DNA from: Mesorhizobium sp. 131-2-1
GTDB lineage: Bacteria > Pseudomonadota > Alphaproteobacteria > Rhizobiales > Rhizobiaceae
Direction of reading: 5' to 3'
Length of the DNA stretch: 64,000 bases
Assembly (NCBI RefSeq): GCF_016756535.1
Contig: NZ_AP023247.1
Coordinates: 2,914,501-2,978,500, forward strand
Made by a program: the position numbers and the translations under genes. Shown in pieces: positions 1 through 64,000 of the stretch (position 1 is the first letter of the stretch; every line of letters begins with the position of its first letter). Under the pieces are notes generated by a model that ran no database searches, was not told the DNA's origin, and saw nothing but the letters and a program-made list of their open reading frames with translations.

Positions 1-2564
1 CGCCTCAGATTGTCGAAACGCCGCTTGAACATCGGAAAGCGCGCGGAGAGATCGCCTCCCGTGAGGTCACCGATCAGGCGCCGCGTCAACTCGTATTCGG
101 CGGCGATGCGGGCGTGGATACGCCCGGCCGCATCGCTGTCGGACACCAGCCGGGCGTAGAGCCCCGCGATCTCCATGTCGGACTGGTAAAGCGTCTTCTC
201 GGCCTCGTCGACGATCAGGCGGAAGAAGCGCGAGTGCTCGAACATGCGGGTGAGAAGCTCGCGCCCGGCCTCGCCGCGCACCGTGACGAAGGAGCTCAGC
301 GCGCTGCCGATGCCATACCAGCCGGTCAGCAGATGACGGTTTTGGCTCCAGGCGAACACCCATGGAATGGCGCGCAGGTCAGCAATGCCGCTGGCGCCGA
401 AACGGCGATCCGGCCGCGAGCCCATTTTCAAGAGCGCCAGCTCCGCGACCGGGCTCGCCTGGTTGAAATAGTCGAGGAAGCCGGGCTCAGCCATCAGCCT
501 GGCATAGGATGCCTGCGACATGCCTGCCAGCGCTTCCAGCGCTTCGTTGAACTCCGGCGCGTCCTTCAGCTCGACATCACCGGGCGATCCGACACTGTGG
601 GCCAGCACGCCAGCGGCAAGAACCTCGAGCTGGTTGAGGCCAGTGCCGCGATTGGCGAATTTCGACGATACGACCTCGCCCTGCTCGGTCACCCGCATGG
701 TTCCGGCGACGGTGCCTTGCGGCTGCGCCGCGATCGCCCGGCCGGTCGGTGCGCCGCCACGGCTGACGGAGCCGCCGCGGCCGTGGAAGAAGCTGATCCT
801 GACCTTATGCTTGCGCCCGACTGCGGCGAGGCGCTTTTGCGCTTTCGCCAGTTCCCAGTTGGAAGCCAGGAAACCGCCATCCTTGTTGGAATCCGAATAG
901 CCAAGCATGATTTCCTGGCGCGCGCCGAAATCCCGCACCGTCCTCCTCACCAGCGAGACGCCGAGCAATCCGTCCAGGATACCTGGCGCGGCTTGCAGGT
1001 CGGCGATGGTCTCGAACAATGGCACGATCCGCAGCCTGATTGTGCCGCCGCCACCCGGCGCGCTTGAAAGACCGCAATATTGCGCCAGCAGATAGACCGC
1101 CAGCAGATCGTCGGCCGAGCGGGTCATGCTGAGAACGAACGCGCCGACGGCGTCGCCATCGGCGCCCGAGATTTGCTCGCGGATGACGGAGAATGTCGAA
1201 AGCAGTTCAGCTGCTTCAGGCGAGAGCCGGCCTGCGTCGATCTCCAGCCGTTCGCCCTGGCTCAAGGCCACGCGGATGCGCGCCGACCATTGCGGCGTGC
1301 CGGCGGTCACCGGGTCGGCGGGATCTGTCAGCGCGAACAGCTCGGCCAGCACCCGGTTGACGACCGTTGAGTTCTGCCGGATGTCGAGCGAGACCGTACG
1401 GAAGCCGAAGCTGGCGACTTGCCAAAGCAGAGGCTGGACGAAACGCCTGGCGACCGCGCGCCCGCCGATCGCTTCGAGAACGCAAGACAGGCCGTTCAGA
1501 TCGGCACGAAACGCCTCGGCCGACAGGTATGCCGCCGAACAGCCGTCTCGCGTGGCCACAAGCCGGGCAAGCAGGGCCGAAGCGAACTGGCGAAGCGGTT
1601 CGTCAGGGTTGCGGGCGGCGATCTCGTGCGACTGCCCGCTTTTGTCGAGCGCCGCCTGCAGCACCGGCTTGAAGCTGGCCGGCAGGTCAATGACGTTCGA
1701 GCTGGCGCTGAGCACCGTCACCAGCCGCTGCACCTGCGCCAGATACCAGCCTATGGCGGTATTGCGGTATTCGGCCATGGCATGGGCGGTGACCGCGGCC
1801 GTCACATTTGGATTGCCATCGCGGTCGCCGCCGATCCACGAAGCATAGCGCATGAAGGAGGGAATTGTGATCGGCTTGCCCGGATAATGACGCTCGAAGG
1901 CGTCCTGAAGCTTGCCATAGAGCTGCGGCGTCGCCTCGAAGATGACTTCGCGAAAGAAATGCAGGCCCCAGGCGATCTCGCGCTCGACCGTCGGGCGCTC
2001 CAGCCGCAGCTCGCCCGTCATCCACAGCAGCTCGATCTCGCTTTCCAGATCGGCGACCAGCAGGTCGCGTTCGCGCGGCGCCCAGCGCGGCTGGTCGAGC
2101 TCGGTCAGCTTGCGATAGATGCGGCGGTGGATCTCCAGCACCGTGACGCGCTTGGCTTCCGTCGGGTGCGCGGTCATGGTCGGGCCGACGCAAAGCTCGC
2201 CGAGCGCCACCTGGACTTCTTCCGCCGAGTGACCCTTCGCCGCCATCTGGGCGATCACGTTGGCGAAGGATCCGGGCACTTCGTCGACACCCGCGCCTTG
2301 TTCAAGTTCGCGGCGCGCCCGCATGGCAAGCAACTCGTCGGCAATCGCCAGCAACTGGAACCATACGCCGCTCGCCTGGAGCGCCGGGATACGCTGCTCG
2401 GGGGCGAGGGAGACAAGCGACCTGCGTCCGCTCAGAACGGCGGCGATCTCGGGCTCGCGCGCGCTTGCGACTTGAAGCAGCAGGCGCAACAAAAGGCTGC
2501 GCTCATCCTCACGAAACTTGATGCGTCTGCTCTGTTCCAAAGCGCTCTCCTGATCCGTCCGCAT
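1..2564 (-). CDS. ppc: Phosphoenolpyruvate carboxylase (3' end outside window)
   Basis: Carboxylates phosphoenolpyruvate to oxaloacetate; in a serine cycle this fixes CO2 and supplies oxaloacetate for malate. About 854 codons are readable from an ATG at 2564 (protein begins MRTDQESALEQS); the C-terminus lies off the left edge. Diagnostic motifs are in frame: MTAHPTEAKR with the catalytic His near 2165, SWIGGDRDGNP near 1825, GYSDSNKDGGF near 890 and FFHGRGGSVSRGG near 770. No stop interrupts the frame. It is the last visible gene of the minus-strand serine-cycle operon, 44 bp after the hydroxyacid dehydrogenase. The ribosome site is weak, which suits translation from a polycistronic message. 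The family call is secure; its serine-cycle role rests on neighbours. Confidence 0.95.
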   Translation of the reverse strand, partial: MRTDQESALEQSRRIKFREDERSLLLRLLLQVASAREPEIAAVLSGRRSLVSLAPEQRIPALQASGVWFQLLAIADELLAMRARRELEQGAGVDEVPGSFANVIAQMAAKGHSAEEVQVALGELCVGPTMTAHPTEAKRVTVLEIHRRIYRKLTELDQPRWAPRERDLLVADLESEIELLWMTGELRLERPTVEREIAWGLHFFREVIFEATPQLYGKLQDAFERHYPGKPITIPSFMRYASWIGGDRDGNPNVTAAVTAHAMAEYRNTAIGWYLAQVQRLVTVLSASSNVIDLPASFKPVLQAALDKSGQSHEIAARNPDEPLRQFASALLARLVATRDGCSAAYLSAEAFRADLNGLSCVLEAIGGRAVARRFVQPLLWQVASFGFRTVSLDIRQNSTVVNRVLAELFALTDPADPVTAGTPQWSARIRVALSQGERLEIDAGRLSPEAAELLSTFSVIREQISGADGDAVGAFVLSMTRSADDLLAVYLLAQYCGLSSAPGGGGTIRLRIVPLFETIADLQAAPGILDGLLGVSLVRRTVRDFGARQEIMLGYSDSNKDGGFLASNWELAKAQKRLAAVGRKHKVRISFFHGRGGSVSRGGAPTGRAIAAQPQGTVAGTMRVTEQGEVVSSKFANRGTGLNQLEVLAAGVLAHSVGSPGDVELKDAPEFNEALEALAGMSQASYARLMAEPGFLDYFNQASPVAELALLKMGSRPDRRFGASGIADLRAIPWVFAWSQNRHLLTGWYGIGSALSSFVTVRGEAGRELLTRMFEHSRFFRLIVDEAEKTLYQSDMEIAGLYARLVSDSDAAGRIHARIAAEYELTRRLIGDLTGGDLSARFPMFKRRFDNLR

Positions 2565-2608
2565 CGGCTGCCGCTGGAGCCGCGCCCTGAATCGAGCGGC
2601 GCCGGCTG

Positions 2609-3577
2609 TCAGGCGACCCGATCGGGGACCGGGCGCCCCTCGAAGAAGGCGGTCAGGTTCTCCACCACCTTCATGCCCATGGCCACCCGCGTTTCCTCGG
2701 TCGCGCTGCCGAGATGCGGCAACAGCACGACGTTCTCCAACCGCTTCAACGCCTCCGGGACGGCCGGTTCGTCGGCAAAGACATCGAGACCGGCGCCGGC
2801 GATCTCGCGCCTTTCCAGTGCACCGATCAGGGCATCCTGGTCGACGACGTCGCCGCGTGCCGTGTTGATCAGGAACGCGCCGCTCATCATCGATCGCAGG
2901 CGCCGGGCATCGATGAGGTGGCGGTTTTCCGCGCCGCCCGGGCAATGCAGCGACACGAAGTCCGACACCGCGAGCACATCGTCCAAATTTGGCATCTGCA
3001 CCGCGCCCACGGCGCGCGTCTCGTCATCATCGACCGGCGAGCGGTTGAAGAACACGATCTTCATGCCGAAGCCGAAATGCGCGCGCCTGGCTGTCGCCTC
3101 GCCGATGCGCCCCATGCCGACAATGCCCAAGGTCTTGCCCGACACCTTCGCGCCGGCCATATGGGTCGGCGACCAGCCGCGCCATTCCCCGGCCCGCAGC
3201 TGCCGCTCGCCTTCACCGGTCCGGCGCGCGACAGCCAACATCAGGCTAAGGGCGAGGTCGGCTGTGCAATCGGTCAACACGCCCGGTGTGTTGGTCACCA
3301 CGATGTCGCGCTCGCGGGCCGCCGCGACATCGATATGGCTGAAGCCGACGCCGAAATTGGCGATGATCCGGGTGCGGGCGTCGCCGTCGGGAAACACCGC
3401 AGAAGGCAAGCGGTCGCTGACCGTTGCCAGGATCGCGTCAAAATCCGCGAAGGCGGACGTCATCGCGGCAGGGCTCAGCGGCGTATCGCCGGCGTTGAGC
3501 GTGGTGTCGAAGCGCTCGGCGAGGATCGCTTCGACGGCGGCCGGCCATTTCCGGGTGACAATCAAACGCGGTTTCAT
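2609..3577 (-). CDS. D-2-hydroxyacid dehydrogenase, probable hydroxypyruvate/glyoxylate reductase
   Basis: A 322-residue NAD(P)H-dependent D-2-hydroxyacid dehydrogenase. The Rossmann motif GIVGMGRIGEA sits near residue 150. Catalytic features are visible: NTARGDVVDQ with the Arg, the LDVFADEP acidic segment, and the LLPHLGSAT His near residue 285. The length fits GyaR/HprA-type enzymes of about 315-330 residues. In the serine cycle hydroxypyruvate reductase makes D-glycerate from the hydroxypyruvate released by serine-glyoxylate aminotransferase, which is encoded four genes upstream. It starts 78 bp after mtkB and is followed 44 bp later by ppc. Substrate choice among hydroxypyruvate, glyoxylate and other 2-ketoacids cannot be read from sequence; operon context favours hydroxypyruvate. 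Confidence 0.85.
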   Translation of the reverse strand: MKPRLIVTRKWPAAVEAILAERFDTTLNAGDTPLSPAAMTSAFADFDAILATVSDRLPSAVFPDGDARTRIIANFGVGFSHIDVAAARERDIVVTNTPGVLTDCTADLALSLMLAVARRTGEGERQLRAGEWRGWSPTHMAGAKVSGKTLGIVGMGRIGEATARRAHFGFGMKIVFFNRSPVDDDETRAVGAVQMPNLDDVLAVSDFVSLHCPGGAENRHLIDARRLRSMMSGAFLINTARGDVVDQDALIGALERREIAGAGLDVFADEPAVPEALKRLENVVLLPHLGSATEETRVAMGMKVVENLTAFFEGRPVPDRVA

Positions 3578-3655
3578 CGAATTTCTCGCCGGTCAAGGAG
3601 TCGCCGCGATGCTTGCGCCGACCCACACTTCATATCTTGCGGGCCTTGCCGGCTG

Positions 3656-4555
3656 TCAGGCCGCCTTCTTGGTCCGCGCCAGCGTATCGGCCACGACCTC
3701 GCCGAACGAAGCTGGAGTCGGCACGATGACGACGCCGGCTTCCTTCAGGATCTCGACCTTTTCCTGCGCCGACTCGCCGAAGGCGGAGATGATCGCGCCG
3801 GCATGGCCCATGCGCCTGCCTTTCGGGGCGGACAGCCCGGCGATGTAGGCGATCAGCGGCTTGCGCATGTTGTCGCGCGCCCAGATCGCGGCTTCGGCTT
3901 CCTGCGGTCCGCCGATCTCGCCGATCATAACCACGGCGTCGGTCTCGTCGTCCTGCTCGAACAGTTTCAGAATGTCCTTGAAGGACGAGCCGTTGATCGG
4001 ATCGCCGCCGATGCCGACGCTGGTCGACACACCGATGCCCAGCGCCTTCATCTGCGAGGCGGCCTCGTAGCCGAGCGTCCCGGAGCGGCCGACGATGCCG
4101 ACGCGGCCGGGGAGATAGATGCTGCCGGGCATGATGCCCATCAGCGCCTGTCCTGGCGTGATCATGCCGGCGCAGTTTGGGCCGATCAGGCGCATACGGT
4201 CCTCGAAGCGATAGCGGCGCATGTAGCGCTTGACCTGCATCATGTCCTGCGAGGGGATGCCGTCGGTGATGCAGACGCAGAGCTTTATGCCGGCGTCGGC
4301 CGCCTCCATGATCGAATCGGCGGCGAAGGGCGGCGGCACGAAGACGATGCTGGCCTCGGCGCGGGTTTCGCGCACCGCCCCCTTGACGGTGTTGAACACG
4401 GGCAGGCCGAGATGCGTCTGTCCGCCCTTGCCGGGCGTGACGCCGCCGACAAGCTTGGTTCCGTAGCGCTTCATGTCCTCGGCATGGAAGCTGCCGATCT
4501 TGCCGGTAAAACCCTGGACGATGACGCGTGTGCTGCGGTTGAGCAGGATTGCCAT
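3656..4555 (-). CDS. mtkB: Malate-CoA ligase alpha subunit
   Basis: A 299-residue alpha subunit of the succinyl-CoA synthetase superfamily. It has an N-terminal CoA-binding Rossmann region (VIVQGFTGKIGSFHA), the GPNCAGMITPG segment near residue 125, and the phosphohistidine segment MGHAGAIISAFGES near residue 250. With MtkA it would form malyl-CoA from malate, CoA and ATP, which the next enzyme cleaves to acetyl-CoA and glyoxylate. A clear GGAGG lies 8 nt before the ATG. The gap to mtkA is 14 bp. By sequence alone it could be sucD; the placement between malyl-CoA lyase and ppc, without sucAB or lpd, favours malate-CoA ligase. Confidence 0.88.
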   Translation of the reverse strand: MAILLNRSTRVIVQGFTGKIGSFHAEDMKRYGTKLVGGVTPGKGGQTHLGLPVFNTVKGAVRETRAEASIVFVPPPFAADSIMEAADAGIKLCVCITDGIPSQDMMQVKRYMRRYRFEDRMRLIGPNCAGMITPGQALMGIMPGSIYLPGRVGIVGRSGTLGYEAASQMKALGIGVSTSVGIGGDPINGSSFKDILKLFEQDDETDAVVMIGEIGGPQEAEAAIWARDNMRKPLIAYIAGLSAPKGRRMGHAGAIISAFGESAQEKVEILKEAGVVIVPTPASFGEVVADTLARTKKAA

Positions 4556-4569
4556 TTTCTCGACCTCCC

Positions 4570-5754
4570 TCAGGCTGCTTTTTTCTTTTTCGCCGCGCGC
4601 CAGGCGGCGACGGCCTTCTCGGCGGCTTCTGCCAGCGTGTCGGCGACGATCACCTTCTCGCCGGAATCGGCCAGGATACGGCGCCCTTCCTCGACCTTGG
4701 TGCCGGAGAGCCGCACCACCAACGGCACGTCGACGCCGACTTCGCGGATCGCCTTGATCACGCCCTCGGCGACCCAGTCGCAGCGGTTGATGCCGGCGAA
4801 GATGTTGACCAGGATGGTCTCGACATTCTTGTCGCCGAGCACGGCGCGGAAGGATTTCGCCACCCGCTCGGGCGAGGCGCCGCCGCCGATGTCGAGGAAG
4901 TTGGCCGGCTCGCCGCCGGCGATCTTGATCATGTCCATCGTCGCCATGGCGAGGCCGGCGCCGTTGATGATGCAGCCGATGTTGCCGTCGAGGCCGACAT
5001 AGGAGAGGCCGCGGTCGCTGGCGAAGGTCTCGCGCGGGTCTTCCTGGCTCTTGTCGCGCAGCTCGGAGATCTCCGGCCGGCGGAACAGCGCGTTTTCGTC
5101 GAACGACATCTTGGCGTCGAGCGCGACCAGGCTGCCGTCGCGGGTCACCACCAGCGGATTGATCTCCAGCATCGAGGCGTCATAGTCGCGGAACACCTGG
5201 TAGCAGCCCATGATCGTTTCGGTGGCCTTGCCGATCAGGTTGCTTTCGAGCCCGAGGCCGAAGGCGATCTCGCGCGCCTGGAACTGCTGCATGCCGACAC
5301 CGGGATCGACGGTGGCGCGGATGATCGAACCCGGCGCCTTCTCGACGATGTCCTCGATCTCCATGCCGCCGGCGGCGGACGCCACGATCATGACACGCTC
5401 CTCCTTGCGGTCGAGCACGAAGCCGACATAGAGCTCCTGCGCGATGTCGACCGCTTCCTCGAGGTAGAGGCGCGAAATCAGCTTGCCGCGCGGGCCGGTC
5501 TGCTGGGTCACCAGCTTGCGGCCGAGCATGGCTTCGGCGGCGTTGGAGATCTCTTCGTCATTGGCGCAGAGCTTGATGCCGCCGGCCTTGCCGCGGGCGC
5601 CGGAGTGGACTTGCGCCTTCAGCACCCACTTGCTGCCGCCGATCTCGCGCGCCCGATAGGTCGCTTGCTCGGGACTGTAGGCAAGACCGCCGCGCGGCAC
5701 GTGCACGCCGTGGCGGGCGAGCAGCTCCTTGGCCTGATATTCGTGAATGTCCAT
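4570..5754 (-). CDS. mtkA: Malate-CoA ligase beta subunit
   Basis: A 394-residue ATP-grasp beta subunit (protein begins [19 protein letters not shown]). It shows the ATP-grasp N-lobe ([15 protein letters not shown]), the metal-binding LEINPLVV segment near residue 200, and the CoA-ligase domain with [15 protein letters not shown] and [22 protein letters not shown] ribosome site precedes the ATG. It is 19 bp downstream of malyl-CoA lyase and 14 bp upstream of mtkB, so the two subunits are made from one message. The same fold serves as SucC. The pairing with a lyase of the malyl-CoA family is the main reason to call malate as substrate. Confidence 0.88.
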
Positions 5755-5773
5755 TTTTTCCTCCCGAAAACTC

Positions 5774-6730
5774 TCAGTGGGTCGCGGCCTGGCCAGCGCG
5801 CTCGATCGCCTCGTTGACCACCAGCACGTTGCGCGCCATGCGCTCCGACGCCGCGTCGATCATCTTGCCGTCGAGTGCGGCGGCACCTTTGCCCTGCGCC
5901 TCGGCCTCCTTCAGCACCTCGAGGATGCGCCTGGCGCGCGTGACCTCCTTTTCCGGCGGCGAGAAGACGTCGTTGGCGAGCGCGATCTGCGAAGGATGGA
6001 TCGCCCATTTGCCCTCTATGCCGAGCGCGGCGGCGCGCCTCGCGGCCGCCTTGTAGCCCTCCGGATCGGAGAAGTCGCCGAACGGCCCGTCGATGGCGCG
6101 CAAGCCGTAGGCGCGGCAGGCGACCGTCATCCGCGACAGGGCGAAATGCCACTGGTCGCCGGGATAGTCTGGGTTGAGCCCGCCGATGTTGACGGTGCGC
6201 GCCTTGTTGCTGGCTGCATAGTCGGCGACGCCGAAATGCATCGCTTCCAGGCGGCCGGGCGTGGCCGCGATCGCCTCGACATTGGCCATGCCGAGCGCAG
6301 TCTCGATCAGCGCTTCGAGGCCGACGCGGGTCTTAAAACCCTTGGCCATCTCGATCTGGTTGACCATGGCCTCGACCATATAGAGGTCGGCCGGGACGCC
6401 GACCTTCGGCACCAGGATCGTGTCCAGCCGGTCGCCGGCCTGCTCCATGACGTCGACCACGTCGCGATACATGTAGTGGGTGTCGAGGCCGTTGATGCGC
6501 ACCGATACGGTCTTGCCCTTGGCGCGCCAGTCGATGTCGTTGAGCGCCTCGATGATGTTCTTTCGGGCGCGCTCCTTGTCCGGCGGCGCGACCGCGTCCT
6601 CGATGTCGAGGAAGACGAAGTCGGCGGCGCTGTTCGCCGCCTTTTCGATCATCTCGGGGCTCGAGCCCGGGACCGCCAGCTCGCTGCGCTGCAGCCGGAG
6701 CTTCTTCAGATGGTTGATGGTGTGGCTCAT
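5774..6730 (-). CDS. mcl: L-malyl-CoA/beta-methylmalyl-CoA lyase (HpcH/HpaI family)
   Basis: A 318-residue CitE/HpcH-like lyase that would cleave malyl-CoA to acetyl-CoA and glyoxylate, closing the serine cycle. The start at 6730 ([20 protein letters not shown]) follows a purine-rich GAGGGGGA stretch; an upstream in-frame start at 6802 would run into sga and is unlikely. Family signatures are [13 protein letters not shown] near residue 15, [19 protein letters not shown] with the Mg-binding acids near residue 45, and [14 protein letters not shown] near residue 245. Length matches characterised Mcl1-type lyases of about 320 residues. It begins 13 bp after the end of sga and is followed by mtkA after 19 bp. 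Confidence 0.9.
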
Positions 6731-6743
6731 GGTCCGATCCCCC

Positions 6744-7934
6744 TCACGCCGCCTCGGCGACCGGCAACGCGGCCGAGTCCCGGAAGTGCTGGATGGCGGC
6801 ACCGACGCCGGCGCCGGGCGCCAGCCGCACGCCGCAATCGAGCAGCGTCATTTCAGCCGCCGACAGCGAGGCGAGTACCATCACCTCGTTCAGCCAGCCG
6901 AGGTGGCCGATGCGGAAGACCTTGCCCATCACCTTGTTGAGGCCGCCGCCGAGCGACGTCTGGTAGGCGCGGTAGGCGCGCTTGACGACGTCGCCGCTGT
7001 CGATGCCTTCCGGCACCAGGATGGCGCTGACCGTATCGGAGTGCCATTTGGGCGCCTTGGCGCAGAGCTTGAGGCCCCAGGCGTCGACCGCCTTGCGCAC
7101 GCCTTCGGCGAGGCGATGGTGGCGGGCGAAGATGTTGTCCAGCCCTTCCTCGGCGATGAGGTCGAGCGAGGCGCGCAGGCCGCGCAGCAACTGGGTTGCC
7201 GGCGTGTAAGGGAAGTAGCCGGCATCGTTGGCGCGGATCATGTCCTCGAAGGAGAAGAAGCAGCGCCGGTGGGTCGCAAGCCTCGACGCCGCGAGTGCCT
7301 TCTTGCTCACCGACAGGAAGCCGAGGCCGGCGGGCAGCATGAAGCCCTTCTGCGAACCGCTGACGGCGCAGTCGACGCCCCATTCTTCCTGGCGGAAATC
7401 GATCGAGCCGATCGACGACACGCCGTCGACGAACAGCAGGGCAGGGTGATTTGCGTCGTCGAGCACCGCACGGCAGCCGGCGACATCGCTGGTGACACCG
7501 GTCGCGGTCTCATTCTGCGTGCAGAAGACCGCCTTGATGCGATGCGCCTTGTCCGCCTTCAGCCTCTCGGCATAGAGATCGAGCGGCACGCCGGTTCCCC
7601 ATTCGCAATCGATGACGTCGACCTCGAAGCCGAGACGCTCGGCCATGTCGACCCACAGATGCGAGAACTGGCCGAAGCGCGACATCAGCACGCGGTCGCC
7701 GGGGCTGAGCACGTTGGTCATCGCCGCTTCCCAGGCGCCGGTGCCGGATGACGGATAGATGAAGACGCGGCCGGTCTCGTTCTTGAACACGCGTCTGATG
7801 TCCTCGAACAGCGGCAGGGTCAGATCCGGGAACGAGCTTGCGCGCATATCCTCCATGGGCAGGTTCATGGCCTGCCGGACCTGCTCCGGAATGTTGGTGG
7901 GTCCTGGGATGAAAAGATGGGTGAACCCAGCCAT
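6744..7934 (-). CDS. sga: Serine-glyoxylate aminotransferase
   Basis: A 396-residue class V PLP aminotransferase that converts serine plus glyoxylate to hydroxypyruvate plus glycine, the entry step of the serine cycle. The N-terminus HLFIPGPTNIPEQVRQAM is typical of SGAT. The PLP-binding region includes FVDGVSSIGSIDF, and the Schiff-base Lys lies in SGSQKGFMLPAGL near residue 195. A strong CGGAGGAG ribosome site precedes the ATG. This is the first enzyme gene of the operon, 121 bp after the LuxR-type regulator, and the leader carries a conspicuous CGGGTAG/CTACCCG inverted repeat. The related alanine-glyoxylate aminotransferases are less likely given the serine-cycle neighbours. Confidence 0.92.
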   Translation of the reverse strand: MAGFTHLFIPGPTNIPEQVRQAMNLPMEDMRASSFPDLTLPLFEDIRRVFKNETGRVFIYPSSGTGAWEAAMTNVLSPGDRVLMSRFGQFSHLWVDMAERLGFEVDVIDCEWGTGVPLDLYAERLKADKAHRIKAVFCTQNETATGVTSDVAGCRAVLDDANHPALLFVDGVSSIGSIDFRQEEWGVDCAVSGSQKGFMLPAGLGFLSVSKKALAASRLATHRRCFFSFEDMIRANDAGYFPYTPATQLLRGLRASLDLIAEEGLDNIFARHHRLAEGVRKAVDAWGLKLCAKAPKWHSDTVSAILVPEGIDSGDVVKRAYRAYQTSLGGGLNKVMGKVFRIGHLGWLNEVMVLASLSAAEMTLLDCGVRLAPGAGVGAAIQHFRDSAALPVAEAA

Positions 7935-8028
7935 GCTCGAACTCCTCCGGTCGTTTGGGATGGTGGAGGAAGTTTCGTCTAGGTGGGCCTGAGCAACAAC
8001 ACTCTGGCGGGTAAGTTGTCACCGCGCG

Positions 8029-8062
8029 CGGGTAGCCCCGGCCTACCCGTTCGCCCTACCCG
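8029..8062. promoter_or_regulatory. Triple CTACCCG heptamer array upstream of the serine-cycle operon
   Basis: CGGGTAG at 8029-8035 and CTACCCG at 8043-8049 form a 7-bp inverted repeat with a 7-bp spacer; a third heptamer in the CTACCCG orientation follows at 8056-8062 and contains the stop codon of the LuxR-type gene. Start-to-start spacings are 14 and 13 bp. The array lies about 95-130 bp before the sga start. It could be a regulator operator or an RNA hairpin between the two genes. There is no U-tract, so a simple intrinsic terminator is unlikely. Confidence 0.45.
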
Positions 8063-8865
8063 AAAGGCGATTTGGGCGCGCGGCGCTTCTCGCTCGAATA
8101 GAGCGCGACCGCCATGGCGCGGTTGCGGACGTCGAGCTTGTCGTAGAGATTCTTGAGGTGGTACTTCACCGTATTCTCGGAAATCCCGGTCCGCGTTGCG
8201 ATCTGCAGGTTGGTCCAGCCGTCGGAAAGCACCGCCAGCAGCTCACGCTCGCGCACGGTGAGCTGGGCCAACGGCGTGTCATTGACCTTGTTGATGTCGA
8301 TGTAAGGGATGCAGATGCGCCCATGCGCCACCGCCAGGATGGTCTCGAAGATGATCGGCGGATCGTCGAACTGGAAGCAATAGCCCTGGGCGCCGAGGCG
8401 CACGCACTGCTTGAGGATGCCGATGTCGTGGTCGTTGGAAAAGACGGTGATGCGCACATCGAGCTTGCGGCTCTGGACCTCTGCCAGGATGTCGGCGCCG
8501 TCCATGTCGGCGAGCTTCCAGCCGATGACGGCGACGTCGAATTCAGGTTCCGCCGCCAGTTCCAGCAATTGCTTGCCGCTTTGCACCGAAGCCACGAGCT
8601 CGAAGCGTCCGTCGCATTCCAGCATTTCACGAAGCGCCGAGACGACGAGCGGATTGCGTTCGGCGACGACCACGCGAACGCGCCGCTCTGCAATTGCCTC
8701 GTTTCCTCCGTCCGGCTTTATCTTCAAGGGCTTCCGGTTTTTCTCGTTGCGGCCTGGGCGAGCCCCGGCCGTGTTCCTCCATCCTGACAATTCTGCCCCA
8801 ACCGCGCAGGCGTGCTCTTTCCCCAGCGACATGCGCTGTCGCGCCGCCTGAAGCCGGGCCGGCAT
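8056..8865 (-). CDS. LuxR/NarL-family regulator with degenerate receiver domain
   Basis: Up to 269 residues. The C-terminal LuxR helix-turn-helix (residues about 203-258, LTVRERELLAVLSDGWTNLQ then ENTVKYHLKNLYDKLDVRNR) is intact. The N-terminal part aligns with a receiver domain, but the phospho-acceptor position in FDVAVIGWKLADMDG is Gly, the acidic pair after strand 1 reads ER, and the conserved Lys is Gln in GAQGYCFQFD. Phosphorylation-based activation is therefore improbable. The start is uncertain: the receiver begins near RRVRVVVAERN, so residues 1-45 may not be translated, and a TTG near LKIKPDGG is an alternative. It is co-directional with and just upstream of the serine-cycle operon, which makes it a candidate regulator of that operon. 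Confidence 0.8.
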   Translation of the reverse strand: MPARLQAARQRMSLGKEHACAVGAELSGWRNTAGARPGRNEKNRKPLKIKPDGGNEAIAERRVRVVVAERNPLVVSALREMLECDGRFELVASVQSGKQLLELAAEPEFDVAVIGWKLADMDGADILAEVQSRKLDVRITVFSNDHDIGILKQCVRLGAQGYCFQFDDPPIIFETILAVAHGRICIPYIDINKVNDTPLAQLTVRERELLAVLSDGWTNLQIATRTGISENTVKYHLKNLYDKLDVRNRAMAVALYSSEKRRAPKSPFG

Positions 8866-9116
8866 CCTTTTTGATGAGATCGGCAGCCCTGGTGGCTACC
8901 GGACGATGTCTCCCATCAATGGAATGATCGGGCGGGGAAGAGCGTATTTCGTTTGATATTCCCGAGCGTTAGAGCGATAGGTTCGCAAATCGAATCGTGC
9001 TGCCAAGCCATCGTTCTTTCGAGCGTCGGATTTTCCCAAATGCGGTTTCCCCTTTGGGTTCGATGTTCTAGACCTGAACTCTAGCTTTTCCGGAATCCTG
9101 ACGGCGGGAGGCGCTG

Positions 9117-10535
9117 GTGGAAGGCCAGGACAATCAGACGACCGACGCCAGGCCGCATGAGGAGGCCCACGCCGACATCTATGGCGAGGACGGCGCCGTC
9201 CTGTCATCCTTCCTGGCCCATGTCGGCGCGGCCATCGCCGACCGCGACACACTTACTCTAAAACGCGAAGTCGGCGACCTGCACCAGTCGGAGCTCGGCG
9301 ACCTTATCGAGGCGCTGCACCCCGAGCAGCGCCGTGCGCTGGTCGAACTACTCGGCTCCGACTTCGACTTCTCCGCGCTGACCGAGGTCGACGAGGCGAT
9401 CCGCCTCGACATCGTCGACAATCTGCCGAACGAGCAGATCGCGCAGGCGGTGCAGGAACTCGATTCCGACGACGCGGTCTACATCCTGGAGGACCTCGAT
9501 CAGGCCGACCAGGACGAGATCCTGTCGCAGCTGCCGTTCACCGAGCGCATCAGGCTCAGGCGCTCGCTCGACTATCCGGAAGAATCGGCCGGCCGGCGCA
9601 TGCAGACGGAATTTGTCGCGGTGCCGCCGTTCTGGACGATCGGCCAGACCATCGACTACATGCGCGAGGACAAAAACCTTCCCGACCGCTTCAGCCAGAT
9701 CTTCGTCATCGACCCGAGCTTCAAGCTCGTCGGCGCCATCGACCTCGACCAGATCCTGCGCACCAAGCGCGCGGTGAAGGTCGAGGAGGTCATGCATGAG
9801 ACAAGGCATGCCATCCCCGCCACCATGGACCAGGAAGAGGCGGCGCGGGAATTCGAGCAATACGACCTTTTGTCGGCCGCCGTGGTCGACGAGAACGAGC
9901 GGCTGGTCGGCGTGCTCACCATCGACGACGTCGTCGACGTCATCCAGCAGGAGGCCGAGGAGGACCTTCTGCGCATGGGCGGCGTCGGCGACGAGGAACT
10001 GTCCGACACGGTGCTTGCGACCTCGCGCTCGCGCGTGCCGTGGCTGCTGGTCAACCTTTTGACGGCCTTCCTGGCCGCCTCGGTGATCGGCCTGTTCGAC
10101 CACACGATCGAGCATATCGTGGCGCTCGCGGTGCTGATGCCGATCGTCGCCGGCATGGGCGGCAATGCCGGCTCGCAGACGATGACCGTCACCGTGCGCG
10201 CGCTGGCGACGAAGGATATCGACATCTACAATGCCGCCCGCATCATCCGCCGCGAGGTCGGCGTCGGCTTCATCAACGGCATCGTGTTCGCGGTGCTGAT
10301 CGGCATCGTCGCGGCGGCCTGGTTTCGCGACCCCAATCTGGGCGGCATCATCGCGGCGGCGATGATCATCAACATGTTCGCCGCGGCGCTGGCCGGCATC
10401 CTGATCCCGCTGCTGCTTGATCGCTTCAAGATCGATCCGGCGGTGGCGTCGGCCGTCTTCGTTACCACCGTCACCGACTGCGTCGGTTTCTTTGCCTTTC
10501 TGGGGTTGGCCACCTGGTGGTTCGCAGTGCCGTAA
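9117..10535 (+). CDS. mgtE: Magnesium transporter MgtE
   Basis: A 472-residue Mg2+ channel/transporter starting at a GTG preceded by GGGAGG. Its order is an acidic MgtE N domain (about residues 40-150, with LPNEQIAQAVQELDSDDAVY), two CBS domains (about 155-280, ending DERL-type VVDENERLVGVLTIDDVVDV), then five predicted membrane helices from about residue 300. The conserved pore segment GGNAGSQTMTVTVRALAT lies near residue 350. In characterised MgtE the N and CBS domains bind Mg2+ and close the pore when the ion is plentiful. It is divergent from the LuxR-type gene across about 250 bp and is followed 126 bp later by a MerR regulator on the same strand. The function is well supported. Confidence 0.95.
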   Translation: MEGQDNQTTDARPHEEAHADIYGEDGAVLSSFLAHVGAAIADRDTLTLKREVGDLHQSELGDLIEALHPEQRRALVELLGSDFDFSALTEVDEAIRLDIVDNLPNEQIAQAVQELDSDDAVYILEDLDQADQDEILSQLPFTERIRLRRSLDYPEESAGRRMQTEFVAVPPFWTIGQTIDYMREDKNLPDRFSQIFVIDPSFKLVGAIDLDQILRTKRAVKVEEVMHETRHAIPATMDQEEAAREFEQYDLLSAAVVDENERLVGVLTIDDVVDVIQQEAEEDLLRMGGVGDEELSDTVLATSRSRVPWLLVNLLTAFLAASVIGLFDHTIEHIVALAVLMPIVAGMGGNAGSQTMTVTVRALATKDIDIYNAARIIRREVGVGFINGIVFAVLIGIVAAAWFRDPNLGGIIAAAMIINMFAAALAGILIPLLLDRFKIDPAVASAVFVTTVTDCVGFFAFLGLATWWFAVP

Positions 10536-10661
10536 GGGCGCGATTGACTTTTACGTAAATGCCGTGCGAGGTTCGATCCGGCGTCCATTCGATTCCGCTC
10601 ATGGAACGAAGGGGAGGGTGACGCCACCGGACGGCGCCGAGGACCGGCATCGGGAGCGACA

Positions 10662-11048
10662 ATGCGGGAATACTATACGATCACCGAACTGACCCGCGAA
10701 TTCGACGTGTCGACGCGCACGCTGCGCTTCTATGAGGACGAGGGGCTGGTGCAGCCGGTGCGGCGCGGCCGCACGAGGCTGTTCCGCCCATCCGACCGGC
10801 ATCTCATCCGCCAGATCATGCGCGGCAAGCGGCTCGGCTTCTCGATCAACGAGATCCGCGAAATCATCCAGATGTACAAGGAGCCGCCCGGCGAGGTCGG
10901 CCAGCTCAAGCTGATGATCAAGCGCATCGAGGAAAAGCGCGAGGATCTCAGGCAGAAGCGGCGCGACCTGGAAGAGACGCTGGCCGAGCTCGACCAGGCG
11001 GAGGAATCCTGCGTCGAGCGGCTGGTGGAACTCGGCGTCAACACCTGA
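10662..11048 (+). CDS. MerR-family transcriptional regulator
   Basis: A 128-residue MerR-type regulator. The winged helix-turn-helix is at the N-terminus (YTITELTREFDVSTRTLRFY, residues 5-24), followed by GLVQPVRRGRTRLFRPSD and a dimerising coiled coil from about residue 75 to 115. No metal-binding Cys pair is present: the single Cys is in the ESCVERL tail, so it is not a typical metal sensor. The arrangement resembles the LiuR-type MerR subfamily of proteobacteria that controls branched-chain acyl-CoA catabolism, but no such genes are next to it here. The gene stands alone between mgtE and the convergent beta-galactosidase gene. Confidence 0.85.
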   Translation: MREYYTITELTREFDVSTRTLRFYEDEGLVQPVRRGRTRLFRPSDRHLIRQIMRGKRLGFSINEIREIIQMYKEPPGEVGQLKLMIKRIEEKREDLRQKRRDLEETLAELDQAEESCVERLVELGVNT

Positions 11049-11078
11049 ACGCCGGTTCCCTTGTCGGTCGGTGCCTTC

Positions 11079-13223
11079 TCAAGGACTGAGCAAAATCACC
11101 GCGCAGCCATAGGCCGCGATCTGCATGGGGCCGGCAGTCGGACCACCGGTCAGCAGGTCCAGGCCCTTGGGTACGCCCGGCACCGCCACGGGAACGTCCG
11201 TGGTATTTTGAATGAACATCAGTTGGCGATCCTCGGCCTCGCGGATCGACACCTCCACTCCATCGGGCAGTTCAGGAAGCAGAGGCGCCACGCCCGCCCT
11301 GGTCAGGACAACCTCGGCAATGGCTTCGGCAAGCTCCTGCGTGAGATAGGTGCCGACATAGACGACGCGGCCTTTTCCGAGCTGGCGTGAGGTGATCGCC
11401 GGCTGTCCGGCGCAAAAGCGGCTCGACCAAGTGCCCAGCACCTCGGTGTCCGGCTCGACCTCGAGCAGTTCGTAGAGGTGCGCGGCCTCGAATTGTCGGT
11501 TGCCGAAGGTGAAATGATACTTGCGCTGCGCCGATGAGGCCGAGAGGGGCGATGGCGGTACATAGGTGCCCGTCGCAGGCTGGCGGAACAAGGGAAACAG
11601 CCCGGCGCCGCCTTCCGGAACGAGGCGGCCGAACTCGGCGACCTTGACACCGCTCAGCGCCGAAAGATCGCGCCCGGGGGCCTGATCTCTGACGATGTGG
11701 TTGTTCTCGTCCCGGGTGCCGGTCAGCGCCGACAGGATCAATATGCCGCCGTTGCGGACGAAAGCCTCGACCGCGGCATTCCATTCCTTCTTCCACATCA
11801 CCCAGTGTGGAACATAGAGCGCCTTAAGGCGCGACAGGTCATCTTCGGGGTGGATGAAGCCGCAGGCTATGCCTTTGCGGTAGCAGTGCCGGTGCAGCAG
11901 CGTGGCGTCGTCGAGCGGGCTCGGCAACCCCATCGCATAGGTCTTGTGTGCTTCCTGGTTGTCGAAATCGGCGCCGGCAATGCCGATGTCCATGCGCACG
12001 ACAGTACCAAGGATTTGATCCTTGATGCCGGCGATCTCGTGGAAGAACCGGCTCGCCTCGTCGTAGCGGCGCCGGGGCACGTCGTCATGATCGATGATGC
12101 CCATCCAGTAGATTTCGGCGCCGAAATGCGCGGGGCGCCAGCGGAAGAACATGATGCCGTCGGCGCCGCGCGCCACCGATGTCATCGCCATGCGGCGCAT
12201 CTCGCCCGGCTCCGGCGTCATGGTCGAGAATCCCGGCTGGCTGCCGAAGCCCGAAGCCTGCTCCGGCACGATGTAATTGCCGGAGTAGGCGCGGCAGATG
12301 TCGAGATGCAGCGCCTGCGTTGCCGCATGTCCGCCGGTGCGGCGCATCTCGTCGTACAGCATCGGGTAGATGTCGAAGCCGATGAAATCGAGGTCCTGTC
12401 CGAACTGGCCGCGGAAATCGATGTCGGCGAGCTGGCCAAGATTGTGGAAGATGAACCAGTCCGGATTGGTGGCGCGCAGGATCTCGACCTGGTCGTGCTG
12501 GAAGGCCGCCGTCGCCGCAGCCAGGAAGCGATGGTAGTCCTGCACATGCCCGGGGCTCGGATAGGACGGCATCAGCGGCCGGGGCAGGTCGATCTGCGAG
12601 AAATCATCATAGGCCGTCGCCCAGAAATGGCCGCCCCAGGCGAAGTTCAGCGCGCCGATCGCGCCGTATTTGTGCTGCAGGAATTTCTGGAACTCCAGCC
12701 GCGTCGCCGGCGCGAACGATTCCGAGACGGTCGTGTTGAGTTCGTTGTCGGTTTGCCAGCCGATGACGCGAGGATTGTTCCGGTAGTGCTCGGCCATGGC
12801 GCGCGTGATGCGGCGGCTGTGACCGCGAAACACCGGGCTGGTGGTGTCGGCGTGCTGACGCGATCCGTGGCTTGTCGAGCGGCCGTTGACGTCGACGCGC
12901 AGCACCTCGGGATAATTGACGGTCAGCCAGCGCGGCGGCGTTGCCGTCGGCGTGCACATGATCGTGTCGATCCCGACCGCGCCGAGAATCTCGATCGCCC
13001 GGTCGAACAGATCGAAGTCGAACTTGCCTTCATGGGGCTCGAAAACATGCCAGGCGAACTCACCCATCCGGACCGTGTTGACGCCGGCCGTAGCCATGCG
13101 CTCGGCGTCGCGCCGCCACCAGCCTTCGTCGACATGTTCGGGGTAGTGCGGTGCTCCCAGAAGGAAACGGTCGAGGCCGAGTGGTCGCCAAACCGAAAGC
13201 GGGGCGGGCTTCTTGCGCTGCAT
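11079..13223 (-). CDS. Family 42 glycoside hydrolase (beta-galactosidase)
   Basis: A 714-residue GH42-type beta-galactosidase without a signal peptide, so presumably cytoplasmic. The barrel starts with LLGAPHYPEHVDEGWW near residue 22. The acid/base Glu is in IGWQTDNELNTT (E161) and the candidate nucleophile Glu is in YIVPEQASGFGSQPG (E321). Trimerisation and C-terminal beta domains fill the remainder, in line with family length of 650-720. The gene is the last of the sugar-importer operon, starting 28 bp after the ATP-binding gene, so the imported oligosaccharide is probably a beta-galactoside or related glycan. The natural substrate is not determined by sequence. Confidence 0.9.
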   Translation of the reverse strand: MQRKKPAPLSVWRPLGLDRFLLGAPHYPEHVDEGWWRRDAERMATAGVNTVRMGEFAWHVFEPHEGKFDFDLFDRAIEILGAVGIDTIMCTPTATPPRWLTVNYPEVLRVDVNGRSTSHGSRQHADTTSPVFRGHSRRITRAMAEHYRNNPRVIGWQTDNELNTTVSESFAPATRLEFQKFLQHKYGAIGALNFAWGGHFWATAYDDFSQIDLPRPLMPSYPSPGHVQDYHRFLAAATAAFQHDQVEILRATNPDWFIFHNLGQLADIDFRGQFGQDLDFIGFDIYPMLYDEMRRTGGHAATQALHLDICRAYSGNYIVPEQASGFGSQPGFSTMTPEPGEMRRMAMTSVARGADGIMFFRWRPAHFGAEIYWMGIIDHDDVPRRRYDEASRFFHEIAGIKDQILGTVVRMDIGIAGADFDNQEAHKTYAMGLPSPLDDATLLHRHCYRKGIACGFIHPEDDLSRLKALYVPHWVMWKKEWNAAVEAFVRNGGILILSALTGTRDENNHIVRDQAPGRDLSALSGVKVAEFGRLVPEGGAGLFPLFRQPATGTYVPPSPLSASSAQRKYHFTFGNRQFEAAHLYELLEVEPDTEVLGTWSSRFCAGQPAITSRQLGKGRVVYVGTYLTQELAEAIAEVVLTRAGVAPLLPELPDGVEVSIREAEDRQLMFIQNTTDVPVAVPGVPKGLDLLTGGPTAGPMQIAAYGCAVILLSP

Positions 13224-13251
13224 GCGGATGATACTCTTGGATTTTCAGGGG

Positions 13252-14397
13252 TCAGGTTGCGGGAACGGGTTTTCGCGGTGTCAGCGTGCGGCCATCGGGG
13301 CCGAAGAGATAGGCGTCGGCGATGTCGAAGCCGGCCGCCAGCCGGGCTCCGACATTGATGGGCGACACCTTGTTGAGCTGGACCGTGAAATTGCCAGTGC
13401 CGCTGTCCGAATTGGTCGCCTGAAGGGGGGAGGCATCGAGGTAGAGAACCGTTTCCCGTCCCAGATGTTCGACCAGCCGCACCTGGCCAGGGAACGATGC
13501 CTGGCCGGCGTCCGCCCGCTCGATCAGGTGCAGGTTTTCCGGCCGGATTCCGACCGTCACCGCGTCGCCAGCCGAAATGCCGGCCACATCGACGTCGCCG
13601 AAGGCAAGCGCCGGCAATCCCGCCGCTGTCAGCGTGAGGCTGGTCGCGCCGACGGTTTCCACCCGCGCTTCGATGAAGTTCATGCGCGGCGCGCCGAGAA
13701 AGCCGGCGACGAAGATGTTTGCCGGGTTGGCGTAGAGTTCGAGCGGCGAGCCGACCTGCTCGACCAGCCCCTTGTTCAGCACCACGATCCGGTCCGCCAT
13801 GGTCATGGCCTCGATCTGGTCGTGGGTTACGTAGACCATGGTGGAGCCGAGCTGGGCGTGGAGGCTGGAAAGCTCCACCCGCATCTGGGTACGCAATGCC
13901 GCGTCGAGGTTCGACAGCGGTTCGTCGAACAGGAACACCTCCGGCGAGCGCGTGATGGCGCGGCCGATCGCGACACGCTGGCGCTGCCCGCCCGACAATT
14001 GCTTCGGACGCTTATCGAGTTGCTCCTCGAGGCGAAGGATCTGTGCGGCGCGCTTGACGGCGGCATCGATCTCGGCCTTCGGCCGCTTGGCCATGCGCAA
14101 GCCGAAGCCCATGTTTTCCGCCACCGTCATGTGCGGGTAAAGTGCGTAGGACTGGAAGACCATGGCGATACCGCGATCGCCGGGATCTTCCCTGGTGACA
14201 TCGCGGCCGTTGATCACGACCTGGCCGGAATTGATGGTCTCAAGCCCGGCGATCGTCTTCAGCAAGGTCGACTTTCCGCAGCCTGAAGGCCCGACCATGA
14301 CGACGAACTCGCCCTTTTCGATCTTCAGGTCGATCGCCTTCAGGGCATGATAGCCGGCATAGTGCTTGTCGACCTTGCGCAATTCCACGCTGCTCAT
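13252..14397 (-). CDS. Sugar ABC transporter ATP-binding protein (MalK/UgpC type)
   Basis: A 381-residue ATPase of the carbohydrate-uptake CUT1 class. Walker A GPSGCGKST is at residues 36-44, the Q-loop FQSYALYPHMTV near 81, the signature LSGGQRQRVAIGRA at 134, Walker B VFLFDEPLSNLD near 154 and the switch His in YVTHDQIEAMT. A C-terminal TOBE/OB regulatory domain follows from about residue 240, as in MalK-type subunits that energise sugar import. It is the fourth gene of the operon, 67 bp after the second permease and 28 bp before the GH42 gene. The family assignment is secure; the sugar is inferred from the linked hydrolase. Confidence 0.92.
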   Translation of the reverse strand: MSSVELRKVDKHYAGYHALKAIDLKIEKGEFVVMVGPSGCGKSTLLKTIAGLETINSGQVVINGRDVTREDPGDRGIAMVFQSYALYPHMTVAENMGFGLRMAKRPKAEIDAAVKRAAQILRLEEQLDKRPKQLSGGQRQRVAIGRAITRSPEVFLFDEPLSNLDAALRTQMRVELSSLHAQLGSTMVYVTHDQIEAMTMADRIVVLNKGLVEQVGSPLELYANPANIFVAGFLGAPRMNFIEARVETVGATSLTLTAAGLPALAFGDVDVAGISAGDAVTVGIRPENLHLIERADAGQASFPGQVRLVEHLGRETVLYLDASPLQATNSDSGTGNFTVQLNKVSPINVGARLAAGFDIADAYLFGPDGRTLTPRKPVPAT

Positions 14398-14464
14398 CGC
14401 GAGGCGCCTTTCCGTGTTTGCCGGTTGCGTCCGTATGGTCCGACCTGAAGTCCCCGAACGAAGA

Positions 14465-15316
14465 TCATCCCTTGACCGCCCCCATGGTGAGGCCGCTGAT
14501 GAAGTGCTTCTGCATCAGGAAGAACATGACGACCGGCGGCAGGGCGACGAAGATCGTTGCCGCCGAGATGATGTTCCAGGCCGACGTCCATTCGCCGCGC
14601 AGATTGTTGAGCCCGGCCGTGACGGGTTTTACGGCATCGCTCTGGGTCAGCACGATCGCCCAGAAATAGTCGTTCCAGATGAAGGTGAAGGTAAGGATGG
14701 CGAGCGCCGCCAGCGCCGGCCGCACCAACGGAACCACTACATGGCGCAGCACCTGGAAGGGCGATGCGCCCTCGGCGCGCGCGGCCTGGAACAGTTCGCC
14801 CGGCAAGGCCGCGATGAAGTTGCGCATGAAAAGCGTGGCAAAGCCGGTCTGGAAGGCGATGTGGAAAACGATCAGGGCGTAGACGGTGTCATAGAGGCTC
14901 AGCCTCACCATCAGGTCACGCACCGGGATCATCATGATCTGCGCCGGCAGGAAATTGCCGCCGACGAAGAGCGCGAAAATGAGGTTTGAACCGCGGAACG
15001 GATAGCGGGACAGCACGAAGCCGGTCAAAGTCGACAGGATCAGCACGCCGATCACCGAGGGAATGGTGATCAGCAGGCTGTTGAGGAAGAAACGCAGCAT
15101 CGCGGTCTGCTCGAAGACCGCCGTGTAGTTCTCGACCAGGCTGAATTTCTGCGGCCAGCCCCAGTAGTTGCCCGCCATCAGCTCTTCGTTGGAGCGGATC
15201 GATGTCAGCATGACGGCAACGAGCGGCAACAGCCAAAGCGCGACGACCAGGGTCACGCCGCCGATATAGAGTGCGCGCTTGGTTTTCGCGTCTTCGGGTA
15301 TCGGGCGCGGGTACAT
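14465..15316 (-). CDS. Sugar ABC transporter permease (MalG type)
   Basis: A 283-residue inner-membrane permease with about six hydrophobic helices. The coupling EAA loop reads ALPGELFQAARAEGASPFQV near residue 190, typical of CUT1 transporters. Its start overlaps the last base region of the preceding permease gene (both meet at 15316), which indicates translational coupling and heterodimer assembly. It would form the translocation pore with the upstream MalF-like partner, powered by the downstream ATPase. No sign of truncation. Confidence 0.9.
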   Translation of the reverse strand: MYPRPIPEDAKTKRALYIGGVTLVVALWLLPLVAVMLTSIRSNEELMAGNYWGWPQKFSLVENYTAVFEQTAMLRFFLNSLLITIPSVIGVLILSTLTGFVLSRYPFRGSNLIFALFVGGNFLPAQIMMIPVRDLMVRLSLYDTVYALIVFHIAFQTGFATLFMRNFIAALPGELFQAARAEGASPFQVLRHVVVPLVRPALAALAILTFTFIWNDYFWAIVLTQSDAVKPVTAGLNNLRGEWTSAWNIISAATIFVALPPVVMFFLMQKHFISGLTMGAVKG

Positions 15317-16200
15317 CAGGCGTTGCTCCGTTCGGCCTTGATGAGGCCGTGCAGGTACCAGGCGATGAAGGCGATCATGATCACGAAGAGAACGGTGGCG
15401 ATCGCGGCGCCGTAGCCGAAGCGGTAGGAAAAGATCGATTCCTCGTACATCTGGTAGGCAAGCACCGTCGAAGAGCCGTAAGGGCCGCCGGTGGTCATGA
15501 CCGCGACCATGTCGAAGGAGCGCAGCGCGCCGATCACCGTGACCGCTATGGCGATGAACCCGACCTGGGATAGTTGCGGCAGGACTACATGGCGCAGCAT
15601 TTGCCAGCCGCGTGCGCCGTCGACGCGTCCGGCGCCGATCAGGTCCTCGTTGAGGTTATTCAGTCCTGCCAGGAACAGCACCATGCAGAAGGCGATCTGC
15701 GGCCACAGACCGGCGGTGGCAACCGCGAGGGTGGCGAAGTTCTCGTCAGAAAGCAGCGCCGGCGCGGTGCCGCCGAACAGGCCAAAGATCAATTGCAGCA
15801 ATCCGTAGGTCGGATCGTAGACCCAGCCGAAAACGACGCCCACGGTCACAGTCGCCAGCACCAGCGGGACAAAGAACAGCGATTTCAGGATGCGCATGCC
15901 GCGGATCTGCTGGTTGACGATCAGCGCCAGCGCGAGGCCGATCGGCGGCGCCAGCATGAAGATCAGCAGCCAGATGATATTGTTCTTTAGCGAGACGTAG
16001 AATTGCGGGTCTTCGGCCAGCTCGACATAGTTGGCAAGGCCGACCCAAGTTTTCGCGCCGATCCCATCCCAGTCGTGCAGCGAGATCCAGACCGTCTCAA
16101 AGGAGGCGGCAAGAATCACCAGGCTGAACAGGATGAGACCCGGCAGAAGGAGCAGGGCCGGTGTCATCCAATGACGATTTCTGCGCCAGAAGCGGGGCAT
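15316..16200 (-). CDS. Sugar ABC transporter permease (MalF type)
   Basis: A 294-residue membrane permease with a basic N-terminal tail (MPRFWRRNRHWMTPALLLLPG) and about six hydrophobic helices. The EAA loop reads LNEDLIGAGRVDGARGWQML near residue 195. It follows the substrate-binding gene after a 67-bp gap containing a strong stem-loop, and its stop meets the start of the second permease. Together with that permease it forms the pore of a CUT1 importer. Family confidence is high and substrate identity is unresolved. Confidence 0.9.
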   Translation of the reverse strand: MPRFWRRNRHWMTPALLLLPGLILFSLVILAASFETVWISLHDWDGIGAKTWVGLANYVELAEDPQFYVSLKNNIIWLLIFMLAPPIGLALALIVNQQIRGMRILKSLFFVPLVLATVTVGVVFGWVYDPTYGLLQLIFGLFGGTAPALLSDENFATLAVATAGLWPQIAFCMVLFLAGLNNLNEDLIGAGRVDGARGWQMLRHVVLPQLSQVGFIAIAVTVIGALRSFDMVAVMTTGGPYGSSTVLAYQMYEESIFSYRFGYGAAIATVLFVIMIAFIAWYLHGLIKAERSNA

Positions 16201-16212
16201 GGGAATTCATCC

Positions 16213-16251
16213 AAAAAGAGAGACGGGACCGCCGGGGAGAGGCGGCGGCCC
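16213..16251 (-). terminator. Stem-loop with U-run between binding-protein and permease genes
   Basis: On the transcribed strand a GC-rich stem pairs 16243-16251 with 16225-16234 (one bulged base) around an 8-nt loop, followed by a pyrimidine tract ending in five U residues at 16213-16217. It lies directly after the binding-protein gene and before the first permease. Such intra-operon hairpins commonly act as leaky terminators or mRNA 3'-end protectors, which would make the binding protein more abundant than the membrane parts. Confidence 0.6.
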
Positions 16252-16267
16252 CCCAGGTCCGGGAGGA

Positions 16268-17539
16268 CTAACCGAAGATCCGCTTGCGGGTCTTCTCCAG
16301 CCGCTCGAGGATCTGATCGCGCCGTTCGGGCTTGACCATGAATTCCTGGAGCCCTGTCATGCCTTCCTGGGCCATGTCCGGATCGGTGTCGCGATCGTAG
16401 TATTGCGACGTGCCGACCACTTTCTTCAGTTCCTCGACGGCGGCGTTTACCAGCGGGTCCTTGCTCGGCGGGCAGTCGTTGCGCGGCGGGATCGCGCCCT
16501 CGGCGGCGAGGAAGGCGCCGAGGTTTTCCGGTTTGTAGAAATAGGCGAGGAAGTCGCGCGCGCCTTGCTTGTTCTTCGCATTCGTGGGGACGTGAACGGA
16601 GTTGACGGAGAAGTCCTCATACCTGGCGACGCCGGTGGCGACTTCGGGAAATGGCGCATAGGCGAGTTGCGGAATATCGGCCTCCGGGAAGGCGGACCTG
16701 ACGAAACCGCCGAGGTCCATCATGGCGGCTTTCTTCTGTGCAAGGGCGGCGCCGGCCTGCTCCCAGCCGAAGGAACTGTGGTTGGGCGAGAAGAACCCGG
16801 CCTTGATCAGATCGTTCCATTTGTCGAAGACGGGCGTCAGCATCGGATCGGTGTATTGCACCTTGCCGTCCATCAGCGCGATGTGCTTGTCGAGACCGTT
16901 GATGCGCAGGTTCATATGGTCGAACCAGCCGCCGGCCGGCCAAAGCTCCTTGGTGCCCATGCTCATCGGGACCATGCCCGCTGACTTCGCGGCGTCGCCG
17001 AAGGCGAGAAAGTCGGTCCAGGTCTTCGGCGGCGTCCAGTTGTGTTCGGCAAAGACATCCTTGCGGTAGAACAGGCCCCAGAGCAGGCCGCCCATCGGCA
17101 GGCCATACTGCTTGTCGCCGACGGTGACCGCATTTGTCGTGGCACCGAGCACGCTCTTGTAGTTCTCGCGGGCAAACAGATCGGAGATGTCGTCGAACAG
17201 GCTCTTGTTGACGAACGCCTTCATGCGGTTTCCGGAAAACCAGAAACAGATGTCGGGAGCGCCGACGACGAGATAGCTGCGGATCGCGGTCTTGTGCGCC
17301 TCGTGATCCATGTTGTTGATGGTGATCTTGGCGCCGGATTTCGCCTCGTATTCGGCTGCCAGCCTGTGCAGGATGTCGCGTTGCCCGACATTGCTGAGGT
17401 TGGAGATGATGGTGATTTCCTGCGCTTGCGCCAGGGCCGGCAAGCAAAGCCCGCTGGTGGCGGAAGCGGCGAGAGCCGCGCCGGTGCCCTTCAGGAAGCG
17501 GCGCCTTGTCGTGGACAGAGTCGTAACGTCGATTGCCAT
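16268..17539 (-). CDS. Sugar ABC transporter substrate-binding protein with Tat signal
   Basis: A 423-residue extracellular solute-binding protein family 1 member. I place the start at 17539 because GGGAGGAG lies 8-9 nt upstream; a longer frame to 17620 lacks this. The N-terminus carries a twin-arginine signal (STTRRRFLKGTGAALAASA then an Ala-rich stretch ending ALAQAQ), so it is probably exported folded through Tat. The mature part begins EITIISNLSNVGQRDILHRL. It is the first gene of the importer/GH42 operon and is divergent from the ROK regulator, with an A/T palindrome in the shared promoter. Maltose-binding-like overall; the ligand is likely an oligosaccharide processed by the GH42 enzyme. 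Confidence 0.9.
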   Translation of the reverse strand: MAIDVTTLSTTRRRFLKGTGAALAASATSGLCLPALAQAQEITIISNLSNVGQRDILHRLAAEYEAKSGAKITINNMDHEAHKTAIRSYLVVGAPDICFWFSGNRMKAFVNKSLFDDISDLFARENYKSVLGATTNAVTVGDKQYGLPMGGLLWGLFYRKDVFAEHNWTPPKTWTDFLAFGDAAKSAGMVPMSMGTKELWPAGGWFDHMNLRINGLDKHIALMDGKVQYTDPMLTPVFDKWNDLIKAGFFSPNHSSFGWEQAGAALAQKKAAMMDLGGFVRSAFPEADIPQLAYAPFPEVATGVARYEDFSVNSVHVPTNAKNKQGARDFLAYFYKPENLGAFLAAEGAIPPRNDCPPSKDPLVNAAVEELKKVVGTSQYYDRDTDPDMAQEGMTGLQEFMVKPERRDQILERLEKTRKRIFG

Positions 17540-17623
17540 GGCTATTTTCTCCTCCCTGAGAGCAGCCGGATTCCGATTGAACCGTGGCGACTCGTAGCGT
17601 ATGCAGGTGAAGTCGGTCAATAG

Positions 17624-17640
17624 TTAATTTACAAAATTAA
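17624..17640. promoter_or_regulatory. Palindromic operator candidate for the ROK repressor
   Basis: TTAATTTACAAAATTAA is a perfect 7-bp inverted repeat with a 3-bp spacer. It lies 13 bp before the ROK gene start and about 85 bp before the binding-protein start on the other strand. AT-rich palindromes with long A/T arms are typical of NagC/XylR-class ROK binding sites, and this stretch stands out in GC-rich DNA. Its position near the ROK start also suggests autoregulation. Confidence 0.6.
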
Positions 17641-17653
17641 TAATGAGGCAGAG

Positions 17654-18832
17654 ATGAAGCTCAAGGGTGATCAGCAGACGTCGCGCGCCATGAACCGACG
17701 ATTGATCCTGAACATGATCAGAGCCGACGGACCGATGAGCAGGGCGGACATGGCCACGCGCAGCGGCCTGAGCCCGGCTGCGGTGACCTTCGTGGTCTCC
17801 GAACTGCTGGAAGAGAACATCCTCGTCGAGGGAGAAGCCAGCCTGGGGGCGCCGGGGCGGAGGCCTATCCCGATCAACATAAATTATGCCGGCCGGCTCG
17901 TCGTCGGGCTCAAGCTGAAGGTCGGCGCCATTGATTGCGTATTGACCGATCTTGCCACGACCCCGCTCGTGTCAAAGCAGGTGACGGTTCCCGACCCGTC
18001 GCCGCAAAGCACGGTCGAGGCCTGTGCGGCCGCCGTCAGGGAGCTGGTTGCGGATCGCAATGCGCCAAGCGGCGCGCAGCTCAGCGGAATAGGCATCGCG
18101 GTGCCCGGCGTCATCGACAATGGTGTTTGCCGGCTCAGCCACCGGTTCAACTGGATCGATGTGCCGATCGCGGCCATGCTCGCCGAGCTGGTCCATGTGC
18201 CGGTCTGGGCTGATGACGACACGAATGCGTTCGCCCTGGCGCAGCAATTGTTCGGCCTTGGCCGGCATCATCGTACTGTCGGCGCGCTGGCGATCGGCGC
18301 CGGCATAAGCTGCGCGGTGGTGATCGATGGTTCCGTGCATCACGGCGCGAGCGGCGCCGCAGGCAAGATGGGGCACTCCATCTACGATCCGAATGGGCCA
18401 CAATGCGAGTGCGGCCGACACGGCTGCCTGCAGACCTTCTTCTCGGAGCCTGCTCTCGTGAAACGATGGCGTGAAGCGAAAGGCCTGTCGGGTGAGGTGA
18501 CCCGTTACGACATGTTCAATGCGGCGCGGGCCGGTGACGAGACCGCTGTGAACATTCTCCGCGAGGCAGGTGAAGGCATAGGCAGGTTCCTGGGCGGCTT
18601 CTGCAACATCATCGATCCGGAGGTCATCGTCGGCGGCGGCGAAGCGGTCAGTTTCGGCGATTATCTGTTCGAGCCGATGCGCGACTCGCTGCGACGCCAT
18701 GCCATGTGGGCGCCGCCACCGATTACCCCGGACTGGGCCGACGATTCCTGGGCCCGTGGCGCCGCCGCCCTCGCTACCCAGAGGCTGTTCGATTTTGAAA
18801 GCAGGCCCGGGGAAACCAGGGCCGTTATGTAG
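17654..18832 (+). CDS. ROK-family transcriptional repressor
   Basis: A 392-residue NagC/XylR-type regulator. An N-terminal winged helix-turn-helix (SRADMATRSGLSPAAVTFVV, about residues 34-53) precedes a ROK sugar-kinase-like domain from about residue 80. The ROK zinc motif CECGRHGC is near residue 251, and the preceding GAAGKMGH region carries the zinc-ligand His. The ATP-binding elements are incomplete, as usual for repressors. It is divergent from the ABC/GH42 operon and 13 bp from the 17624 palindrome, so it is the obvious sugar-responsive regulator of that operon. The inducer is unknown. Confidence 0.9.
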   Translation: MKLKGDQQTSRAMNRRLILNMIRADGPMSRADMATRSGLSPAAVTFVVSELLEENILVEGEASLGAPGRRPIPININYAGRLVVGLKLKVGAIDCVLTDLATTPLVSKQVTVPDPSPQSTVEACAAAVRELVADRNAPSGAQLSGIGIAVPGVIDNGVCRLSHRFNWIDVPIAAMLAELVHVPVWADDDTNAFALAQQLFGLGRHHRTVGALAIGAGISCAVVIDGSVHHGASGAAGKMGHSIYDPNGPQCECGRHGCLQTFFSEPALVKRWREAKGLSGEVTRYDMFNAARAGDETAVNILREAGEGIGRFLGGFCNIIDPEVIVGGGEAVSFGDYLFEPMRDSLRRHAMWAPPPITPDWADDSWARGAAALATQRLFDFESRPGETRAVM

Positions 18833-18875
18833 GCGAGAGACCGCTCAAGTCTGGGCGGCGATCACCTACACAAGC

Positions 18876-19352
18876 TCAAATCCAGCGCCTGACCTTCTTG
18901 GCGTAGTCGCGGTACTTCTTGCCGAATTTCGCCGCCAGAACCTTCTCCTCCTTTTCGACCGCCAGCTTTTGCGTGGCGAAGGCGGCGACGAACGCGAACA
19001 GCAGGAACCAGGCGATCCCCGTGATGAAGGCGACGCCGATCAACAGCAGCGTGTTGGCGAGATACATCGGGTTGCGGGTGATCGAGAACGGGCCCGACGT
19101 GACGAGATGGTCCGGCACCGCGTTCGGATTGAACGTAGTCTTCGCCCGCAGCATGACGCGGATCGCGGTGAACCAGAGCGCGGCGACGAAGAACAGGGCC
19201 ACCCAGCCGGCGGCAAACATAAGGTCGCCCAACAAGTCGCCGATCCACGGCAGCGGATAGAGCAGGCCAAGCACGACGCTGGCGGCGATGGCAATGACAT
19301 AGATCAGCGGCGGCCAGGGGATGAGCCCGGGTTTCGGCTGGCTGTCGGTCAT
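18876..19352 (-). CDS. Isoprenylcysteine methyltransferase-like membrane protein
   Basis: A 158-residue integral membrane protein with about four hydrophobic helices. The C-terminal half has the ICMT/PEMT-like signature (VTSGPFSITRNPMYLANTLL near residue 84, then an E-rich segment and KYRDYAKKVRRWI at the end), implying SAM-dependent methylation of a small or lipid substrate. The start at 19352 overlaps the upstream gene's stop by four bases (ATGA), so the two are translationally coupled. A longer open frame to 20354 merely reads through the upstream gene out of its proper frame. Substrate unknown; prenylated cysteine is unlikely in bacteria. Confidence 0.8.
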   Translation of the reverse strand: MTDSQPKPGLIPWPPLIYVIAIAASVVLGLLYPLPWIGDLLGDLMFAAGWVALFFVAALWFTAIRVMLRAKTTFNPNAVPDHLVTSGPFSITRNPMYLANTLLLIGVAFITGIAWFLLFAFVAAFATQKLAVEKEEKVLAAKFGKKYRDYAKKVRRWI

Positions 19353-20344
19353 TCCTGTCCTCCCTCCGTCGCGCTGTCGGTGCTCGCCGTGCAGGCGCCG
19401 GCGAGATCGGCGATGTGCGCTTTGAACTCCGGCGTCTGATCGCCGTTGTAGAGCCGGTCCAGCGTCCCTTCGCCCTGCAGCGTATCGAGCATGCAGCCAC
19501 AATAGCTGGTGCAGAACTTGCTGTCGCGCTGCTGCTCGCAGGATATCTGGCAGGATTTGAGAAAGCTGGCGTCCTGGTCCAGCGGCGGCGCCGGCATCAC
19601 TTGCGAAAACAGCCAGACCGAGCCGAACAGCAGCGGCTGGTGGATCAGATAGAAGGCCAGGCTGTGGCGGCCGATGAAGACCAGCGGGTTCGACCAGCGG
19701 CCGGGCGCCAGCTTCGCCAGGCGGGCAAGCAGGCCGGACGCGGAAGCGAGTTTCGTCACGGCAATGCCCAGCAGCACGGCGCCGAACCACGGAAACAGCG
19801 GCACATAGTCGTTGGAGCGAGGATTGGTCGCCGACAGGCCGACCCACCACAAGGCCGGATGGTCGAAGACCTCCGAGCGCAGATAGAGCGGGGCGGCAAT
19901 CACGAGCGCCGCGACGATGGCCGTCAGCAGCGCCGGCAAGCGCAGGAAGGCGAGGCCAAGCAGGGAGGCGAGCGCGATCTCGTGCAATATGCCGAAGAAG
20001 ATGAAGCCGTCGGGCGTGGCGATGCGGGTGATCAACGATATGGCCAGCGCCGCCACCGCGACCATGGCGAAACGCTTCCAGAAGCCCGGCCAGCGGATCT
20101 GCCGGCCGTGGGCGAGGAACAGGCTGACGCCGACCAGGAACAGGAAGGTCGAGGCGATGCAGCGCGCGTAGAGCCTCCACCAGCCGAAGGCGGTGAGGCC
20201 GGGATCGGTGTAGCCGAAATTCTCGAGGTCCCAGGTGAAATGGTAGCTCGCCATGGCCAGCAGCGCGATGCCGCGCACGATGTCGATGGCGACGATGCGC
20301 CCTTGCCTGGGCGTGTCCTGAACGGTCGGCGTTGGAAGGCTCAT
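19349..20344 (-). CDS. DUF1624/HGSNAT-like membrane acyltransferase with Cys-rich tail
   Basis: A 331-residue polytopic protein. The N-terminus RIVAIDIVRGIALLAMASYH matches the heparan-alpha-glucosaminide N-acetyltransferase-like (DUF1624) family, where a His in the first helix region accepts an acyl group. About eight hydrophobic helices follow, including FIGRHSLAFYLIHQPLLF near residue 220. The last 75 residues form a non-membrane tail with a regular Cys pattern (C-x3-C-x8-C-x3-C-x-C, then another Cys) that looks disulfide-bonded or metal-binding. It is coupled by a 4-base overlap to the methyltransferase-like gene. A perfect palindrome sits 18 bp upstream. The acyl acceptor is unknown. Confidence 0.78.
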   Translation of the reverse strand: MSLPTPTVQDTPRQGRIVAIDIVRGIALLAMASYHFTWDLENFGYTDPGLTAFGWWRLYARCIASTFLFLVGVSLFLAHGRQIRWPGFWKRFAMVAVAALAISLITRIATPDGFIFFGILHEIALASLLGLAFLRLPALLTAIVAALVIAAPLYLRSEVFDHPALWWVGLSATNPRSNDYVPLFPWFGAVLLGIAVTKLASASGLLARLAKLAPGRWSNPLVFIGRHSLAFYLIHQPLLFGSVWLFSQVMPAPPLDQDASFLKSCQISCEQQRDSKFCTSYCGCMLDTLQGEGTLDRLYNGDQTPEFKAHIADLAGACTASTDSATEGGQE

Positions 20345-20361
20345 CGTCTCGCAATCTGATT

Positions 20362-20377
20362 CAGTCTTGCAAGACTG
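20362..20377. promoter_or_regulatory. 16-bp perfect palindrome in divergent promoter
   Basis: CAGTCTTGCAAGACTG is fully self-complementary with no spacer. It is 18 bp upstream of the DUF1624-like gene and about 230 bp upstream of the MFS gene. A dimeric repressor site for the DUF1624/methyltransferase pair is the simplest reading. No regulator gene is adjacent. Confidence 0.4.
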
Positions 20378-20605
20378 CTATCACGGTTCAACCCGACAAA
20401 AGAAGGCGGGACCGCCACTGCTTCGACGCCATATCCCGGCGGGCCTTCTTCGCGGCGGTCGAGGCCGGAACGAAAATCCGCTTTAGTCCAGCGGCGGAAA
20501 GCCTTTGACCGGCTTCGCTTTTCGGCTTGAGCGCGTCGGTTTCCTGCTAACTCACCTGATACTGGTCCGGCCAGATTTGGCCGGCGATTCACCGCCGGAG
20601 GGCCG

Positions 20606-21805
20606 ATGTCCACCCATGTGCGCCATCCGATCTGGCTTCCGGCCCTGCGGCCGGCCGATGCGCGCACCTTCGCCTCGCTCTATGCGGTCGAATCCTTCGC
20701 GCGCGCCACGATATCGAGCGTCATCCCGATCCAGGCCTACGAGATCCTGCACAATGAGCAGGTCGTCTCGATCCTCTACACGATCGTGTCCTTGCTCGGA
20801 CTCTCGGTCACGCTGTTCATGCCGATACTGATCCGCCGCTTTGCGCGGCGCTGGGTCTACACGGCCGGCTGCCTGATGCTCGCCATCGGCTCGCTCTTCT
20901 TCGTCACCCACACGCTGTGGGGGCAACTGGCCGGCATGCTCTGCCGCGTGATGGGCGCCAGCGCGCTGTCGATCACGCTCAACCTCTACATCATGGACCA
21001 CATCCGCAAGACCGATTTCATGCAGGCCGAATCGCTGCGCATGGCGTGGTCGATGTTCGCCTGGACTGGCGGGCCGACGCTCGGCATCCTTCTCTACACG
21101 CGCTTCGGCATCTATGCCGCGCACGGCGCCGTCGTCGCCTTCGCGCTCGCGCTGCTCACGCTGTTCTGGACCTACAGACTGGGCGACAACCCGTCCATCA
21201 GCCCCGGCAAGAGCCGACCGGCCAATCCGCTCACCAATATCGGCCGCTTCGTCGCGCAGCCACGGCTCAGGCTCGCCTGGCTGATCGCTTTCGGCCGCTC
21301 CTGCTTCTGGACGACGTTCTTCGTCTATGGGCCGCTGTTCATGGTGATCACCGGCGAGGGCAAGCTCGCCGGTGGCCTGCTGGTTTCGGCGGGCAACGCG
21401 CTTTTGTTCATGGCGATCTTCTGGGGCAGGGCGGGAAAGCGCTTCGGCGGCCGGCGCACGATGACCTTCGCCTATTTCGCCATGTCGGCGATGTTGCTTG
21501 CGGCCGGCGCGGTCGGCGAGACGGCGCCGCTGCTCACCGGCGCCCTGCTTTTGTGCGGCGCCTTCTTCACCATCGCGCTCGACGCGCTCGGCTCGACCGC
21601 CTTCATGCGTTCGGTCAGGTCCTACGAGCGGGCGCAGATGGCTGCGGTCTATCGCACCTATCTCGACTTTTCCGAGCTGACGCCGCCGCTCGTCTATTCG
21701 GTGGTGCTGACGTTTTTCGGCCTCGGGTCGGTGTTCGCCACACTTGGCCTGCTGGCGGCCGCTTGCGGTTTCGTCACCTGGCGGTATCTGCCGAAGTCGC
21801 TCTGA
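20606..21805 (+). CDS. MFS transporter
   Basis: A 399-residue major facilitator superfamily protein with about twelve hydrophobic helices in two halves separated near residue 195 (RLGDNPSISPGKSRPANPLT). The first loop has a degenerate motif A (LIRRFARRWVYTAG). A GGAGGG ribosome site precedes the ATG. The gene is single, facing a convergent Rieske oxygenase gene only 3 bp away, so it is probably transcribed alone. I cannot assign a substrate or direction of transport. Confidence 0.8.
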   Translation: MSTHVRHPIWLPALRPADARTFASLYAVESFARATISSVIPIQAYEILHNEQVVSILYTIVSLLGLSVTLFMPILIRRFARRWVYTAGCLMLAIGSLFFVTHTLWGQLAGMLCRVMGASALSITLNLYIMDHIRKTDFMQAESLRMAWSMFAWTGGPTLGILLYTRFGIYAAHGAVVAFALALLTLFWTYRLGDNPSISPGKSRPANPLTNIGRFVAQPRLRLAWLIAFGRSCFWTTFFVYGPLFMVITGEGKLAGGLLVSAGNALLFMAIFWGRAGKRFGGRRTMTFAYFAMSAMLLAAGAVGETAPLLTGALLLCGAFFTIALDALGSTAFMRSVRSYERAQMAAVYRTYLDFSELTPPLVYSVVLTFFGLGSVFATLGLLAAACGFVTWRYLPKSL

Positions 21806-21808
21806 CGC

Positions 21809-22990
21809 TCAGGGCTTGGCAGGCTGCGCCGCATGCCGGGCGCGCACCCATTCGTGGAAGCGGTGCAGATCGTACTCCTCAGGCATCAGCACGCCGGCCT
21901 CGTGGCGCCTGGAGCGCAGGCCCTTCTGGTTGACCTCGCAGATCGCCGCGTCTTCCTCCAGCACCTGCCTGCCGAAGGCGACGATGTTGTCGATGTCGGC
22001 CTCGGGCGAGCCAATCGCCTCGGCCGGAAACAGCCATTCGGCGGTGAGTTCCGTCTGCTCCGGGCCGAGCGGCGTGAGCCGCACGGTGCGCACATAGTCG
22101 ACATGGCCGACGATGAACATCGAGGGGAGCGAGGTCGCGTAGGTCTGGCCGGCGGCGCGCTCGGCCGGCGTCAGGCCGGAAAAGACCGGACCGTGCACAT
22201 GCCCGTCGCGCGACCAGGTCTCGGCGCCGGCGCACAGGCCGCCGGAGAACTCCGGCGCGTCATTGTCGGCGTGGCGCGCCCATTCGGGATCGTCGTGCCT
22301 CGACATCAGGCCGCGGCCATAGATCGGTACCAGCCGCGACAGGTCCTTGTGGACGCCGGGGCAGTGCAGGCACTCGTTGAAATTCTCCCAGAAGATCTTC
22401 CAGTTGCAGTTCATCACCTTGCGCAGCGCATGGCCGGCGACCAGCGTCTCCAGCGGCCAGTTGGCGAGGCTGCCGGAAGCCCGATCGAAGGAGGCTTCCG
22501 CGGAGCCGCTGGAGTCGTCGGCGAGGTTGATGACGACGAAGCCGCGCCACACCGCGAGCGCCACGCCGTAGAGCGGGTAATCCGCCTTGTCGAAGCCTTC
22601 GGGCAGCGACTTCGACGGCACGCGCACGAGGTCGCCGCGCAGCGAATAGGACCAGGCGTGGTAGGGGCAGGTGAGCAACCTTGCCTTCAGCCGACCCTCG
22701 CCCTCCTGGCAAAGCTGCGAGCCGCGATGCCGGCAGGTGTTGTGGAAGGCGCGCAATTCGCCGGTTTCGTCGCGCAGCACGACGATCTCCTGCGTGCCGA
22801 CGCGGAAGGTCCTGAATGCCAGCGGCTGGCCCAGGTCCGTTTCCCGGCAGACGAGCAGCCAGCTTCGGTACCAGATGGCATCGAGGTCGCGCCGGTAGGC
22901 TTCGGCGTCCCAATAGGCCGACGACGGCAGTGTAGGCTCTATCCGCGTCAGGCCGTTGTAGAGGTCGCGTTCCCTCGGGTCGGGCTGCAT
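21809..22990 (-). CDS. Rieske non-heme iron oxygenase, betaine/stachydrine demethylase-like
   Basis: Starting at the ATG at 22990 (GGGAG 6 nt upstream) it has 393 residues; a GTG at 23047 would add 19. The Rieske cluster ligands are C86-x-H88 and C108-x2-H111 (CRHRGSQLC, then CPYH). Mononuclear-iron His residues are H209 and H214 in ENFNECLHCPGVH. The C-terminus PEEYDLHRFHEWVR is typical of the GbcA/Stc2 branch of alpha-subunit oxygenases that remove N-methyl groups from glycine betaine or proline betaine as formaldehyde. No reductase partner (GbcB-like) is adjacent, so electrons must come from an unlinked protein. Other quaternary amines, such as carnitine or choline, are possible substrates. 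Confidence 0.85.
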   Translation of the reverse strand: MQPDPRERDLYNGLTRIEPTLPSSAYWDAEAYRRDLDAIWYRSWLLVCRETDLGQPLAFRTFRVGTQEIVVLRDETGELRAFHNTCRHRGSQLCQEGEGRLKARLLTCPYHAWSYSLRGDLVRVPSKSLPEGFDKADYPLYGVALAVWRGFVVINLADDSSGSAEASFDRASGSLANWPLETLVAGHALRKVMNCNWKIFWENFNECLHCPGVHKDLSRLVPIYGRGLMSRHDDPEWARHADNDAPEFSGGLCAGAETWSRDGHVHGPVFSGLTPAERAAGQTYATSLPSMFIVGHVDYVRTVRLTPLGPEQTELTAEWLFPAEAIGSPEADIDNIVAFGRQVLEEDAAICEVNQKGLRSRRHEAGVLMPEEYDLHRFHEWVRARHAAQPAKP

Positions 22991-23123
22991 CTGTGGCTCC
23001 CTGGATGATCCAGCCGACACCCGGCCACCGTCTTTGTCAATCGTCACGCGCCACGGCCATTGTGACGTGCAATAGCCGACTCTAAGGTTGGCGCTTCACA
23101 AATCGGGTGTCCGGGGACAGTCC

Positions 23124-23816
23124 ATGCCGCCAAGAACGATGTCGCTGACAGAGGAGCTGGTCGCACGATGCTATCGAGCTATCGAAGACAGCGGACCCGA
23201 CCCCAACGCCGCGCATCTGGACGACGCCGACTATGCAGCGATGGTGGATGCGCTGGAGGCTCAGCTTCCCGCCACCGAACCGCTTTGGCTGTTCGGCTAC
23301 GGTTCGCTGATCTGGAAGCCTGAAATCGATAATGTCGAGGAGCGTGTGGCGGTCGTGCGCGGCTGGCACAGGTCCTTCTGCATGAAAATGACGCGCTGGC
23401 GCGGCACCAGGGAGCGGCCTGGCCTGATGATGGCGCTGGATCGCGGCGGGCAATGCAAGGGTGTCGCCTTCAGGCTTGGCGACGCCGACCGGCGCCAGCA
23501 GCTCGACAGGATCTTGCGGCGCGAGGTGACGCTGAAACCGACCAGCTACCATCCGCGCCTGCTCACCCTTTCGAGCGATAGCGGTCCGCTGCAGGCGCTG
23601 GCCTTCGTCATCAACCGCAAGGGCACCACCTATGCCGGCCCGATTGAGGAAAAAGAGGTCGTCGAACGGCTGGCGACATCCTGCGGGCACTGGGGATCGG
23701 GCGCCGACTACCTCTACAACACGGTGAAGAACCTGGAGCAGCGCGGCATCCATGACCGCCATCTTTGGCGGCTGCAGCATCTGGTTGCCGAGCGGATTGC
23801 CGCTTCGGGCAGCTAG
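23124..23816 (+). CDS. ChaC-like gamma-glutamylcyclotransferase
   Basis: About 230 residues from the ATG at 23124, which follows GGGGAC; a TTG at 23088 would extend it by 12. The hallmark substrate-binding loop WLFGYGSLIWKPE lies near residue 56 of this form. A catalytic Glu is expected within the barrel near the PLQALAFVINR segment. ChaC enzymes cleave glutathione or gamma-glutamyl peptides to 5-oxoproline. It is immediately upstream of the cobalamin riboswitch but the leader promoter lies after its stop, so it is probably a separate transcription unit. Function beyond family is not determined. Confidence 0.85.
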   Translation: MPPRTMSLTEELVARCYRAIEDSGPDPNAAHLDDADYAAMVDALEAQLPATEPLWLFGYGSLIWKPEIDNVEERVAVVRGWHRSFCMKMTRWRGTRERPGLMMALDRGGQCKGVAFRLGDADRRQQLDRILRREVTLKPTSYHPRLLTLSSDSGPLQALAFVINRKGTTYAGPIEEKEVVERLATSCGHWGSGADYLYNTVKNLEQRGIHDRHLWRLQHLVAERIAASGS

Positions 23817-23857
23817 GCCAGATGGCGCATTTGCGCTGGTGGCCGCCGGAATTTGGT

Positions 23858-23886
23858 TTGCCGGGCGCGACGATTCTGCCTATAGT
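23858..23886 (+). promoter_or_regulatory. Sigma-70-type promoter for the cobalamin riboswitch transcript
   Basis: TTGCCG and TATAGT are separated by 17 bp, a good housekeeping promoter arrangement. The predicted start of transcription falls at about 23893, exactly where the riboswitch P1 helix begins. No other good match is seen between the ChaC-like gene and cbtB. Confidence 0.6.
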
Positions 23887-23892
23887 CCTGCC

Positions 23893-24063
23893 GTCGTCGG
23901 TTCCGTTTTTGGAGCCAAGAGGGAATGCGGTGCGGGCGAATTCGTCCAATGCCGTGGCTGCCCCCGCAACTGTGTGCGGTAGTCCTCTCCAAGGCCACTG
24001 AGGAATATCCTCGGGAAGGTGGGGAAGGGCGCTGATCCGCGAGCCAGGAGACCTGCCGGCGAC
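23893..24063 (+). ncRNA. Cobalamin (adenosylcobalamin-type) riboswitch
   Basis: The leader has the expected conserved elements in order: GGAGCCAAGAGGGAA near 23911, GCCGTGGCTGCCCCCGCAAC at 23951-23970, the CCACTG block at 23995, GGGAAGG near 24013, and the B12 box GAGCCAGGAGACCTGCC at 24041-24057. The closing P1 helix pairs 23893-23900 with 24056-24063 over eight positions (one G-U). It precedes cbtB by 48 bp. In this class effector binding represses downstream expression, so cobalt uptake and cobalamin genes would be shut down when B12 is abundant. I cannot tell whether control is by termination or translation. Confidence 0.95.
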
Positions 24064-24111
24064 AGCAACGTTGACTTCTATGCCCTCGGGTGGAGGGCGA
24101 AAGGACAAGAC

Positions 24112-24291
24112 ATGACGACCGCTTCCGTCTCCCTCGGCACCTCCGTCTCTTCGCAGTCGCGTTTCATGCAGCTGGCCATGGCCGCGCTGCTCGGCATTTT
24201 CGTCGTCGGCTTTGTCGGCTTCTCGCATCTCGATGCGGTCCACAATGCCGCTCACGACTATCGCCACTCGATGGCCTTTCCCTGCCACTGA
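24112..24291 (+). CDS. cbtB: Cobalt transporter subunit CbtB
   Basis: A 59-residue single-span membrane protein. The hydrophobic segment FMQLAMAALLGIFVVGFVGF is followed by a His-rich C-terminus (HNAAHDYRHSMAFPCH), the metal-binding signature of CbtB. The start at 24112 follows AAGGAC; the upstream part of the open frame overlaps the riboswitch and is not coding. It pairs with CbtA, encoded 15 bp downstream, in a predicted B12-regulated cobalt uptake system widespread in alphaproteobacteria. Confidence 0.93.
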   Translation: MTTASVSLGTSVSSQSRFMQLAMAALLGIFVVGFVGFSHLDAVHNAAHDYRHSMAFPCH

Positions 24292-24306
24292 CGAGGATCT
24301 GACATC

Positions 24307-25107
24307 ATGAATCTGTTTCGCAACGTCGTGTTCATCGCGGCGATTGCAGGGCTCGTGGCCGGCGTCGTCCTCGCCTGCCTGCAGGCCTATGCAACCGTGC
24401 CGCTGATCCTCAAGGCCGAAGTCTACGAACAGGCCGGCGGCGGCCATCATCATGACCATGCCGCGGCGCCTGCCGAGACCGGCAACGCCATGAGTTCCGC
24501 CGCGCCGGCCGGCAATGCCATGAGCTCTGCGGCGCCGGCTCCGGCCGAAGCCGCCGCTCCGGCGGAAGACGAAGGCTGGGCGCCGGCCGATGGCTTCGAA
24601 CGCTTCGCCTTCAGCGTGCTGGCCAACATCGTCACCGGCATCGGCTTCGCGCTGGTGCTGGTCGCGGTTTCGGAATTCGCCGGCGGCATCGGCAGCTGGC
24701 GCCAGGGCGTGTTCTGGGGTCTCGCCGGCTTTGCCGTATTCACCCTGGCGCCTGGCCTCGGCCTGCCGCCGGAACTGCCGGCGATGCCGGCGGCCGAACT
24801 CCTGCCGCGCCAGATCTGGTGGACGGCGACAGTGGTCGCGACCGCCGCCGGACTTGGCCTGATCGCTTTTCGCAAGTCGCTGCCGCTGGCGATCTTGGCC
24901 GTGGCCCTGATCGTCGCGCCGCACATCGTCGGCGCGCCGCAGCCGGAAAGCTTCGAGACACCGATCCCGGAAGGCCTGCATCACCAGTTCGTGGTGGCGG
25001 TGACAGTCACCAATCTGGTGTTCTGGCTGGTGCTGGGTGGCGCCGTCGGCGTGGTGCGCGGCCGCTTCACCGGCACGGCGACCAGCCTGCGCGACAGCTT
25101 TGCCTGA
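24307..25107 (+). CDS. cbtA: Cobalt transporter subunit CbtA
   Basis: A 266-residue membrane protein with about five to six helices. Near residue 43 a His cluster (GGGHHHDHAAAP) follows the first helix and probably binds cobalt. An Ala/Pro-rich linker of roughly 35 residues contains two near-identical AGNAMSSAAPA units, a short internal repeat. The body then shows helices such as GIGFALVLVAVSEFAGGIGS. It partners CbtB under the cobalamin riboswitch. The next gene, cobP/cobU, overlaps its 3' end. CbtAB transport has been predicted from regulation and phylogenetics rather than extensive biochemistry. Confidence 0.92.
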   Translation: MNLFRNVVFIAAIAGLVAGVVLACLQAYATVPLILKAEVYEQAGGGHHHDHAAAPAETGNAMSSAAPAGNAMSSAAPAPAEAAAPAEDEGWAPADGFERFAFSVLANIVTGIGFALVLVAVSEFAGGIGSWRQGVFWGLAGFAVFTLAPGLGLPPELPAMPAAELLPRQIWWTATVVATAAGLGLIAFRKSLPLAILAVALIVAPHIVGAPQPESFETPIPEGLHHQFVVAVTVTNLVFWLVLGGAVGVVRGRFTGTATSLRDSFA

Positions 25108-25621
25108 TCGCGCCAGCGGGACGCTGACCTTCATCCTCGGCGGTGCGCGCTCCGGCAAGAGCGCGCATGCCGAGACCCTGGTGACGGCTGGCCCGCCGCC
25201 TTGGACCTACATCGCCACCGCCGAAGCCTATGATGACGAGATGCGCGAGCGCATCGCGCTGCATCGTGGGCGGCGCAGCGAGGGCTGGATGACGATAGAC
25301 GCGCCGCTCGATCTTGCCGGCGCGATCGAGGCGCTGCCCGATGGGCAGGCTGTCCTGATCGACTGCCTGACACTGTGGCTGACCAACCATATGCTGGCCG
25401 AGCACAACCTCGATGCCGAATGCCGGCGATTGACGGATTTGCTGTCGCGGCCGCGCGGGTCGTGGTTTGTTGTGTCCAACGAGGTCGGCCTGGGCATCGT
25501 GCCCGACAATGCCCTGGCAAGGCGCTTTCGCGATGCCGGCGGCCGGCTCAACCAGCAGGTCGCGGCAGTCGCCGATACCGTGCTGCTGATGGTGGCAGGG
25601 CTGCCGCTGAAGGTGAAGTGA
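25100..25621 (+). CDS. cobP: Adenosylcobinamide kinase/guanylyltransferase (CobP/CobU)
   Basis: About 173 residues from a TTG at 25100 that overlaps the cbtA stop; an in-frame ATG at 25037 would add 21 non-conserved residues over cbtA. The P-loop LTFILGGARSGKSAHAE is at the very start, followed by YIATAEAYDDEM with the guanylylated-His region (ALHRGRR) and NEVGLGIVP near residue 133. It phosphorylates adenosylcobinamide and transfers GMP from GTP, forming AdoCbi-GDP in nucleotide-loop assembly. It belongs to the riboswitch-controlled transcript and abuts cobO by 1 bp. Confidence 0.92.
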   Translation: MPDRASGTLTFILGGARSGKSAHAETLVTAGPPPWTYIATAEAYDDEMRERIALHRGRRSEGWMTIDAPLDLAGAIEALPDGQAVLIDCLTLWLTNHMLAEHNLDAECRRLTDLLSRPRGSWFVVSNEVGLGIVPDNALARRFRDAGGRLNQQVAAVADTVLLMVAGLPLKVK

Positions 25622-25622
25622 G

Positions 25623-26237
25623 ATGACCGAAGTCGATCCAAAGGACGAGGAGCGCCACCGCGCCAAGATGGCTAAGCGCAAGGCGGTGCAGGATGCGGAA
25701 GTGGCGGGCAAGACGATCGAGAAGGGGTTGCTGATCGTCAACACCGGACCGGGCAAGGGCAAGACCACCGCCGCCTTCGGGCTGGCGCTGAGGATGCTCG
25801 GCTACGGCAAGCGCGTCGGCGTCGTCCAGTTCATCAAGGGCAAATGGCACACTGGCGAGAAAGACGCCTTTGCCGCCTTTGGCGACCGCGTCGTCTGGCA
25901 TGCGATGGGCGAGGGGTTCACCTGGGAGACCCAGGATCTGAAGCGCGACATCGCCGCCGCCGAGGCCGCCTTGGCCAGGGCGCTCGAACTGATGGCTGAT
26001 CCTTCGATCAGCCTTGTGGTGCTCGACGAGCTCAACATCGCCCTGCGTTACGACTATCTCGATCTTGAAAAGGTGGTTGCGGCGCTGAAAGGTCGTCGCG
26101 AGGGCCTGCATGTGGTGGTCACGGGACGCAACGCCAAGCCGGCGCTGGTCGAGGCGGCCGATCTCGTCACCGAAATGGGGCTGACCAAGCACCATTTCGC
26201 TGCCGGCGTGAAGGCGCAGCAAGGGATAGAATTCTGA
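25623..26237 (+). CDS. cobO: Cob(I)yrinic acid a,c-diamide adenosyltransferase
   Basis: A 204-residue CobO/BtuR-type ATP:corrinoid adenosyltransferase. The inverted P-loop GLLIVNTGPGKGKTTAAFG is at about residues 40-58; VGVVQFIKGKWHTGE and LVVLDELNIALRYDYLD are further signatures. It adds the 5'-deoxyadenosyl ligand to the reduced corrinoid. The start follows the cobP stop directly, so it shares the riboswitch transcript. The N-terminal 38 residues are charged (KDEERHRAKMAKRKA), as usual for this family. Confidence 0.95.
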   Translation: MTEVDPKDEERHRAKMAKRKAVQDAEVAGKTIEKGLLIVNTGPGKGKTTAAFGLALRMLGYGKRVGVVQFIKGKWHTGEKDAFAAFGDRVVWHAMGEGFTWETQDLKRDIAAAEAALARALELMADPSISLVVLDELNIALRYDYLDLEKVVAALKGRREGLHVVVTGRNAKPALVEAADLVTEMGLTKHHFAAGVKAQQGIEF

Positions 26238-26261
26238 CCGCCTACCCTCGGGAGATGTCCG

Positions 26262-26576
26262 TTGGAACAAGCAGTGATTGTCTATCTTCTTCTGACCGGC
26301 GGCCCGTTTGGGACGCAGCAAGAGCGGCAATCGGTTCAGGTCTTAGAGGATCGTTTGGAACAGGTTGTTTCGAATGCTAATGCCGGTGAGTTTGATGGCG
26401 ACGAGTTTGGCGAGGGCGAATGCGTCCTCTACTTATATGGGCCAGACGCTGAGAAGCTCTTTTCTGCGATTGAACCGGTTCTGAAATCGTCGCCAGTGGC
26501 TACTGGTGGTTACGCGATCAAAAGGTTCGGCGATGCTGCAGATTTAAGTGCAAAGGAAGTCCGCGTTGTCTGGTGA
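26262..26576 (+). CDS. Small hypothetical protein, compositionally distinct
   Basis: A 104-residue protein starting at a TTG preceded by GGGAG at 7-nt spacing. I do not recognise the family. It is acidic, with alternating strands and helices (VIVYLLLTGGPFGTQQER, VLEDRLEQVVSNANAGEFDG, CVLYLYGPDAEKLFSAIEPV) suggesting a compact ferredoxin-like alpha/beta fold. No signal or membrane segment. It is visibly AT-richer than flanking cob genes and uses codons such as TTA, ACT, GTT and GAA more freely. It sits 24 bp after cobO and 15 bp from convergent cobD, so it may be read from the cob transcript. A link to cobalamin synthesis is not supported by sequence. Confidence 0.7.
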   Translation: MEQAVIVYLLLTGGPFGTQQERQSVQVLEDRLEQVVSNANAGEFDGDEFGEGECVLYLYGPDAEKLFSAIEPVLKSSPVATGGYAIKRFGDAADLSAKEVRVVW

Positions 26577-26591
26577 GTCAGGCCGCCGCAG

Positions 26592-27584
26592 TCACACCGG
26601 TGAGATCAAAATATCCAGGTAGATCACGATGGCCGACAGGATCGCGAACAGCGCGATCAGCAGCCAGTCGGCAACCTGGTAGAGCTTCAGCGCCTGCCTG
26701 ATGTCGAGGCTTTCCGCCTCGCGCCGGCCGCCTTCGCCCATGAAGGCATCCTCGACGACGACGCCGCCATAGCTGCGCGGGCCGGCCAGCGCGAGGCCCA
26801 AGGCTCCGGCCATGGCCGCCTCCGGCCAGCCGGCGTTGGGCGAACGATGCTTGTTTGCGTCACGTCGCATGGCTTGCCAGGCGTTGCGGGGGTCGGCGCC
26901 TTTGACGAAGAAGGCCGCCAGCACGATCAGCAGTCCGGTCAGCCGCGATGCCGGCAGGTTGATCCAGTCGTCGAAGCGCGCCGCCGCCCAACCGAAAGCC
27001 TCATGGCGCGGCGTGCGGTGGCCGATCATCGAATCAGCGGTGTTGGCGGCCTTGTAGGCGACGCCTCCGGCGAGCCCGCAGACGCCGGTCCAGAAGGCGG
27101 GAGCCACGATGCCATCGGAAAAATTCTCGGCCAGGCTTTCGATGGCGGCGCGGGCGACGCCGGCCTTGTCGAGCTTTTCCGGATCGCGGCCGACGATGCG
27201 CGAGACGGCAATGCGGCCAAGCGTCAATCCGCCGGTGTCGAGCGCGTCGGCCACGGCCTCGACATGCTCGGCGAGGCTCTTTTGCGACAGCAGCGACGAC
27301 GCCAGGATTGCCGTGATGATCAGGCCGGTAGGAAAGGTCTGCCAGAGCAGGAGTTGCACGGCGAAGGCGATGGCCGCCGGTACCAGCACGATGACCAGGA
27401 GGGCCATGACGCCTCGTCGGCGACGCTGAGCGTCGGAATCAGTGGCGCGGTTGAGCGTGCGGTCGAGAAAGGATATCAGCCTGCCAAACCAGGTGACGGG
27501 ATGGCCGATGGCGCTGAACAGCCAGTCCGGGTAACCCAGCGCCCGCTCGATGGCCAATGACAGGAAGGCGATCAGGATTGACAT
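26592..27584 (-). CDS. cobD: Adenosylcobinamide-phosphate synthase
   Basis: A 330-residue CobD/CbiB membrane enzyme that attaches aminopropanol (phosphate) to cobyric acid. It has the N-terminal LAIERALGYPDWLFSAIGHPVTWFGRLI signature, then hydrophobic helices, and the conserved stretches SLAENFSDGIVAPAFWTGV and AANTADSMIGHRTPRHEAFGWAAAR near residues 150-200. Its ATG shares the CATG tetranucleotide with the divergent cobC ATG, so there is no intergenic space. Its promoter must lie inside cobC. This arrangement separates it from the riboswitch transcript. Confidence 0.93.
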   Translation of the reverse strand: MSILIAFLSLAIERALGYPDWLFSAIGHPVTWFGRLISFLDRTLNRATDSDAQRRRRGVMALLVIVLVPAAIAFAVQLLLWQTFPTGLIITAILASSLLSQKSLAEHVEAVADALDTGGLTLGRIAVSRIVGRDPEKLDKAGVARAAIESLAENFSDGIVAPAFWTGVCGLAGGVAYKAANTADSMIGHRTPRHEAFGWAAARFDDWINLPASRLTGLLIVLAAFFVKGADPRNAWQAMRRDANKHRSPNAGWPEAAMAGALGLALAGPRSYGGVVVEDAFMGEGGRREAESLDIRQALKLYQVADWLLIALFAILSAIVIYLDILISPV

Positions 27585-28638
27585 GAAGCTTCTTGATGGA
27601 GCGATTGCAGCGGTGGATCATGGCGGCAGCCTCGGCCGGGCGAGCGCGCTCTTCCCTCACGCGCCACGGCCTTTCGTCGATCTCTCGACGGGTATCAATC
27701 CGCACTCCTATCCGCTTTTCGAACTGCCCGCCACCACCCTGTCGCGATTGCCGGAAGCAGCGCGTCTGGGCGAGCTTCGCGCGGTCGCGGCAACCGCCTA
27801 TGGCGCGCCGTCGCCGGCGCAAGTGGCGGCCGCCCCCGGCACGCAGATCCTGCTGCCGCGCGTCGCCTCGCTGGTGAGGCCCGGCATGGCGCTGGTGCTC
27901 GGCCCGACCTATGCCGAGCACAGCCGAGCCGCTGCCATCGCCGGCCATGTCGCGACCGAGGTCGACGATGTCGAGGCGCTTGCCGAGGCGGATCTCGCCG
28001 TGGTCGTCAATCCCAACAATCCGGACGGTCGCGTCGTCGAGCGTGAAAGGCTGCTTCGGCTTGCAGCGCAGCTTCGCGCCAAAGGCGGCCTGCTGGTCGT
28101 CGACGAGGCGTTCATGGATGTCGGGCCAGATGCGGAAAGCCTGGCCGGCGATGTCGGGCAGGGCGGCATCGTCGTGCTGCGCTCCTTCGGCAAGTTCTTC
28201 GGCCTTGCCGGCCTCAGGCTCGGCTTTGCGCTAGCCGACACGCTGACGGTCCAGCGGCTGGAGACGCAATTCGGGCCCTGGGCGGTGGCAGGCCCGGCGC
28301 TCGAATACGGCATCCGCGCGCTTGGCGACATCACCTGGCAGGCCGCCATGCGGCAGCGGCTGGCTCAGGATGCGGCGCGGCTCGACGGGCTGTTCGCCCG
28401 CTTCGGCACTGCCGTGGCCGGCGGCACCACGCTGTTCCGCCATCTTTCCTTGCCCGGGGCGGCCGACCTGTTTTCGGCGCTGGGCCAGCGTGGCGTCCTG
28501 CTTCGGCATTTCGCCGACCGGCCACACGTCCTGCGCGCCGGCCTGCCCGGCGAGGAGGCGGATTGGCAGCGGCTCGAAGCGGCGCTTGCCGATTGGGCTT
28601 CATTGCGCAACGATCAGGCAGAGGAACCAAATCCATGA
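27583..28638 (+). CDS. cobC: CobC-type aminotransferase/threonine-phosphate decarboxylase-like
   Basis: A 351-residue fold-type I PLP enzyme of the histidinol-phosphate aminotransferase group. The start at 27583 follows AGGA; an ATG at 27550 would overlap cobD. The N-terminus FVDLSTGINPHSYPL is a CobC/CobD hallmark; VVNPNNPDGRVV binds PLP and the Schiff-base Lys is in LRSFGKFFGLAGLRLGF near residue 205. In alphaproteobacterial pathways CobC acts with CobD in aminopropanol attachment, probably providing (R)-1-amino-2-propanol phosphate from threonine phosphate. It overlaps the downstream phosphatase-like gene by four bases. Confidence 0.9.
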   Translation: MKLLDGAIAAVDHGGSLGRASALFPHAPRPFVDLSTGINPHSYPLFELPATTLSRLPEAARLGELRAVAATAYGAPSPAQVAAAPGTQILLPRVASLVRPGMALVLGPTYAEHSRAAAIAGHVATEVDDVEALAEADLAVVVNPNNPDGRVVERERLLRLAAQLRAKGGLLVVDEAFMDVGPDAESLAGDVGQGGIVVLRSFGKFFGLAGLRLGFALADTLTVQRLETQFGPWAVAGPALEYGIRALGDITWQAAMRQRLAQDAARLDGLFARFGTAVAGGTTLFRHLSLPGAADLFSALGQRGVLLRHFADRPHVLRAGLPGEEADWQRLEAALADWASLRNDQAEEPNP

Positions 28639-29144
28639 TCCATGTCTGTTCGCTGTCGAAAGTCGAGGAGACCGTGGCGAGAACCGGCGCCGAGCGCTTG
28701 CTGTCGCTGCTTGCCGCCGGCACTGAAGTGGCGCGCCCGGCCTCGATCGCGGCGGAAAACCACCTGCATCTGGTCATGCACGACATCGCCGTCGCCCAGG
28801 AAGGCATGACCATGCCGGGCGAGGAGCATGTGCGTGCCCTGCTCGATTTCGGCTATCGCTGGGACCGGGCGAAGCCGCTGGTCGTGCATTGCTATGCCGG
28901 CATCAGCCGTTCCACAGCCTCGGCCTATATCATCGCGGCGGCACTCGCGCCGAAGCGCGACGAGGCGGAACTGGCACAGACGCTGCGGGCGCTGTCGCCG
29001 TCCGCAACCCCCAATCCGCGGCTGATCGCCGTCGCTGATGCACTCCTTGGCCGCGAAGGCCGCATGATCGCCGCGATCGAGGCGATCGGGCGCGGCGCCG
29101 ATGCTTTTGAGGGCACGCCCTTCGAACTCAATATCGAGGCCTGA
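28635..29144 (+). CDS. Tyrosine-phosphatase-fold protein linked to cob genes
   Basis: A 169-residue protein with the Cys-phosphatase loop VHCYAGISRSTASAY: C86 and R92 form the HCx5R active site. A candidate general-acid Asp is in HLVMHDIA near residue 50. The size and loop match small dual-specificity/cyclin-dependent-like phosphatases. It starts within the cobC stop (ATGA overlap) after GAGGAA, so it is translated with cobC. The coupling suggests action on a phosphorylated intermediate of nucleotide-loop assembly, such as threonine phosphate or alpha-ribazole phosphate, rather than on proteins; this is inference. An upstream start at 28563 lies inside cobC and is rejected. Confidence 0.82.
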   Translation: MIHVCSLSKVEETVARTGAERLLSLLAAGTEVARPASIAAENHLHLVMHDIAVAQEGMTMPGEEHVRALLDFGYRWDRAKPLVVHCYAGISRSTASAYIIAAALAPKRDEAELAQTLRALSPSATPNPRLIAVADALLGREGRMIAAIEAIGRGADAFEGTPFELNIEA

Positions 29145-29151
29145 ACCCGGG

Positions 29152-29955
29152 TTACGACAGCCAGTCCGCGAGCTTCGCCTTCCGGACATCCTTAACCAGG
29201 CTGATGAAGCCGTCGGCCTGATGCTCGGCGGTCAGCCGGCCCTTCTCGGCCGTGGCGATCGAGGCATCGCCTACGACGCCGTTCGGATTGAGGTCGCTGG
29301 CGATCCAGGCGAAGGCATGGGTTCCGGTGTGGCGCAGCAGCGCGAATTCCTTCTCGGCGCGGCCGACATTGCTGATAAAATTCTCGGCCTTGCCCATGTC
29401 GACGAGGTCGGGCCGGAAATGCAGCATCAGCGAGGTCTCGACGTCGCCGCCATGGATGCCGTGACGATCCTCCAGCTCGGTGTACATGCCGGCCGGACGG
29501 CCGAAGCGCTGCCAGCTCGTCTTGACCGCCAGCATTTTTGCGCGCACGCGCAGTTCGCGCGTGATGATGCCCATGATCTCCTCGTTGCCGCCATGCGAGT
29601 TGACGACGATCAGTTTTCTCACCCCGGCGCGGGCGATCGAGAGGCCAAGCTCGGTCCAGGCGTCGACCAAGGTCGTCGCCGGCAGAGTGAGCGTGCCCGC
29701 AGCATGCAAATGCTCGTTCGACTTGCCCACCGCCTGCACCGGTAGGATGCGGATGTCGAGATCGTCGGGCAGACGGGCGATGACGGTTTCCAGCATCCCG
29801 TTCATGATCGACGTATCGGTCGACACCGGCAAATGCGGCCCGTGCTGCTCGATCGCCGCCACCGGCAGCACGGCGATCGTCGCTTCCTGATCGATCGTGG
29901 CGTATTCGGTGGTCCGGTAATCGCCCCACCACACGCGTCTTTTCGCAACGGTCAT
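29152..29955 (-). CDS. Creatininase-family amidohydrolase
   Basis: A 267-residue creatininase-superfamily enzyme; the ATG at 29955 follows AGAGG, while a TTG at 29970 adds five residues. Metal ligands are visible: VLPVAAIEQHGPHLPVSTDT (Glu and His near residue 37) and the SHGGNEEI segment near residue 118, plus a Glu in GIHGGDVETSLML near residue 170. Members open cyclic amides such as creatinine or act on formamide-bearing intermediates of flavin-type cofactors. It ends 7 bp from the convergent phosphatase-like gene and lies 56 bp downstream of RidA on the same strand. Its neighbours suggest a catabolic role in the adjacent uptake/hydrolase cluster. Confidence 0.85.
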   Translation of the reverse strand: MTVAKRRVWWGDYRTTEYATIDQEATIAVLPVAAIEQHGPHLPVSTDTSIMNGMLETVIARLPDDLDIRILPVQAVGKSNEHLHAAGTLTLPATTLVDAWTELGLSIARAGVRKLIVVNSHGGNEEIMGIITRELRVRAKMLAVKTSWQRFGRPAGMYTELEDRHGIHGGDVETSLMLHFRPDLVDMGKAENFISNVGRAEKEFALLRHTGTHAFAWIASDLNPNGVVGDASIATAEKGRLTAEHQADGFISLVKDVRKAKLADWLS

Positions 29956-30011
29956 GACATGCCTCTTCAAATCGTCGAGCCAGACCTAGCGCGGCTGGCA
30001 TCGCCTGTCGA

Positions 30012-30395
30012 TCATCCGGCGGCGATCACCTCGACCTCGACCTTGAATTCCGGCCGGGCGAAGCCGGAGACGATCATCAGTGTCGAGGCGGGCGCCGGGC
30101 TGGCGAACAGCCGGTCGCGCACATCCATATAAGGCCTCAGGAAGGCGCGGTCGGTGACATAGGTGTTGATGCGCACGATATCGGCAAGGCCAAGCCCGGC
30201 CTCGCCGAGAATCGCCGCAATGTTCTTGAAACAGAGTTCGGCCTGCGCCCCGGCATCTTCCGGGATCTGGTCGTCCGCGGTCATGGCGACCTGGCCCGAA
30301 CACAACACCAGCCGCTTGCCGGCGGGCACTTCGACGCCGTGGCTGTAGCGGGCGAAGGGCGGCTTGATCGACTTCGGCGTGAGGAATCGGAACAT
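30012..30395 (-). CDS. RidA/YjgF-family protein
   Basis: A 127-residue member of the Rid family, which hydrolyse reactive enamine/imine intermediates to ketones and ammonia. Family features are LCSGQVAMTADDQIPEDAGA, QAELCFKNIAAILGEAGLGL and VRINTYVTDRAFLRPYMDVR. The usual C-terminal catalytic Arg context is altered: the end reads GFARPEFKVEVEVIAA. It may thus be a variant subgroup with other specificity. It is transcribed with the creatininase-like gene and is divergent from the NMT1-type importer, so it probably serves that pathway. Confidence 0.85.
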   Translation of the reverse strand: MFRFLTPKSIKPPFARYSHGVEVPAGKRLVLCSGQVAMTADDQIPEDAGAQAELCFKNIAAILGEAGLGLADIVRINTYVTDRAFLRPYMDVRDRLFASPAPASTLMIVSGFARPEFKVEVEVIAAG

Positions 30396-30476
30396 CGCAA
30401 TCTCCTGTCTGTGTCTAGAGGTAAGGCCTGATCGAAGACGCCTTCAAGATGGCTGTGCCCATTGCCCTTGCGATTA

Positions 30477-30490
30477 TGGACAGGCGTCCA
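30477..30490. promoter_or_regulatory. Inverted repeat in the ridA / importer divergent promoter
   Basis: TGGAC-AGGC-GTCCA is a 5-bp-arm inverted repeat, 82 bp before the RidA start and 160 bp before the binding-protein start. It is followed by an A-rich run (AAAAAATA). The shape would suit a GntR-type or similar dimeric regulator, but none is encoded next to it. The remaining 30396-30650 interval shows no riboswitch signature. Confidence 0.35.
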
Positions 30491-30650
30491 AAAAATAGGC
30501 ACGATGCTCCCGTACAGCATGACCCGTCCGCTCCTCGCAGCGACTGTCGCACAAGCAGGCGGCCCGGGCGGTGGCATGTGTCTTGCTTCTTGAACCAATG
30601 GTGTCGAACCCGGTGCGCAGCGTGCCGGAGCAAATTTGAGGGTGATGTTT

Positions 30651-31655
30651 ATGGTCGGAAAACGGAAGATTTTGGCGGGCGCTCTTGTGCTGCTTGCAGC
30701 GGGTACGTTGGGTGCGGCGGCGAACGAGAAAGTCACCTTCGGCACCAATTGGCTGGCCGAACCGGAGCATGGCGGCTACTACCAGGCGGTCGCTGACGGC
30801 ACCTACGCCGCCTGCGGGCTTGACGTGACCATCATGCAGGGCGGCCCGCAGGTCAGCGGCCGGCCGATGCTGCTGGCCGGCAAGATCGATTTCTACATGG
30901 GCGGCAACCTGCTTTCGGCCTTCGATGCCGTGCAGCAGGGCATCCCGATGCGCGTCGTCGCCGCGGACTTCCAGAAGGACCCGCAGGTCATCATGTCCCA
31001 GCCGGGGCAGGGGCTGGACAAGTGGGAAGACCTGAAAAACGCCGACCAGTACATTCTCGGCGACGAGGGCGCGCAGACCTTCTTCCAGTGGATGGTCACC
31101 GAGCTCGGCTTCGATGCCGCCAAGCGCGTGCCCTACACGTTCAACCCGGCGCCCTTCATCGCCAACAAGAAGTCGATCCAGCAGGGCTACGTCACCTCGG
31201 AGCCGTTCGCGGTGCAGAAGGCGGGCGGCTTCGTGCCGAACCAGTTCCTGCTCGCCGACTATGGCTGGGACACCTATGCGACAACGGTCGAGGTCATGCA
31301 GGACACGATCGACAAGCGGCCGGAGGTGGTTCAGTGCTTCGTCGATGGCTCGGCCAAGGGCTGGTACAACTACCTCTACGGCGACAACAAGGCCGCCAAC
31401 GACATGATCAAGAAGGACAATCCGGATATGACGGATGAGCAGATCGCCTTCTCGATCGAACAGCTGAAGAAGTTCGGCGTGGTCGATTCCGGCGACACCG
31501 AGAAGCTGGGCATCGGCGCCATGACGGAAGCGCGCATCCAGAGCTTCTACGACAAGATGGTCAAGGCCAAGGTCGCGCAGCCGGGCATCGATATCAAGAA
31601 GGCCTATACGCTCGCCTTCATCAACAAGGGCATCGGGCTGGACCTGAAGAAGTAA
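30651..31655 (+). CDS. NMT1/THI5-like ABC transporter substrate-binding protein
   Basis: A 334-residue periplasmic binding protein. The ATG at 30651 follows GAGGG at 7-nt spacing; earlier starts at 30636 or 30645 are possible. A Sec signal (MVGKRKILAGALVLLAAGTLGAAA) precedes the mature KVTFGTNWLAEPEHGGYYQA, the typical opening of NMT1/SsuA/ThiY proteins. It heads an importer operon with an ATPase 2 bp downstream and a permease overlapping that. Proteins of this type bind pyrimidines (HMP, formylaminopyrimidine), sulfonates or nitrate. The pyrimidine-type ligand is favoured here only by the linked deaminase-like hydrolase. Confidence 0.88.
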   Translation: MVGKRKILAGALVLLAAGTLGAAANEKVTFGTNWLAEPEHGGYYQAVADGTYAACGLDVTIMQGGPQVSGRPMLLAGKIDFYMGGNLLSAFDAVQQGIPMRVVAADFQKDPQVIMSQPGQGLDKWEDLKNADQYILGDEGAQTFFQWMVTELGFDAAKRVPYTFNPAPFIANKKSIQQGYVTSEPFAVQKAGGFVPNQFLLADYGWDTYATTVEVMQDTIDKRPEVVQCFVDGSAKGWYNYLYGDNKAANDMIKKDNPDMTDEQIAFSIEQLKKFGVVDSGDTEKLGIGAMTEARIQSFYDKMVKAKVAQPGIDIKKAYTLAFINKGIGLDLKK

Positions 31656-31657
31656 TC

Positions 31658-32482
31658 GTGAAGCTGGAGAAAGTGGCGCAGGCGCCGGCAATGGCATCGG
31701 GTGAAGGCCCGATGCTGTTGGCGCTGCGCGATGTCGGCAAGGTCTTTTCCAACGGCGTCACGGCGCTGAGCGACGTCGACCTGACCATCCGGGAAGGCGA
31801 TTTCCTCAGCCTGCTCGGCCCGTCGGGCTGCGGCAAGTCGACGGCGCTCAGGCTGATCGCCGGCCTGTCGACGCCGACCTCGGGACTGCTCGACTGGCGC
31901 GGCAATATCGACCGGTCGAACATCGGCTTCGTCTTCCAGGAGCCAACGCTGCTGCCCTGGGCCAGTGTCTTCGATAATGTCTGGCTGCCGCTCAGGCTGA
32001 AGGGTGTGTCGCGCGCCAAGGCGGAGCCTGCTGTGATGGATATGCTGGCGCGCGTCCACCTCACCGGTTTCGAGAACGCCGTGCCGCGCGAGCTTTCCGG
32101 CGGCATGAAGATGCGCGTCTCGATCGCGCGCGCCATGGTGACCAAGCCGCGCATCCTGTTGATGGACGAACCGTTCGCTGCGCTGGACGAGATCACCCGC
32201 TTCAAGCTCAACAACGACCTCCTGGAGCTGTGGCAGGACGAACGCTTCACCGTCGTCTTCGTCACCCACAGCGTCTTCGAGAGCGTGTTCCTGTCGAGCC
32301 GCGTCGTCGTCATGGCGGCACGGCCGGGCCGCGTCTTTGGCGAGCTGGCCGTCGACGCGCCCTATCCGCGCGATGAGGCGTTCCGCACCTCGCCCGATTA
32401 TGCCGCGCTCTGCCGCCAGGCGTCCGACGTTCTGGTCAACGCCATCAACTCAACCGCCGGACCGCACCATGACGGCCATTGA
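31658..32482 (+). CDS. ABC transporter ATP-binding protein (SsuB/TauB/ThiZ type)
   Basis: A 274-residue ATPase starting at a GTG. Walker A LLGPSGCGKSTALR is near residue 54, the Q-loop FQEPTLLPWASV near 97, the signature ELSGGMKMRVSIARA near 145, Walker B RILLMDEPFAALDEITR near 165 and the switch His in FVTHSVFESVF. The FQEPTLLPW and PFAALDEITR forms are characteristic of nitrate/sulfonate/taurine/pyrimidine importers. It overlaps the permease gene by 14 bp, a sign of tight coupling. There is a non-conserved N-terminal extension of about 18 residues. Confidence 0.92.
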   Translation: MKLEKVAQAPAMASGEGPMLLALRDVGKVFSNGVTALSDVDLTIREGDFLSLLGPSGCGKSTALRLIAGLSTPTSGLLDWRGNIDRSNIGFVFQEPTLLPWASVFDNVWLPLRLKGVSRAKAEPAVMDMLARVHLTGFENAVPRELSGGMKMRVSIARAMVTKPRILLMDEPFAALDEITRFKLNNDLLELWQDERFTVVFVTHSVFESVFLSSRVVVMAARPGRVFGELAVDAPYPRDEAFRTSPDYAALCRQASDVLVNAINSTAGPHHDGH

Positions 32483-33320
32483 AGACAGTGCATTGAAGCT
32501 CGATCCGGAAGAGGCGCGCCGCGTCCGCCAGGAGCGGCTGGAGCGGATCGGCAAATGGGTGCTGCCGCTGACGATCATGATCCTGGCGATCTGGCTGTGG
32601 GACCGCATCTGCGTCTGGAACGAGATACCGCAATACATCCTGCCGCGACCGGGCGTGGTGCTGCAGACGCTGCATGACGATGCCGGCCTTTTGTTCTCCT
32701 CGCTGCTGGTGACGCTCAGGATCACCTTCCTCAGCCTGCTCCTTGCCGTCATCGGCGGCGTCGGATTGGCGGTGCTTTTCGCGCAGTCGAAATGGGTGGA
32801 GATGTCGTTCTTCCCCTTTGCCATCGTGCTGCAGGTGACGCCGATCGTCGCCATCTTCCCGCTGATCAACATCTACATCAACAACCAGACGACGAAGCTT
32901 CTGCTGTGCGCCTGGATCGTCGCCTTCTTCCCGATCCTCTCCAACACCACGCTTGGGCTGAACTCCGTCGACCGCAACCTGCGCGACCTGTTCAAGCTCA
33001 ACGGCGCGACCCGCTGGCAACAGTTGCGCTATCTGCGCCTGCCGGCGGCCATGCCCTATTTCCTCGGCGGCCTGAAGATCGCCGGCGGCCTATCGCTGAT
33101 CGGCGCGGTGGTGGCCGAATTCGTCGCCGGGGCGCAGGGCCAGTCGTCGGGGCTCGCCTCGCGCATCATCGAGGCCGGCTACCGGCTCAACGCGCCGCGC
33201 CTGTTCGCGGCGCTGATCCTGATCTCGCTGACCGGCATCCTGATCTTCCTGGTGCTGTCGTTGGTGTCGCATCTGATCCTGCGCCGCTGGCACGAGAGCG
33301 CGCTCAAGCAGGAGCGGTAG
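32469..33320 (+). CDS. ABC transporter permease (SsuC/TauC type)
   Basis: A 283-residue inner-membrane permease. A cytosolic N-terminal segment of about 35 residues precedes six predicted helices, and the coupling loop is LNSVDRNLRDLFKLNGATRW near residue 170. The start at 32469 lies inside the ATPase gene. It completes the three-part importer. The 33 bp to the next gene, a hydrolase with its own AGGAGA site, suggest that uptake and first catabolic step share one transcript. Confidence 0.9.
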   Translation: MTAIEDSALKLDPEEARRVRQERLERIGKWVLPLTIMILAIWLWDRICVWNEIPQYILPRPGVVLQTLHDDAGLLFSSLLVTLRITFLSLLLAVIGGVGLAVLFAQSKWVEMSFFPFAIVLQVTPIVAIFPLINIYINNQTTKLLLCAWIVAFFPILSNTTLGLNSVDRNLRDLFKLNGATRWQQLRYLRLPAAMPYFLGGLKIAGGLSLIGAVVAEFVAGAQGQSSGLASRIIEAGYRLNAPRLFAALILISLTGILIFLVLSLVSHLILRRWHESALKQER

Positions 33321-33353
33321 GGTGGTTGGTCTCGTCTCCCAGGAGAGCAGCAG

Positions 33354-34652
33354 TTGATTCCGGACTCAGCGTCATATCGACTAGGCAACGTCCGTGTTCA
33401 TCAATCACTGACGCCGGGCCTCGCCGCAACCTTCGACAGCGACGGCTTCGCGCTCGCCGACATCGCCGTGACCGATGGCAAGATTTCCAGCATTGCAGCA
33501 CGCGGCAAATCGAAAGCGCCGGCCGATGCCATAGACCTTGCCGGCCGCATCGTGCTGCCGTGCTTCGTCGACTGCCACACCCACATCGACAAGGGTCATA
33601 TCTGGCCGCGAAAACCCAATCCCGACGGCACCTTCATGGGGGCGCTCAACGCCACGGGCGCCGACCGTGCTGCCCGCTGGAGCGCCGAGGATGTCGCCCG
33701 CCGCATGGATTTCTCGCTGCGCTCGGCCTACGCGCACGGCACCAGGGCCTTGCGCACGCACCTCGACAGTGTTGCGCCGCAGGAAGAGATTTCCTGGCCG
33801 GTGTTCGAGACGATGCGGGAAAAATGGCGCGGGCGGATCGAATTGCAGGCCGCCTGCCTGCTCGGCATCGAAGGCGTGCGCGACAAGGCCTGGTTCGAAC
33901 GGCTGGCCAAACGCGTCGCCGCCGCCAAGGGGGTGCTCGGTGTCGTAACCTATATGGTGCCTGATCTCGAAGAGCTTCTCGACCGGGTATTCGGGCAGGC
34001 GATCAAGCACGGGCTCGACCTCGATTTTCATGCCGACGAAACCGACGATGTCGCCGCCATATCGCTGAAGAAGATCGCCGAGGCCTCGTTGTGGAACGGT
34101 TTTGAGGGCAACATCCTGGTCGGCCATTGCTGCTCGCTGGCGCGCCAGCCTGACCTCGAAGTGCTCGACACGCTGGACAAGGTGGCAAAGGCCGGACTAG
34201 CCGTGGTGTCGCTGCCGATGTGCAACCTCTATCTGCAGGACCGGCGCGGCGACGGAACAACGCCGCGCTGGCGCGGTGTGACGCTGCTGCACGAGATGAG
34301 GGCGCGGGGCATTCCGGTGGCTGTCGCCTCCGACAACACGCGCGATCCGTTCCACGCCTATGGCGATCTCGATATGCTCGAAGTCTACCGCATGGCGACG
34401 CGCATCCTGCATTTCGACCATCCGGTCGGCGACTGGCCGCAAGCGGTGGCGGCGACGCCGGCCAAGGTGATGCGGCTCGACGGTTTCGGCACGCTCGCTA
34501 CCGGCGGCAACGCCGATTTCATTGTCTTCAAGGGGCGGAGCTGGACCGAATTGCTGTCGCGGCCCGAATCGGATCGCATCGTGGTGCGGGGGGGCAGGGC
34601 GATCGAGCGCCGGCTGCCCGACTATGCCGAACTCGACGAACTGATGGTGTGA
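33354..34652 (+). CDS. Cytosine-deaminase-like amidohydrolase
   Basis: A 432-residue metal-dependent amidohydrolase starting at TTG after AGGAGA. Metal ligands are laid out as in CodA: H75-x-H77 (DCHTHIDKG), H226-A-D-E229 (FHADETDD), H258 (VGHCCSLA) and D327 (ASDNTRDPF). The NLYLQDR segment near residue 291 matches the substrate-loop region of cytosine deaminases. It differs from CodA around these motifs, so an aminopyrimidine, aminotriazine or iminohydantoin such as creatinine is as plausible as cytosine. It follows its importer by 33 bp and is followed 2 bp later by an FAD oxidase. Confidence 0.85.
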   Translation: MIPDSASYRLGNVRVHQSLTPGLAATFDSDGFALADIAVTDGKISSIAARGKSKAPADAIDLAGRIVLPCFVDCHTHIDKGHIWPRKPNPDGTFMGALNATGADRAARWSAEDVARRMDFSLRSAYAHGTRALRTHLDSVAPQEEISWPVFETMREKWRGRIELQAACLLGIEGVRDKAWFERLAKRVAAAKGVLGVVTYMVPDLEELLDRVFGQAIKHGLDLDFHADETDDVAAISLKKIAEASLWNGFEGNILVGHCCSLARQPDLEVLDTLDKVAKAGLAVVSLPMCNLYLQDRRGDGTTPRWRGVTLLHEMRARGIPVAVASDNTRDPFHAYGDLDMLEVYRMATRILHFDHPVGDWPQAVAATPAKVMRLDGFGTLATGGNADFIVFKGRSWTELLSRPESDRIVVRGGRAIERRLPDYAELDELMV

Positions 34653-34654
34653 CA

Positions 34655-36052
34655 ATGGATATTGCGGCGCTGAAGCGCGATCTCGACGGGCTCAAGATCG
34701 ACGACCATCCGGCAATCGTCCAGCAGAAAAGCCGCGACTTCTACTGGTACAGCCCGGTGCTGAAACAGCAGCTCGATCATGTCACCGGCGACCTGATCGT
34801 CACGCCGAAGACCGAGGACGAGGTGATCCGCGTGCTCGCCGCCTGCCACCGCCAAGGCGTTCCGGTGACGCCGCGCGGCAGCGGCACCGGCAATTACGGA
34901 CAGGCGATGCCGCTGTCGGGCGGCGTGGTGCTGAACCTCGCCGAGATGAACGCGGTCAAGGCGATCGCGCCGGGCCGCGTGGTGACCGGACCAGGCGCGG
35001 TGCTGGCCGACATCGACAAGGCGACGCGCGCCCATTCGGCCCAGGAGCTGCGCATGTCACCGTCGACCTACAATACGGCGTCGATCGGCGGCTTCGTCGC
35101 CGGCGGCTCGGGCGGCGTCGGATCGATCCGCTGGGGCGGTCTGCGTGACCTTGGCAACGTCATCCGGCTCAGGACCGTGACGATGGAAGCGGAGCCGCGC
35201 GTCATGGAGCTCACCGGCGAGGACGTGCTCAAGGTCATGCACGCCTACGGCACCAACGGCATCATCACCGAGGTCGAGATGCCGCTGACCGCCTCCTATG
35301 ACTGGATCGACGTCATCGTCGGCTTCGACGATTTCATGGAGGCGGCCGGCTTCGGCAACGACCTCGCCGTCCAGGACGGCATATTGGCGAAGCTGATCAC
35401 GCCGATCGCCGCGCCCATCCCCTATGACTATTTCAAGCGGCACCAGAAATTCTTCCGCCGCGGACAGAGCATCGTGGTGTGCATGATCGCGCCGCATGCG
35501 ATGGACGCCTTCGTTGCCTTCGTGCGCAGTACCAAGGGCGAGGTCGTGTTCCGGGCCGACCAGGAGGCCGACCTCAAGGGTCTGCCGCCGGCCTATGAGC
35601 TGACCTGGAACCACACGACGCTGCGGGCGATCCGGGTCGATCCGACGATCACCTATCTGCAGGCGCGCTATCCGTCGCCCGATCATCTCGCCCACGTCAA
35701 GGCGATGGTCGACCGCTTCGGCGACGAGGTGCCGGCGCATCTCGAATTCATCCGCTTCGACGGCGCGATCGGTGCCGCCGGTCTGCCGCTGGTGCGCTAC
35801 ACCACGGAAGAGCGGCTGGACGAGATCATCCGCATCCATGAGGACAATGGCTGCTGGATCTTCAATCCGCACCGCTACACGCTTGAAGAGGGCGGCATGA
35901 AGCGTACCGACGATGTCCAACTCGCCTTCAAGCGCGAGACCGACCCGCAAGGGCTACTCAACCCCGGCAAGATGATCGCCTGGGAAAACCCCGACTACGA
36001 CTACCGTTCGAGCAAGTCGTTCCTGTTCAAGGGGCTGCAAAAGGCGGGCTAA
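34655..36052 (+). CDS. FAD-binding oxidase (GlcD/VAO-type)
   Basis: A 465-residue flavoprotein. The PCMH-type FAD domain spans about residues 45-220, with DLIVTPKTEDEVIRVLAACH, VTPRGSGTGNYGQAMPLSGG and TASIGGFVAGGSGGVGSIRW contacting the cofactor. A cap domain and the closing LNPGKMIAWENPDY segment follow. The family oxidises hydroxyacids or alcohol/amine substrates and passes electrons to O2 or quinone-linked carriers. It lies 2 bp after the deaminase-like gene and 8 bp before two quinone-reductase-like genes, so all four probably act in one pathway. The substrate is not predictable. Confidence 0.85.
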   Translation: MDIAALKRDLDGLKIDDHPAIVQQKSRDFYWYSPVLKQQLDHVTGDLIVTPKTEDEVIRVLAACHRQGVPVTPRGSGTGNYGQAMPLSGGVVLNLAEMNAVKAIAPGRVVTGPGAVLADIDKATRAHSAQELRMSPSTYNTASIGGFVAGGSGGVGSIRWGGLRDLGNVIRLRTVTMEAEPRVMELTGEDVLKVMHAYGTNGIITEVEMPLTASYDWIDVIVGFDDFMEAAGFGNDLAVQDGILAKLITPIAAPIPYDYFKRHQKFFRRGQSIVVCMIAPHAMDAFVAFVRSTKGEVVFRADQEADLKGLPPAYELTWNHTTLRAIRVDPTITYLQARYPSPDHLAHVKAMVDRFGDEVPAHLEFIRFDGAIGAAGLPLVRYTTEERLDEIIRIHEDNGCWIFNPHRYTLEEGGMKRTDDVQLAFKRETDPQGLLNPGKMIAWENPDYDYRSSKSFLFKGLQKAG

Positions 36053-36060
36053 GGCAACGC

Positions 36061-36642
36061 ATGAATATCCTCGTCCTTTACGCTCATCCGGTCGAGACCA
36101 GCTTCAATGCCGGCCTGCACCGGACGATCGTCGAGCGGCTGAGCGCGGCGGGGCACACGATCGACGATTGCGACCTCTATGCCGAGGATTTCGACCCCAG
36201 GCTCACACGGACCGAACGGCTCGGCTACCACGACCAGCGCGGACCGGGCGATGCCGTGGCCGGCTATGTCGAAAGGCTGCAAAGAGCGGAAGCGCTGGTG
36301 CTGTCGTTCCCGGTGTGGAACTACGGCTATCCGGCGATCCTGAAAGGCTTTTTCGACCGCGTCTTCCTGCCCGGCGTGTCGTTCAAGCTGGTCGACGGCA
36401 AGGTGCAGCCGACGCTGCACAATATAGGCAAGCTGGCCGCCGTCACCACCTATGGCGGCAGCCGCTTCCGGGCCATGCTGATGGGCGATCCACCGCGCAA
36501 GGTGGTCAAGCGCATGCTGCGGGCCACCATCAAGCCCGGCGCTCCCGTCTCCTACCTCGCGCATTATTCGATGAACCTGTCGACCGACGAGACGCGCAAC
36601 GCCTTCACGGCGAAGGTCGCGGCCAGCATGGATCAATTCTGA
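36061..36642 (+). CDS. Flavodoxin-fold NAD(P)H oxidoreductase, first copy
   Basis: A 193-residue NQO1/KefF-type flavoprotein: MNILVLYAHPVETSFNAGLH binds FMN/FAD phosphate, and LSFPVWNYGYPAILKGFFDR is the central flavin loop. HYSMNLSTDETRNAFTAKV closes the fold. It overlaps the next gene, a diverged paralogue, through TGATG. Its place after an FAD oxidase suggests reduction of a quinone-like or imine product, or cofactor recycling; neither is proven. Confidence 0.85.
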   Translation: MNILVLYAHPVETSFNAGLHRTIVERLSAAGHTIDDCDLYAEDFDPRLTRTERLGYHDQRGPGDAVAGYVERLQRAEALVLSFPVWNYGYPAILKGFFDRVFLPGVSFKLVDGKVQPTLHNIGKLAAVTTYGGSRFRAMLMGDPPRKVVKRMLRATIKPGAPVSYLAHYSMNLSTDETRNAFTAKVAASMDQF

Positions 36643-37229
36643 TGCGCGTGCTGGTGGTCTATTGCCATCCGGTGCCCGAGAGTTTTTGCGCCTCGATCCG
36701 CGACAGCGTCATCGAGGTGCTGACGGCGAGGGGCTGGGAGGTACGTCTGCTCGACCTCTATGCCGAGAATTTCAATCCGGTGATGAGCTGCGAGGAGCGG
36801 CGTTTCTACAACGAGCGCGCGCCACAGGATCCGGCACTGAGGCCACATTTCGATCATCTGATGTGGGCCGAGGCTATCCTGTTCGTCTATCCGACCTGGT
36901 GGTACGGGCTGCCGGCGATGCTGAAGGGCTGGCTCGACCGGGTGTGGGCGACCGATGTTGCCTTCAAGCTGCCGGCCGGCAAAGGGCGGATCAAGTCGCT
37001 GATGACGCATGTCACCAAGGTCGGCGTGATCACCACCTGCGGCGCACCGACCTGGTGGAGCGTCGTCGTCGGCCAACCCGGCCGCAAGACCATCCTGCGC
37101 GGCATGCGCGCGCTCTGCGCCCCGCGCTGCCGGACGCTCTTTCTGGCGCACTATCTGATGGATGCCTCGACCCCGAAAAGCCGGGCGGCGTTTTTGGCGA
37201 AGGTGCGCGCGAAGCTGGAGCGGTTTTGA
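36642..37229 (+). CDS. Flavodoxin-fold NAD(P)H oxidoreductase, second copy
   Basis: A 195-residue paralogue of the preceding gene (MRVLVVYCHPVPESFCASIR; FVYPTWWYGLPAMLKGWLDR). It retains the same loop spacings but the flavin loop is WWYGLP rather than WNYGYP, so substrate preference may differ or the two may form a heterodimer. The start lies within the TGA of the first copy. It is the last gene of the plus-strand unit, ending 13 bp before a strong bidirectional terminator-like palindrome. Confidence 0.85.
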   Translation: MRVLVVYCHPVPESFCASIRDSVIEVLTARGWEVRLLDLYAENFNPVMSCEERRFYNERAPQDPALRPHFDHLMWAEAILFVYPTWWYGLPAMLKGWLDRVWATDVAFKLPAGKGRIKSLMTHVTKVGVITTCGAPTWWSVVVGQPGRKTILRGMRALCAPRCRTLFLAHYLMDASTPKSRAAFLAKVRAKLERF

Positions 37230-37242
37230 AGTGCGTCGCTTT

Positions 37243-37267
37243 CCCTTCTCCCACAAGGGGAGAAGGG
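37243..37267. terminator. Palindrome between convergent operons
   Basis: CCCTTCTCCC and GGGAGAAGGG pair perfectly over 10 bp around a 5-nt loop (37253-37257). It lies between the second quinone-reductase gene (ends 37229) and the convergent dehydrogenase gene (ends 37276), so it can serve both strands. The short palindrome resembles CTTCTCCC/GGGAGAAG elements that recur in rhizobial intergenic DNA; whether it is repeated in this genome cannot be judged here. Confidence 0.55.
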
Positions 37268-37275
37268 GAATAGCG

Positions 37276-39723
37276 CTACATTCTGACCCTTTCGGCTTTC
37301 GGGTCATACATCGGCTTCAGCGAGGCTTCAGCCGCAAAACGCTCGCCGGCGATCTCAACCTCGTAGGACGAGGCCAGCACGTCCGCCTCGCTCTCGCCCT
37401 TGCACGGCACATAGCCGAGGCCGATGGCGCCGCCGAGATGGTGGCCATAATTGCCCGATGTGATCGGGCCGACGATCCTGCCGTCGCGCAAGATCGCCTC
37501 ATTGTGGAAGAGCAGGGGCTGCGGGTCCTTCAGACGGAACTGCACCAGCCGGCGTGACAGGCCGGCTTCCTTCTTCCGCAGCACCGCGTCGCGGCCGATG
37601 AAGCCGCTTTTGGCCGTCTTGACGGCGAAGCCGAGGCCGGCTTCCAACACATTGTCCTCGTCGGTGATGTCGTGGCCGAAATGGCGGAACGCTTTTTCGA
37701 TGCGGCAGGAATCGAGCGTATGCAGACCGCACAGTTTCAGGCCGACATCGGCGCCGGCATCGGCTATCGCCTCGAAGACGTGGGCTGCCTGCTCTGTCGA
37801 GACATAGAGCTCCCAGCCGAGCTCGCCGACATAGGTGACGCGGTGGGCGCGGGCGAGGCCCATGCCGATCTCGATCTCCTGGAACGTGCCGAAGGGGTTC
37901 GCCTCGTTGGAGAAGTCGTTCGGGCTCACCTTCTGGATCAGCTTTCGCGAGTCCGGCCCCATCAGGCAAAGCACGGCCTCGGCCGCGGTCACGTCGGTGA
38001 TGACGACGAACTCGTCGGCGACGTGGCGCCTCAGCCAGGCGAGGTCGCGCTGCAAGGTGGCGCCGGGCACGACGAGGAAGTAAGCCGTGTCCGACAGGCG
38101 CGACACGGTTAGATCGCTCTCGATGCCGCCCTTGGCGTTGAGCATCTGCGTGTAGACGATCCTACCCGGCGCGACGTCCATGTCGTTGGCGCAGAGCCGC
38201 TGCAGGAAGGCGCAGGCATCGCGGCCCTCGACCCGGATCTTGCCGAACGAGGTCATGTCGAACAGGCCGACGCCGTTGCGGACGGCGAGGTGCTCTTCGC
38301 GCTGGTTGTCGAACCAGTTCTGCCGCTTCCACGAATAGCGGTACTCGCGCTCCTGGCCGTCACGCGCGAACCAGTTGGCGCGCTCCCAGCCGGCGACCTC
38401 GCCGAACACGGCGCCGCGCGCCTTCAGATGCTCATGCAGAGGCGAGCGGCGGACGCCGCGCGACGTCGCCATCTGGCGGTAGGGGAAATGGTCGGCATAG
38501 AGCAGACCGAGCGTTTCGGAGACGCGCTCCTTGAGATAGCGCCGGTTCTTCTGGAACGGCTGGGCGCGGCGGATATCGACCTCCCACAGGTCGAAGGGCG
38601 CTTCACCATCGTTGATCCATTGCGCCAGCGCCATGCCGGCGCCGCCGGACGAGACGATGCCGATCGAATTGTAGCCGGTCGCCATCCAGTAGCCTGACAG
38701 CTCCGGCGCCTCGCCGAGATAGTAGCGGTCGTCCGGCGTGAAACTTTCGGGGCCGTTGAAGAAGGTATGGATTCCGGCGGTGCCCAGCATCGGCATGCGG
38801 TTGACGCCCATTTCGAGGATGGGCTCGAAATGGTCCATGTCCTCGGGCAGCTGGTCGAAGCAGAAATCCTCGCGAATGCCCTCCATGCCCCAAGGTTTCG
38901 CCACGGGCTCGAAAGCGCCGAGCATCATCTTGCCGGCGTCTTCCTTGTAGTAGGCGCACTCGTCCGGCACGCGCAGCACCGGCAGGCGGGTCAGTCCTGG
39001 GATCGGCTCGGTGACGAGGTAGAAATGCTCGCAGGCGTGCAGCGGGATGGTGACGCCGTTCTGGCGTCCGAGCTCGCGCGCCCACATGCCGGCGCAGTTG
39101 ACGACGATGTCGGTCTCGATCGTGCCTTGCTCTTCGCCCTGTGCCCAGGATACGCCGGAGACACGGCCGTTCTTGGTGTGGACCTTGGTGACCTTGACGT
39201 TTTCGATGATGGCGGCACCCCGCTGGCGCGCGCCCTTGGCAAGCGCCATGGCGATGTTGGCCGGGTCACACTGGCCATCGAGCGGCAAATGCACGGCGCC
39301 GACCACATCGGACACATTGAGATGCGGATACATCTGCTTGACTTCGCTCGGCGAAATCTCGCGCACGTCGACATCGAAGGCGCGGGCCAGCGAGGCCTGC
39401 CGGTAGATCTCGTGCTTGCGCTCCTCGGTCAACGCCACGGTGATCGAGCCGACCTGGCGCATGCCGGTGCCGACATCGGTCTCGGCTTCGAGCTTGACGT
39501 AGAGGTCGGCAGAATATTTCGCCAGACGGGTCATGTTCTGCGAGGCACGCAGCTGGCCGATCAGGCCGGCGGCATGCCAGGTCGTGCCGCAGGTGAGTTG
39601 CTTGCGTTCGAGCAGCACGATGTCGGTCCAGCCGAGCTTGGCCAGGTGATAGGCGACCGAGCAGCCGGAGACGCCGCCGCCGATGATGACGGCGCGGGCT
39701 TTGCTGGGAATGCTTTTACTCAT
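37276..39723 (-). CDS. Dimethylglycine/sarcosine dehydrogenase-like FAD-GcvT protein, copy B
   Basis: An 815-residue two-part enzyme. The N-terminal FAD amine-oxidase domain has RAVIIGGGVSGCSVAYHLAK near residue 10 and GTTWHAAGLIGQL near residue 46, whose His corresponds to the covalent-flavin His of dimethylglycine dehydrogenases. The C-terminal GcvT-like domain (from about residue 430; RNGVGLFDMTSFGKIRVEG, VTYVGELGWELYVSTEQ) passes the removed methyl group to tetrahydrofolate. Its ATG overlaps the aminotransferase stop by four bases; it is the last gene of the operon. Sarcosine, dimethylglycine or another N-methyl amino acid are all plausible substrates. Confidence 0.85.
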   Translation of the reverse strand: MSKSIPSKARAVIIGGGVSGCSVAYHLAKLGWTDIVLLERKQLTCGTTWHAAGLIGQLRASQNMTRLAKYSADLYVKLEAETDVGTGMRQVGSITVALTEERKHEIYRQASLARAFDVDVREISPSEVKQMYPHLNVSDVVGAVHLPLDGQCDPANIAMALAKGARQRGAAIIENVKVTKVHTKNGRVSGVSWAQGEEQGTIETDIVVNCAGMWARELGRQNGVTIPLHACEHFYLVTEPIPGLTRLPVLRVPDECAYYKEDAGKMMLGAFEPVAKPWGMEGIREDFCFDQLPEDMDHFEPILEMGVNRMPMLGTAGIHTFFNGPESFTPDDRYYLGEAPELSGYWMATGYNSIGIVSSGGAGMALAQWINDGEAPFDLWEVDIRRAQPFQKNRRYLKERVSETLGLLYADHFPYRQMATSRGVRRSPLHEHLKARGAVFGEVAGWERANWFARDGQEREYRYSWKRQNWFDNQREEHLAVRNGVGLFDMTSFGKIRVEGRDACAFLQRLCANDMDVAPGRIVYTQMLNAKGGIESDLTVSRLSDTAYFLVVPGATLQRDLAWLRRHVADEFVVITDVTAAEAVLCLMGPDSRKLIQKVSPNDFSNEANPFGTFQEIEIGMGLARAHRVTYVGELGWELYVSTEQAAHVFEAIADAGADVGLKLCGLHTLDSCRIEKAFRHFGHDITDEDNVLEAGLGFAVKTAKSGFIGRDAVLRKKEAGLSRRLVQFRLKDPQPLLFHNEAILRDGRIVGPITSGNYGHHLGGAIGLGYVPCKGESEADVLASSYEVEIAGERFAAEASLKPMYDPKAERVRM

Positions 39724-40904
39724 GCGGCCTCGCGGCGGTAGGCGGAAGCGAAGCGGCGCAGGCGAAGCGCTGCCTCCTTGAGGATGGGCTCGGGCTGGCA
39801 GAGGCTGACGCGGATGTGTCCGGCGGCAGCCTCGCCGAAGCTCGCACCCGGCATGACGCCGACCCTTTCCTTGTCGAGCAGTGCCCAGGCGAACTTCTCG
39901 TCGTCAGGCTCGATCGCCGAAACGTCGAGCATGACATACATGCCGCCCTCGGAGCCGCGCACGGTGACGTCGTTCATGCCGCGGATCGCTTCGAGGAACA
40001 GCGTGCGCCGCCCGGCATAGCGCTCGGCGATCTCCTTGACGCCATAGCCATTCTCGAGCGCTTCGGCGCAGGCGATCGAGATGAAGGCCGGCAGGCCGTA
40101 GGTCGTCACCAGGTTGAGGTTGATGAGCAGCGCGATCATTTCCCTGGGGCCGGTCAGCCAGCCCATGCGCCAGCCGGTCATGCCGTGGCTCTTCGACATC
40201 GAATTGATGACCAGCGTGCGCTCCGCCATGCCGGGCAGGGAACGCGGCGAGATGTGCTCGCCGCCACCCAGCGTCCAGTAGACCTCATCCGACAGCAGCC
40301 AGAGATCATGCTCCCGGCAGACTTTGGCCACGTCCTCCAGCCGCTCGCGCGAATAGACGGCGCCGGTCGGGTTGTTCGGCGTGTTGATCAGAATGGCGCG
40401 GGTGTTGGCCTTGAGTGCGGCGCGGATCATGTCGGCGCGTGGCTGGAAGCCGTCCTCGGCCGGCGTCTCGACAACGGTGAAGTCGGCGCCGGCGGCGCTG
40501 AAGGTATTGGGATAAGTGGCGTAATAGGGCGCGACGACGATGGCATGGTCGCCGGGGTCGAGCACGGCCTGCACGGCGGCATAAAGCGCCGCCTGTCCGC
40601 CTGGTGTGGCGATGACCTGGTCGGGCTCCGTGGCGACGCCGGCGCAGGCGGTGGAGGTCGCCGCCATCGCCTTGCGCAGGCGCGGCAGGCCGGGCAGCGG
40701 CGTGTAGTGGTGGTTGCTGGCGCGAACCGCCGTCACGCAGGCCTCAATGGTTTCCGAAGGCGTGTCGAAGTCGTGGTCGCCGACCGACAGCATGATGATG
40801 TCCTCGCCGGCCTGCTTGCGAGTCCAGGCGGCGAAATGCACCTCCCAGCCGTCCTTGCCCGAAGGCACGATGCCGGCAATGCGCGATGAGGGTCTGGGCA
40901 TCAT
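39720..40904 (-). CDS. Class I/II PLP aminotransferase
   Basis: A 394-residue fold-type I aminotransferase. Motifs include INTPNNPTGAVYSRERLED near residue 170, LLSDEVYW, and the Schiff-base Lys in NSMSKSHGMTGWRMGWLTGP near residue 240. Two adjacent ATG codons (40904, 40901) are possible starts; the first overlaps the upstream methyltransferase stop by four bases. A larger open frame to 41198 covers the upstream gene in the wrong frame. It lies between a homocysteine-methyltransferase-like gene and an N-methyl amino-acid dehydrogenase, so an amino acid exposed by demethylation is the likely substrate. The exact acceptor is unknown. Confidence 0.88.
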   Translation of the reverse strand: MMPRPSSRIAGIVPSGKDGWEVHFAAWTRKQAGEDIIMLSVGDHDFDTPSETIEACVTAVRASNHHYTPLPGLPRLRKAMAATSTACAGVATEPDQVIATPGGQAALYAAVQAVLDPGDHAIVVAPYYATYPNTFSAAGADFTVVETPAEDGFQPRADMIRAALKANTRAILINTPNNPTGAVYSRERLEDVAKVCREHDLWLLSDEVYWTLGGGEHISPRSLPGMAERTLVINSMSKSHGMTGWRMGWLTGPREMIALLINLNLVTTYGLPAFISIACAEALENGYGVKEIAERYAGRRTLFLEAIRGMNDVTVRGSEGGMYVMLDVSAIEPDDEKFAWALLDKERVGVMPGASFGEAAAGHIRVSLCQPEPILKEAALRLRRFASAYRREAA

Positions 40905-41800
40905 TGAACTCCCGAGATTCTGTGACCGGCCCGCTCGAGCCGGTCGCGCAGGGCGGCGATATGGGCGGGGCCGACCTCGCAGCAGCCGCCGACGATATGG
41001 GCGCCGGCCTCGACCCAACCGATGGCCTGGCCGGCATAGGCCTCGGGGTCGAGGTCGTGGCGGGCATGCAGCACGTCGACCGTGCCGCCATGCTTCAGCG
41101 CCTCGACCGCGGTGAAGCCGTTGGCATAGGCGCCGACCGGACCGCCAAGCGCGATCAGTTCGGGCAGTGCGGCGCTGACGGCTTCCGGCCGGCAGCAATT
41201 GACCAGCCTGGCCGCGACCGGCAGGTCACCGAGCGCGGCCGACGCGGCGGCTATCGCTTCGCCGCTGCGCAGGCGCGGTGTGCCGTGGTCCGCGAGCGTC
41301 CACGACACCCAGACGGGTTTGCCGCTTTCGCTCGCCGCCGTGACGGCGGCGCGCGCCTCGTCGGCCGAGGCCATGGTCTCGCACAGGAAGAGGTCGACGC
41401 CATCGGCCTGCTCGGCGACGATGCGGCGATAGGTATCGAGTGTCTCCTCGAAGGAGATGGTCAGCGCCGGCGCGTAGCTGCCGAACAGAGGCGACAGGCA
41501 GCCGGCGATTGCCGCATCGCCGGCTTGTTCGCAAGCTTGCCTGGCGAGTTCAATGCCGCGCGCCTGAAGCGGCTTGAACAGGTCTTCCGCACCCTCGCGC
41601 GCCAGGCGCTCCGGCGTCGCGGAATAGGTGTTGATGGTGATGACGCGGGCGCCCGCCTGGATGAACTCCGCATGCAGGTCGCGCACCAGATCCGGTTCGT
41701 CGATCAGCACCCTGGCCGACCACAGTGGCGTCGGCTCGGATTTGCTGCGTCGGACCAGTTCCTGGCCCATGCCGCCGTCGGTGAGGATTACGGACTTCAT
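40901..41800 (-). CDS. Homocysteine S-methyltransferase (BHMT-like)
   Basis: A 299-residue Zn-dependent methyltransferase domain protein. The opening ILTDGGMGQELVRRS is the family signature; zinc ligands are the Cys in RLVNCCRPEAV near residue 210 and the pair in HIVGGCCEVGPAHI near residue 275. Such enzymes move methyl groups from betaine-like or S-methyl donors to homocysteine, giving methionine. It is overlapped by four bases on both sides by a dehydrogenase and an aminotransferase gene, so it is translated as part of a chain. This coupling to N-demethylating enzymes suggests a methylated amino-acid donor; S-methylmethionine is an alternative. Confidence 0.88.
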   Translation of the reverse strand: MKSVILTDGGMGQELVRRSKSEPTPLWSARVLIDEPDLVRDLHAEFIQAGARVITINTYSATPERLAREGAEDLFKPLQARGIELARQACEQAGDAAIAGCLSPLFGSYAPALTISFEETLDTYRRIVAEQADGVDLFLCETMASADEARAAVTAASESGKPVWVSWTLADHGTPRLRSGEAIAAASAALGDLPVAARLVNCCRPEAVSAALPELIALGGPVGAYANGFTAVEALKHGGTVDVLHARHDLDPEAYAGQAIGWVEAGAHIVGGCCEVGPAHIAALRDRLERAGHRISGVQ

Positions 41801-44250
41801 GCCCTTAGTCTTTCATTCTTCGGATCCCAGAGCGGCTCGTCCTTCTGCACCACCGCCTTGAAGCGGTCGCCGAAGATCTCGACCTCCACCGGGGTGCCCG
41901 GCTCGGCGAGGTCGGCGCGCAGCATGCCGAGTGCGATCGATTTGTCGATGCGATGACCCCAGCCGCCCGACGTCGTCTCGCCGACGATCCTGCCGTCATG
42001 CCAGAGCGTCGACATATAGGGCGCGTCGCAATCACCGGGGTCCTCGACGACCAAAGTGACAAAGCGCTTCTTCACGCCCTGCTGCTTTTCGTTGAGCAGT
42101 GCCGCCTTGCCGCAGAAGTCAGGCTTGTCCCATTTGACGAAGCGCTCCAGCCCACCCTGCAGGATCGAATAGTCGGTCGAAAGATCGCCCTTCCAGGCGC
42201 GGTAGCCTTTTTCGAGCCGGAGCGAATCCAGCGCATACATGCCGAACGGCTTCAGCCCGTGGTTTTGTCCGGCGGAGCAGACGGCATCGAAGACCGTTGC
42301 CGTATCGGCGACCTTGGTGTGGATCTCCCAGCCGAGCTCGCCGGCGAAGGAGACACGCACCAGCTTCGCCCAGCGCCCGGCGATCGTCGTTTCCTGATGC
42401 GTCAGCCAGGGAAGCGTAAGATCGGCGTGGCAGCCCTCGGCAAGGATCTTGCGCGAGTTCGGGCCGGCGAGGATCTGGGTGGAATACGCCTCGGTGCGGT
42501 CGGTCACGGTGAAGGCCGCGTCCACCGGCATGCGTGACTTCAGCCATTCGAAATCGTGCCATTGCGCCACCGCGGCGGTGATCAGCGTCATCTGCTCCTC
42601 GCCGTGGCGCACGACCGACATTTCGGTGACGATGCGGCCCTTGTCGTCGGAGAAATAGACAAGGCCGATGCGGCCGGATTTTGGCACCAGGCCGGTGACC
42701 TGCAGCGCCAGCCAGTCGGCGGCGCCCGGACCTTCGAGGTTGAAGCGCGAGAAGCCGGGCAGGTCGAGGATGCCGGCGGCATCGCGCACCGCCAGGCATT
42801 CCTCGCGCACGCGGTGCTGCCACGGCCCGTCGCGGCGGAAGGTGAGGGTGGATTCCTCCGAGGTGTCGTCGCCCGGCTTGGCGTACCAGGTGGCGCGTTC
42901 CCAGCCATTATAGGCGTCGAACCGGCCGCCAAGTGCCTTGATGCGATCATGCAGCGGAGACAGTTTGCGGTTGCGACCCTCCGGCCAGGCATGGCGCGGG
43001 AACTGGATGGCATACTCGTTGCCGTAGATCTCCATGCCCTTGGCGACGCAATAATCGGGCGCCGAGGCAAAGCTGGTGAAGCGGCGCGGATCGCAGGACC
43101 ACATGTCCCATTCGGTCTGACCTTGTGTGACCCACTCGGCCAGCACCTTGCCGGCGCCGCCGCCCTGGGCGATGCCGAAGGTGAAGACGCAGGCCTCGAA
43201 GGCGTTCGGCACGCCAGGCATCGGCCCGATCAGCGGGTTGCCGTCCGGCGCGTAGGGGATCGGCCCGTTGATCACCTTGGAGAGGCCGGCGGTGCCGAGG
43301 ATCGGCACGCGCGCGACGGCGTCGGCGAGGTAGTGCTCCAGCCGGTCGAGGTCGTCGGGGAAGAGCTGGAAGGAAAAATCCTCCGGCATCGGATCGTTGT
43401 GGGTCGCCCAATGCGCGCGGCAATTGCGCTCATAAGGGCCGAGATTCATGCCGGTCTTTTCCTGGCGCAGGTAGTAGGAGGTGTCGACGTCGCGCAGCAG
43501 CGGCAGTTTCTTGCCCTGTTCCTTGGACCAGGCGGCAAGCTCGGGGATTTCCTCGAACAATATGTACTGATGGCTCATCACCATCATCGGCACTTCGCGG
43601 CCAAACATTTTTCCAACCTCGGCGGCGCGATAGCCGGCGGCGTTCACGACGATCTCGCAGCGGATTTCGCCTTGCGGTGTCGCGACCACCCATTCGTCGT
43701 TCTCACGACGAACACCGGTGACCGGGCAGAAGCGGATGATTTTTGCCCCCATGTCGCGAGCGCCCTTGGCGAGCGCCTGGGTCAGCTGGGCCGGATCAAT
43801 GTCGCCGTCGCTCGGGTCGTAGAGCGCGCCTTTCAACTCATGCGTTTCAATGAAGGGATAGCGGCGCTTGATCTCGTCCAGCCCGACGACGTCGATGTCC
43901 ATGCCCTGGTAGCGGCCCATGCCCTTGGCGCGCTGGAACTCCTGCATGCGCTCTTTCGTGTGGGCGAGCCTGAGCGAGCCGGTGACGTGGTAGTTCATCG
44001 GATAGTCGACCGCGTCGGCGAGGCCGCGATAAAGCTCGGTCGAATAGCGCTGCATGTTCATCAGCGACCAAGACGAGGAGAAGGTCGGCACGTTGCCGGC
44101 GGCATGCCAGGTCGAGCCGGAGGTCAGCTCGTTCTTTTCCAGGAGCACGCAATCGGTCCAGCCCGCCTTGCAAAGGTGGTAGAGCGAGGAGGCGCCGACG
44201 ACACCGCCTCCGATGATCACCACGCGTGCCGTGGTCGGCAAACCGGCCAT
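41797..44250 (-). CDS. Dimethylglycine/sarcosine dehydrogenase-like FAD-GcvT protein, copy A
   Basis: An 817-residue paralogue of the copy at the end of the operon. VVIIGGGVVGASSLYHLCKA binds FAD near residue 9, GSTWHAAGNVPTFSSSWSLM carries the covalent-flavin His near residue 49, and the GcvT domain starts near residue 430 (RDAAGILDLPGFSRFNLEG; VSFAGELGWEIH). It follows the XRE-cupin regulator by 16 bp and overlaps the BHMT-like gene by four bases. Two diverged copies in one operon suggest sequential removal of two methyl groups or two related substrates. Confidence 0.85.
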   Translation of the reverse strand: MAGLPTTARVVIIGGGVVGASSLYHLCKAGWTDCVLLEKNELTSGSTWHAAGNVPTFSSSWSLMNMQRYSTELYRGLADAVDYPMNYHVTGSLRLAHTKERMQEFQRAKGMGRYQGMDIDVVGLDEIKRRYPFIETHELKGALYDPSDGDIDPAQLTQALAKGARDMGAKIIRFCPVTGVRRENDEWVVATPQGEIRCEIVVNAAGYRAAEVGKMFGREVPMMVMSHQYILFEEIPELAAWSKEQGKKLPLLRDVDTSYYLRQEKTGMNLGPYERNCRAHWATHNDPMPEDFSFQLFPDDLDRLEHYLADAVARVPILGTAGLSKVINGPIPYAPDGNPLIGPMPGVPNAFEACVFTFGIAQGGGAGKVLAEWVTQGQTEWDMWSCDPRRFTSFASAPDYCVAKGMEIYGNEYAIQFPRHAWPEGRNRKLSPLHDRIKALGGRFDAYNGWERATWYAKPGDDTSEESTLTFRRDGPWQHRVREECLAVRDAAGILDLPGFSRFNLEGPGAADWLALQVTGLVPKSGRIGLVYFSDDKGRIVTEMSVVRHGEEQMTLITAAVAQWHDFEWLKSRMPVDAAFTVTDRTEAYSTQILAGPNSRKILAEGCHADLTLPWLTHQETTIAGRWAKLVRVSFAGELGWEIHTKVADTATVFDAVCSAGQNHGLKPFGMYALDSLRLEKGYRAWKGDLSTDYSILQGGLERFVKWDKPDFCGKAALLNEKQQGVKKRFVTLVVEDPGDCDAPYMSTLWHDGRIVGETTSGGWGHRIDKSIALGMLRADLAEPGTPVEVEIFGDRFKAVVQKDEPLWDPKNERLRA

Positions 44251-44266
44251 GCTTCTTCCCTTTCAA

Positions 44267-44854
44267 TCAGTAGACAGGCGGCGACACCACCCAGATGACC
44301 ACCGCCGGCTCGGTACCCGGATTGCGCCAGCGGAACGGCTTGCCCTCGAAGCGGAACGAGTCGCCTTCGCCGAGCCGGTGCCAGGCGCCGGCAATCTCGA
44401 TCTCGAAAACTCCCGACACGACATAGCCGGCTTCTTCGGTCGGACGGCGCGCCTCGGCCTTCAGTTCGGCGCCCGGCGCGAAGACCGAGCGAAGCATCTC
44501 GAAGCTACCGCCGAGATCGGGCGACAGAAGCTCCTCCACAAGTCCGGATTCGCTTGTGCCAAGCGAGCGGCGGCTGCCGGCGCGCACGACCACGCCGCGC
44601 TCCTTCTCGACGGGCACGTCATGGCTGAAGAACAGGCTGATCGGCACGCCGAACAGGTCGGCGAAAGCCCTGAGGTCGCCGAGCGAAGGGACCGACAGGC
44701 CGCGCTCGACCTGGCTGACCCAGCCGACGGAGCGGCCGAGTTTCATGCCGATCTCGGCCAGCGTCAGCCCGCGCGCCTTGCGCAGCGCACGGATGTCGCC
44801 GGCCAGCAACCGCTCGCCATTGTCCTGTTCCGGCCTGGGAGCGGTTGAGACCAT
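44267..44854 (-). CDS. XRE-family regulator with C-terminal cupin
   Basis: A 195-residue regulator. The helix-turn-helix (IRALRKARGLTLAEIGMKLG then VGWVSQVERGLSVPSLGDL) is at residues 20-65; a cupin domain from about 115 (PTEEAGYVVSGVFEIEIAGA, GDSFRFEGKPFRWRNPG) probably senses a small ligand. The ATG at 44854 follows GGAAGG; the longer frame to 45079 crosses the promoter palindromes. PuuR-like cupin regulators often control amine catabolism. It is the first gene of the dehydrogenase operon and sits next to two matching palindromes, so autoregulation and control of the divergent nitroreductase are likely. Confidence 0.88.
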   Translation of the reverse strand: MVSTAPRPEQDNGERLLAGDIRALRKARGLTLAEIGMKLGRSVGWVSQVERGLSVPSLGDLRAFADLFGVPISLFFSHDVPVEKERGVVVRAGSRRSLGTSESGLVEELLSPDLGGSFEMLRSVFAPGAELKAEARRPTEEAGYVVSGVFEIEIAGAWHRLGEGDSFRFEGKPFRWRNPGTEPAVVIWVVSPPVY

Positions 44855-44864
44855 CGGCCTTCCG

Positions 44865-44928
44865 ATGAAAAATTGCAGATAAATTTCATGAGAGGGCAAC
44901 TGCATGAAAAAATCAAGGGGATTTTCAT
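44865..44928. promoter_or_regulatory. Twin 25-bp palindromes ATGAAA-N13-TTTCAT
   Basis: Two elements of identical architecture occupy 44865-44889 and 44904-44928: ATGAAA, 13 bp, TTTCAT. Their starts are 39 bp apart. The second has longer near-perfect arms (GATTTTCAT against ATGAAAAAATC). They lie 11-75 bp upstream of the XRE-cupin start in AT-rich DNA. The duplicate spacing argues for two binding sites of one dimeric regulator, most simply the adjacent XRE-cupin protein. Confidence 0.65.
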
Positions 44929-45090
44929 AGCCCCACAAGATTTGCTTGCGCGTTTTTTGCGGTTCATGCAAAGGCTCGGCGACGAACGGCGAATGGGGAC
45001 GTCCGGTCGGGGACCAGGTTTCAAGGAGTCTGTGCGTGGTCCTTCGCGGGAGCCGGTTTCGGTTCCCGGTCACGCGCAAAGGGACGACCC

Positions 45091-45795
45091 ATGCTGGAAA
45101 ACAACAGCCGGATTGCCAAGGATGCGGCGATCGTCGACGAGGCGATCACGTCGCGCCGCTCGGTGCGCGCCTTCCTGCCGGACATGGTCGACGACGAGAC
45201 GGTCCGCGACATCCTTTCCGTTGCCTCGCGCGCGCCTTCGGGCACCAATATGCAGCCGTGGCGGGTCTATGTGACCAAGGGCGAGGTCAAGCAGCGCATC
45301 TCCGACGCCATCCTCAGTTCCGGCATCCGCGCCGAAAAGGCCGAATGGGACGAGTACCGCTACTATCCAGACCAGTTCTTCGAGCCCTATCTCACCCGTC
45401 GCCGGGCGAATGGCTTCGGTCTCTATGGCGCCCTCGGCATCGGCCGGCGCGAGGTCGACAGGATGCGGGCGCAGCACGACCGCAACTTCGTCTTCTTCGA
45501 TGCGCCCGTCGGTATGATCTTCACCGTCGACCGCCGGCTGAACAAGGGATCGTGGATCGACTACGGTATGTTCCTGCAAAACATCATGGTGGCGGCGCGG
45601 GGCAGGGGCCTGCATACCTGTCCGCAGGCGGCCTTCGCGCCCTACCATCGGCAGATCCGCCCGGTGCTCAACATCCCAGACGAGGAGATCGTCGTCTGCG
45701 GCATGGCGCTGGGCTACGAGGACAAGTCCAAGCCCGAGAACGAGTTCCGCACCGACCGCGCGCCGCTGGAAGACTGGGTTACGTTCAGCGAGTAA
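45091..45795 (+). CDS. Nitroreductase-family FMN protein
   Basis: A 234-residue nitroreductase-fold enzyme. FMN-contact motifs are ITSRRSVRAFLPDMV near residue 20, ASRAPSGTNMQPWRVYVT near 46, and EIVVCGMALGYEDKSKPEN near 200. It uses NAD(P)H to reduce nitro, quinone or enone groups. It is divergent from the XRE-cupin operon, with the twin palindromes about 160 bp upstream, and ends 24 bp before a convergent MFS gene. Its native substrate and connection to N-methyl amine catabolism are unknown. Confidence 0.85.
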   Translation: MLENNSRIAKDAAIVDEAITSRRSVRAFLPDMVDDETVRDILSVASRAPSGTNMQPWRVYVTKGEVKQRISDAILSSGIRAEKAEWDEYRYYPDQFFEPYLTRRRANGFGLYGALGIGRREVDRMRAQHDRNFVFFDAPVGMIFTVDRRLNKGSWIDYGMFLQNIMVAARGRGLHTCPQAAFAPYHRQIRPVLNIPDEEIVVCGMALGYEDKSKPENEFRTDRAPLEDWVTFSE

Positions 45796-45819
45796 GGGTC
45801 GCCTGCTCGAGCCCCCGGC

Positions 45820-47262
45820 CTACTCGGTGTTCATATGCGCGCCGTGGCCGCTGACATGGGCGCCGTCCTGCGGTGTCAGCCGCAGATACGCAAACAGTGC
45901 GCAGAGCGTGATCAGGCCCTCGATCAAGAACAGGATGCGGAAGTCGTTGACGCTGGCCTGGCTGCCGCCGGCGAGCAGCGACAACAACGCCGCTGCCAGG
46001 CCGACGCTGATCGCCACCGCAAGCTGCCAGAGGATGTAATAGAGCGCGCTGAAGCGGGCGAACTGCTCCGGCGCGATATCCGAATAGGAAAGGTTCCCGG
46101 TTGAAGCCCATTGCACCGAGCGGAAGACGCCGAAGGTGAAAATGTAGGCGAGCACGATCCATGCTGGCAGGCTTGCCTGCATCAGGGCGAAGCCCGCGAC
46201 AAGGCAGGCGACGATGGGCGTGTTGGTGACCAGCACGCGCCTGAAGCCGAAACGGTTCAGGATGCGGGGCATGAAGAAGCGCATCAGAAGCGAGCCGATC
46301 GCGGCGATGAAGGTCAGCGATCCGGCCTGCACCGCGCTCATGCCGAAGCCGAGCTGGAACATCAGCGGCAACAGGAAGACGACCGAACTCAGGCCGATCG
46401 TGTCGAGGCCGCCGCCGGTGAGGAAACTGATGCGGAAGGTGCGGATGCGCAAGAGGTTGAGGTCAAGCAGCGGGTTGCGGGTGCGCAGGCAATAGAGGGC
46501 CGCGACTGTGAGGATGGCGATCGCCAGTCCGAGCTCGGCGGCGATGATGCCGGCGGCGGCATCCTTCGCGGCGAGCGAATCCATGCCGAAGACAAGCAGC
46601 GCCATGCCACTGCCAACCAGCAGGAAGCCCGGAAAGTCGAACGGCGTGCGGACCGGCTTGGTCGTCGAGGGAAACAGCGAGGCAGCCAGCAGCGCCGCGG
46701 TCAGCGCGATCGGGATGTTGATGTAGAAGATCCAGCGCCACGACACGTAAGTGGTGAGCGCGCCGCCCACCAGCGGCCCGACCAATGGTCCCGACTGGCC
46801 GGCGAGCGAGATGTACATGTTGATCTTGAGCGTGCGGTCACGCGGGAAGCTCGACAGGATCACCACCTGGCCGAGCGTGCCCGTCAGCGCGCCGCCGAAA
46901 CCCTGCAGGGCCCGCGAGGCGACGAGCATCCAGATGTTTTCCGACAGGCCGCAGAGCGCCGATGCGCTGGCGAAGACGAGCAGGGCAAAGCAATAGACGT
47001 TGCGCAGGCCGAAGCGGTCCGCCGCCCAGCCGCCGAGCGGCATCGAGATGATCAGGCTGGCGACATAGACGGTGATCAGAAGGCCGAGCTGGCTTGGCGG
47101 GCGGGCGAGGCTTTCGCCGATGCCGGGCAGCGCGGTCACCACGACATTCTGGTCGAGGCTAGTCATGAAGACGCCGCAGGCGACCGTCGCCGGCAACAGC
47201 ATCGACGCCTCGCCCGCCGATGCAAAGCGGGTCGTGGCCGTCGCCGAAGTCTCTGCAGTCAT
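45820..47262 (-). CDS. DHA2/EmrB-type MFS exporter
   Basis: A 480-residue protein with about fourteen hydrophobic helices. Motifs include TSLDQNVVVTALPGIGESL (motif D1 of drug:H+ antiporters), PLGGWAADRFGLRNVY and a motif-C-like GQSGPLVGPLVGGALTTYVSWRWIFYINI. The ATG at 47262 lacks a ribosome site; the internal ATG at 47202 has GGCGAGG close upstream and may be the true start (460 residues). It is 130 bp downstream of soxG on the same strand. Expected role: proton-driven export of toxic or amphipathic compounds; no link to sarcosine is shown. Confidence 0.82.
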   Translation of the reverse strand: MTAETSATATTRFASAGEASMLLPATVACGVFMTSLDQNVVVTALPGIGESLARPPSQLGLLITVYVASLIISMPLGGWAADRFGLRNVYCFALLVFASASALCGLSENIWMLVASRALQGFGGALTGTLGQVVILSSFPRDRTLKINMYISLAGQSGPLVGPLVGGALTTYVSWRWIFYINIPIALTAALLAASLFPSTTKPVRTPFDFPGFLLVGSGMALLVFGMDSLAAKDAAAGIIAAELGLAIAILTVAALYCLRTRNPLLDLNLLRIRTFRISFLTGGGLDTIGLSSVVFLLPLMFQLGFGMSAVQAGSLTFIAAIGSLLMRFFMPRILNRFGFRRVLVTNTPIVACLVAGFALMQASLPAWIVLAYIFTFGVFRSVQWASTGNLSYSDIAPEQFARFSALYYILWQLAVAISVGLAAALLSLLAGGSQASVNDFRILFLIEGLITLCALFAYLRLTPQDGAHVSGHGAHMNTE

Positions 47263-47392
47263 GGGAGGATATGGTCGAACTGGTTGCCTGGACGGGCACC
47301 TGCTGCGGCAAAGGCCCGTGATTGCCTATCTATCGGCCCGGCTGGCCCAGGCCTCAAGCAGCAGTTGTGGCCGTCCGTAGTGCCAGCCAGCG

Positions 47393-47980
47393 CTACTGCA
47401 CCTCGTAGCCGACTTCCTCGCTGGCGTGGCACAGCGCCTTCCAGAAGGAGCGGGCGAAGGAGCGGAAGACATAGATGTCGAACTGATCGGCGCCGGTGCG
47501 CTGGATCTGCGCGAACACGTCGTGATGGGTGGTCGAGCGGCCGGCGCCGACCGGGAAGGCCGGCAGGGCGAAATCGATGGCGAAGAACTTCGCCAGCACC
47601 CATTCGGCCTTGGGGCCGGCGATGCGGATGGCGGTGCGGCCATGCGACAGGTCGGTGACGGTGCCTATGTCCGGCGTGATGACGCCGCTGAACGCGGCCG
47701 CAAGGCCCTCGGCGTCGTCGACAACGGTGAACTTGCCGGGCGCGAAGCCGAATGCCGATCTGGCGCCGCTGGTGACGCCGCCGCCGGCGCCGTCGGGCAG
47801 GGCAAGGCCAGCAACCTTGTATATGCCCGACATAAGCCGCTTCTCCTCGCCCGGCCATGCTGCGAGCTGCAGGATCGAGCCCGGCCGCGTCTCGGACAGG
47901 ATGACATCGACGCCATGTTCGAAATTGCCGTGCGAGCCCGCGTGGTACTCCGGCTCGAGCGGAGATTGACGTTCAACCAT
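47393..47980 (-). CDS. soxG: Sarcosine oxidase gamma subunit
   Basis: A 195-residue SoxG-type subunit from the ATG at 47980, overlapping the soxA 3' end by 8 bp. It shows a truncated GcvT-like fold with VTDLSHGRTAIRIAGPKAEW and FDIYVFRSFARSFWKALCHA. The gamma chain stabilises the heterotetramer that oxidises sarcosine to glycine. Upstream in-frame starts to 48079 lie within soxA. It ends the soxBDAG transcript; an MFS gene follows after 130 bp that contains no clear terminator. Confidence 0.9.
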   Translation of the reverse strand: MVERQSPLEPEYHAGSHGNFEHGVDVILSETRPGSILQLAAWPGEEKRLMSGIYKVAGLALPDGAGGGVTSGARSAFGFAPGKFTVVDDAEGLAAAFSGVITPDIGTVTDLSHGRTAIRIAGPKAEWVLAKFFAIDFALPAFPVGAGRSTTHHDVFAQIQRTGADQFDIYVFRSFARSFWKALCHASEEVGYEVQ

Positions 47981-50966
47981 GCATGCGGCTCCCGTCCGGG
48001 TCGTAGAAGTGGTTGGAGACGATCTCGATCGGCCCGAAGCGGTTGCGCAGCGGGTCGGAGACGAATGCGCGCGTGCCACGCCTGGCCTTGCCGGCCTTGA
48101 CCAGCGCCAGCGCGATATGCTTGCCGAGCGCCGGCGAATAGCAGCAGGCGGTGATGTGGCCGATCGAATCGTGCGGACTGGCTTCGTCCAGTTCCTCGAC
48201 GATGTGCGCGCCGCCGTTGAACGGGCGATTGTCGAGCGAGACCAGGCCGACCAGTTGCAGCCGGTCCGACGCGATCAGGCCCTCGCGATCCATCATGGCC
48301 GAGCCGATGAAGGGCTTCTTCTTCGACAGCATCCAGTCGAGGTGCAGGTCGCGCGCCGTGGTGCGGCCGTCGATCTCGGCGCCGGTGACATGGCCCTTCT
48401 CGATGCGCATCGTGCCCAGAGCCTCGAGCCCGTAGGTGACCAGGCCGAACGGCCTGCCGGCCGCGATCAGCGCCTCCCAGACGTGGGTGCCGTAGCCGGC
48501 GCCGGAATAGACCTCGAAGGCCATTTCACCGGAGAAGGAGAGACGGCAGATCATCACCGGGACGCCCGCGATCTGCCCATGGACGATGCCCATGAAGGGC
48601 AGGGTGGCGTTGTCGACGGCGGTTCCGGTGACGCAGGCCGCAAGGATGGCTCTCGCCTTCGGCCCGCCGATGGCGGCGCCCGCCCATTCGTCGGTGACCG
48701 AGGTGACGGTGACCTTCAGCTCCGGCCAGATGACGTCGAGGAAATATTCCAGATGCTGCATCACCTTGCCGGCGTTGGCGGTGGTGGTGGTCATCAGGAA
48801 ATCCTGCTCGCCGAGCCGCCAGGTGGTGCCGTCGTCGAAAGCAAGGCCATCCTCGCGCAGCATCAGGCCGTAGCGGGCCTTGCCGACGGCGAGCGTCGAA
48901 AACATGTTGGTGTAGACGCGGTCGAGGAATTCCGCCGCGTCCGGTCCCTGCACGGCGATCTTGCCCAGCGTCGAGACGTCGACGATGCCGGCGCTCTCGC
49001 GCGTGGCCTTGGCTTCGCGGACATAGGCCTGCTCGACCGTCTCGCCGGCAAGGCCGTAGATCATCGGCCGGTACCAGAGGCCCGCCGCATACATCCTCGC
49101 GCCATTGGCGATGTGCCAGTCATGCATCGGCGTCAGTCGCTCCGGCTTGAGGTCGCCGAACCGCTCGGCCGCCAGCGAGCCGATCGACACCGCCGTGTAG
49201 GGCGGGCGGAAGCGCGTCGTGCCAACGTCGGGGATCGGCTTGCCGAGCGCCTCGGCCATAATGGCGAGGCCCGGCACGTTCGAACTCTTGCCCTGGTCGG
49301 TGGCCATGCCAAGCGTGGTGTAGCGCTTGAGATGCTCGACCGAGACGAAGCCCTCGCGATGCGCCAGCCGCACGTCTTCGGCCGTCACGTCGTGCTGGAA
49401 ATCGACGAAGCTCTTGCCTTTCGCCTTGATCTCGAACACCGGCGCCGGGTCTGGCTCGCCGGGCGCGGCTTCGACGTCCGGCAAGGCCGCCGGCGCATCT
49501 GTGCCGCCGGCTGCGGCGACGCCGGCGGTGCGGCCTTCGGCGATGGCCTCCGCGGTCGAGAAACTGCCAGTGAAGGCGCCGGCGCCGATCCAGCGTTGCG
49601 TCGGCTTCGGCGGCAGGAAGGCCTGCCTGGCCGGGTCCCACTCAGCCTTCGCGCCGGCCTGGCTGGCGAGGTGGATCGTCGGCGACCAGCCGCCCGACAT
49701 CAGCAGGCAGTCGGCGTGGATGCTGCGCGCGTCGCCGGCGAGCGCGCCGCTCAGCATGTCGAAGCGCTGCACCTTGAGGCCGGACAGCGCCTTGCCACCC
49801 TCGGTGGCGACCACGGCATGGCCGGACAGGATCTCCGCCTCGGCCTCGGTGGCCAGTCGGCGCATTTCGTCCGACAGGTCGGGGCGGACGTCGACGATGG
49901 CGACGATCGCGGCCCCTGCCTTCCTCAGTGCCAGGGCCGAACGGTAGGCGCTGTCATTGTTGGTGAACAGGGCAATCCTCTCGCCGGGCAGCACGCCATA
50001 TTCGTTGGCGTAGCGCTCCGCGGCATGCGCCAGCATGACGCCCGGCCGGTCATTGCCGGGGAAAACCAGTGGCCGTTCGAAGGAGCCGGTGGCAAGCACC
50101 ACCGTTTTGGCGCGGATCGCCCAGTATCGATGGCGCGGCTCGCCCTTGGCCGGGCTCTCCTTGTGGTCGCTGACCCGCTCGAGCGCGGCAAGCGTGTTGC
50201 CGTCATAATAGCCCCAGACCGTGGTGCGCGGCAAAAGCCGCACATTGTCGTTGCCTTCGAGCTGGCCGGCGACGCGCGCCGCCCAGTCGGCCGCCGGCAT
50301 GCCGTCGATCGTCTCGCCGGACCAGTTGGCCGAGCCGCCGAAACGTGGATCCAACTCGGCAAGGATGACGCGCGCGCCCTGGTCGGCGGCCGCCTTCGCG
50401 GCCGTCAGCCCGGCCGGGCCGGAGCCGACCACCAGCACGTCGCAGAAGGCGTTCATGCGCTCGTAGCGCGACGTATCGGCGGCGGTGCCAGCCCTGCCCA
50501 GACCGGCGGCGCGGCGGATGAAATGCTCGCAGAACATCCAGAAGCGGGTGCCCTTCAGCGGGCCGATCGCCGGCCCCATGAAGGTCTTGTAGTAGAAGCC
50601 GGCCGACAGGAGTTTGCCGCCGAGCTGATTGACCGCGCTGACGTCCCAGGCGAGCGAGGGGAAACGGTTCTGGCTAACGGCGGTGAGCCCGTCATAGATC
50701 TCGACCATCGTGGCCGCGATGTTCGGTTCGCGGACCTCGCCGCGCAGCACCGTCACCAGCGCGTTCGGTTCCTCGACGCCGGCGGTGAGCACGCCGCGCG
50801 GGCGATGGTACTTGAACGAGCGGCCGAACAGCGTCACGCCGTTGGCGAGCAGCGCCGAGGCCAGCGTATCGCCGGCATGGCCGGTATAGGACACACCGTC
50901 GAAGGTGAAGCGGATGGTGCGCAGCCGGTCGGTCCGGCCGCCGGTCTCGGCGCGACGCGGGCTCAC
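47973..50966 (-). CDS. soxA: Sarcosine oxidase alpha subunit
   Basis: A 997-residue subunit with a GTG start that overlaps the soxD stop by four bases. Domain order: a ferredoxin-like N-terminal domain (IRFTFDGVSYTGHAGDTLAS), a nucleotide-binding FAD/NAD domain with DVLVVGSGPAGLTAAKAAAD near residue 173, and a C-terminal GcvT-like folate domain (from about residue 620; RESAGIVDVSTLGKIAVQG, SGEMAFEVYSGAGYGTHVW). The enzyme oxidises sarcosine, passing the methyl group to tetrahydrofolate to form 5,10-methylene-THF and leaving glycine. Length matches characterised SoxA (about 970-1000). High confidence. Confidence 0.96.
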   Translation of the reverse strand: MSPRRAETGGRTDRLRTIRFTFDGVSYTGHAGDTLASALLANGVTLFGRSFKYHRPRGVLTAGVEEPNALVTVLRGEVREPNIAATMVEIYDGLTAVSQNRFPSLAWDVSAVNQLGGKLLSAGFYYKTFMGPAIGPLKGTRFWMFCEHFIRRAAGLGRAGTAADTSRYERMNAFCDVLVVGSGPAGLTAAKAAADQGARVILAELDPRFGGSANWSGETIDGMPAADWAARVAGQLEGNDNVRLLPRTTVWGYYDGNTLAALERVSDHKESPAKGEPRHRYWAIRAKTVVLATGSFERPLVFPGNDRPGVMLAHAAERYANEYGVLPGERIALFTNNDSAYRSALALRKAGAAIVAIVDVRPDLSDEMRRLATEAEAEILSGHAVVATEGGKALSGLKVQRFDMLSGALAGDARSIHADCLLMSGGWSPTIHLASQAGAKAEWDPARQAFLPPKPTQRWIGAGAFTGSFSTAEAIAEGRTAGVAAAGGTDAPAALPDVEAAPGEPDPAPVFEIKAKGKSFVDFQHDVTAEDVRLAHREGFVSVEHLKRYTTLGMATDQGKSSNVPGLAIMAEALGKPIPDVGTTRFRPPYTAVSIGSLAAERFGDLKPERLTPMHDWHIANGARMYAAGLWYRPMIYGLAGETVEQAYVREAKATRESAGIVDVSTLGKIAVQGPDAAEFLDRVYTNMFSTLAVGKARYGLMLREDGLAFDDGTTWRLGEQDFLMTTTTANAGKVMQHLEYFLDVIWPELKVTVTSVTDEWAGAAIGGPKARAILAACVTGTAVDNATLPFMGIVHGQIAGVPVMICRLSFSGEMAFEVYSGAGYGTHVWEALIAAGRPFGLVTYGLEALGTMRIEKGHVTGAEIDGRTTARDLHLDWMLSKKKPFIGSAMMDREGLIASDRLQLVGLVSLDNRPFNGGAHIVEELDEASPHDSIGHITACCYSPALGKHIALALVKAGKARRGTRAFVSDPLRNRFGPIEIVSNHFYDPDGSRMHG

Positions 50967-51259
50967 GACTTGGCCTCCGTCCTGTGCCGGGTGGCGGATT
51001 TGTGGCCGCCATGCGCGAAGGCCGTGCTGGAAATTTCATGCGTCAGCGTGTTGCGCACGACCCTGACATGGGCGCGGCAGCCGCCGGAATGTTGCCAGAT
51101 CTCATTATGGTCGCCGGCCGGGTTCAGCCGGTCGTAGACATAGGCGTTCCAGGCGTCGAGGTCCTGCGAGTTGGGTTGCGGGCGCTGGCGGTTGCCGTCG
51201 CCCTGGTAGGTGAACTCGATGACGTCGCGCGGGCCGCAATAGGGACATGTGATAAGCAT
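50963..51259 (-). CDS. soxD: Sarcosine oxidase delta subunit
   Basis: A 98-residue zinc-binding subunit. LITCPYCGPRDVIEFTYQGD supplies two Cys ligands (C5, C8), and WQHSGGCRAHVRVVRNT supplies the His/Cys pair near residue 56-61. FTYQGDGNRQRP is well conserved in SoxD. It lies 12 bp after soxB and overlaps soxA by four bases (GTGA), consistent with stoichiometric assembly. No anomalies. Confidence 0.95.
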   Translation of the reverse strand: MLITCPYCGPRDVIEFTYQGDGNRQRPQPNSQDLDAWNAYVYDRLNPAGDHNEIWQHSGGCRAHVRVVRNTLTHEISSTAFAHGGHKSATRHRTEAKS

Positions 51260-51271
51260 CTTGTTTCAACC

Positions 51272-52531
51272 CTAATGCAGCCGAGGCGTCGCGCCCTGGC
51301 CTTTGTCGTCGATGACGAGGCCACGATAGAAGCGGTCGAGCGTGAAGGGCGCGTTGAGCTCGTGCGGCTCGTCCTTGGCGATGGTCCAGGCAAAGCACAA
51401 GCCGGAGGCCGGCGTCGCCTTGAAGCCGCCGTAGCACCAGCCGCAATTGAGATACATGCCAGGCAGCGGGCCGGCGGTGATGATCGGCGAGCCGTCCATT
51501 GTCATGTCGCAGAGACCGCCCCAGGAGCGCAGCATGCGCACGCGCGCCAGGCCGGGGAACAGCGCCAGCATCTCGCTCATCACCTCATCGACGATCGGCA
51601 GACTGCCGCGCTGGGCATAGCTGTTGTAGCCGTCGAGGTCGCCGCCATAGACCAGGCCGCCCTTGTCGGACTGCGAGATGTAGAAGTGGCCCATGCCGAA
51701 GGTCAGGATGGTGTCGATGATCGGCTTCAGCGATTCCGACACGAAGGCCTGCAGCACATGGCTCTCGATCGGCATCTTGTCGATGCCGGCCAGCTGCATG
51801 ACGCGGCCGGTGCTGCCGGCAACGGCGAGCGCCACCTTCTTGGCCCGGATCTCGCCGCGCGTCGTCGACACGCCGGTGATGCGGTCGCCGTCGCGCAGGA
51901 AGCCGGTGACCTCGCAATTCTCGACGATGTCGACGCCGCGCCGGTCGGCACCGCGCGCATAGCCCCAGGCCACCGCATCGTGGCGGGCGCTGCCGGCGCG
52001 CCGCTGCATCAGGCCGCCAATGACAGGGAACCGCGCCGAGCCGGAAACGTCGAGCGCCGGCACGAGCCGCTTGATCTGGTCGACGGTCATCAGCTCGGCA
52101 TCGACGCCGAGATGGCGCATGGCGTTGCCGCGCCTGGCATAGTCGTCGAACTGGGCGGGCGTATGCGCCAGGTTCAGACAGCCGCGCTGCGAGAACATGA
52201 CGTTGTAGTTCAGGTCGTGCGAGAGGTTTTCCCAAAGCTTCATCGAATGCTCGTAGAAGCGGGTGTTGGAAGGCAAAAGGTAGTTCGAGCGCACCGCGGT
52301 GGTGTTGCGGCCGACATTGCCTGAGCCCAGCCAGCCCTTCTCCAGCACCGCGACATTGGTGATGCCGTGCTCCTTGGCGAGGTAGTAGGCGGTCGACAGG
52401 CCGTGCCCGCCACCGCCGATGACGATCACGTCGTAGGATGCCTTCGGGTCCGGCTTGCGCCAGGCCGGCTTCCAGTCCTTGTTGCCGCTGAGCGCGTTCT
52501 TGAGGAGCGAAAAGGCCGAATATTCCGCCAT
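51272..52531 (-). CDS. soxB: Sarcosine oxidase beta subunit
   Basis: A 419-residue flavoprotein. YDVIVIGGGGHGLSTAYYLAKE (residues 33-54) binds noncovalent FAD; the His in GSARHDAVAWG (about residue 184) corresponds to the His bearing covalent FMN in characterised SoxB. Sarcosine binds in this subunit. It is the first gene of soxBDAG and is divergent from a mechanosensitive channel gene across 195 bp. No serine hydroxymethyltransferase (glyA) or purU is next to this operon, unlike several known sox clusters. Confidence 0.95.
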   Translation of the reverse strand: MAEYSAFSLLKNALSGNKDWKPAWRKPDPKASYDVIVIGGGGHGLSTAYYLAKEHGITNVAVLEKGWLGSGNVGRNTTAVRSNYLLPSNTRFYEHSMKLWENLSHDLNYNVMFSQRGCLNLAHTPAQFDDYARRGNAMRHLGVDAELMTVDQIKRLVPALDVSGSARFPVIGGLMQRRAGSARHDAVAWGYARGADRRGVDIVENCEVTGFLRDGDRITGVSTTRGEIRAKKVALAVAGSTGRVMQLAGIDKMPIESHVLQAFVSESLKPIIDTILTFGMGHFYISQSDKGGLVYGGDLDGYNSYAQRGSLPIVDEVMSEMLALFPGLARVRMLRSWGGLCDMTMDGSPIITAGPLPGMYLNCGWCYGGFKATPASGLCFAWTIAKDEPHELNAPFTLDRFYRGLVIDDKGQGATPRLH

Positions 52532-52726
52532 GTTTCATGTCGTCCGGTTTGTGCGATGCGGCAGACTATAGAGCAGGCGGCGGGCGCAAAGCCAAGATTG
52601 CGCCATCGCTTTTCGACTGGCCGACTTCCACTTGCCTGACCGGGGACGGCTTGCCGCGGGGTATGGCGGTCTTTATCAAGAACGAAATTTTCGAAGTCTT
52701 TTCGGCAGCGAGTCGCCATCAACGTC

Positions 52727-55216
52727 ATGTTCTTCCGATTGCTTCGCCTGATCCTGGTTCTGATGCTCGCCGTTTGCGCGCAGCCTTCGCTCGATGCAAT
52801 GGCGCAGGCGATCGGCCAGGGTTCGGCGCAACTGATCGCCGACCAGCAGAAGGTCGTCCAGGATCTGACGGCCAAGACCGATGGTCTCGAAAAGAAGGTC
52901 GCCGACGACGCCGAGGACGACGCGGCACTTGTCGACATCCGCCTGCAGCTCGAGGATCTGTCGCGGGCGGCGCTGAACAGCGCACTGGCCTTCCGCTCGC
53001 GCCTTGCCGACATCAACAATCGGATCGACGTGCTTGGCCCGCCGCCGGCGCAGGGGCAGCCGCAGGAGCCGGCGATCGTCACCAACGAGCGCGGCGCGCT
53101 GGCCGCCGAAAAGGCCGAGATCAACGCCGTCATCGCCGGCGCACAAAACCTGTCGATCCGCATCAACGGGCTGATCGACAAGATCGGCGTCATGCGCAGC
53201 GACCTTTTCCGCAATTTCCTTGCCAAACGCTACGAACTGACGGACGCGCTCAGTCCGCAGGCCTTTTCCGATGCGCACGAGCAATTCACCGGCCTTTACA
53301 AGGCCGTCTCGTCCTGGCTGACCTTCGCCTTCAAATTCAAACTCCAGGCCGTCCTCGCCGCGGCCCTGATGGCGCTGGGACTGGCGGCGGTGCTGCTGGT
53401 CGGCGGGCGGCGCCTGTTCGGGCGCATCTTCGAAGCCGACCCGTCCGTCGAGGAGCCGTCCTATCTCAGCCGGCTTTCCGTGGCGTTCTGGTCGACGCTG
53501 CTGCCGTCCGCGGCGCTCGCGGTCTTCCTCGCCTCGACCGTGTTCTTCTTCAACTATTACAATGTGCTGCGCGGCGACATCGGCGTCTTCCTCAATGCGC
53601 TGCTCGCCGTCATCGCGGTGGTGTTCTGCGTCAACCGGCTGACCAACGCCGCGCTCGAGCCGCGCCTGCCGAACTGGCGCCTGATCCCGGTCGAGACCGG
53701 TCCGGCGCGCTGGCTGGTGCGGCTGACGACGGCGATGGCGGTGGTCATCGGCTTCAACAATTTCCTGTCCGTGGTCAACGACAAGATGGGCTCGCCGCTG
53801 TCGCTGACCATCGCGCGCAGCTTCGTTGCGACCATCATCGTCGGCGTCATCCTGATCCTGATGGGTCTGCTGAAGCCGTTCCGGGCGCGCGATGGAACAT
53901 GGCGCCCGTGGCCGGCCTGGCTTCGCGTCACCGCCATCGCGCTCGGTTTGTTCACCATCGCGGCGGCGCTGCTCGGCTATATCGGCCTTGCGCTGTTCGT
54001 CTCGCTGCAGGTGGTGGTCACCGGCACCGTGCTCGTCACCGCCTATATCGGCTTCCTGTCGGCACGGGCGATCGGCGAGGAGGGCGGCTTCGCCGATACG
54101 TCGGTCGGTCGCTGGCTGACCGCCAATTCCAGCTATGACGAAACCGCGCTCGACCAGCTCGGCCTCGTCGTCAGCATCGCCATCAACCTGATGATCGTGC
54201 TGGTGTTCCTGCCGCTGATCCTGCTGATGTGGGGGTTCCAACCCGGCGACATCCAGGCGTGGGCTTACAAGCTGGCGACGGGCGTCACCATCGGCTCGGT
54301 GACGATCTCGTTCACCGGCATCCTTAGCGGCATCGTCGTCTTCGTCATCGGCTATTTCCTGACGCGCTGGTTCCAGGGCTGGCTCGACGGCTCGGTGATG
54401 GCGCGCGGCAGGGTCGATACCGGGGTGCGCAACTCGATCCGGCTGGCGGTCGGCTATGCCGGCGTCGCCGTTGCCGGCCTCGTCGGCATCTCGGCGGCCG
54501 GCATCGACCTGTCAAACCTGGCACTCGTTGCCGGCGCCCTGTCGCTCGGTATCGGCTTCGGCCTGCAGAATGTGGTGTCGAACTTCGTCTCCGGCCTGAT
54601 CCTGCTTGCCGAGCGTCCGTTCAAGGTCGGCGACTGGATCGTCGCCGGCGACACCACCGGCACGGTCAAGAAGATCAGCGTGCGCGCCACCGAGATCGAG
54701 ACGTTCCAGCGGCAGTCGGTGATCCTGCCCAACTCGAACCTGATCAACAACGCGGTCGGCAACTGGACGCACCGCAACAAGCTCGGCCGGATCGACATCA
54801 AGGTCGGCGTCGCCTATGGCAGCGACGTCAAGCGGGTGCATGCGCTTCTGCTCGACATCGCGCGCAGCCATCCGCTGGTGCTGAAAAACCCCGAACCGTT
54901 CGTGCTGTTCGCCAATTTCGGCACCGCCGCGCTCGAATTCGAGATACGGGTGTTCCTCGCCGACATCCTGAACGGCAACATCGTGCAGAACGACATCCGC
55001 TTTGCCATCTTCGATGAGTTCAACAGCGAGCATATCGAAATCCCCTCGACCCCGCGCGCAGTGGTCGAAGCGAAGAAGGCCGAGGCATGGCCGCTCGACG
55101 ACGACAAGATGGAGGCCGACTTCGCCGAGAAGGAGCAAGCGGAGGCTGAAGCCGCGATCGAGAAGGCGCGCCAGGCGAAGTCGAGGCGCAAAGGCAGCAA
55201 ACCCGATCCGGATTGA
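52727..55216 (+). CDS. Large MscS-family mechanosensitive channel (DUF3772)
   Basis: An 829-residue inner-membrane channel. A signal peptide (MFFRLLRLILVLMLAVCAQPSLDAMA) is followed by a periplasmic DUF3772-type helical domain to about residue 190, then about ten hydrophobic helices. The pore helix and vestibule are GALSLGIGFGLQNVVSNFVSG near residue 607, followed by the beta domain FKVGDWIVAGDTTGTVKKIS. A charged tail rich in Glu/Lys ends the protein. Role: pressure release on hypo-osmotic shock; N-methylated osmolytes handled by neighbours make this location sensible but the link is only suggestive. The ribosome site is weak. Confidence 0.92.
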   Translation: MFFRLLRLILVLMLAVCAQPSLDAMAQAIGQGSAQLIADQQKVVQDLTAKTDGLEKKVADDAEDDAALVDIRLQLEDLSRAALNSALAFRSRLADINNRIDVLGPPPAQGQPQEPAIVTNERGALAAEKAEINAVIAGAQNLSIRINGLIDKIGVMRSDLFRNFLAKRYELTDALSPQAFSDAHEQFTGLYKAVSSWLTFAFKFKLQAVLAAALMALGLAAVLLVGGRRLFGRIFEADPSVEEPSYLSRLSVAFWSTLLPSAALAVFLASTVFFFNYYNVLRGDIGVFLNALLAVIAVVFCVNRLTNAALEPRLPNWRLIPVETGPARWLVRLTTAMAVVIGFNNFLSVVNDKMGSPLSLTIARSFVATIIVGVILILMGLLKPFRARDGTWRPWPAWLRVTAIALGLFTIAAALLGYIGLALFVSLQVVVTGTVLVTAYIGFLSARAIGEEGGFADTSVGRWLTANSSYDETALDQLGLVVSIAINLMIVLVFLPLILLMWGFQPGDIQAWAYKLATGVTIGSVTISFTGILSGIVVFVIGYFLTRWFQGWLDGSVMARGRVDTGVRNSIRLAVGYAGVAVAGLVGISAAGIDLSNLALVAGALSLGIGFGLQNVVSNFVSGLILLAERPFKVGDWIVAGDTTGTVKKISVRATEIETFQRQSVILPNSNLINNAVGNWTHRNKLGRIDIKVGVAYGSDVKRVHALLLDIARSHPLVLKNPEPFVLFANFGTAALEFEIRVFLADILNGNIVQNDIRFAIFDEFNSEHIEIPSTPRAVVEAKKAEAWPLDDDKMEADFAEKEQAEAEAAIEKARQAKSRRKGSKPDPD

Positions 55217-55256
55217 GACTTAGAATTCAGGCAAGACCTGACGGGTGCAAACGGGA

Positions 55257-55688
55257 TCAGAAGCCCAGCCGGTCGATCTCTGCGACGGGATACATTCGTG
55301 AGAGGTGATACCGGTTCTGCTCATCGGTATATCCGAGAAGCTTCCCCTCCAGCCACTCCAACTGCGGGCACCAGGCGCCGCGATGCAGAAGTTCGAGAAG
55401 CAACCAATAGCTTGCCACCCTCCATTCTTCGCCTTCGAGGGCATAGAAATAATAGTCGATCTTGATCAGGGTCCCGCCCAGTCCTTTCCTTTCAACCGTC
55501 CGGACATGCTCGGACAGCTTTCCGTTGGCAACATGAGTTGCGAAGTCTTGATTGGCCAATGCATCGGACTTTTCAAAGCCGTCGATGCGCTCGTGTACGA
55601 ACACGGCAAAGGGCTTGGTCCCTGCAAGCATCATCTCCAGCTCGCGGTTGGTGTGCTGGGGGTAGGGGTAAGGCTCTTTGCGGTTCAT
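55257..55688 (-). CDS. Hypothetical protein, 143 residues
   Basis: I do not recognise the family. The protein is soluble, with no signal or membrane helix. Visible segments are NRELEMMLAGTKPFAVFVHE, LIKIDYYFYALEGEEWRVAS and LLLELLHRGAWCPQLEWLEG, suggesting an alpha/beta fold. Composition is somewhat AT-richer than the flanks. It is convergent with the MscS gene (40 bp gap) and divergent from the small exported protein at 55878. The ORF is of credible length and begins at an ATG, but the ribosome site is not strong. Function unknown. Confidence 0.65.
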   Translation of the reverse strand: MNRKEPYPYPQHTNRELEMMLAGTKPFAVFVHERIDGFEKSDALANQDFATHVANGKLSEHVRTVERKGLGGTLIKIDYYFYALEGEEWRVASYWLLLELLHRGAWCPQLEWLEGKLLGYTDEQNRYHLSRMYPVAEIDRLGF

Positions 55689-55877
55689 CTGTTTAGTTCC
55701 CGTGACAGCCGAGTCAGAACTGGCCGACGCGGCGCATCAACGCTCCGAAAGCCAATTGCGGCATGAATGCGGCATTCAGTTGCGGTTCAGCTTCGATCTC
55801 ATATAAGCTCGCATGCAAAGGGCGAGAATGCCTTGCAAATGCAACAAGAAGGCGGTGTGGAAACACCGATATTGCAA

Positions 55878-56141
55878 ATGTGGAAGTCTGTCGTCGCCGC
55901 CATCGCTTTTCTTGCCGTGGGCGGGTCGGCTTTCGCCGCCAGCGCGGTCAACAAGGACGCCGAAACACGGACGCTGATCGTGACCGAGGGCGGCGGCAAG
56001 ACGGAGCTGGCGTTGGCCGCCGGCGAAACCGTGGAATTCTGCCCGAACGGCTGTTTCGTCACCTTGCCGAACGGTGACCTTGAAGCCCTTACCGGCTCGG
56101 AAACGGTCGAGATCTCGGGCGGCGTCGCCCGCATCAAGTAA
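55878..56141 (+). CDS. Small predicted periplasmic protein
   Basis: 87 residues from the ATG at 55878. A Sec signal peptide (MWKSVVAAIAFLAVGGSAFA) is followed by a mature domain of about 67 residues with CPNGCFVTLPNGDLEALTGS, including a C-x3-C pair that may form a disulfide, and a regular beta-like pattern. Other in-frame starts (55767, 55839) would bury the signal peptide behind extra residues; none has a good ribosome site. It ends 20 bp before a perfect intrinsic terminator. Family not recognised. Confidence 0.7.
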   Translation: MWKSVVAAIAFLAVGGSAFAASAVNKDAETRTLIVTEGGGKTELALAAGETVEFCPNGCFVTLPNGDLEALTGSETVEISGGVARIK

Positions 56142-56161
56142 ACCGGGCAGCATCTCTCGCG

Positions 56162-56190
56162 AAGGCCGGGCCAAGTGCCCGGCCTTTTAT
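56162..56190 (+). terminator. Rho-independent terminator
   Basis: AAGGCCGGGC (56162-56171) and GCCCGGCCTT (56177-56186) form a perfect 10-bp stem around a 5-nt loop, followed by TTAT and TGTTT. It terminates the small periplasmic protein gene and insulates the next operon, whose first gene starts at 56345. The DNA between, 56191-56344, must hold that operon's promoter. Confidence 0.9.
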
Positions 56191-56344
56191 TGTTTCCGGT
56201 AGCAGTTGTTTAACAATGACCGGGGAAATACCACGGCACAGCCTGGCCGCAACCTGACGTTTTAACGTTCGCTGCGTCATCTCCCGCTATATCCGATCCG
56301 AAGACGCCAAACACGGCGCGAAGGATCAGGCAGGGCAGTAAATC

Positions 56345-57784
56345 ATGGACGCGCGGTCGGACAGGAACGCAATTCCGCTTGCGGTCGATCTCGACGGCAC
56401 GCTGATTGCAACCGATCTTCTGTGGGAAGGCCTGTTCATCCTTCTCAAGCAGAATCCGCTCTATGTCTTCCTGGTGCCGTTCTGGCTGGCCGGCGGGCCG
56501 GCCAGGCTGAAGCAGGAGATCGCGGCCCGCATCGACATCGATCCGGCTTCGCTGCCTTATCGCGAGGCGCTGCTCGATCGGCTCCGCACCGAGCATCGGG
56601 AAGGTCGCAAGATCGTGCTGGCGACCGGCACGCCGCGCAAGTTCGCCGAGGCGATCGCCTCGCATCTGGGCATATTCGAGCGCGTCCTGGCAACCGATGG
56701 TCCGCACAACATGACCTCAGGCAGGAAACGCGACTCGCTGGTCGCCGCCTATGGCGACGGCGGCTTCGACTATGCGGGCAACAGCCGGCATGACCTCCAG
56801 GTCTTCGACGCCGCGCGCAGCGCGATCGTGGTGGCGCCCGACCGCCAGGCCGCGCGCTGGCAGGCCGCGCATGACGCCGAAACGGTCGCGGCGCCGAAGC
56901 CGACCTTGAAGACGTTCGTCAAGATGCTGCGCGTGCATCAATGGCTGAAGAATGCGCTGATCGCGGTGCCGATGGTGCTGTCGCACGAGTACTTCAACAT
57001 CGACATGATCTGGGAATGTGTGCTGGCGTTCATCTCCTTCAGCGCGACGGCTTCCGCCATCTACATCCTCAACGACTTCTTCGACCTCGCGCTCGACCGC
57101 AAGCATCCGACCAAGCGCAGCCGCCCCTTCGCCAGCGGCGCGCTGTCGATCCCGTTCGGCTTCGGCGCGATGGTGGCGCTGATCGCCGTCGGCATCGCCG
57201 CCGGTCTGTTGCTGCCGATAGAATTCCTTGGCGTGCTCGGCGGCTATATGGTCGTCACCACCGCCTATTCGCTGTCGTTCAAGCGCATGCTCCTGGTCGA
57301 TGTGCTGACGCTGGCCGGCCTCTACACGATCCGGGTGATGGCGGGTGCCGCGGCTACCGGCGTCGACGTCTCCTTCTGGCTGCTCGCCTTCTCGATCTTC
57401 TTCTTCCTGTCGCTGGCTCTGGTGAAGCGCTTCGTCGAATTGCGCACCACCGCCATTCCACCGGGTGAACGCATTGCCGGCCGCGGCTACCGCACCGAGG
57501 ATCAGGAGATCGTCGCCCAGGCCGGCATGGCCTCCGCCTTCTCCTCGGCCCTAGTGCTCGCGCTCTACATGGACAGCGTCGCAGTGCGCGAACTCTATCC
57601 GCATCCATGGGTGATGTGGCCGCTGGCGCCGATCGTGCTCTACCTAACCATGCGTGTCTGGATCCTCGCGCGCCGCGATGAGATGCACGACGATCCGGTC
57701 GTCTTCATCATCAGCGACTGGCGCAGCCAGATCGTTGTCGCCATCGGCGCCGCCCTTCTGGTCGCGGGAGGCTGGGGCTGGTGA
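56345..57784 (+). CDS. HAD phosphatase-UbiA prenyltransferase fusion (phosphoribosyl transfer to polyprenyl-P)
   Basis: 479 residues in two parts. Residues 1-175 are a HAD phosphatase domain: DLDGT (D15, D17), LATGTPRKF (T94) and K128, with motif IV as GNSRHD. Residues 185-479 are a UbiA membrane domain with about eight helices and NDFFDLALDRKHPTKRSRPF (243-261), the form seen in decaprenyl-phosphate phosphoribosyltransferases. One chain could thus transfer phosphoribose from PRPP to a polyprenyl phosphate and remove the 5-phosphate. The next gene, DprE1-like, overlaps by four bases, supporting the route to polyprenyl-phosphoryl arabinose. Ubiquinone or heme prenylation is less likely. Confidence 0.85.
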   Translation: MDARSDRNAIPLAVDLDGTLIATDLLWEGLFILLKQNPLYVFLVPFWLAGGPARLKQEIAARIDIDPASLPYREALLDRLRTEHREGRKIVLATGTPRKFAEAIASHLGIFERVLATDGPHNMTSGRKRDSLVAAYGDGGFDYAGNSRHDLQVFDAARSAIVVAPDRQAARWQAAHDAETVAAPKPTLKTFVKMLRVHQWLKNALIAVPMVLSHEYFNIDMIWECVLAFISFSATASAIYILNDFFDLALDRKHPTKRSRPFASGALSIPFGFGAMVALIAVGIAAGLLLPIEFLGVLGGYMVVTTAYSLSFKRMLLVDVLTLAGLYTIRVMAGAAATGVDVSFWLLAFSIFFFLSLALVKRFVELRTTAIPPGERIAGRGYRTEDQEIVAQAGMASAFSSALVLALYMDSVAVRELYPHPWVMWPLAPIVLYLTMRVWILARRDEMHDDPVVFIISDWRSQIVVAIGAALLVAGGWGW

Positions 57785-59139
57785 TCAGGGGCGGCGAACG
57801 TTTCGGCAGTTTCGGGCTGGCGACGCCTCCGGCACGCCATTCCATACCGGCCGACGATGCCATCGCGCTGCTGAAGAGCGGTGCGGCCAAGCCGGGCTCG
57901 CTGCTCGGCTATGGCAATGGCCGTTCCTATGGCGACACCTGCCAGAACAAGGGCGGCTCGGTGGCCGACATGCGGCCGCTCAACCACATCCGCGCCTTCA
58001 ATGCCGAGACAGGCGTGGTCGAGGCCGATGCCGGCGTGCTTCTGTCCGACATCATCGCCCATGCAGCACCCTACGGCTTCTTCCCGGCGGTGGTTCCCGG
58101 CACGCAACTCGTGACGCTCGGCGGGGCGATTGCCAACGACGTCCACGGCAAGAACCATCACCGGCGCGGCACGTTCGGCTGCCATGTCGAATCGCTGACG
58201 TTGCTGCGTTCGGACGGCAGGACCTATCGCTGCTCCTCGACGGACAATGCGCGGCTGTTCCGGGCAACCATCGGCGGCATGGGGCTGACCGGGCTGATCC
58301 TGTCGGCCTCGATCCGGCTGATGCGGGTGCCCTCGCTCGACATCGTCGAGACGGCGACGCCATTTCGCGATCTCGGCGAATTCTTCGAGCTCGCCGAGGC
58401 GGCCGACCAGGCCAATGAATATGCCGTCGCCTGGATCGACCAGCTCGCCCACGGACATGAGCGAGGGCGCGGCTTGCTGTTCACCGGCAACCATGCCGAG
58501 CATGGCTCGCACACGGCGACCCGCGCCGGCGCCCGCCTTTCGGTGCCGCTGCAGCCGCCGTTCAATGTGCTCAACCGGCCATTCCTCACCGTCTTCAACG
58601 CCGCTTACCGGTGGAAGAAGGGGCGGTCGCCGGCGCCGCGCCAGGTTGGCTACCAGGGCTTCTTCTTTCCGCTCGACGGTGTTGGCGACTGGAACCGGCT
58701 CTACGGGCCGAAAGGCCTTTTCCAGCACCAGAGCGTGGTGCCGGAGGAGACCGCGCGGCATGCTGTGCCGGCACTGCTGGAGGCGGTAAGGCGCGCCGGA
58801 CAAGGGTCGTTCCTCACCGTGCTGAAACGCTTCGGCAAAGTCCGCTCGCCGGCGCTGCTGTCGTTTCCGAGGCCCGGTTACACGCTGACGCTCGACTTCC
58901 CCAACCGGGGCGACAAGACACTCAGGCTGCTCTCCGAACTCGACCGCATCACGGTCGAGGCGGGCGGCGCGGTCAACCCCTACAAGGACGCGCGCATGGG
59001 CGCCGAGACCTTCGCGGCGTCCTTCCCGGACTGGCAGCGGCTGGAGACGTTGCGCGACCCCGCATTCATGTCCGACTTCTGGGTACGGACGGCAAAGAAA
59101 TTGGATGAAAGGCGAGGGACGGCAGAGGCGGCGGATTAG
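57781..59139 (+). CDS. DprE1-like FAD oxidase (decaprenylphosphoryl-ribose 2-oxidase family)
   Basis: A 452-residue VAO-type flavoprotein with a GTG start overlapping the previous stop. The FAD-binding YGNGRSYGDTCQNKGGSVAD and MRPLNHIRAF (residues 40-70) closely follow the DprE1 pattern, as do VVPGTQLVTLGGAIANDVHG and NHHRRGTFGCHVESLTLL near residue 125. A Lys/Asp-rich C-terminus NPYKDARMGAETFAASFPDW corresponds to the DprE1 active-site end. It would oxidise C2 of a lipid-linked ribofuranose. A short SDR partner of DprE2 type is absent; an extended SDR is encoded two genes on. Confidence 0.85.
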   Translation: MIRGGERFGSFGLATPPARHSIPADDAIALLKSGAAKPGSLLGYGNGRSYGDTCQNKGGSVADMRPLNHIRAFNAETGVVEADAGVLLSDIIAHAAPYGFFPAVVPGTQLVTLGGAIANDVHGKNHHRRGTFGCHVESLTLLRSDGRTYRCSSTDNARLFRATIGGMGLTGLILSASIRLMRVPSLDIVETATPFRDLGEFFELAEAADQANEYAVAWIDQLAHGHERGRGLLFTGNHAEHGSHTATRAGARLSVPLQPPFNVLNRPFLTVFNAAYRWKKGRSPAPRQVGYQGFFFPLDGVGDWNRLYGPKGLFQHQSVVPEETARHAVPALLEAVRRAGQGSFLTVLKRFGKVRSPALLSFPRPGYTLTLDFPNRGDKTLRLLSELDRITVEAGGAVNPYKDARMGAETFAASFPDWQRLETLRDPAFMSDFWVRTAKKLDERRGTAEAAD

Positions 59140-59261
59140 GTAGAACTCGAATAAATCATGGTAAACAAAACGTTAAGACCAGGGTTTACTCGAAACAGTC
59201 ACGTGGTTTCACGAAATTTTTGCAGGTTTGTAGTAGGACCGCTGCGGGGCAGGGTGGCAAC

Positions 59262-59711
59262 ATGAAATACATCGTCTTCATTCTCTTCACGGTCATGACC
59301 AATGCCGCGGCGCAGCTGATGCTGAAGCAAGGCATGATGTCGCTCGGGCCGATTTCGTTCGAGGGCACCAATCCGCTCCTGAAGCTGCTGCAGATCGTCT
59401 TCAGCCCCTGGGTATTCCTCGGGCTCTGCACTTTCGTCATCTCGATGGCCTCGCACCTCTATGTGCTGTCCAAGGTCGAGCTCAGCTTCGCCTATCCGTT
59501 CCTCAGCCTTGCCTACGTTGCGGTGGCGGTGTTCGCCTACTTCGTCTTCCGCGAGGACCTCAACGGTTGGCGCATTGCCGGCATCGCCTGCATCTGCGTC
59601 GGCACGGTGCTGATCGCCCAGAGTGGCCAGGATTTGGGTGGGCGCGGGCATGAGGACCAGACCGCTTCCATCACACAAGACAAGATCGGCAGCAGCGAGA
59701 TCGTTCGATGA
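59262..59711 (+). CDS. Small EamA/SMR-like four-helix transporter
   Basis: A 149-residue membrane protein with four predicted helices, from MKYIVFILFTVMTNAAAQLM to GIACICVGTVLIAQSG, and a hydrophilic tail of about 25 residues. The fold is that of SMR/ArnE-type subunits, several of which flip lipid-linked sugars across the inner membrane. It begins 122 bp after the DprE1-like gene and overlaps the SDR gene by four bases. Flipping of the lipid-linked pentose is the natural hypothesis; drug export is the alternative. Confidence 0.75.
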   Translation: MKYIVFILFTVMTNAAAQLMLKQGMMSLGPISFEGTNPLLKLLQIVFSPWVFLGLCTFVISMASHLYVLSKVELSFAYPFLSLAYVAVAVFAYFVFREDLNGWRIAGIACICVGTVLIAQSGQDLGGRGHEDQTASITQDKIGSSEIVR

Positions 59712-60715
59712 GACATGTGATTTTCGGCGGCGACGGTTTCGTCGGTCGTCACCTTGCTCCCAAGCTTGTTGCCGACGGCGAAGAGGTCGTTGTCGCCGAC
59801 ATCGTCAAGAGCGATCTGCCGCACTATCGCTCGGCCCGTTTCGTCACATGCGACGTCACCGATCCGGCCTCGGTCGCGGCGGTCGGGCTCAAGGGCGACG
59901 ACATGGTCTACAACCTTTCGGCGAAGATGCTGTCGCCGATCCAGGTGCGCGCCAAGCGGCACGACTTCTTCTTCCCGGTCAACTTCCACGGCACCGAGCA
60001 CATCATCAAGGCGATGGACAAGGCCGGCGCGTCGAAGCTCGTCCACTACACGACCGACATGATCTACGGCCATACGGTGACGCTGCCGATGACAGAGGAG
60101 CATCCGGTCGCGCCGCTCGGCGAGTACGGCCTGTCGAAGCTGAAGACCGAGGAGCTTGCCGCCGAGTGGCGCAAGCGCGGCATGTCGATCTCGCTGTTCA
60201 GGCCGCGCCTGATCATCGGCCCCGGCCGCCTCGGCATTTTGGAAAAACTGTTCAAGCTGATCGACTGGAATTGCCCCGTGCCGATGATCGGCTCGGGCAA
60301 AAATCCCTACCAGTTCATCTCGGTGTTCGACTGCGCGGAGGCCGCCCGCGCGGCCTGGAAGGCGGGCGTGCCGAACGAGGCCTACAATCTCGGCTCGCTC
60401 AACCCGCCGCCGGTCAAAAAACTGCTCGGCGATCTGATCCGGCATGCCGGCTCGAAATCGATCCTGATCCCTACACCGGGCTGGGCGGTCAAGCGCACGC
60501 TCGACCTGCTCGACCTCGTCAACATGCCGATCATGGATCCGGAACAGTATCTTATCGCCGATGAGGAGTGCGTGCTGGACGTGTCCAAGGCCGAGCGTCA
60601 GCTCGGCTGGGTACCGCAATATCGCGACGAGGACATGCTGATCGCCGCCTATAGCGAATACCGCGCCAAGAAGGACGGCCATGCCGTCGCCACCGAACAT
60701 GTGCCCGCCGAATAA
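59708..60715 (+). CDS. Extended SDR (NAD-dependent epimerase/dehydratase)
   Basis: A 335-residue extended SDR. The Rossmann motif is variant but clear, HVIFGGDGFVGRHLAP at residue 3; the catalytic YGLSK (Y-x3-K) is near residue 140 preceded by Thr/Asp (HYTTDMIYG). The C-terminal domain includes FRPRLIIGPGRLGILEKLF. It could reduce the keto-sugar made by the DprE1-like enzyme or epimerise a nucleotide sugar. It is coupled to the small transporter by ATGA and followed 30 bp later by a class III aminotransferase. Substrate not established. Confidence 0.85.
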   Translation: MRHVIFGGDGFVGRHLAPKLVADGEEVVVADIVKSDLPHYRSARFVTCDVTDPASVAAVGLKGDDMVYNLSAKMLSPIQVRAKRHDFFFPVNFHGTEHIIKAMDKAGASKLVHYTTDMIYGHTVTLPMTEEHPVAPLGEYGLSKLKTEELAAEWRKRGMSISLFRPRLIIGPGRLGILEKLFKLIDWNCPVPMIGSGKNPYQFISVFDCAEAARAAWKAGVPNEAYNLGSLNPPPVKKLLGDLIRHAGSKSILIPTPGWAVKRTLDLLDLVNMPIMDPEQYLIADEECVLDVSKAERQLGWVPQYRDEDMLIAAYSEYRAKKDGHAVATEHVPAE

Positions 60716-60745
60716 GGCGACCAAGGCCAACAGGAGATTTTCGAG

Positions 60746-62218
60746 ATGACCGTCATGGCCAAGCCGGAACACACGGGCACGCGCACGCTGGTCGATGCGC
60801 CGGCGCTGTCGCCCGCAACCATCGCCAAGCCCGACCTGATCAGCGTCGAGCAGGCCAAGGCGATGGATGTCGCCCGCATCACCGACCTGTTCAAGGCGCA
60901 TCTCAACCCTGGACAGCTGCATTTCATGAAGCTGCTCGGCTTCCACAAGATCAAGATCGAGCGCGCCGAAGGCATGTTCTACATCGACCAGAACGGCCGC
61001 AAGATCCTCGACTTCTTCGGCGGTTTCGGTTCGCTGGCCTTCGGCCACAACCACCCGCGCATTCTGGAAGCCCGGAAAAAATTTCAAGAGGAGAAGCGGC
61101 AGGAGATCGCCATCGCCTTCATGTCGCAGTATGCGGCGGCCCTGGCACACAACATCGCCAAGTGCTCGCCCGGCGACCTCGACATGGTTTTCCTCGGCTC
61201 GTCCGGGTCGGAAGCGATGGAAGCGGCGGTGAAGCTTGCCGAACGCGCCGCCGGCCCGAAGCGGCCGAAGGTCGTCTATGCCGAGAATTCCTTCCACGGC
61301 AAGACCAAGGGCGTGCTGGCGATCACCGACGGCCAGCTCTATCGCGCCGACTTCAAGGTGGCGGACAATGTCGTGCGCGTGCCCTTCGCCGACATCGACG
61401 CGGTGGAGCGCCTGTTCAAGAGCGATCCCGAGATCGGCGTCATCGTGCTCGAAACCATCCAGGGCGGCGGCGGCATCATCCAGGCAGAGGCGCAGTACTG
61501 GCGGAAGCTGCGCGCGCTCTGCGACCAGTACGGCGTGCTGTGGGTCGCCGACGAGGTGCAATGCGGCTATGGCCGCTCGGGCCGCTTCTACGCCTTCGAG
61601 CACTATGGCGTCGTGCCTGACGTGACGGCGCTGGCAAAATCGCTGGGCGCCGGCAAGGCGGCGGTCGGCGCCATGATCGCCAGGCGCGATGTCTACATGA
61701 AGGCCTATGGCACGCCGAAGACGGCGATGATCCACGCCATGGCGACCTTCGGCGGCATGGGCGAGGCCTGTGTCACCGCGATCGAGGGGCTGAACGTGCT
61801 CTATGACGAAGGCCTGATCGACAATGCGGCCTCGACGGGCGACTACCTCCTGCGGCGCTTGCAGGCGCTGAAGGAGAAGTATCCGAAGATGATCAAGGAC
61901 GTGCGCGGCAAGGGGTTCATGATCGGGCTCGAGTTCCACGATTTCTCGCAGACGCTGCCGATGGTGCTGCGGCCGGTGGTCAGCGTGCTCGACGACAAGC
62001 TGAAGGGCTCGCTCTCGGGCTTCGTCGGCTCGCTGCTGCTGCGCGATTACGACGTGCTCGTCGCCTTCACCGAATACAACCGCAACGTCATCCGGCTGGA
62101 GCCGCCGCTGACCTGCCAGCGCGAGCATGTCGACCGCTTCGTCGATGCCTTCGACAGCCTGCTGTCGCGCGGCATCGTGGCTATCGTGAAGGATTTCGTC
62201 AAAAGCCAGGTTCGCTGA
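60746..62218 (+). CDS. Class III PLP aminotransferase
   Basis: A 490-residue fold-type I enzyme of the acetylornithine/putrescine/glutamate-semialdehyde group. FFGGFGSLAFGHNHPRILEA near residue 90, FLGSSGSEAMEAAVKLAER near 150, VADEVQCGYGRSG near 270 and the Schiff-base Lys in ALAKSLGAGKAAVGAM near 300 are all present. It carries an N-terminal extension of about 40 residues relative to minimal family members. The position in a lipid-sugar operon suggests amination of a sugar or polyamine-like donor, but standard sugar aminotransferases belong to another class. The role is open. Confidence 0.85.
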   Translation: MTVMAKPEHTGTRTLVDAPALSPATIAKPDLISVEQAKAMDVARITDLFKAHLNPGQLHFMKLLGFHKIKIERAEGMFYIDQNGRKILDFFGGFGSLAFGHNHPRILEARKKFQEEKRQEIAIAFMSQYAAALAHNIAKCSPGDLDMVFLGSSGSEAMEAAVKLAERAAGPKRPKVVYAENSFHGKTKGVLAITDGQLYRADFKVADNVVRVPFADIDAVERLFKSDPEIGVIVLETIQGGGGIIQAEAQYWRKLRALCDQYGVLWVADEVQCGYGRSGRFYAFEHYGVVPDVTALAKSLGAGKAAVGAMIARRDVYMKAYGTPKTAMIHAMATFGGMGEACVTAIEGLNVLYDEGLIDNAASTGDYLLRRLQALKEKYPKMIKDVRGKGFMIGLEFHDFSQTLPMVLRPVVSVLDDKLKGSLSGFVGSLLLRDYDVLVAFTEYNRNVIRLEPPLTCQREHVDRFVDAFDSLLSRGIVAIVKDFVKSQVR

Positions 62219-62226
62219 GCAGGACG

Positions 62227-63468
62227 ATGCTGACCAGGCCGCCCATTGTCCCGACCAATCCGCTCGACCGGCTGACCGGCGCTGGCCTGGCGTGGGGCGA
62301 GGGGACCTATGCGCGGTTCGCCGCACCGATCGGGGCGGCTGCCTTCGCGCTCTATATCCTGCTGACGGCGGTGACGGCGTGGATCATGCCCGACGCCAAC
62401 TGGGACATGGTGCCTTATCTGGCGATCGCCGAGGAAGGCAGCTATCCCGACCCGCAGGCCCTGCATGATTATGCCTACAGCGCGGTCAAGGCCGGCGTCT
62501 CGGCGGCCGACTACAAGACGCTGACCGACGATGGCGGTGGCTTCCGCAGCCACATGGCGGAGAACGCCGCCGACTTTCATTCGCTGCTCGGCATGTACCG
62601 GATCAAGTTCCTCTATGCCGAGATCCTGTCCGGCCTCAGCCATGTCGTGTCGCCGGTCGAGGCGATGCGGCTCGTCTCGGTGGTCTCGGTGCTGCTGTTC
62701 GGCGTCATCACGCTGCTCTGGCTGCGATCGGAAGGCGCGCTGGCGCTGGCGCCGGTGATCGGCGCGGTGCTGATCATGGCCGATTTCGGCGACGCGGCGC
62801 GGGCCTCGACGCCGGATCTGATGTGCGCCGCGCTCTTCCTCGGAGGGCTCTATGCCTATGTGCGCAAGCGCGAGGCGGCGACTGCGATCCTGCTCTTCCT
62901 CGCCTTCATGGCGCGGCCGGACAACATCGTCTTCCTGGCCATCTTCGCCGTGCTGCTGGCCGCCTTCCGGCAGAAGGCATGGGGCGCGCTCGCAGGCTTT
63001 GCCGCCTCTTTCGTTGCCTATTTCGCCATCTCGCATTGGGCCCAACACCCCGGCTGGTGGCCGCATCTGTGGTTCTCCACCATCGAGCAGCATTACAATA
63101 TGGACGGCTTCGAGCCGCCCTTCTCGGTCGTGGCCTATCTCCGGGCTTTCGCGGTTTCGCTGCTGCGCGCCGTCACCATGAACAGTTGGGTAGGTGTCTG
63201 CGTGCTGGCGCTGGCCGGCTGGTATGCGCTCGGTCGCGCCGGCTTCCGGCTCGAGCGCCGCGCCGGCATCCTGCTTGCCGCGCTGGTGCTCGGCGTGCTG
63301 GCGAAGTTCACGGTGTTTCCGATCCACGATACGCGCATCTACTTCCCCAATCTCCTGCCGCCCTTCCTGCTGCTTGCCGGCCCGCTGATGGCGCTGTGGG
63401 CCTCGGCCGGGCAGCGCGGCGCCACGCAGCACGTCAATGCCGCAGACAAGCCCGGAGACACACAATGA
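62227..63468 (+). CDS. Polytopic GT-C-like membrane protein
   Basis: A 413-residue protein with about nine to ten hydrophobic helices. After the first helix a loop carries WIMPDANWDMVPYLAIAEEG; an acidic residue pair at this location is a hallmark of GT-C glycosyltransferases that use lipid-phosphate sugars. ARASTPDLMCAALFLGGLYA and FMARPDNIVFLAIFAVLLAA are further segments. It starts 8 bp after the aminotransferase and overlaps the FkbM gene by four bases. Candidate role: transfer of the lipid-linked pentose to an envelope acceptor on the periplasmic side. The family name is not certain. Confidence 0.7.
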   Translation: MLTRPPIVPTNPLDRLTGAGLAWGEGTYARFAAPIGAAAFALYILLTAVTAWIMPDANWDMVPYLAIAEEGSYPDPQALHDYAYSAVKAGVSAADYKTLTDDGGGFRSHMAENAADFHSLLGMYRIKFLYAEILSGLSHVVSPVEAMRLVSVVSVLLFGVITLLWLRSEGALALAPVIGAVLIMADFGDAARASTPDLMCAALFLGGLYAYVRKREAATAILLFLAFMARPDNIVFLAIFAVLLAAFRQKAWGALAGFAASFVAYFAISHWAQHPGWWPHLWFSTIEQHYNMDGFEPPFSVVAYLRAFAVSLLRAVTMNSWVGVCVLALAGWYALGRAGFRLERRAGILLAALVLGVLAKFTVFPIHDTRIYFPNLLPPFLLLAGPLMALWASAGQRGATQHVNAADKPGDTQ

Positions 63469-64000
63469 GTTCCGTTTCCAGCCTGGCGCGCCTTGCGCTG
63501 TCGTTCGTCCTGCCCGCCGGGCTGCTCGATCGCGGACCGGCGTTGCGCGGCACGAAATTCCTCGCCAAGGCGGCGCTGAAGGCGCGCTTCGGTGGCAGAC
63601 CGTTCCAGATGGTCAATGTCGGCGCCTGCGACGGCGCGCTGTTCGACGATGTCACGCCATGGCTGCACCGCATTGCGCGGGCGCGTGCCGTGCTGGTCGA
63701 GCCGGTTCCCTACAACCAGAAACGGCTGCGCGCCAACTATCCCGATACGGAACGCTTCATCATCGAGCCGGTGGCGGTGACCCGGACCAAGGGCTCGATC
63801 ACCGTCCATACTTTCGATGCCGCGGCACTCGAGGCCGGTACGCTGCCGATCGAGTTCATCGGCTGCTCCTCCGTCACCGACACCAATCTGATGTCGGGCA
63901 AGAACGCCTGGGGCGAGGCGGATTCCAACTTCAACAAGTTCGCGCCCTATCTGAAGGACATCGAGGTGCCCTCGGAACCTTTGCAGACGCTGCTCGACCG
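63465..64000 (+). CDS. FkbM-family methyltransferase (5' part only)
   Basis: 178 residues are readable before the right edge. MVNVGACDGALFDDVTPW near residue 48 is the SAM-binding loop, and AVLVEPVPYNQKRLRANYPD the second motif; both follow the FkbM pattern of sugar O-methyltransferases. The start overlaps the preceding stop by four bases. Placement at the end of the lipid-sugar operon suggests methylation of the transferred sugar or its acceptor. Confidence 0.85.
   Translation, partial: MSSVSSLARLALSFVLPAGLLDRGPALRGTKFLAKAALKARFGGRPFQMVNVGACDGALFDDVTPWLHRIARARAVLVEPVPYNQKRLRANYPDTERFIIEPVAVTRTKGSITVHTFDAAALEAGTLPIEFIGCSSVTDTNLMSGKNAWGEADSNFNKFAPYLKDIEVPSEPLQTLLD

Follow-up and report, generated by a model that had tools for sequence, protein, structure and literature searches.

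An operon in Mesorhizobium with an aminotransferase in place of DprE2, predicted to make a lipid-linked amino-pentofuranose

A recurrent seven-gene operon

Seven genes, all on the + strand, form one tight run at the end of the window, the 64,000-nucleotide stretch of DNA that was analysed. They are listed here with the short names used below.

56345..57784, + strand: U, HAD phosphatase-UbiA fusion, 479 aa; predicted polyprenyl-phosphate phosphoribosyltransferase and 5'-phosphatase
57781..59139, + strand: E1, DprE1-like FAD oxidase, 452 aa; predicted C2 oxidation of a lipid-linked pentose
59262..59711, + strand: SMR, ArnF-like SMR/EamA-type membrane protein, 149 aa from ATG; flippase candidate
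59708..60715, + strand: SDR, extended and epimerase-like, 335 aa; predicted accessory C3-epimerase
60746..62218, + strand: AT, class-III PLP aminotransferase, 490 aa; predicted to aminate a keto-pentose lipid
62227..63468, + strand: GT-C-type membrane glycosyltransferase candidate, 413 aa
63465..64000 and on to about 64217, + strand: FkbM-type methyltransferase, 250 aa

U and E1 overlap by 4 bases, as do SMR and SDR. The FkbM reading frame crosses the window end and stops 217 bases beyond it. The gene cluster reported in an earlier note on this DNA therefore exists, and the order U-E1-SMR-SDR-AT recurs in 77/80 loci listed (of 129 confirmed). The remaining three are stretches of 4.7–11.8 kb truncated by contig ends. 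This gene order is well beyond chance. The operon sits on a 6.8-Mb contig of the Mesorhizobium genome, and the genes flanking it presumably encode relatives of sarcosine oxidase and dimethylglycine dehydrogenase, judged by sequence likeness.

The SMR-like flippase candidate, the GT-C-like protein and the methyltransferase named in the earlier note are all present, the last being of the FkbM type. SMR exceeds the Pfam EamA cut-off (33.6 vs 28.2), and its scores fall short of the NCBIfam cut-offs for ArnF (51 bits, cut-off 99) and ArnE (33 bits, cut-off 92). The GT-C candidate gives a weak GT87 match below cut-off; its fold is of the GT-C type, and ArnT (5ezm) is among the fold matches. A relative of it is found in 85/109 AT loci. 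FkbM matches Pfam Methyltransf_21 with 57 bits and has a relative more than 50% identical in 63/109 AT loci. A family of about 585 aa follows AT in 17 loci; three members scanned gave no Pfam match, and it was not counted as GT-C. Neither candidate transferase family was represented in 9/109 AT loci, which is a point against the main reading given below. U, SMR and the GT-C candidate are encoded together, as in three-component pentofuranose systems, with flipping and transfer predicted for the latter two.

The fusion protein and the oxidase

U matches the NCBIfam model PRK08238 ("UbiA family prenyltransferase") over residues 3–476, scoring 638 bits (cut-off 351), and Pfam UbiA and HAD also match. 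With E 3.5e-25, its UbiA region matches 8j8j, a solved enzyme of M. tuberculosis. Aligned to 8j8j, U carries the phosphoribosyltransferase motif N-D-x-x-D-x-x-x-D and the later R/E residues. In an alignment of 141 U rows (L006 being the window's own) N243, D244, D247, D251, R260, K313, D319 and R362 are invariant and E365 is kept in 140. The N-terminal HAD domain has its nucleophile aspartate, with Asp15 in 139/141 rows and Asp17 in 138/141. Citrobacter youngae ORF15, with the same domain order, has been shown to produce polyprenyl-P-ribofuranose (PMC11127046), and U is likewise predicted to make polyprenyl-P-Ribf from PRPP. The earlier note had placed a phosphatase-prenyltransferase fusion in a candidate lipid-linked D-arabinofuranose system. 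A lipid-linked pentofuranose pathway that starts from PRPP agrees with the PRK08238 and 8j8j matches, but the fusion is not new, as it is already characterised in C. youngae in the account of PMC11127046. A role for U in quinone or heme synthesis, to which its UbiA superfamily fold might point, is highly improbable. The complete motif is common to 8j8j, quinone and heme models give U about 20 bits against cut-offs above 200, and the genome holds four other UbiA genes.

The coupling of a DprE1-like oxidase to U, as the earlier note had it, is borne out by solved DprE1 chains, which match E1 over residues 15–427 (E about 6e-72). Because E1 scores 332 bits against the DprE1 NCBIfam model, below the equivalog cut-off of 500, it is named DprE1-like rather than DprE1. 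His122, Tyr50 and Lys402 are invariant in 124 E1 copies, made up of 106 AT-type copies, the window's own included, and 18 others. The residues aligned with what we take to be DprE1 His132 and Lys418 are invariant in these copies. Both positions touch inhibitors in DprE1, as described in PMC6128881. E1 has Thr370 where M. tuberculosis has Cys387, the cysteine described as the benzothiazinone-binding residue (PMC3206020, PMC6128881). Benzothiazinone sensitivity of E1 would thus be of little diagnostic value.

The operon E1s differ from other E1s near the catalytic lysine. T370 and N-P-Y-K or N-S-Y-K are found in 108/108 operon copies, A370 and Y(L/P)AK in 16/16 others. These residues could reflect a different oxidation site or inheritance within one clade, and the T370/NPYK signature follows one clade. 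They count against a 2-keto product that is then aminated. Five genomes have the operon without E1 (G426, G472, G421, G486 and G558). The sole DprE1-like gene found in each lies elsewhere and has the canonical signature, adjoining DprE2 in G486, suggesting that the canonical 2-keto product serves the operon. Loss of E1 from three operons (L190, L192 and L194) had raised the idea that E1 is dispensable, which was dropped once each of the three genomes, and two further ones, proved to carry a DprE1-like gene at another site.

The SMR-SDR-AT module also occurs in G205, from another family, in the order SMR-SDR-UbiA-E1-AT. Its SMR, SDR and AT are 55–68% alike to those of the operon, its UbiA protein has no HAD half, and its E1 groups with DprE2-linked E1s. 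Six other genera (G426; G472; G421; G486 with G558; G479, whose E1 has an in-frame stop; and G466) likewise pair the module with a canonical E1. These pairings weaken the idea that T370/NPYK is needed for an amino pathway.

An aminotransferase proposed to take the place of DprE2

AT matches Pfam Aminotran_3 (E 8.2e-86), and its closest solved chains are 4ppm ("Aminotransferase"), which we take to be PigE, and putrescine aminotransferase 4uox. PigE is also its best NCBIfam model, with a score below cut-off. Asp269 and Lys298 are in place; the Lys298 motif aligns with 4uox and 4ppm, and Lys298 is presumably the PLP lysine. With this lysine and the Aminotran_3 domain, AT belongs to the class-III PLP aminotransferases. 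PigE and putrescine aminotransferase use aldehydes, not ring ketones, while some class-III aminotransferases accept ketones.

AT is closely tied to U. Among 199 genomes of the Mesorhizobium family, AT is present in 106, all 106 of which have U, and in none of the 83 without U. In 100/106 AT genomes no more than 8 kb separates the starts of the AT and U matches. The Fisher value for this link, 2.7e-45, ignores genome relatedness and is not readable as a probability. AT is found in 62/109 sampled genera of the family. A role for AT as a catabolic enzyme serving the neighbouring genes was judged unlikely, as AT stays with SMR and SDR where these are split from U.

AT and DprE2 are mutually exclusive at the level of the locus: 140 fetched loci include 108 with AT and no DprE2, 15 with DprE2 and no AT, and none with both. 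In searches with a DprE2 model, true DprE2 scored at least 250 bits and all others at most 125. DprE2 was found in 8/8 control genomes and in 2/34 AT genomes (G455 and G486), there at separate loci. A 28% DprE2-like match near E1 of G421 was left out of the DprE2 counts. The window locus contains no DprE2. In this genome the best match to a single DprE2 query reached 48 bits (all 66 candidates scored), and a 13-row model found none at E 1e-25 (65/123 candidates scored). Because G455, G486 and G479 carry a DprE2 or DprE2-like gene elsewhere, arabinose may also be made there.

SDR matches Pfam Epimerase (E 6.6e-34), has the motifs GGDGFVG at residue 7 and YGLSK at residue 140, and is closest among solved chains to the GalE-type 3ehe. 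A hopanoid role of the HpnA type was rejected, since SDR scores 63 bits against that NCBIfam model with its cut-off of 368. SDR accompanies AT in 108/108 AT loci of the 140-locus set. It is absent from the AT operon in one genus only, where U-E1-SMR-AT is kept. In G403 (99% complete) no SDR was found genome-wide at E 1e-60, and SDR is likewise missing from G575 (79% complete), a second member of the genus. Retention of AT in these genomes suggests that AT does not need SDR for its carbonyl. The loss is confined to one genus, so a substitute might exist there.

Proposed pathway and its alternatives

We think it somewhat probable that the operon makes a polyprenyl-P amino-pentofuranose that a periplasmic GT-C transferase then uses. 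In the first step, demonstrated in a relative whose domains are in the same order, U is predicted to transfer phosphoribose to polyprenyl phosphate and remove the 5'-phosphate. The later steps are drawn from protein families and gene patterns. E1 would oxidize C2 to a ketone, and AT, rather than a reductase, would act in DprE2's place, converting this 2-keto product to an amine and giving a 2-amino-2-deoxy-pentofuranose. SDR probably inverts C3 with no net redox change. SMR may then flip the lipid-sugar, and the GT-C protein may add the sugar to an envelope glycan, the product being methylated by FkbM in some species. That polyprenyl-phosphate-2-amino-2-deoxy-pentofuranose is the product, an undescribed donor made in this family from PRPP on the lipid, is a serious possibility that falls short of probable; the identity of the sugar, the position of the amine and the acceptor are all predictions. 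The redox balance supports amination by AT, as E1 would supply one carbonyl and AT would use one. So do the absence of AT where U is absent, the local exclusion of AT and DprE2, the pairing in G205 of SMR-SDR-AT with another UbiA and an E1 of canonical type, and the GT-C relatives at most AT loci. The activity of the closest characterised aminotransferases on aldehydes weakens it.

The earlier note had proposed a D-arabinofuranose product, with an extended SDR replacing DprE2. In such a pathway SDR would reduce the ketone made by E1 at C2, and AT would do something else. We regard this as unlikely, although E1 resembles DprE1 and retains its catalytic residues, SDR is present wherever AT was found in the 140-locus set, and arabinofuranose accompanies DprE1/E2 loci in the account of PMC11127046. 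Such a pathway leaves no carbonyl for AT, yet AT always occurs with U. SDR is an extended, epimerase-like protein, whereas DprE2 is short, and G403 and G575 have AT but no SDR. With DprE2 in 0/108 AT loci and none in the genome, and AT kept without SDR, AT is more likely than SDR to act on the E1 product, and D-arabinose is possible but less likely.

Amination might instead fall on another carbon, with AT acting on a C5 aldehyde or on a C3 ketone, made by SDR or by a shifted E1, to give a 5-amino- or 3-amino-pentofuranose lipid. The terminal aldehydes that we take to be the substrates of the closest solved aminotransferases would fit, as would the operon E1s' own residues beside the catalytic lysine, but AT is retained without SDR and next to canonical E1s, and we hold this doubtful. 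It is very unlikely that the product of AT is a small amine, separate from the sugar, that is attached to the glycan, or that AT serves nearby amine catabolism, the sugar itself being plain ribose, xylose or arabinose. The flanking genes, presumably sarcosine-oxidase-like and dimethylglycine-dehydrogenase-like, and the resemblance of AT to putrescine aminotransferase speak for it. However, SMR-SDR-AT hold together when split from U and E1 (G479, G466, G523 and G430), and in G205 they lie beside other neighbours.

The new element is the aminotransferase, which would replace the last enzyme of the mycobacterial arabinose-donor pathway and may yield an undescribed amino-pentose for the envelope. 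Among the matches listed in the open full-text literature there was no publication on the rhizobial locus or an aminopentofuranose lipid. If the proposal is true, DprE1-type chemistry is a branch point from which either an epimer or an amine can be made, and the flippase, epimerase and transferase around it are interchangeable parts. Many of these bacteria would then have an amino-furanose that standard sugar analyses may overlook. Being cationic, such a furanose on the envelope could affect peptide resistance and, more speculatively, plant recognition.

The operon shares parts with several known systems. The mycobacterial decaprenyl-P-arabinose pathway (Rv3806c, Rv3807c, DprE1 and DprE2) also has a PRPP-using UbiA protein, a DprE1-like oxidase and GT-C acceptor enzymes, whereas the operon has a fused phosphatase, no DprE2, an added AT and extended SDR, and Thr for the benzothiazinone-bound Cys. 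The Arn pathway makes undecaprenyl-P-L-Ara4N from UDP-glucuronate and uses ArnE/F and ArnT. The operon resembles it in its predicted polyprenyl-P amino-pentose, SMR flippase and GT-C transferase, and ArnF, though below cut-off, is the best NCBIfam model for SMR. In contrast, the operon would start from PRPP and build the sugar on the lipid, and 0/7 of its genes match ArnA, B or C. On the proposed reading, lipid-linked amino-pentoses would have two unrelated origins, the Arn pathway and this operon.

The three-component system of C. youngae O1/O2 (ORF15, ORF14 and ORF12, with the SDR ORF13 in O2), as described in PMC11127046, likewise has an N-terminal HAD-UbiA protein, a flippase candidate and a GT-C transferase. 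Its flippase is of the MATE type rather than SMR/EamA, and its GT-C enzyme is GT136, whereas the operon candidate is placed by fold. The GalE-like SDR of O2 is described there as converting ribose to xylose. The account used here describes no DprE1 for the cluster, and the main text of the paper mentions no aminotransferase; the operon has a DprE1-like oxidase and AT. Azorhizobium noeCHOP, used for Nod-factor arabinosylation, are also rhizobial, mycobacterium-like genes for a D-arabinose precursor according to PMC2443382. By that description, with which rather than with the sequences the comparison was made, they sit in a nod operon, while the present operon is common across its family and has an aminotransferase. 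U-GtrA-E1-DprE2 loci of other Alphaproteobacteria, such as those on Rhizobium sophoriradicis pCC511_2 and Paracoccus sp. AK26 pAK3, also hold a HAD+UbiA match to U and an FAD-binding oxidoreductase in one run. Unlike the operon, they have no aminotransferase in the annotated stretch, and they carry GtrA and a short SDR in the DprE2 position.

Organization of the operon and its fusion protein

The gene run reported by the earlier note is real and complete apart from its end. It encodes, in order, U (a HAD phosphatase-UbiA fusion), E1 (a DprE1-like FAD oxidase), SMR (an ArnF-like SMR/EamA membrane protein), SDR (extended, epimerase-like), AT (a class-III PLP aminotransferase), GT-C (a 413-aa candidate glycosyltransferase) and FkbM (a methyltransferase).

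47973-55216: presumably sarcosine-oxidase-like genes and a mechanosensitive-channel-like gene, named by resemblance
55767-56141, + strand: small protein with a signal-like start, directly upstream of U
From 56345, + strand: seven-gene operon, head to tail

At four of the six junctions, neighbouring genes overlap or are separated by at most 10 bases, and FkbM, the last gene, continues 217 bases beyond the window. The other flank holds what we take, by sequence resemblance, to be a dimethylglycine-dehydrogenase-like gene (9856-12432 of L006, the window's own locus). Similar flanks were found again in several relatives, and counterparts of the small protein occupy the equivalent place in loci L134, L169, L170 and L178. 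The genome comprises 7.11 Mb in two contigs. Among the matches listed, the named sequences most similar to U and E1 come from Mesorhizobium.

HAD-UbiA fusions are already known: ORF15 of Citrobacter youngae, with its domains in this order, was shown to produce polyprenyl-P-ribofuranose (PMC11127046). U scored 638 bits against NCBIfam PRK08238, the model for the fusion (cut-off 351), and is the only one of five UbiA genes in the genome above that cut-off. In U the HAD residues and those for phosphoribosyl transfer are in place, and both sets are conserved. The UbiA part aligns with the solved M. tuberculosis enzyme across the HPTKR loop; entry 8j8k, in which the loop is mostly alanine, gives a lower score. 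In L253 of Azospirillum ramasamyi, positions 5486-8826 encode a UbiA-family protein of 974 aa, roughly double the normal size, and then an EamA transporter. The long protein possibly joins the donor synthase to an additional domain.

Distribution of AT and DprE2

Of 385 genomes sampled from the class, 28 passed the PRK08238 cut-off. AT (E up to 1e-120) was found in two of the 385, the window's and G205 from another family, and SDR (E up to 1e-50) in these two and G191 (40% identity). Within the window's family, which we take to be Rhizobiaceae in GTDB, U (E up to 1e-20) occurs in 116/199 genomes and AT in 106, all among the 116. SDR was not found at E 1e-60 in any of the ten family genomes with U and no AT, and neither U nor AT was found in G457, from the window's own genus.

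Fetched loci numbered 140: 105 have AT and E1, 3 have AT without E1, 15 have E1 with DprE2 (the short SDR partner of DprE1 in arabinose systems), 3 have E1 alone and 14 have none of the three. AT and DprE2 occur together in 0/140. Where E1 is alone (L093, L185, L206), the contig ends at L093, and AT lies elsewhere in the genome of L185. By annotation, the named loci of DprE2 type are plasmid-borne, in Rhizobium sophoriradicis and Paracoccus. A DprE2 model built from 13 DprE2 loci was run on 42 genomes, with the best 65 candidates scored in larger ones. True DprE2 scored at least 250 bits and other SDRs at most 125. The model was positive in 8/8 controls and in 2/34 AT genomes (G455 and G486), both through second loci. 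The window's genome was negative for DprE2 by the model and by a single-sequence search in which all 66 candidates were scored (best 48 bits).

Incomplete operons and the predicted product

In G403, U-E1-SMR-AT precedes a protein of a second, ~585-aa family. SDR was not found at E 1e-60 anywhere in this genome, nor in G575 (79% complete, same genus); a congener, G505, has all five genes. Since AT is present without SDR in G403 and G575, it can apparently do without SDR. E1 is missing from the operon in G426, G472, G421, G486 and G558 (four mapped, G558 deduced from gene spacing). Each has exactly one DprE1-like match, with the canonical signature, outside the operon; in G486 it adjoins DprE2. 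In G479 and G466, SMR-SDR-AT-GT-C forms one block and U-E1 a second; in G479, which lay outside the 42-genome search, this separate locus includes a DprE2-like gene (38% identity). SMR-SDR-AT is separated from U-E1 in G430 and G523. The order in G205 is SMR-SDR-UbiA-E1-AT, its UbiA being without the HAD half and 28% alike. The patterns are consistent with a shared 2-keto intermediate, which would be reduced by DprE2 and aminated by AT.

The observed gene order, family membership, residues, co-occurrence and exclusion are best read, we infer, as a pathway to a lipid-linked 2-amino-2-deoxy-pentofuranose, in which each reaction, the sugar, the position of the amine, any flipping and the acceptor are putative. 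The earlier note proposed arabinose, with the extended SDR in DprE2's place, and this is a main rival because E1 and an SDR could still make arabinose. In the C. youngae system, as the main text of PMC11127046 describes it, the SDR ORF13 turns the sugar into xylose and arabinose is accompanied by DprE1/E2 homologues; that main text does not contain the word "aminotransferase". An amine at another carbon is the other main rival, since the nearest aminotransferases act on aldehydes.

Accessory proteins and E1 residues

The nearest relatives of SDR are GalE-type epimerases, and a role as epimerase would fit. In G191 its neighbours are an SMR gene and a protein of 644 aa, with no AT in the stretch. 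In Azospirillum sp. B510 pAB510f (L251, 7271-11602) an SDR relative (46%) lies beside a 572-aa hypothetical protein and a GMC oxidoreductase; the fetched stretch contains no aminotransferase and is perhaps another sugar-on-lipid variant. SMR scores under the ArnF cut-off. An SMR (34-35%) also occurs in L047, L050 and L205, which have U and neither E1 nor AT; therefore SMR alone is no pointer to an amine.

Relatives of the window-type GT-C candidate, the family to which the structure model applies, were found in 85/109 AT loci and the ~585-aa family in 17, with both in two and neither in 9 within the stretch fetched. The ~585-aa protein follows AT, often on the opposite strand (L134 15828-17591, - strand; L195 and others), and three members scanned gave no Pfam match. 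This family seems to replace the 413-aa candidate.

Aligned to solved DprE1, E1 retains the His and Lys. Thr370 occupies the position of the cysteine described as binding benzothiazinones (PMC3206020, PMC6128881). All 108 operon copies, including the window's own, L093 and L185, have T370 and N-P-Y-K at 399-402 (one N-S-Y-K). The remaining 16 have A370 with Y-L-A-K or Y-P-A-K; three of these copies are from L206, L207 and L208, and AT lies elsewhere in the genomes of those loci. E1 is of the T370/N-P-Y-K type in G403, G575 and G430 and of the A370 type in G421, G466, G479 (Y-A-A-K) and G558. The signature may reflect function or descent, and the E1 tree points at least partly to descent. All sampled AT-operon E1s, including 11 from the Mesorhizobium-type loci L059-L138, fall in a single clade of 44 rows. 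The G205 copy lies outside it and groups with DprE2-linked copies (100/100 support).
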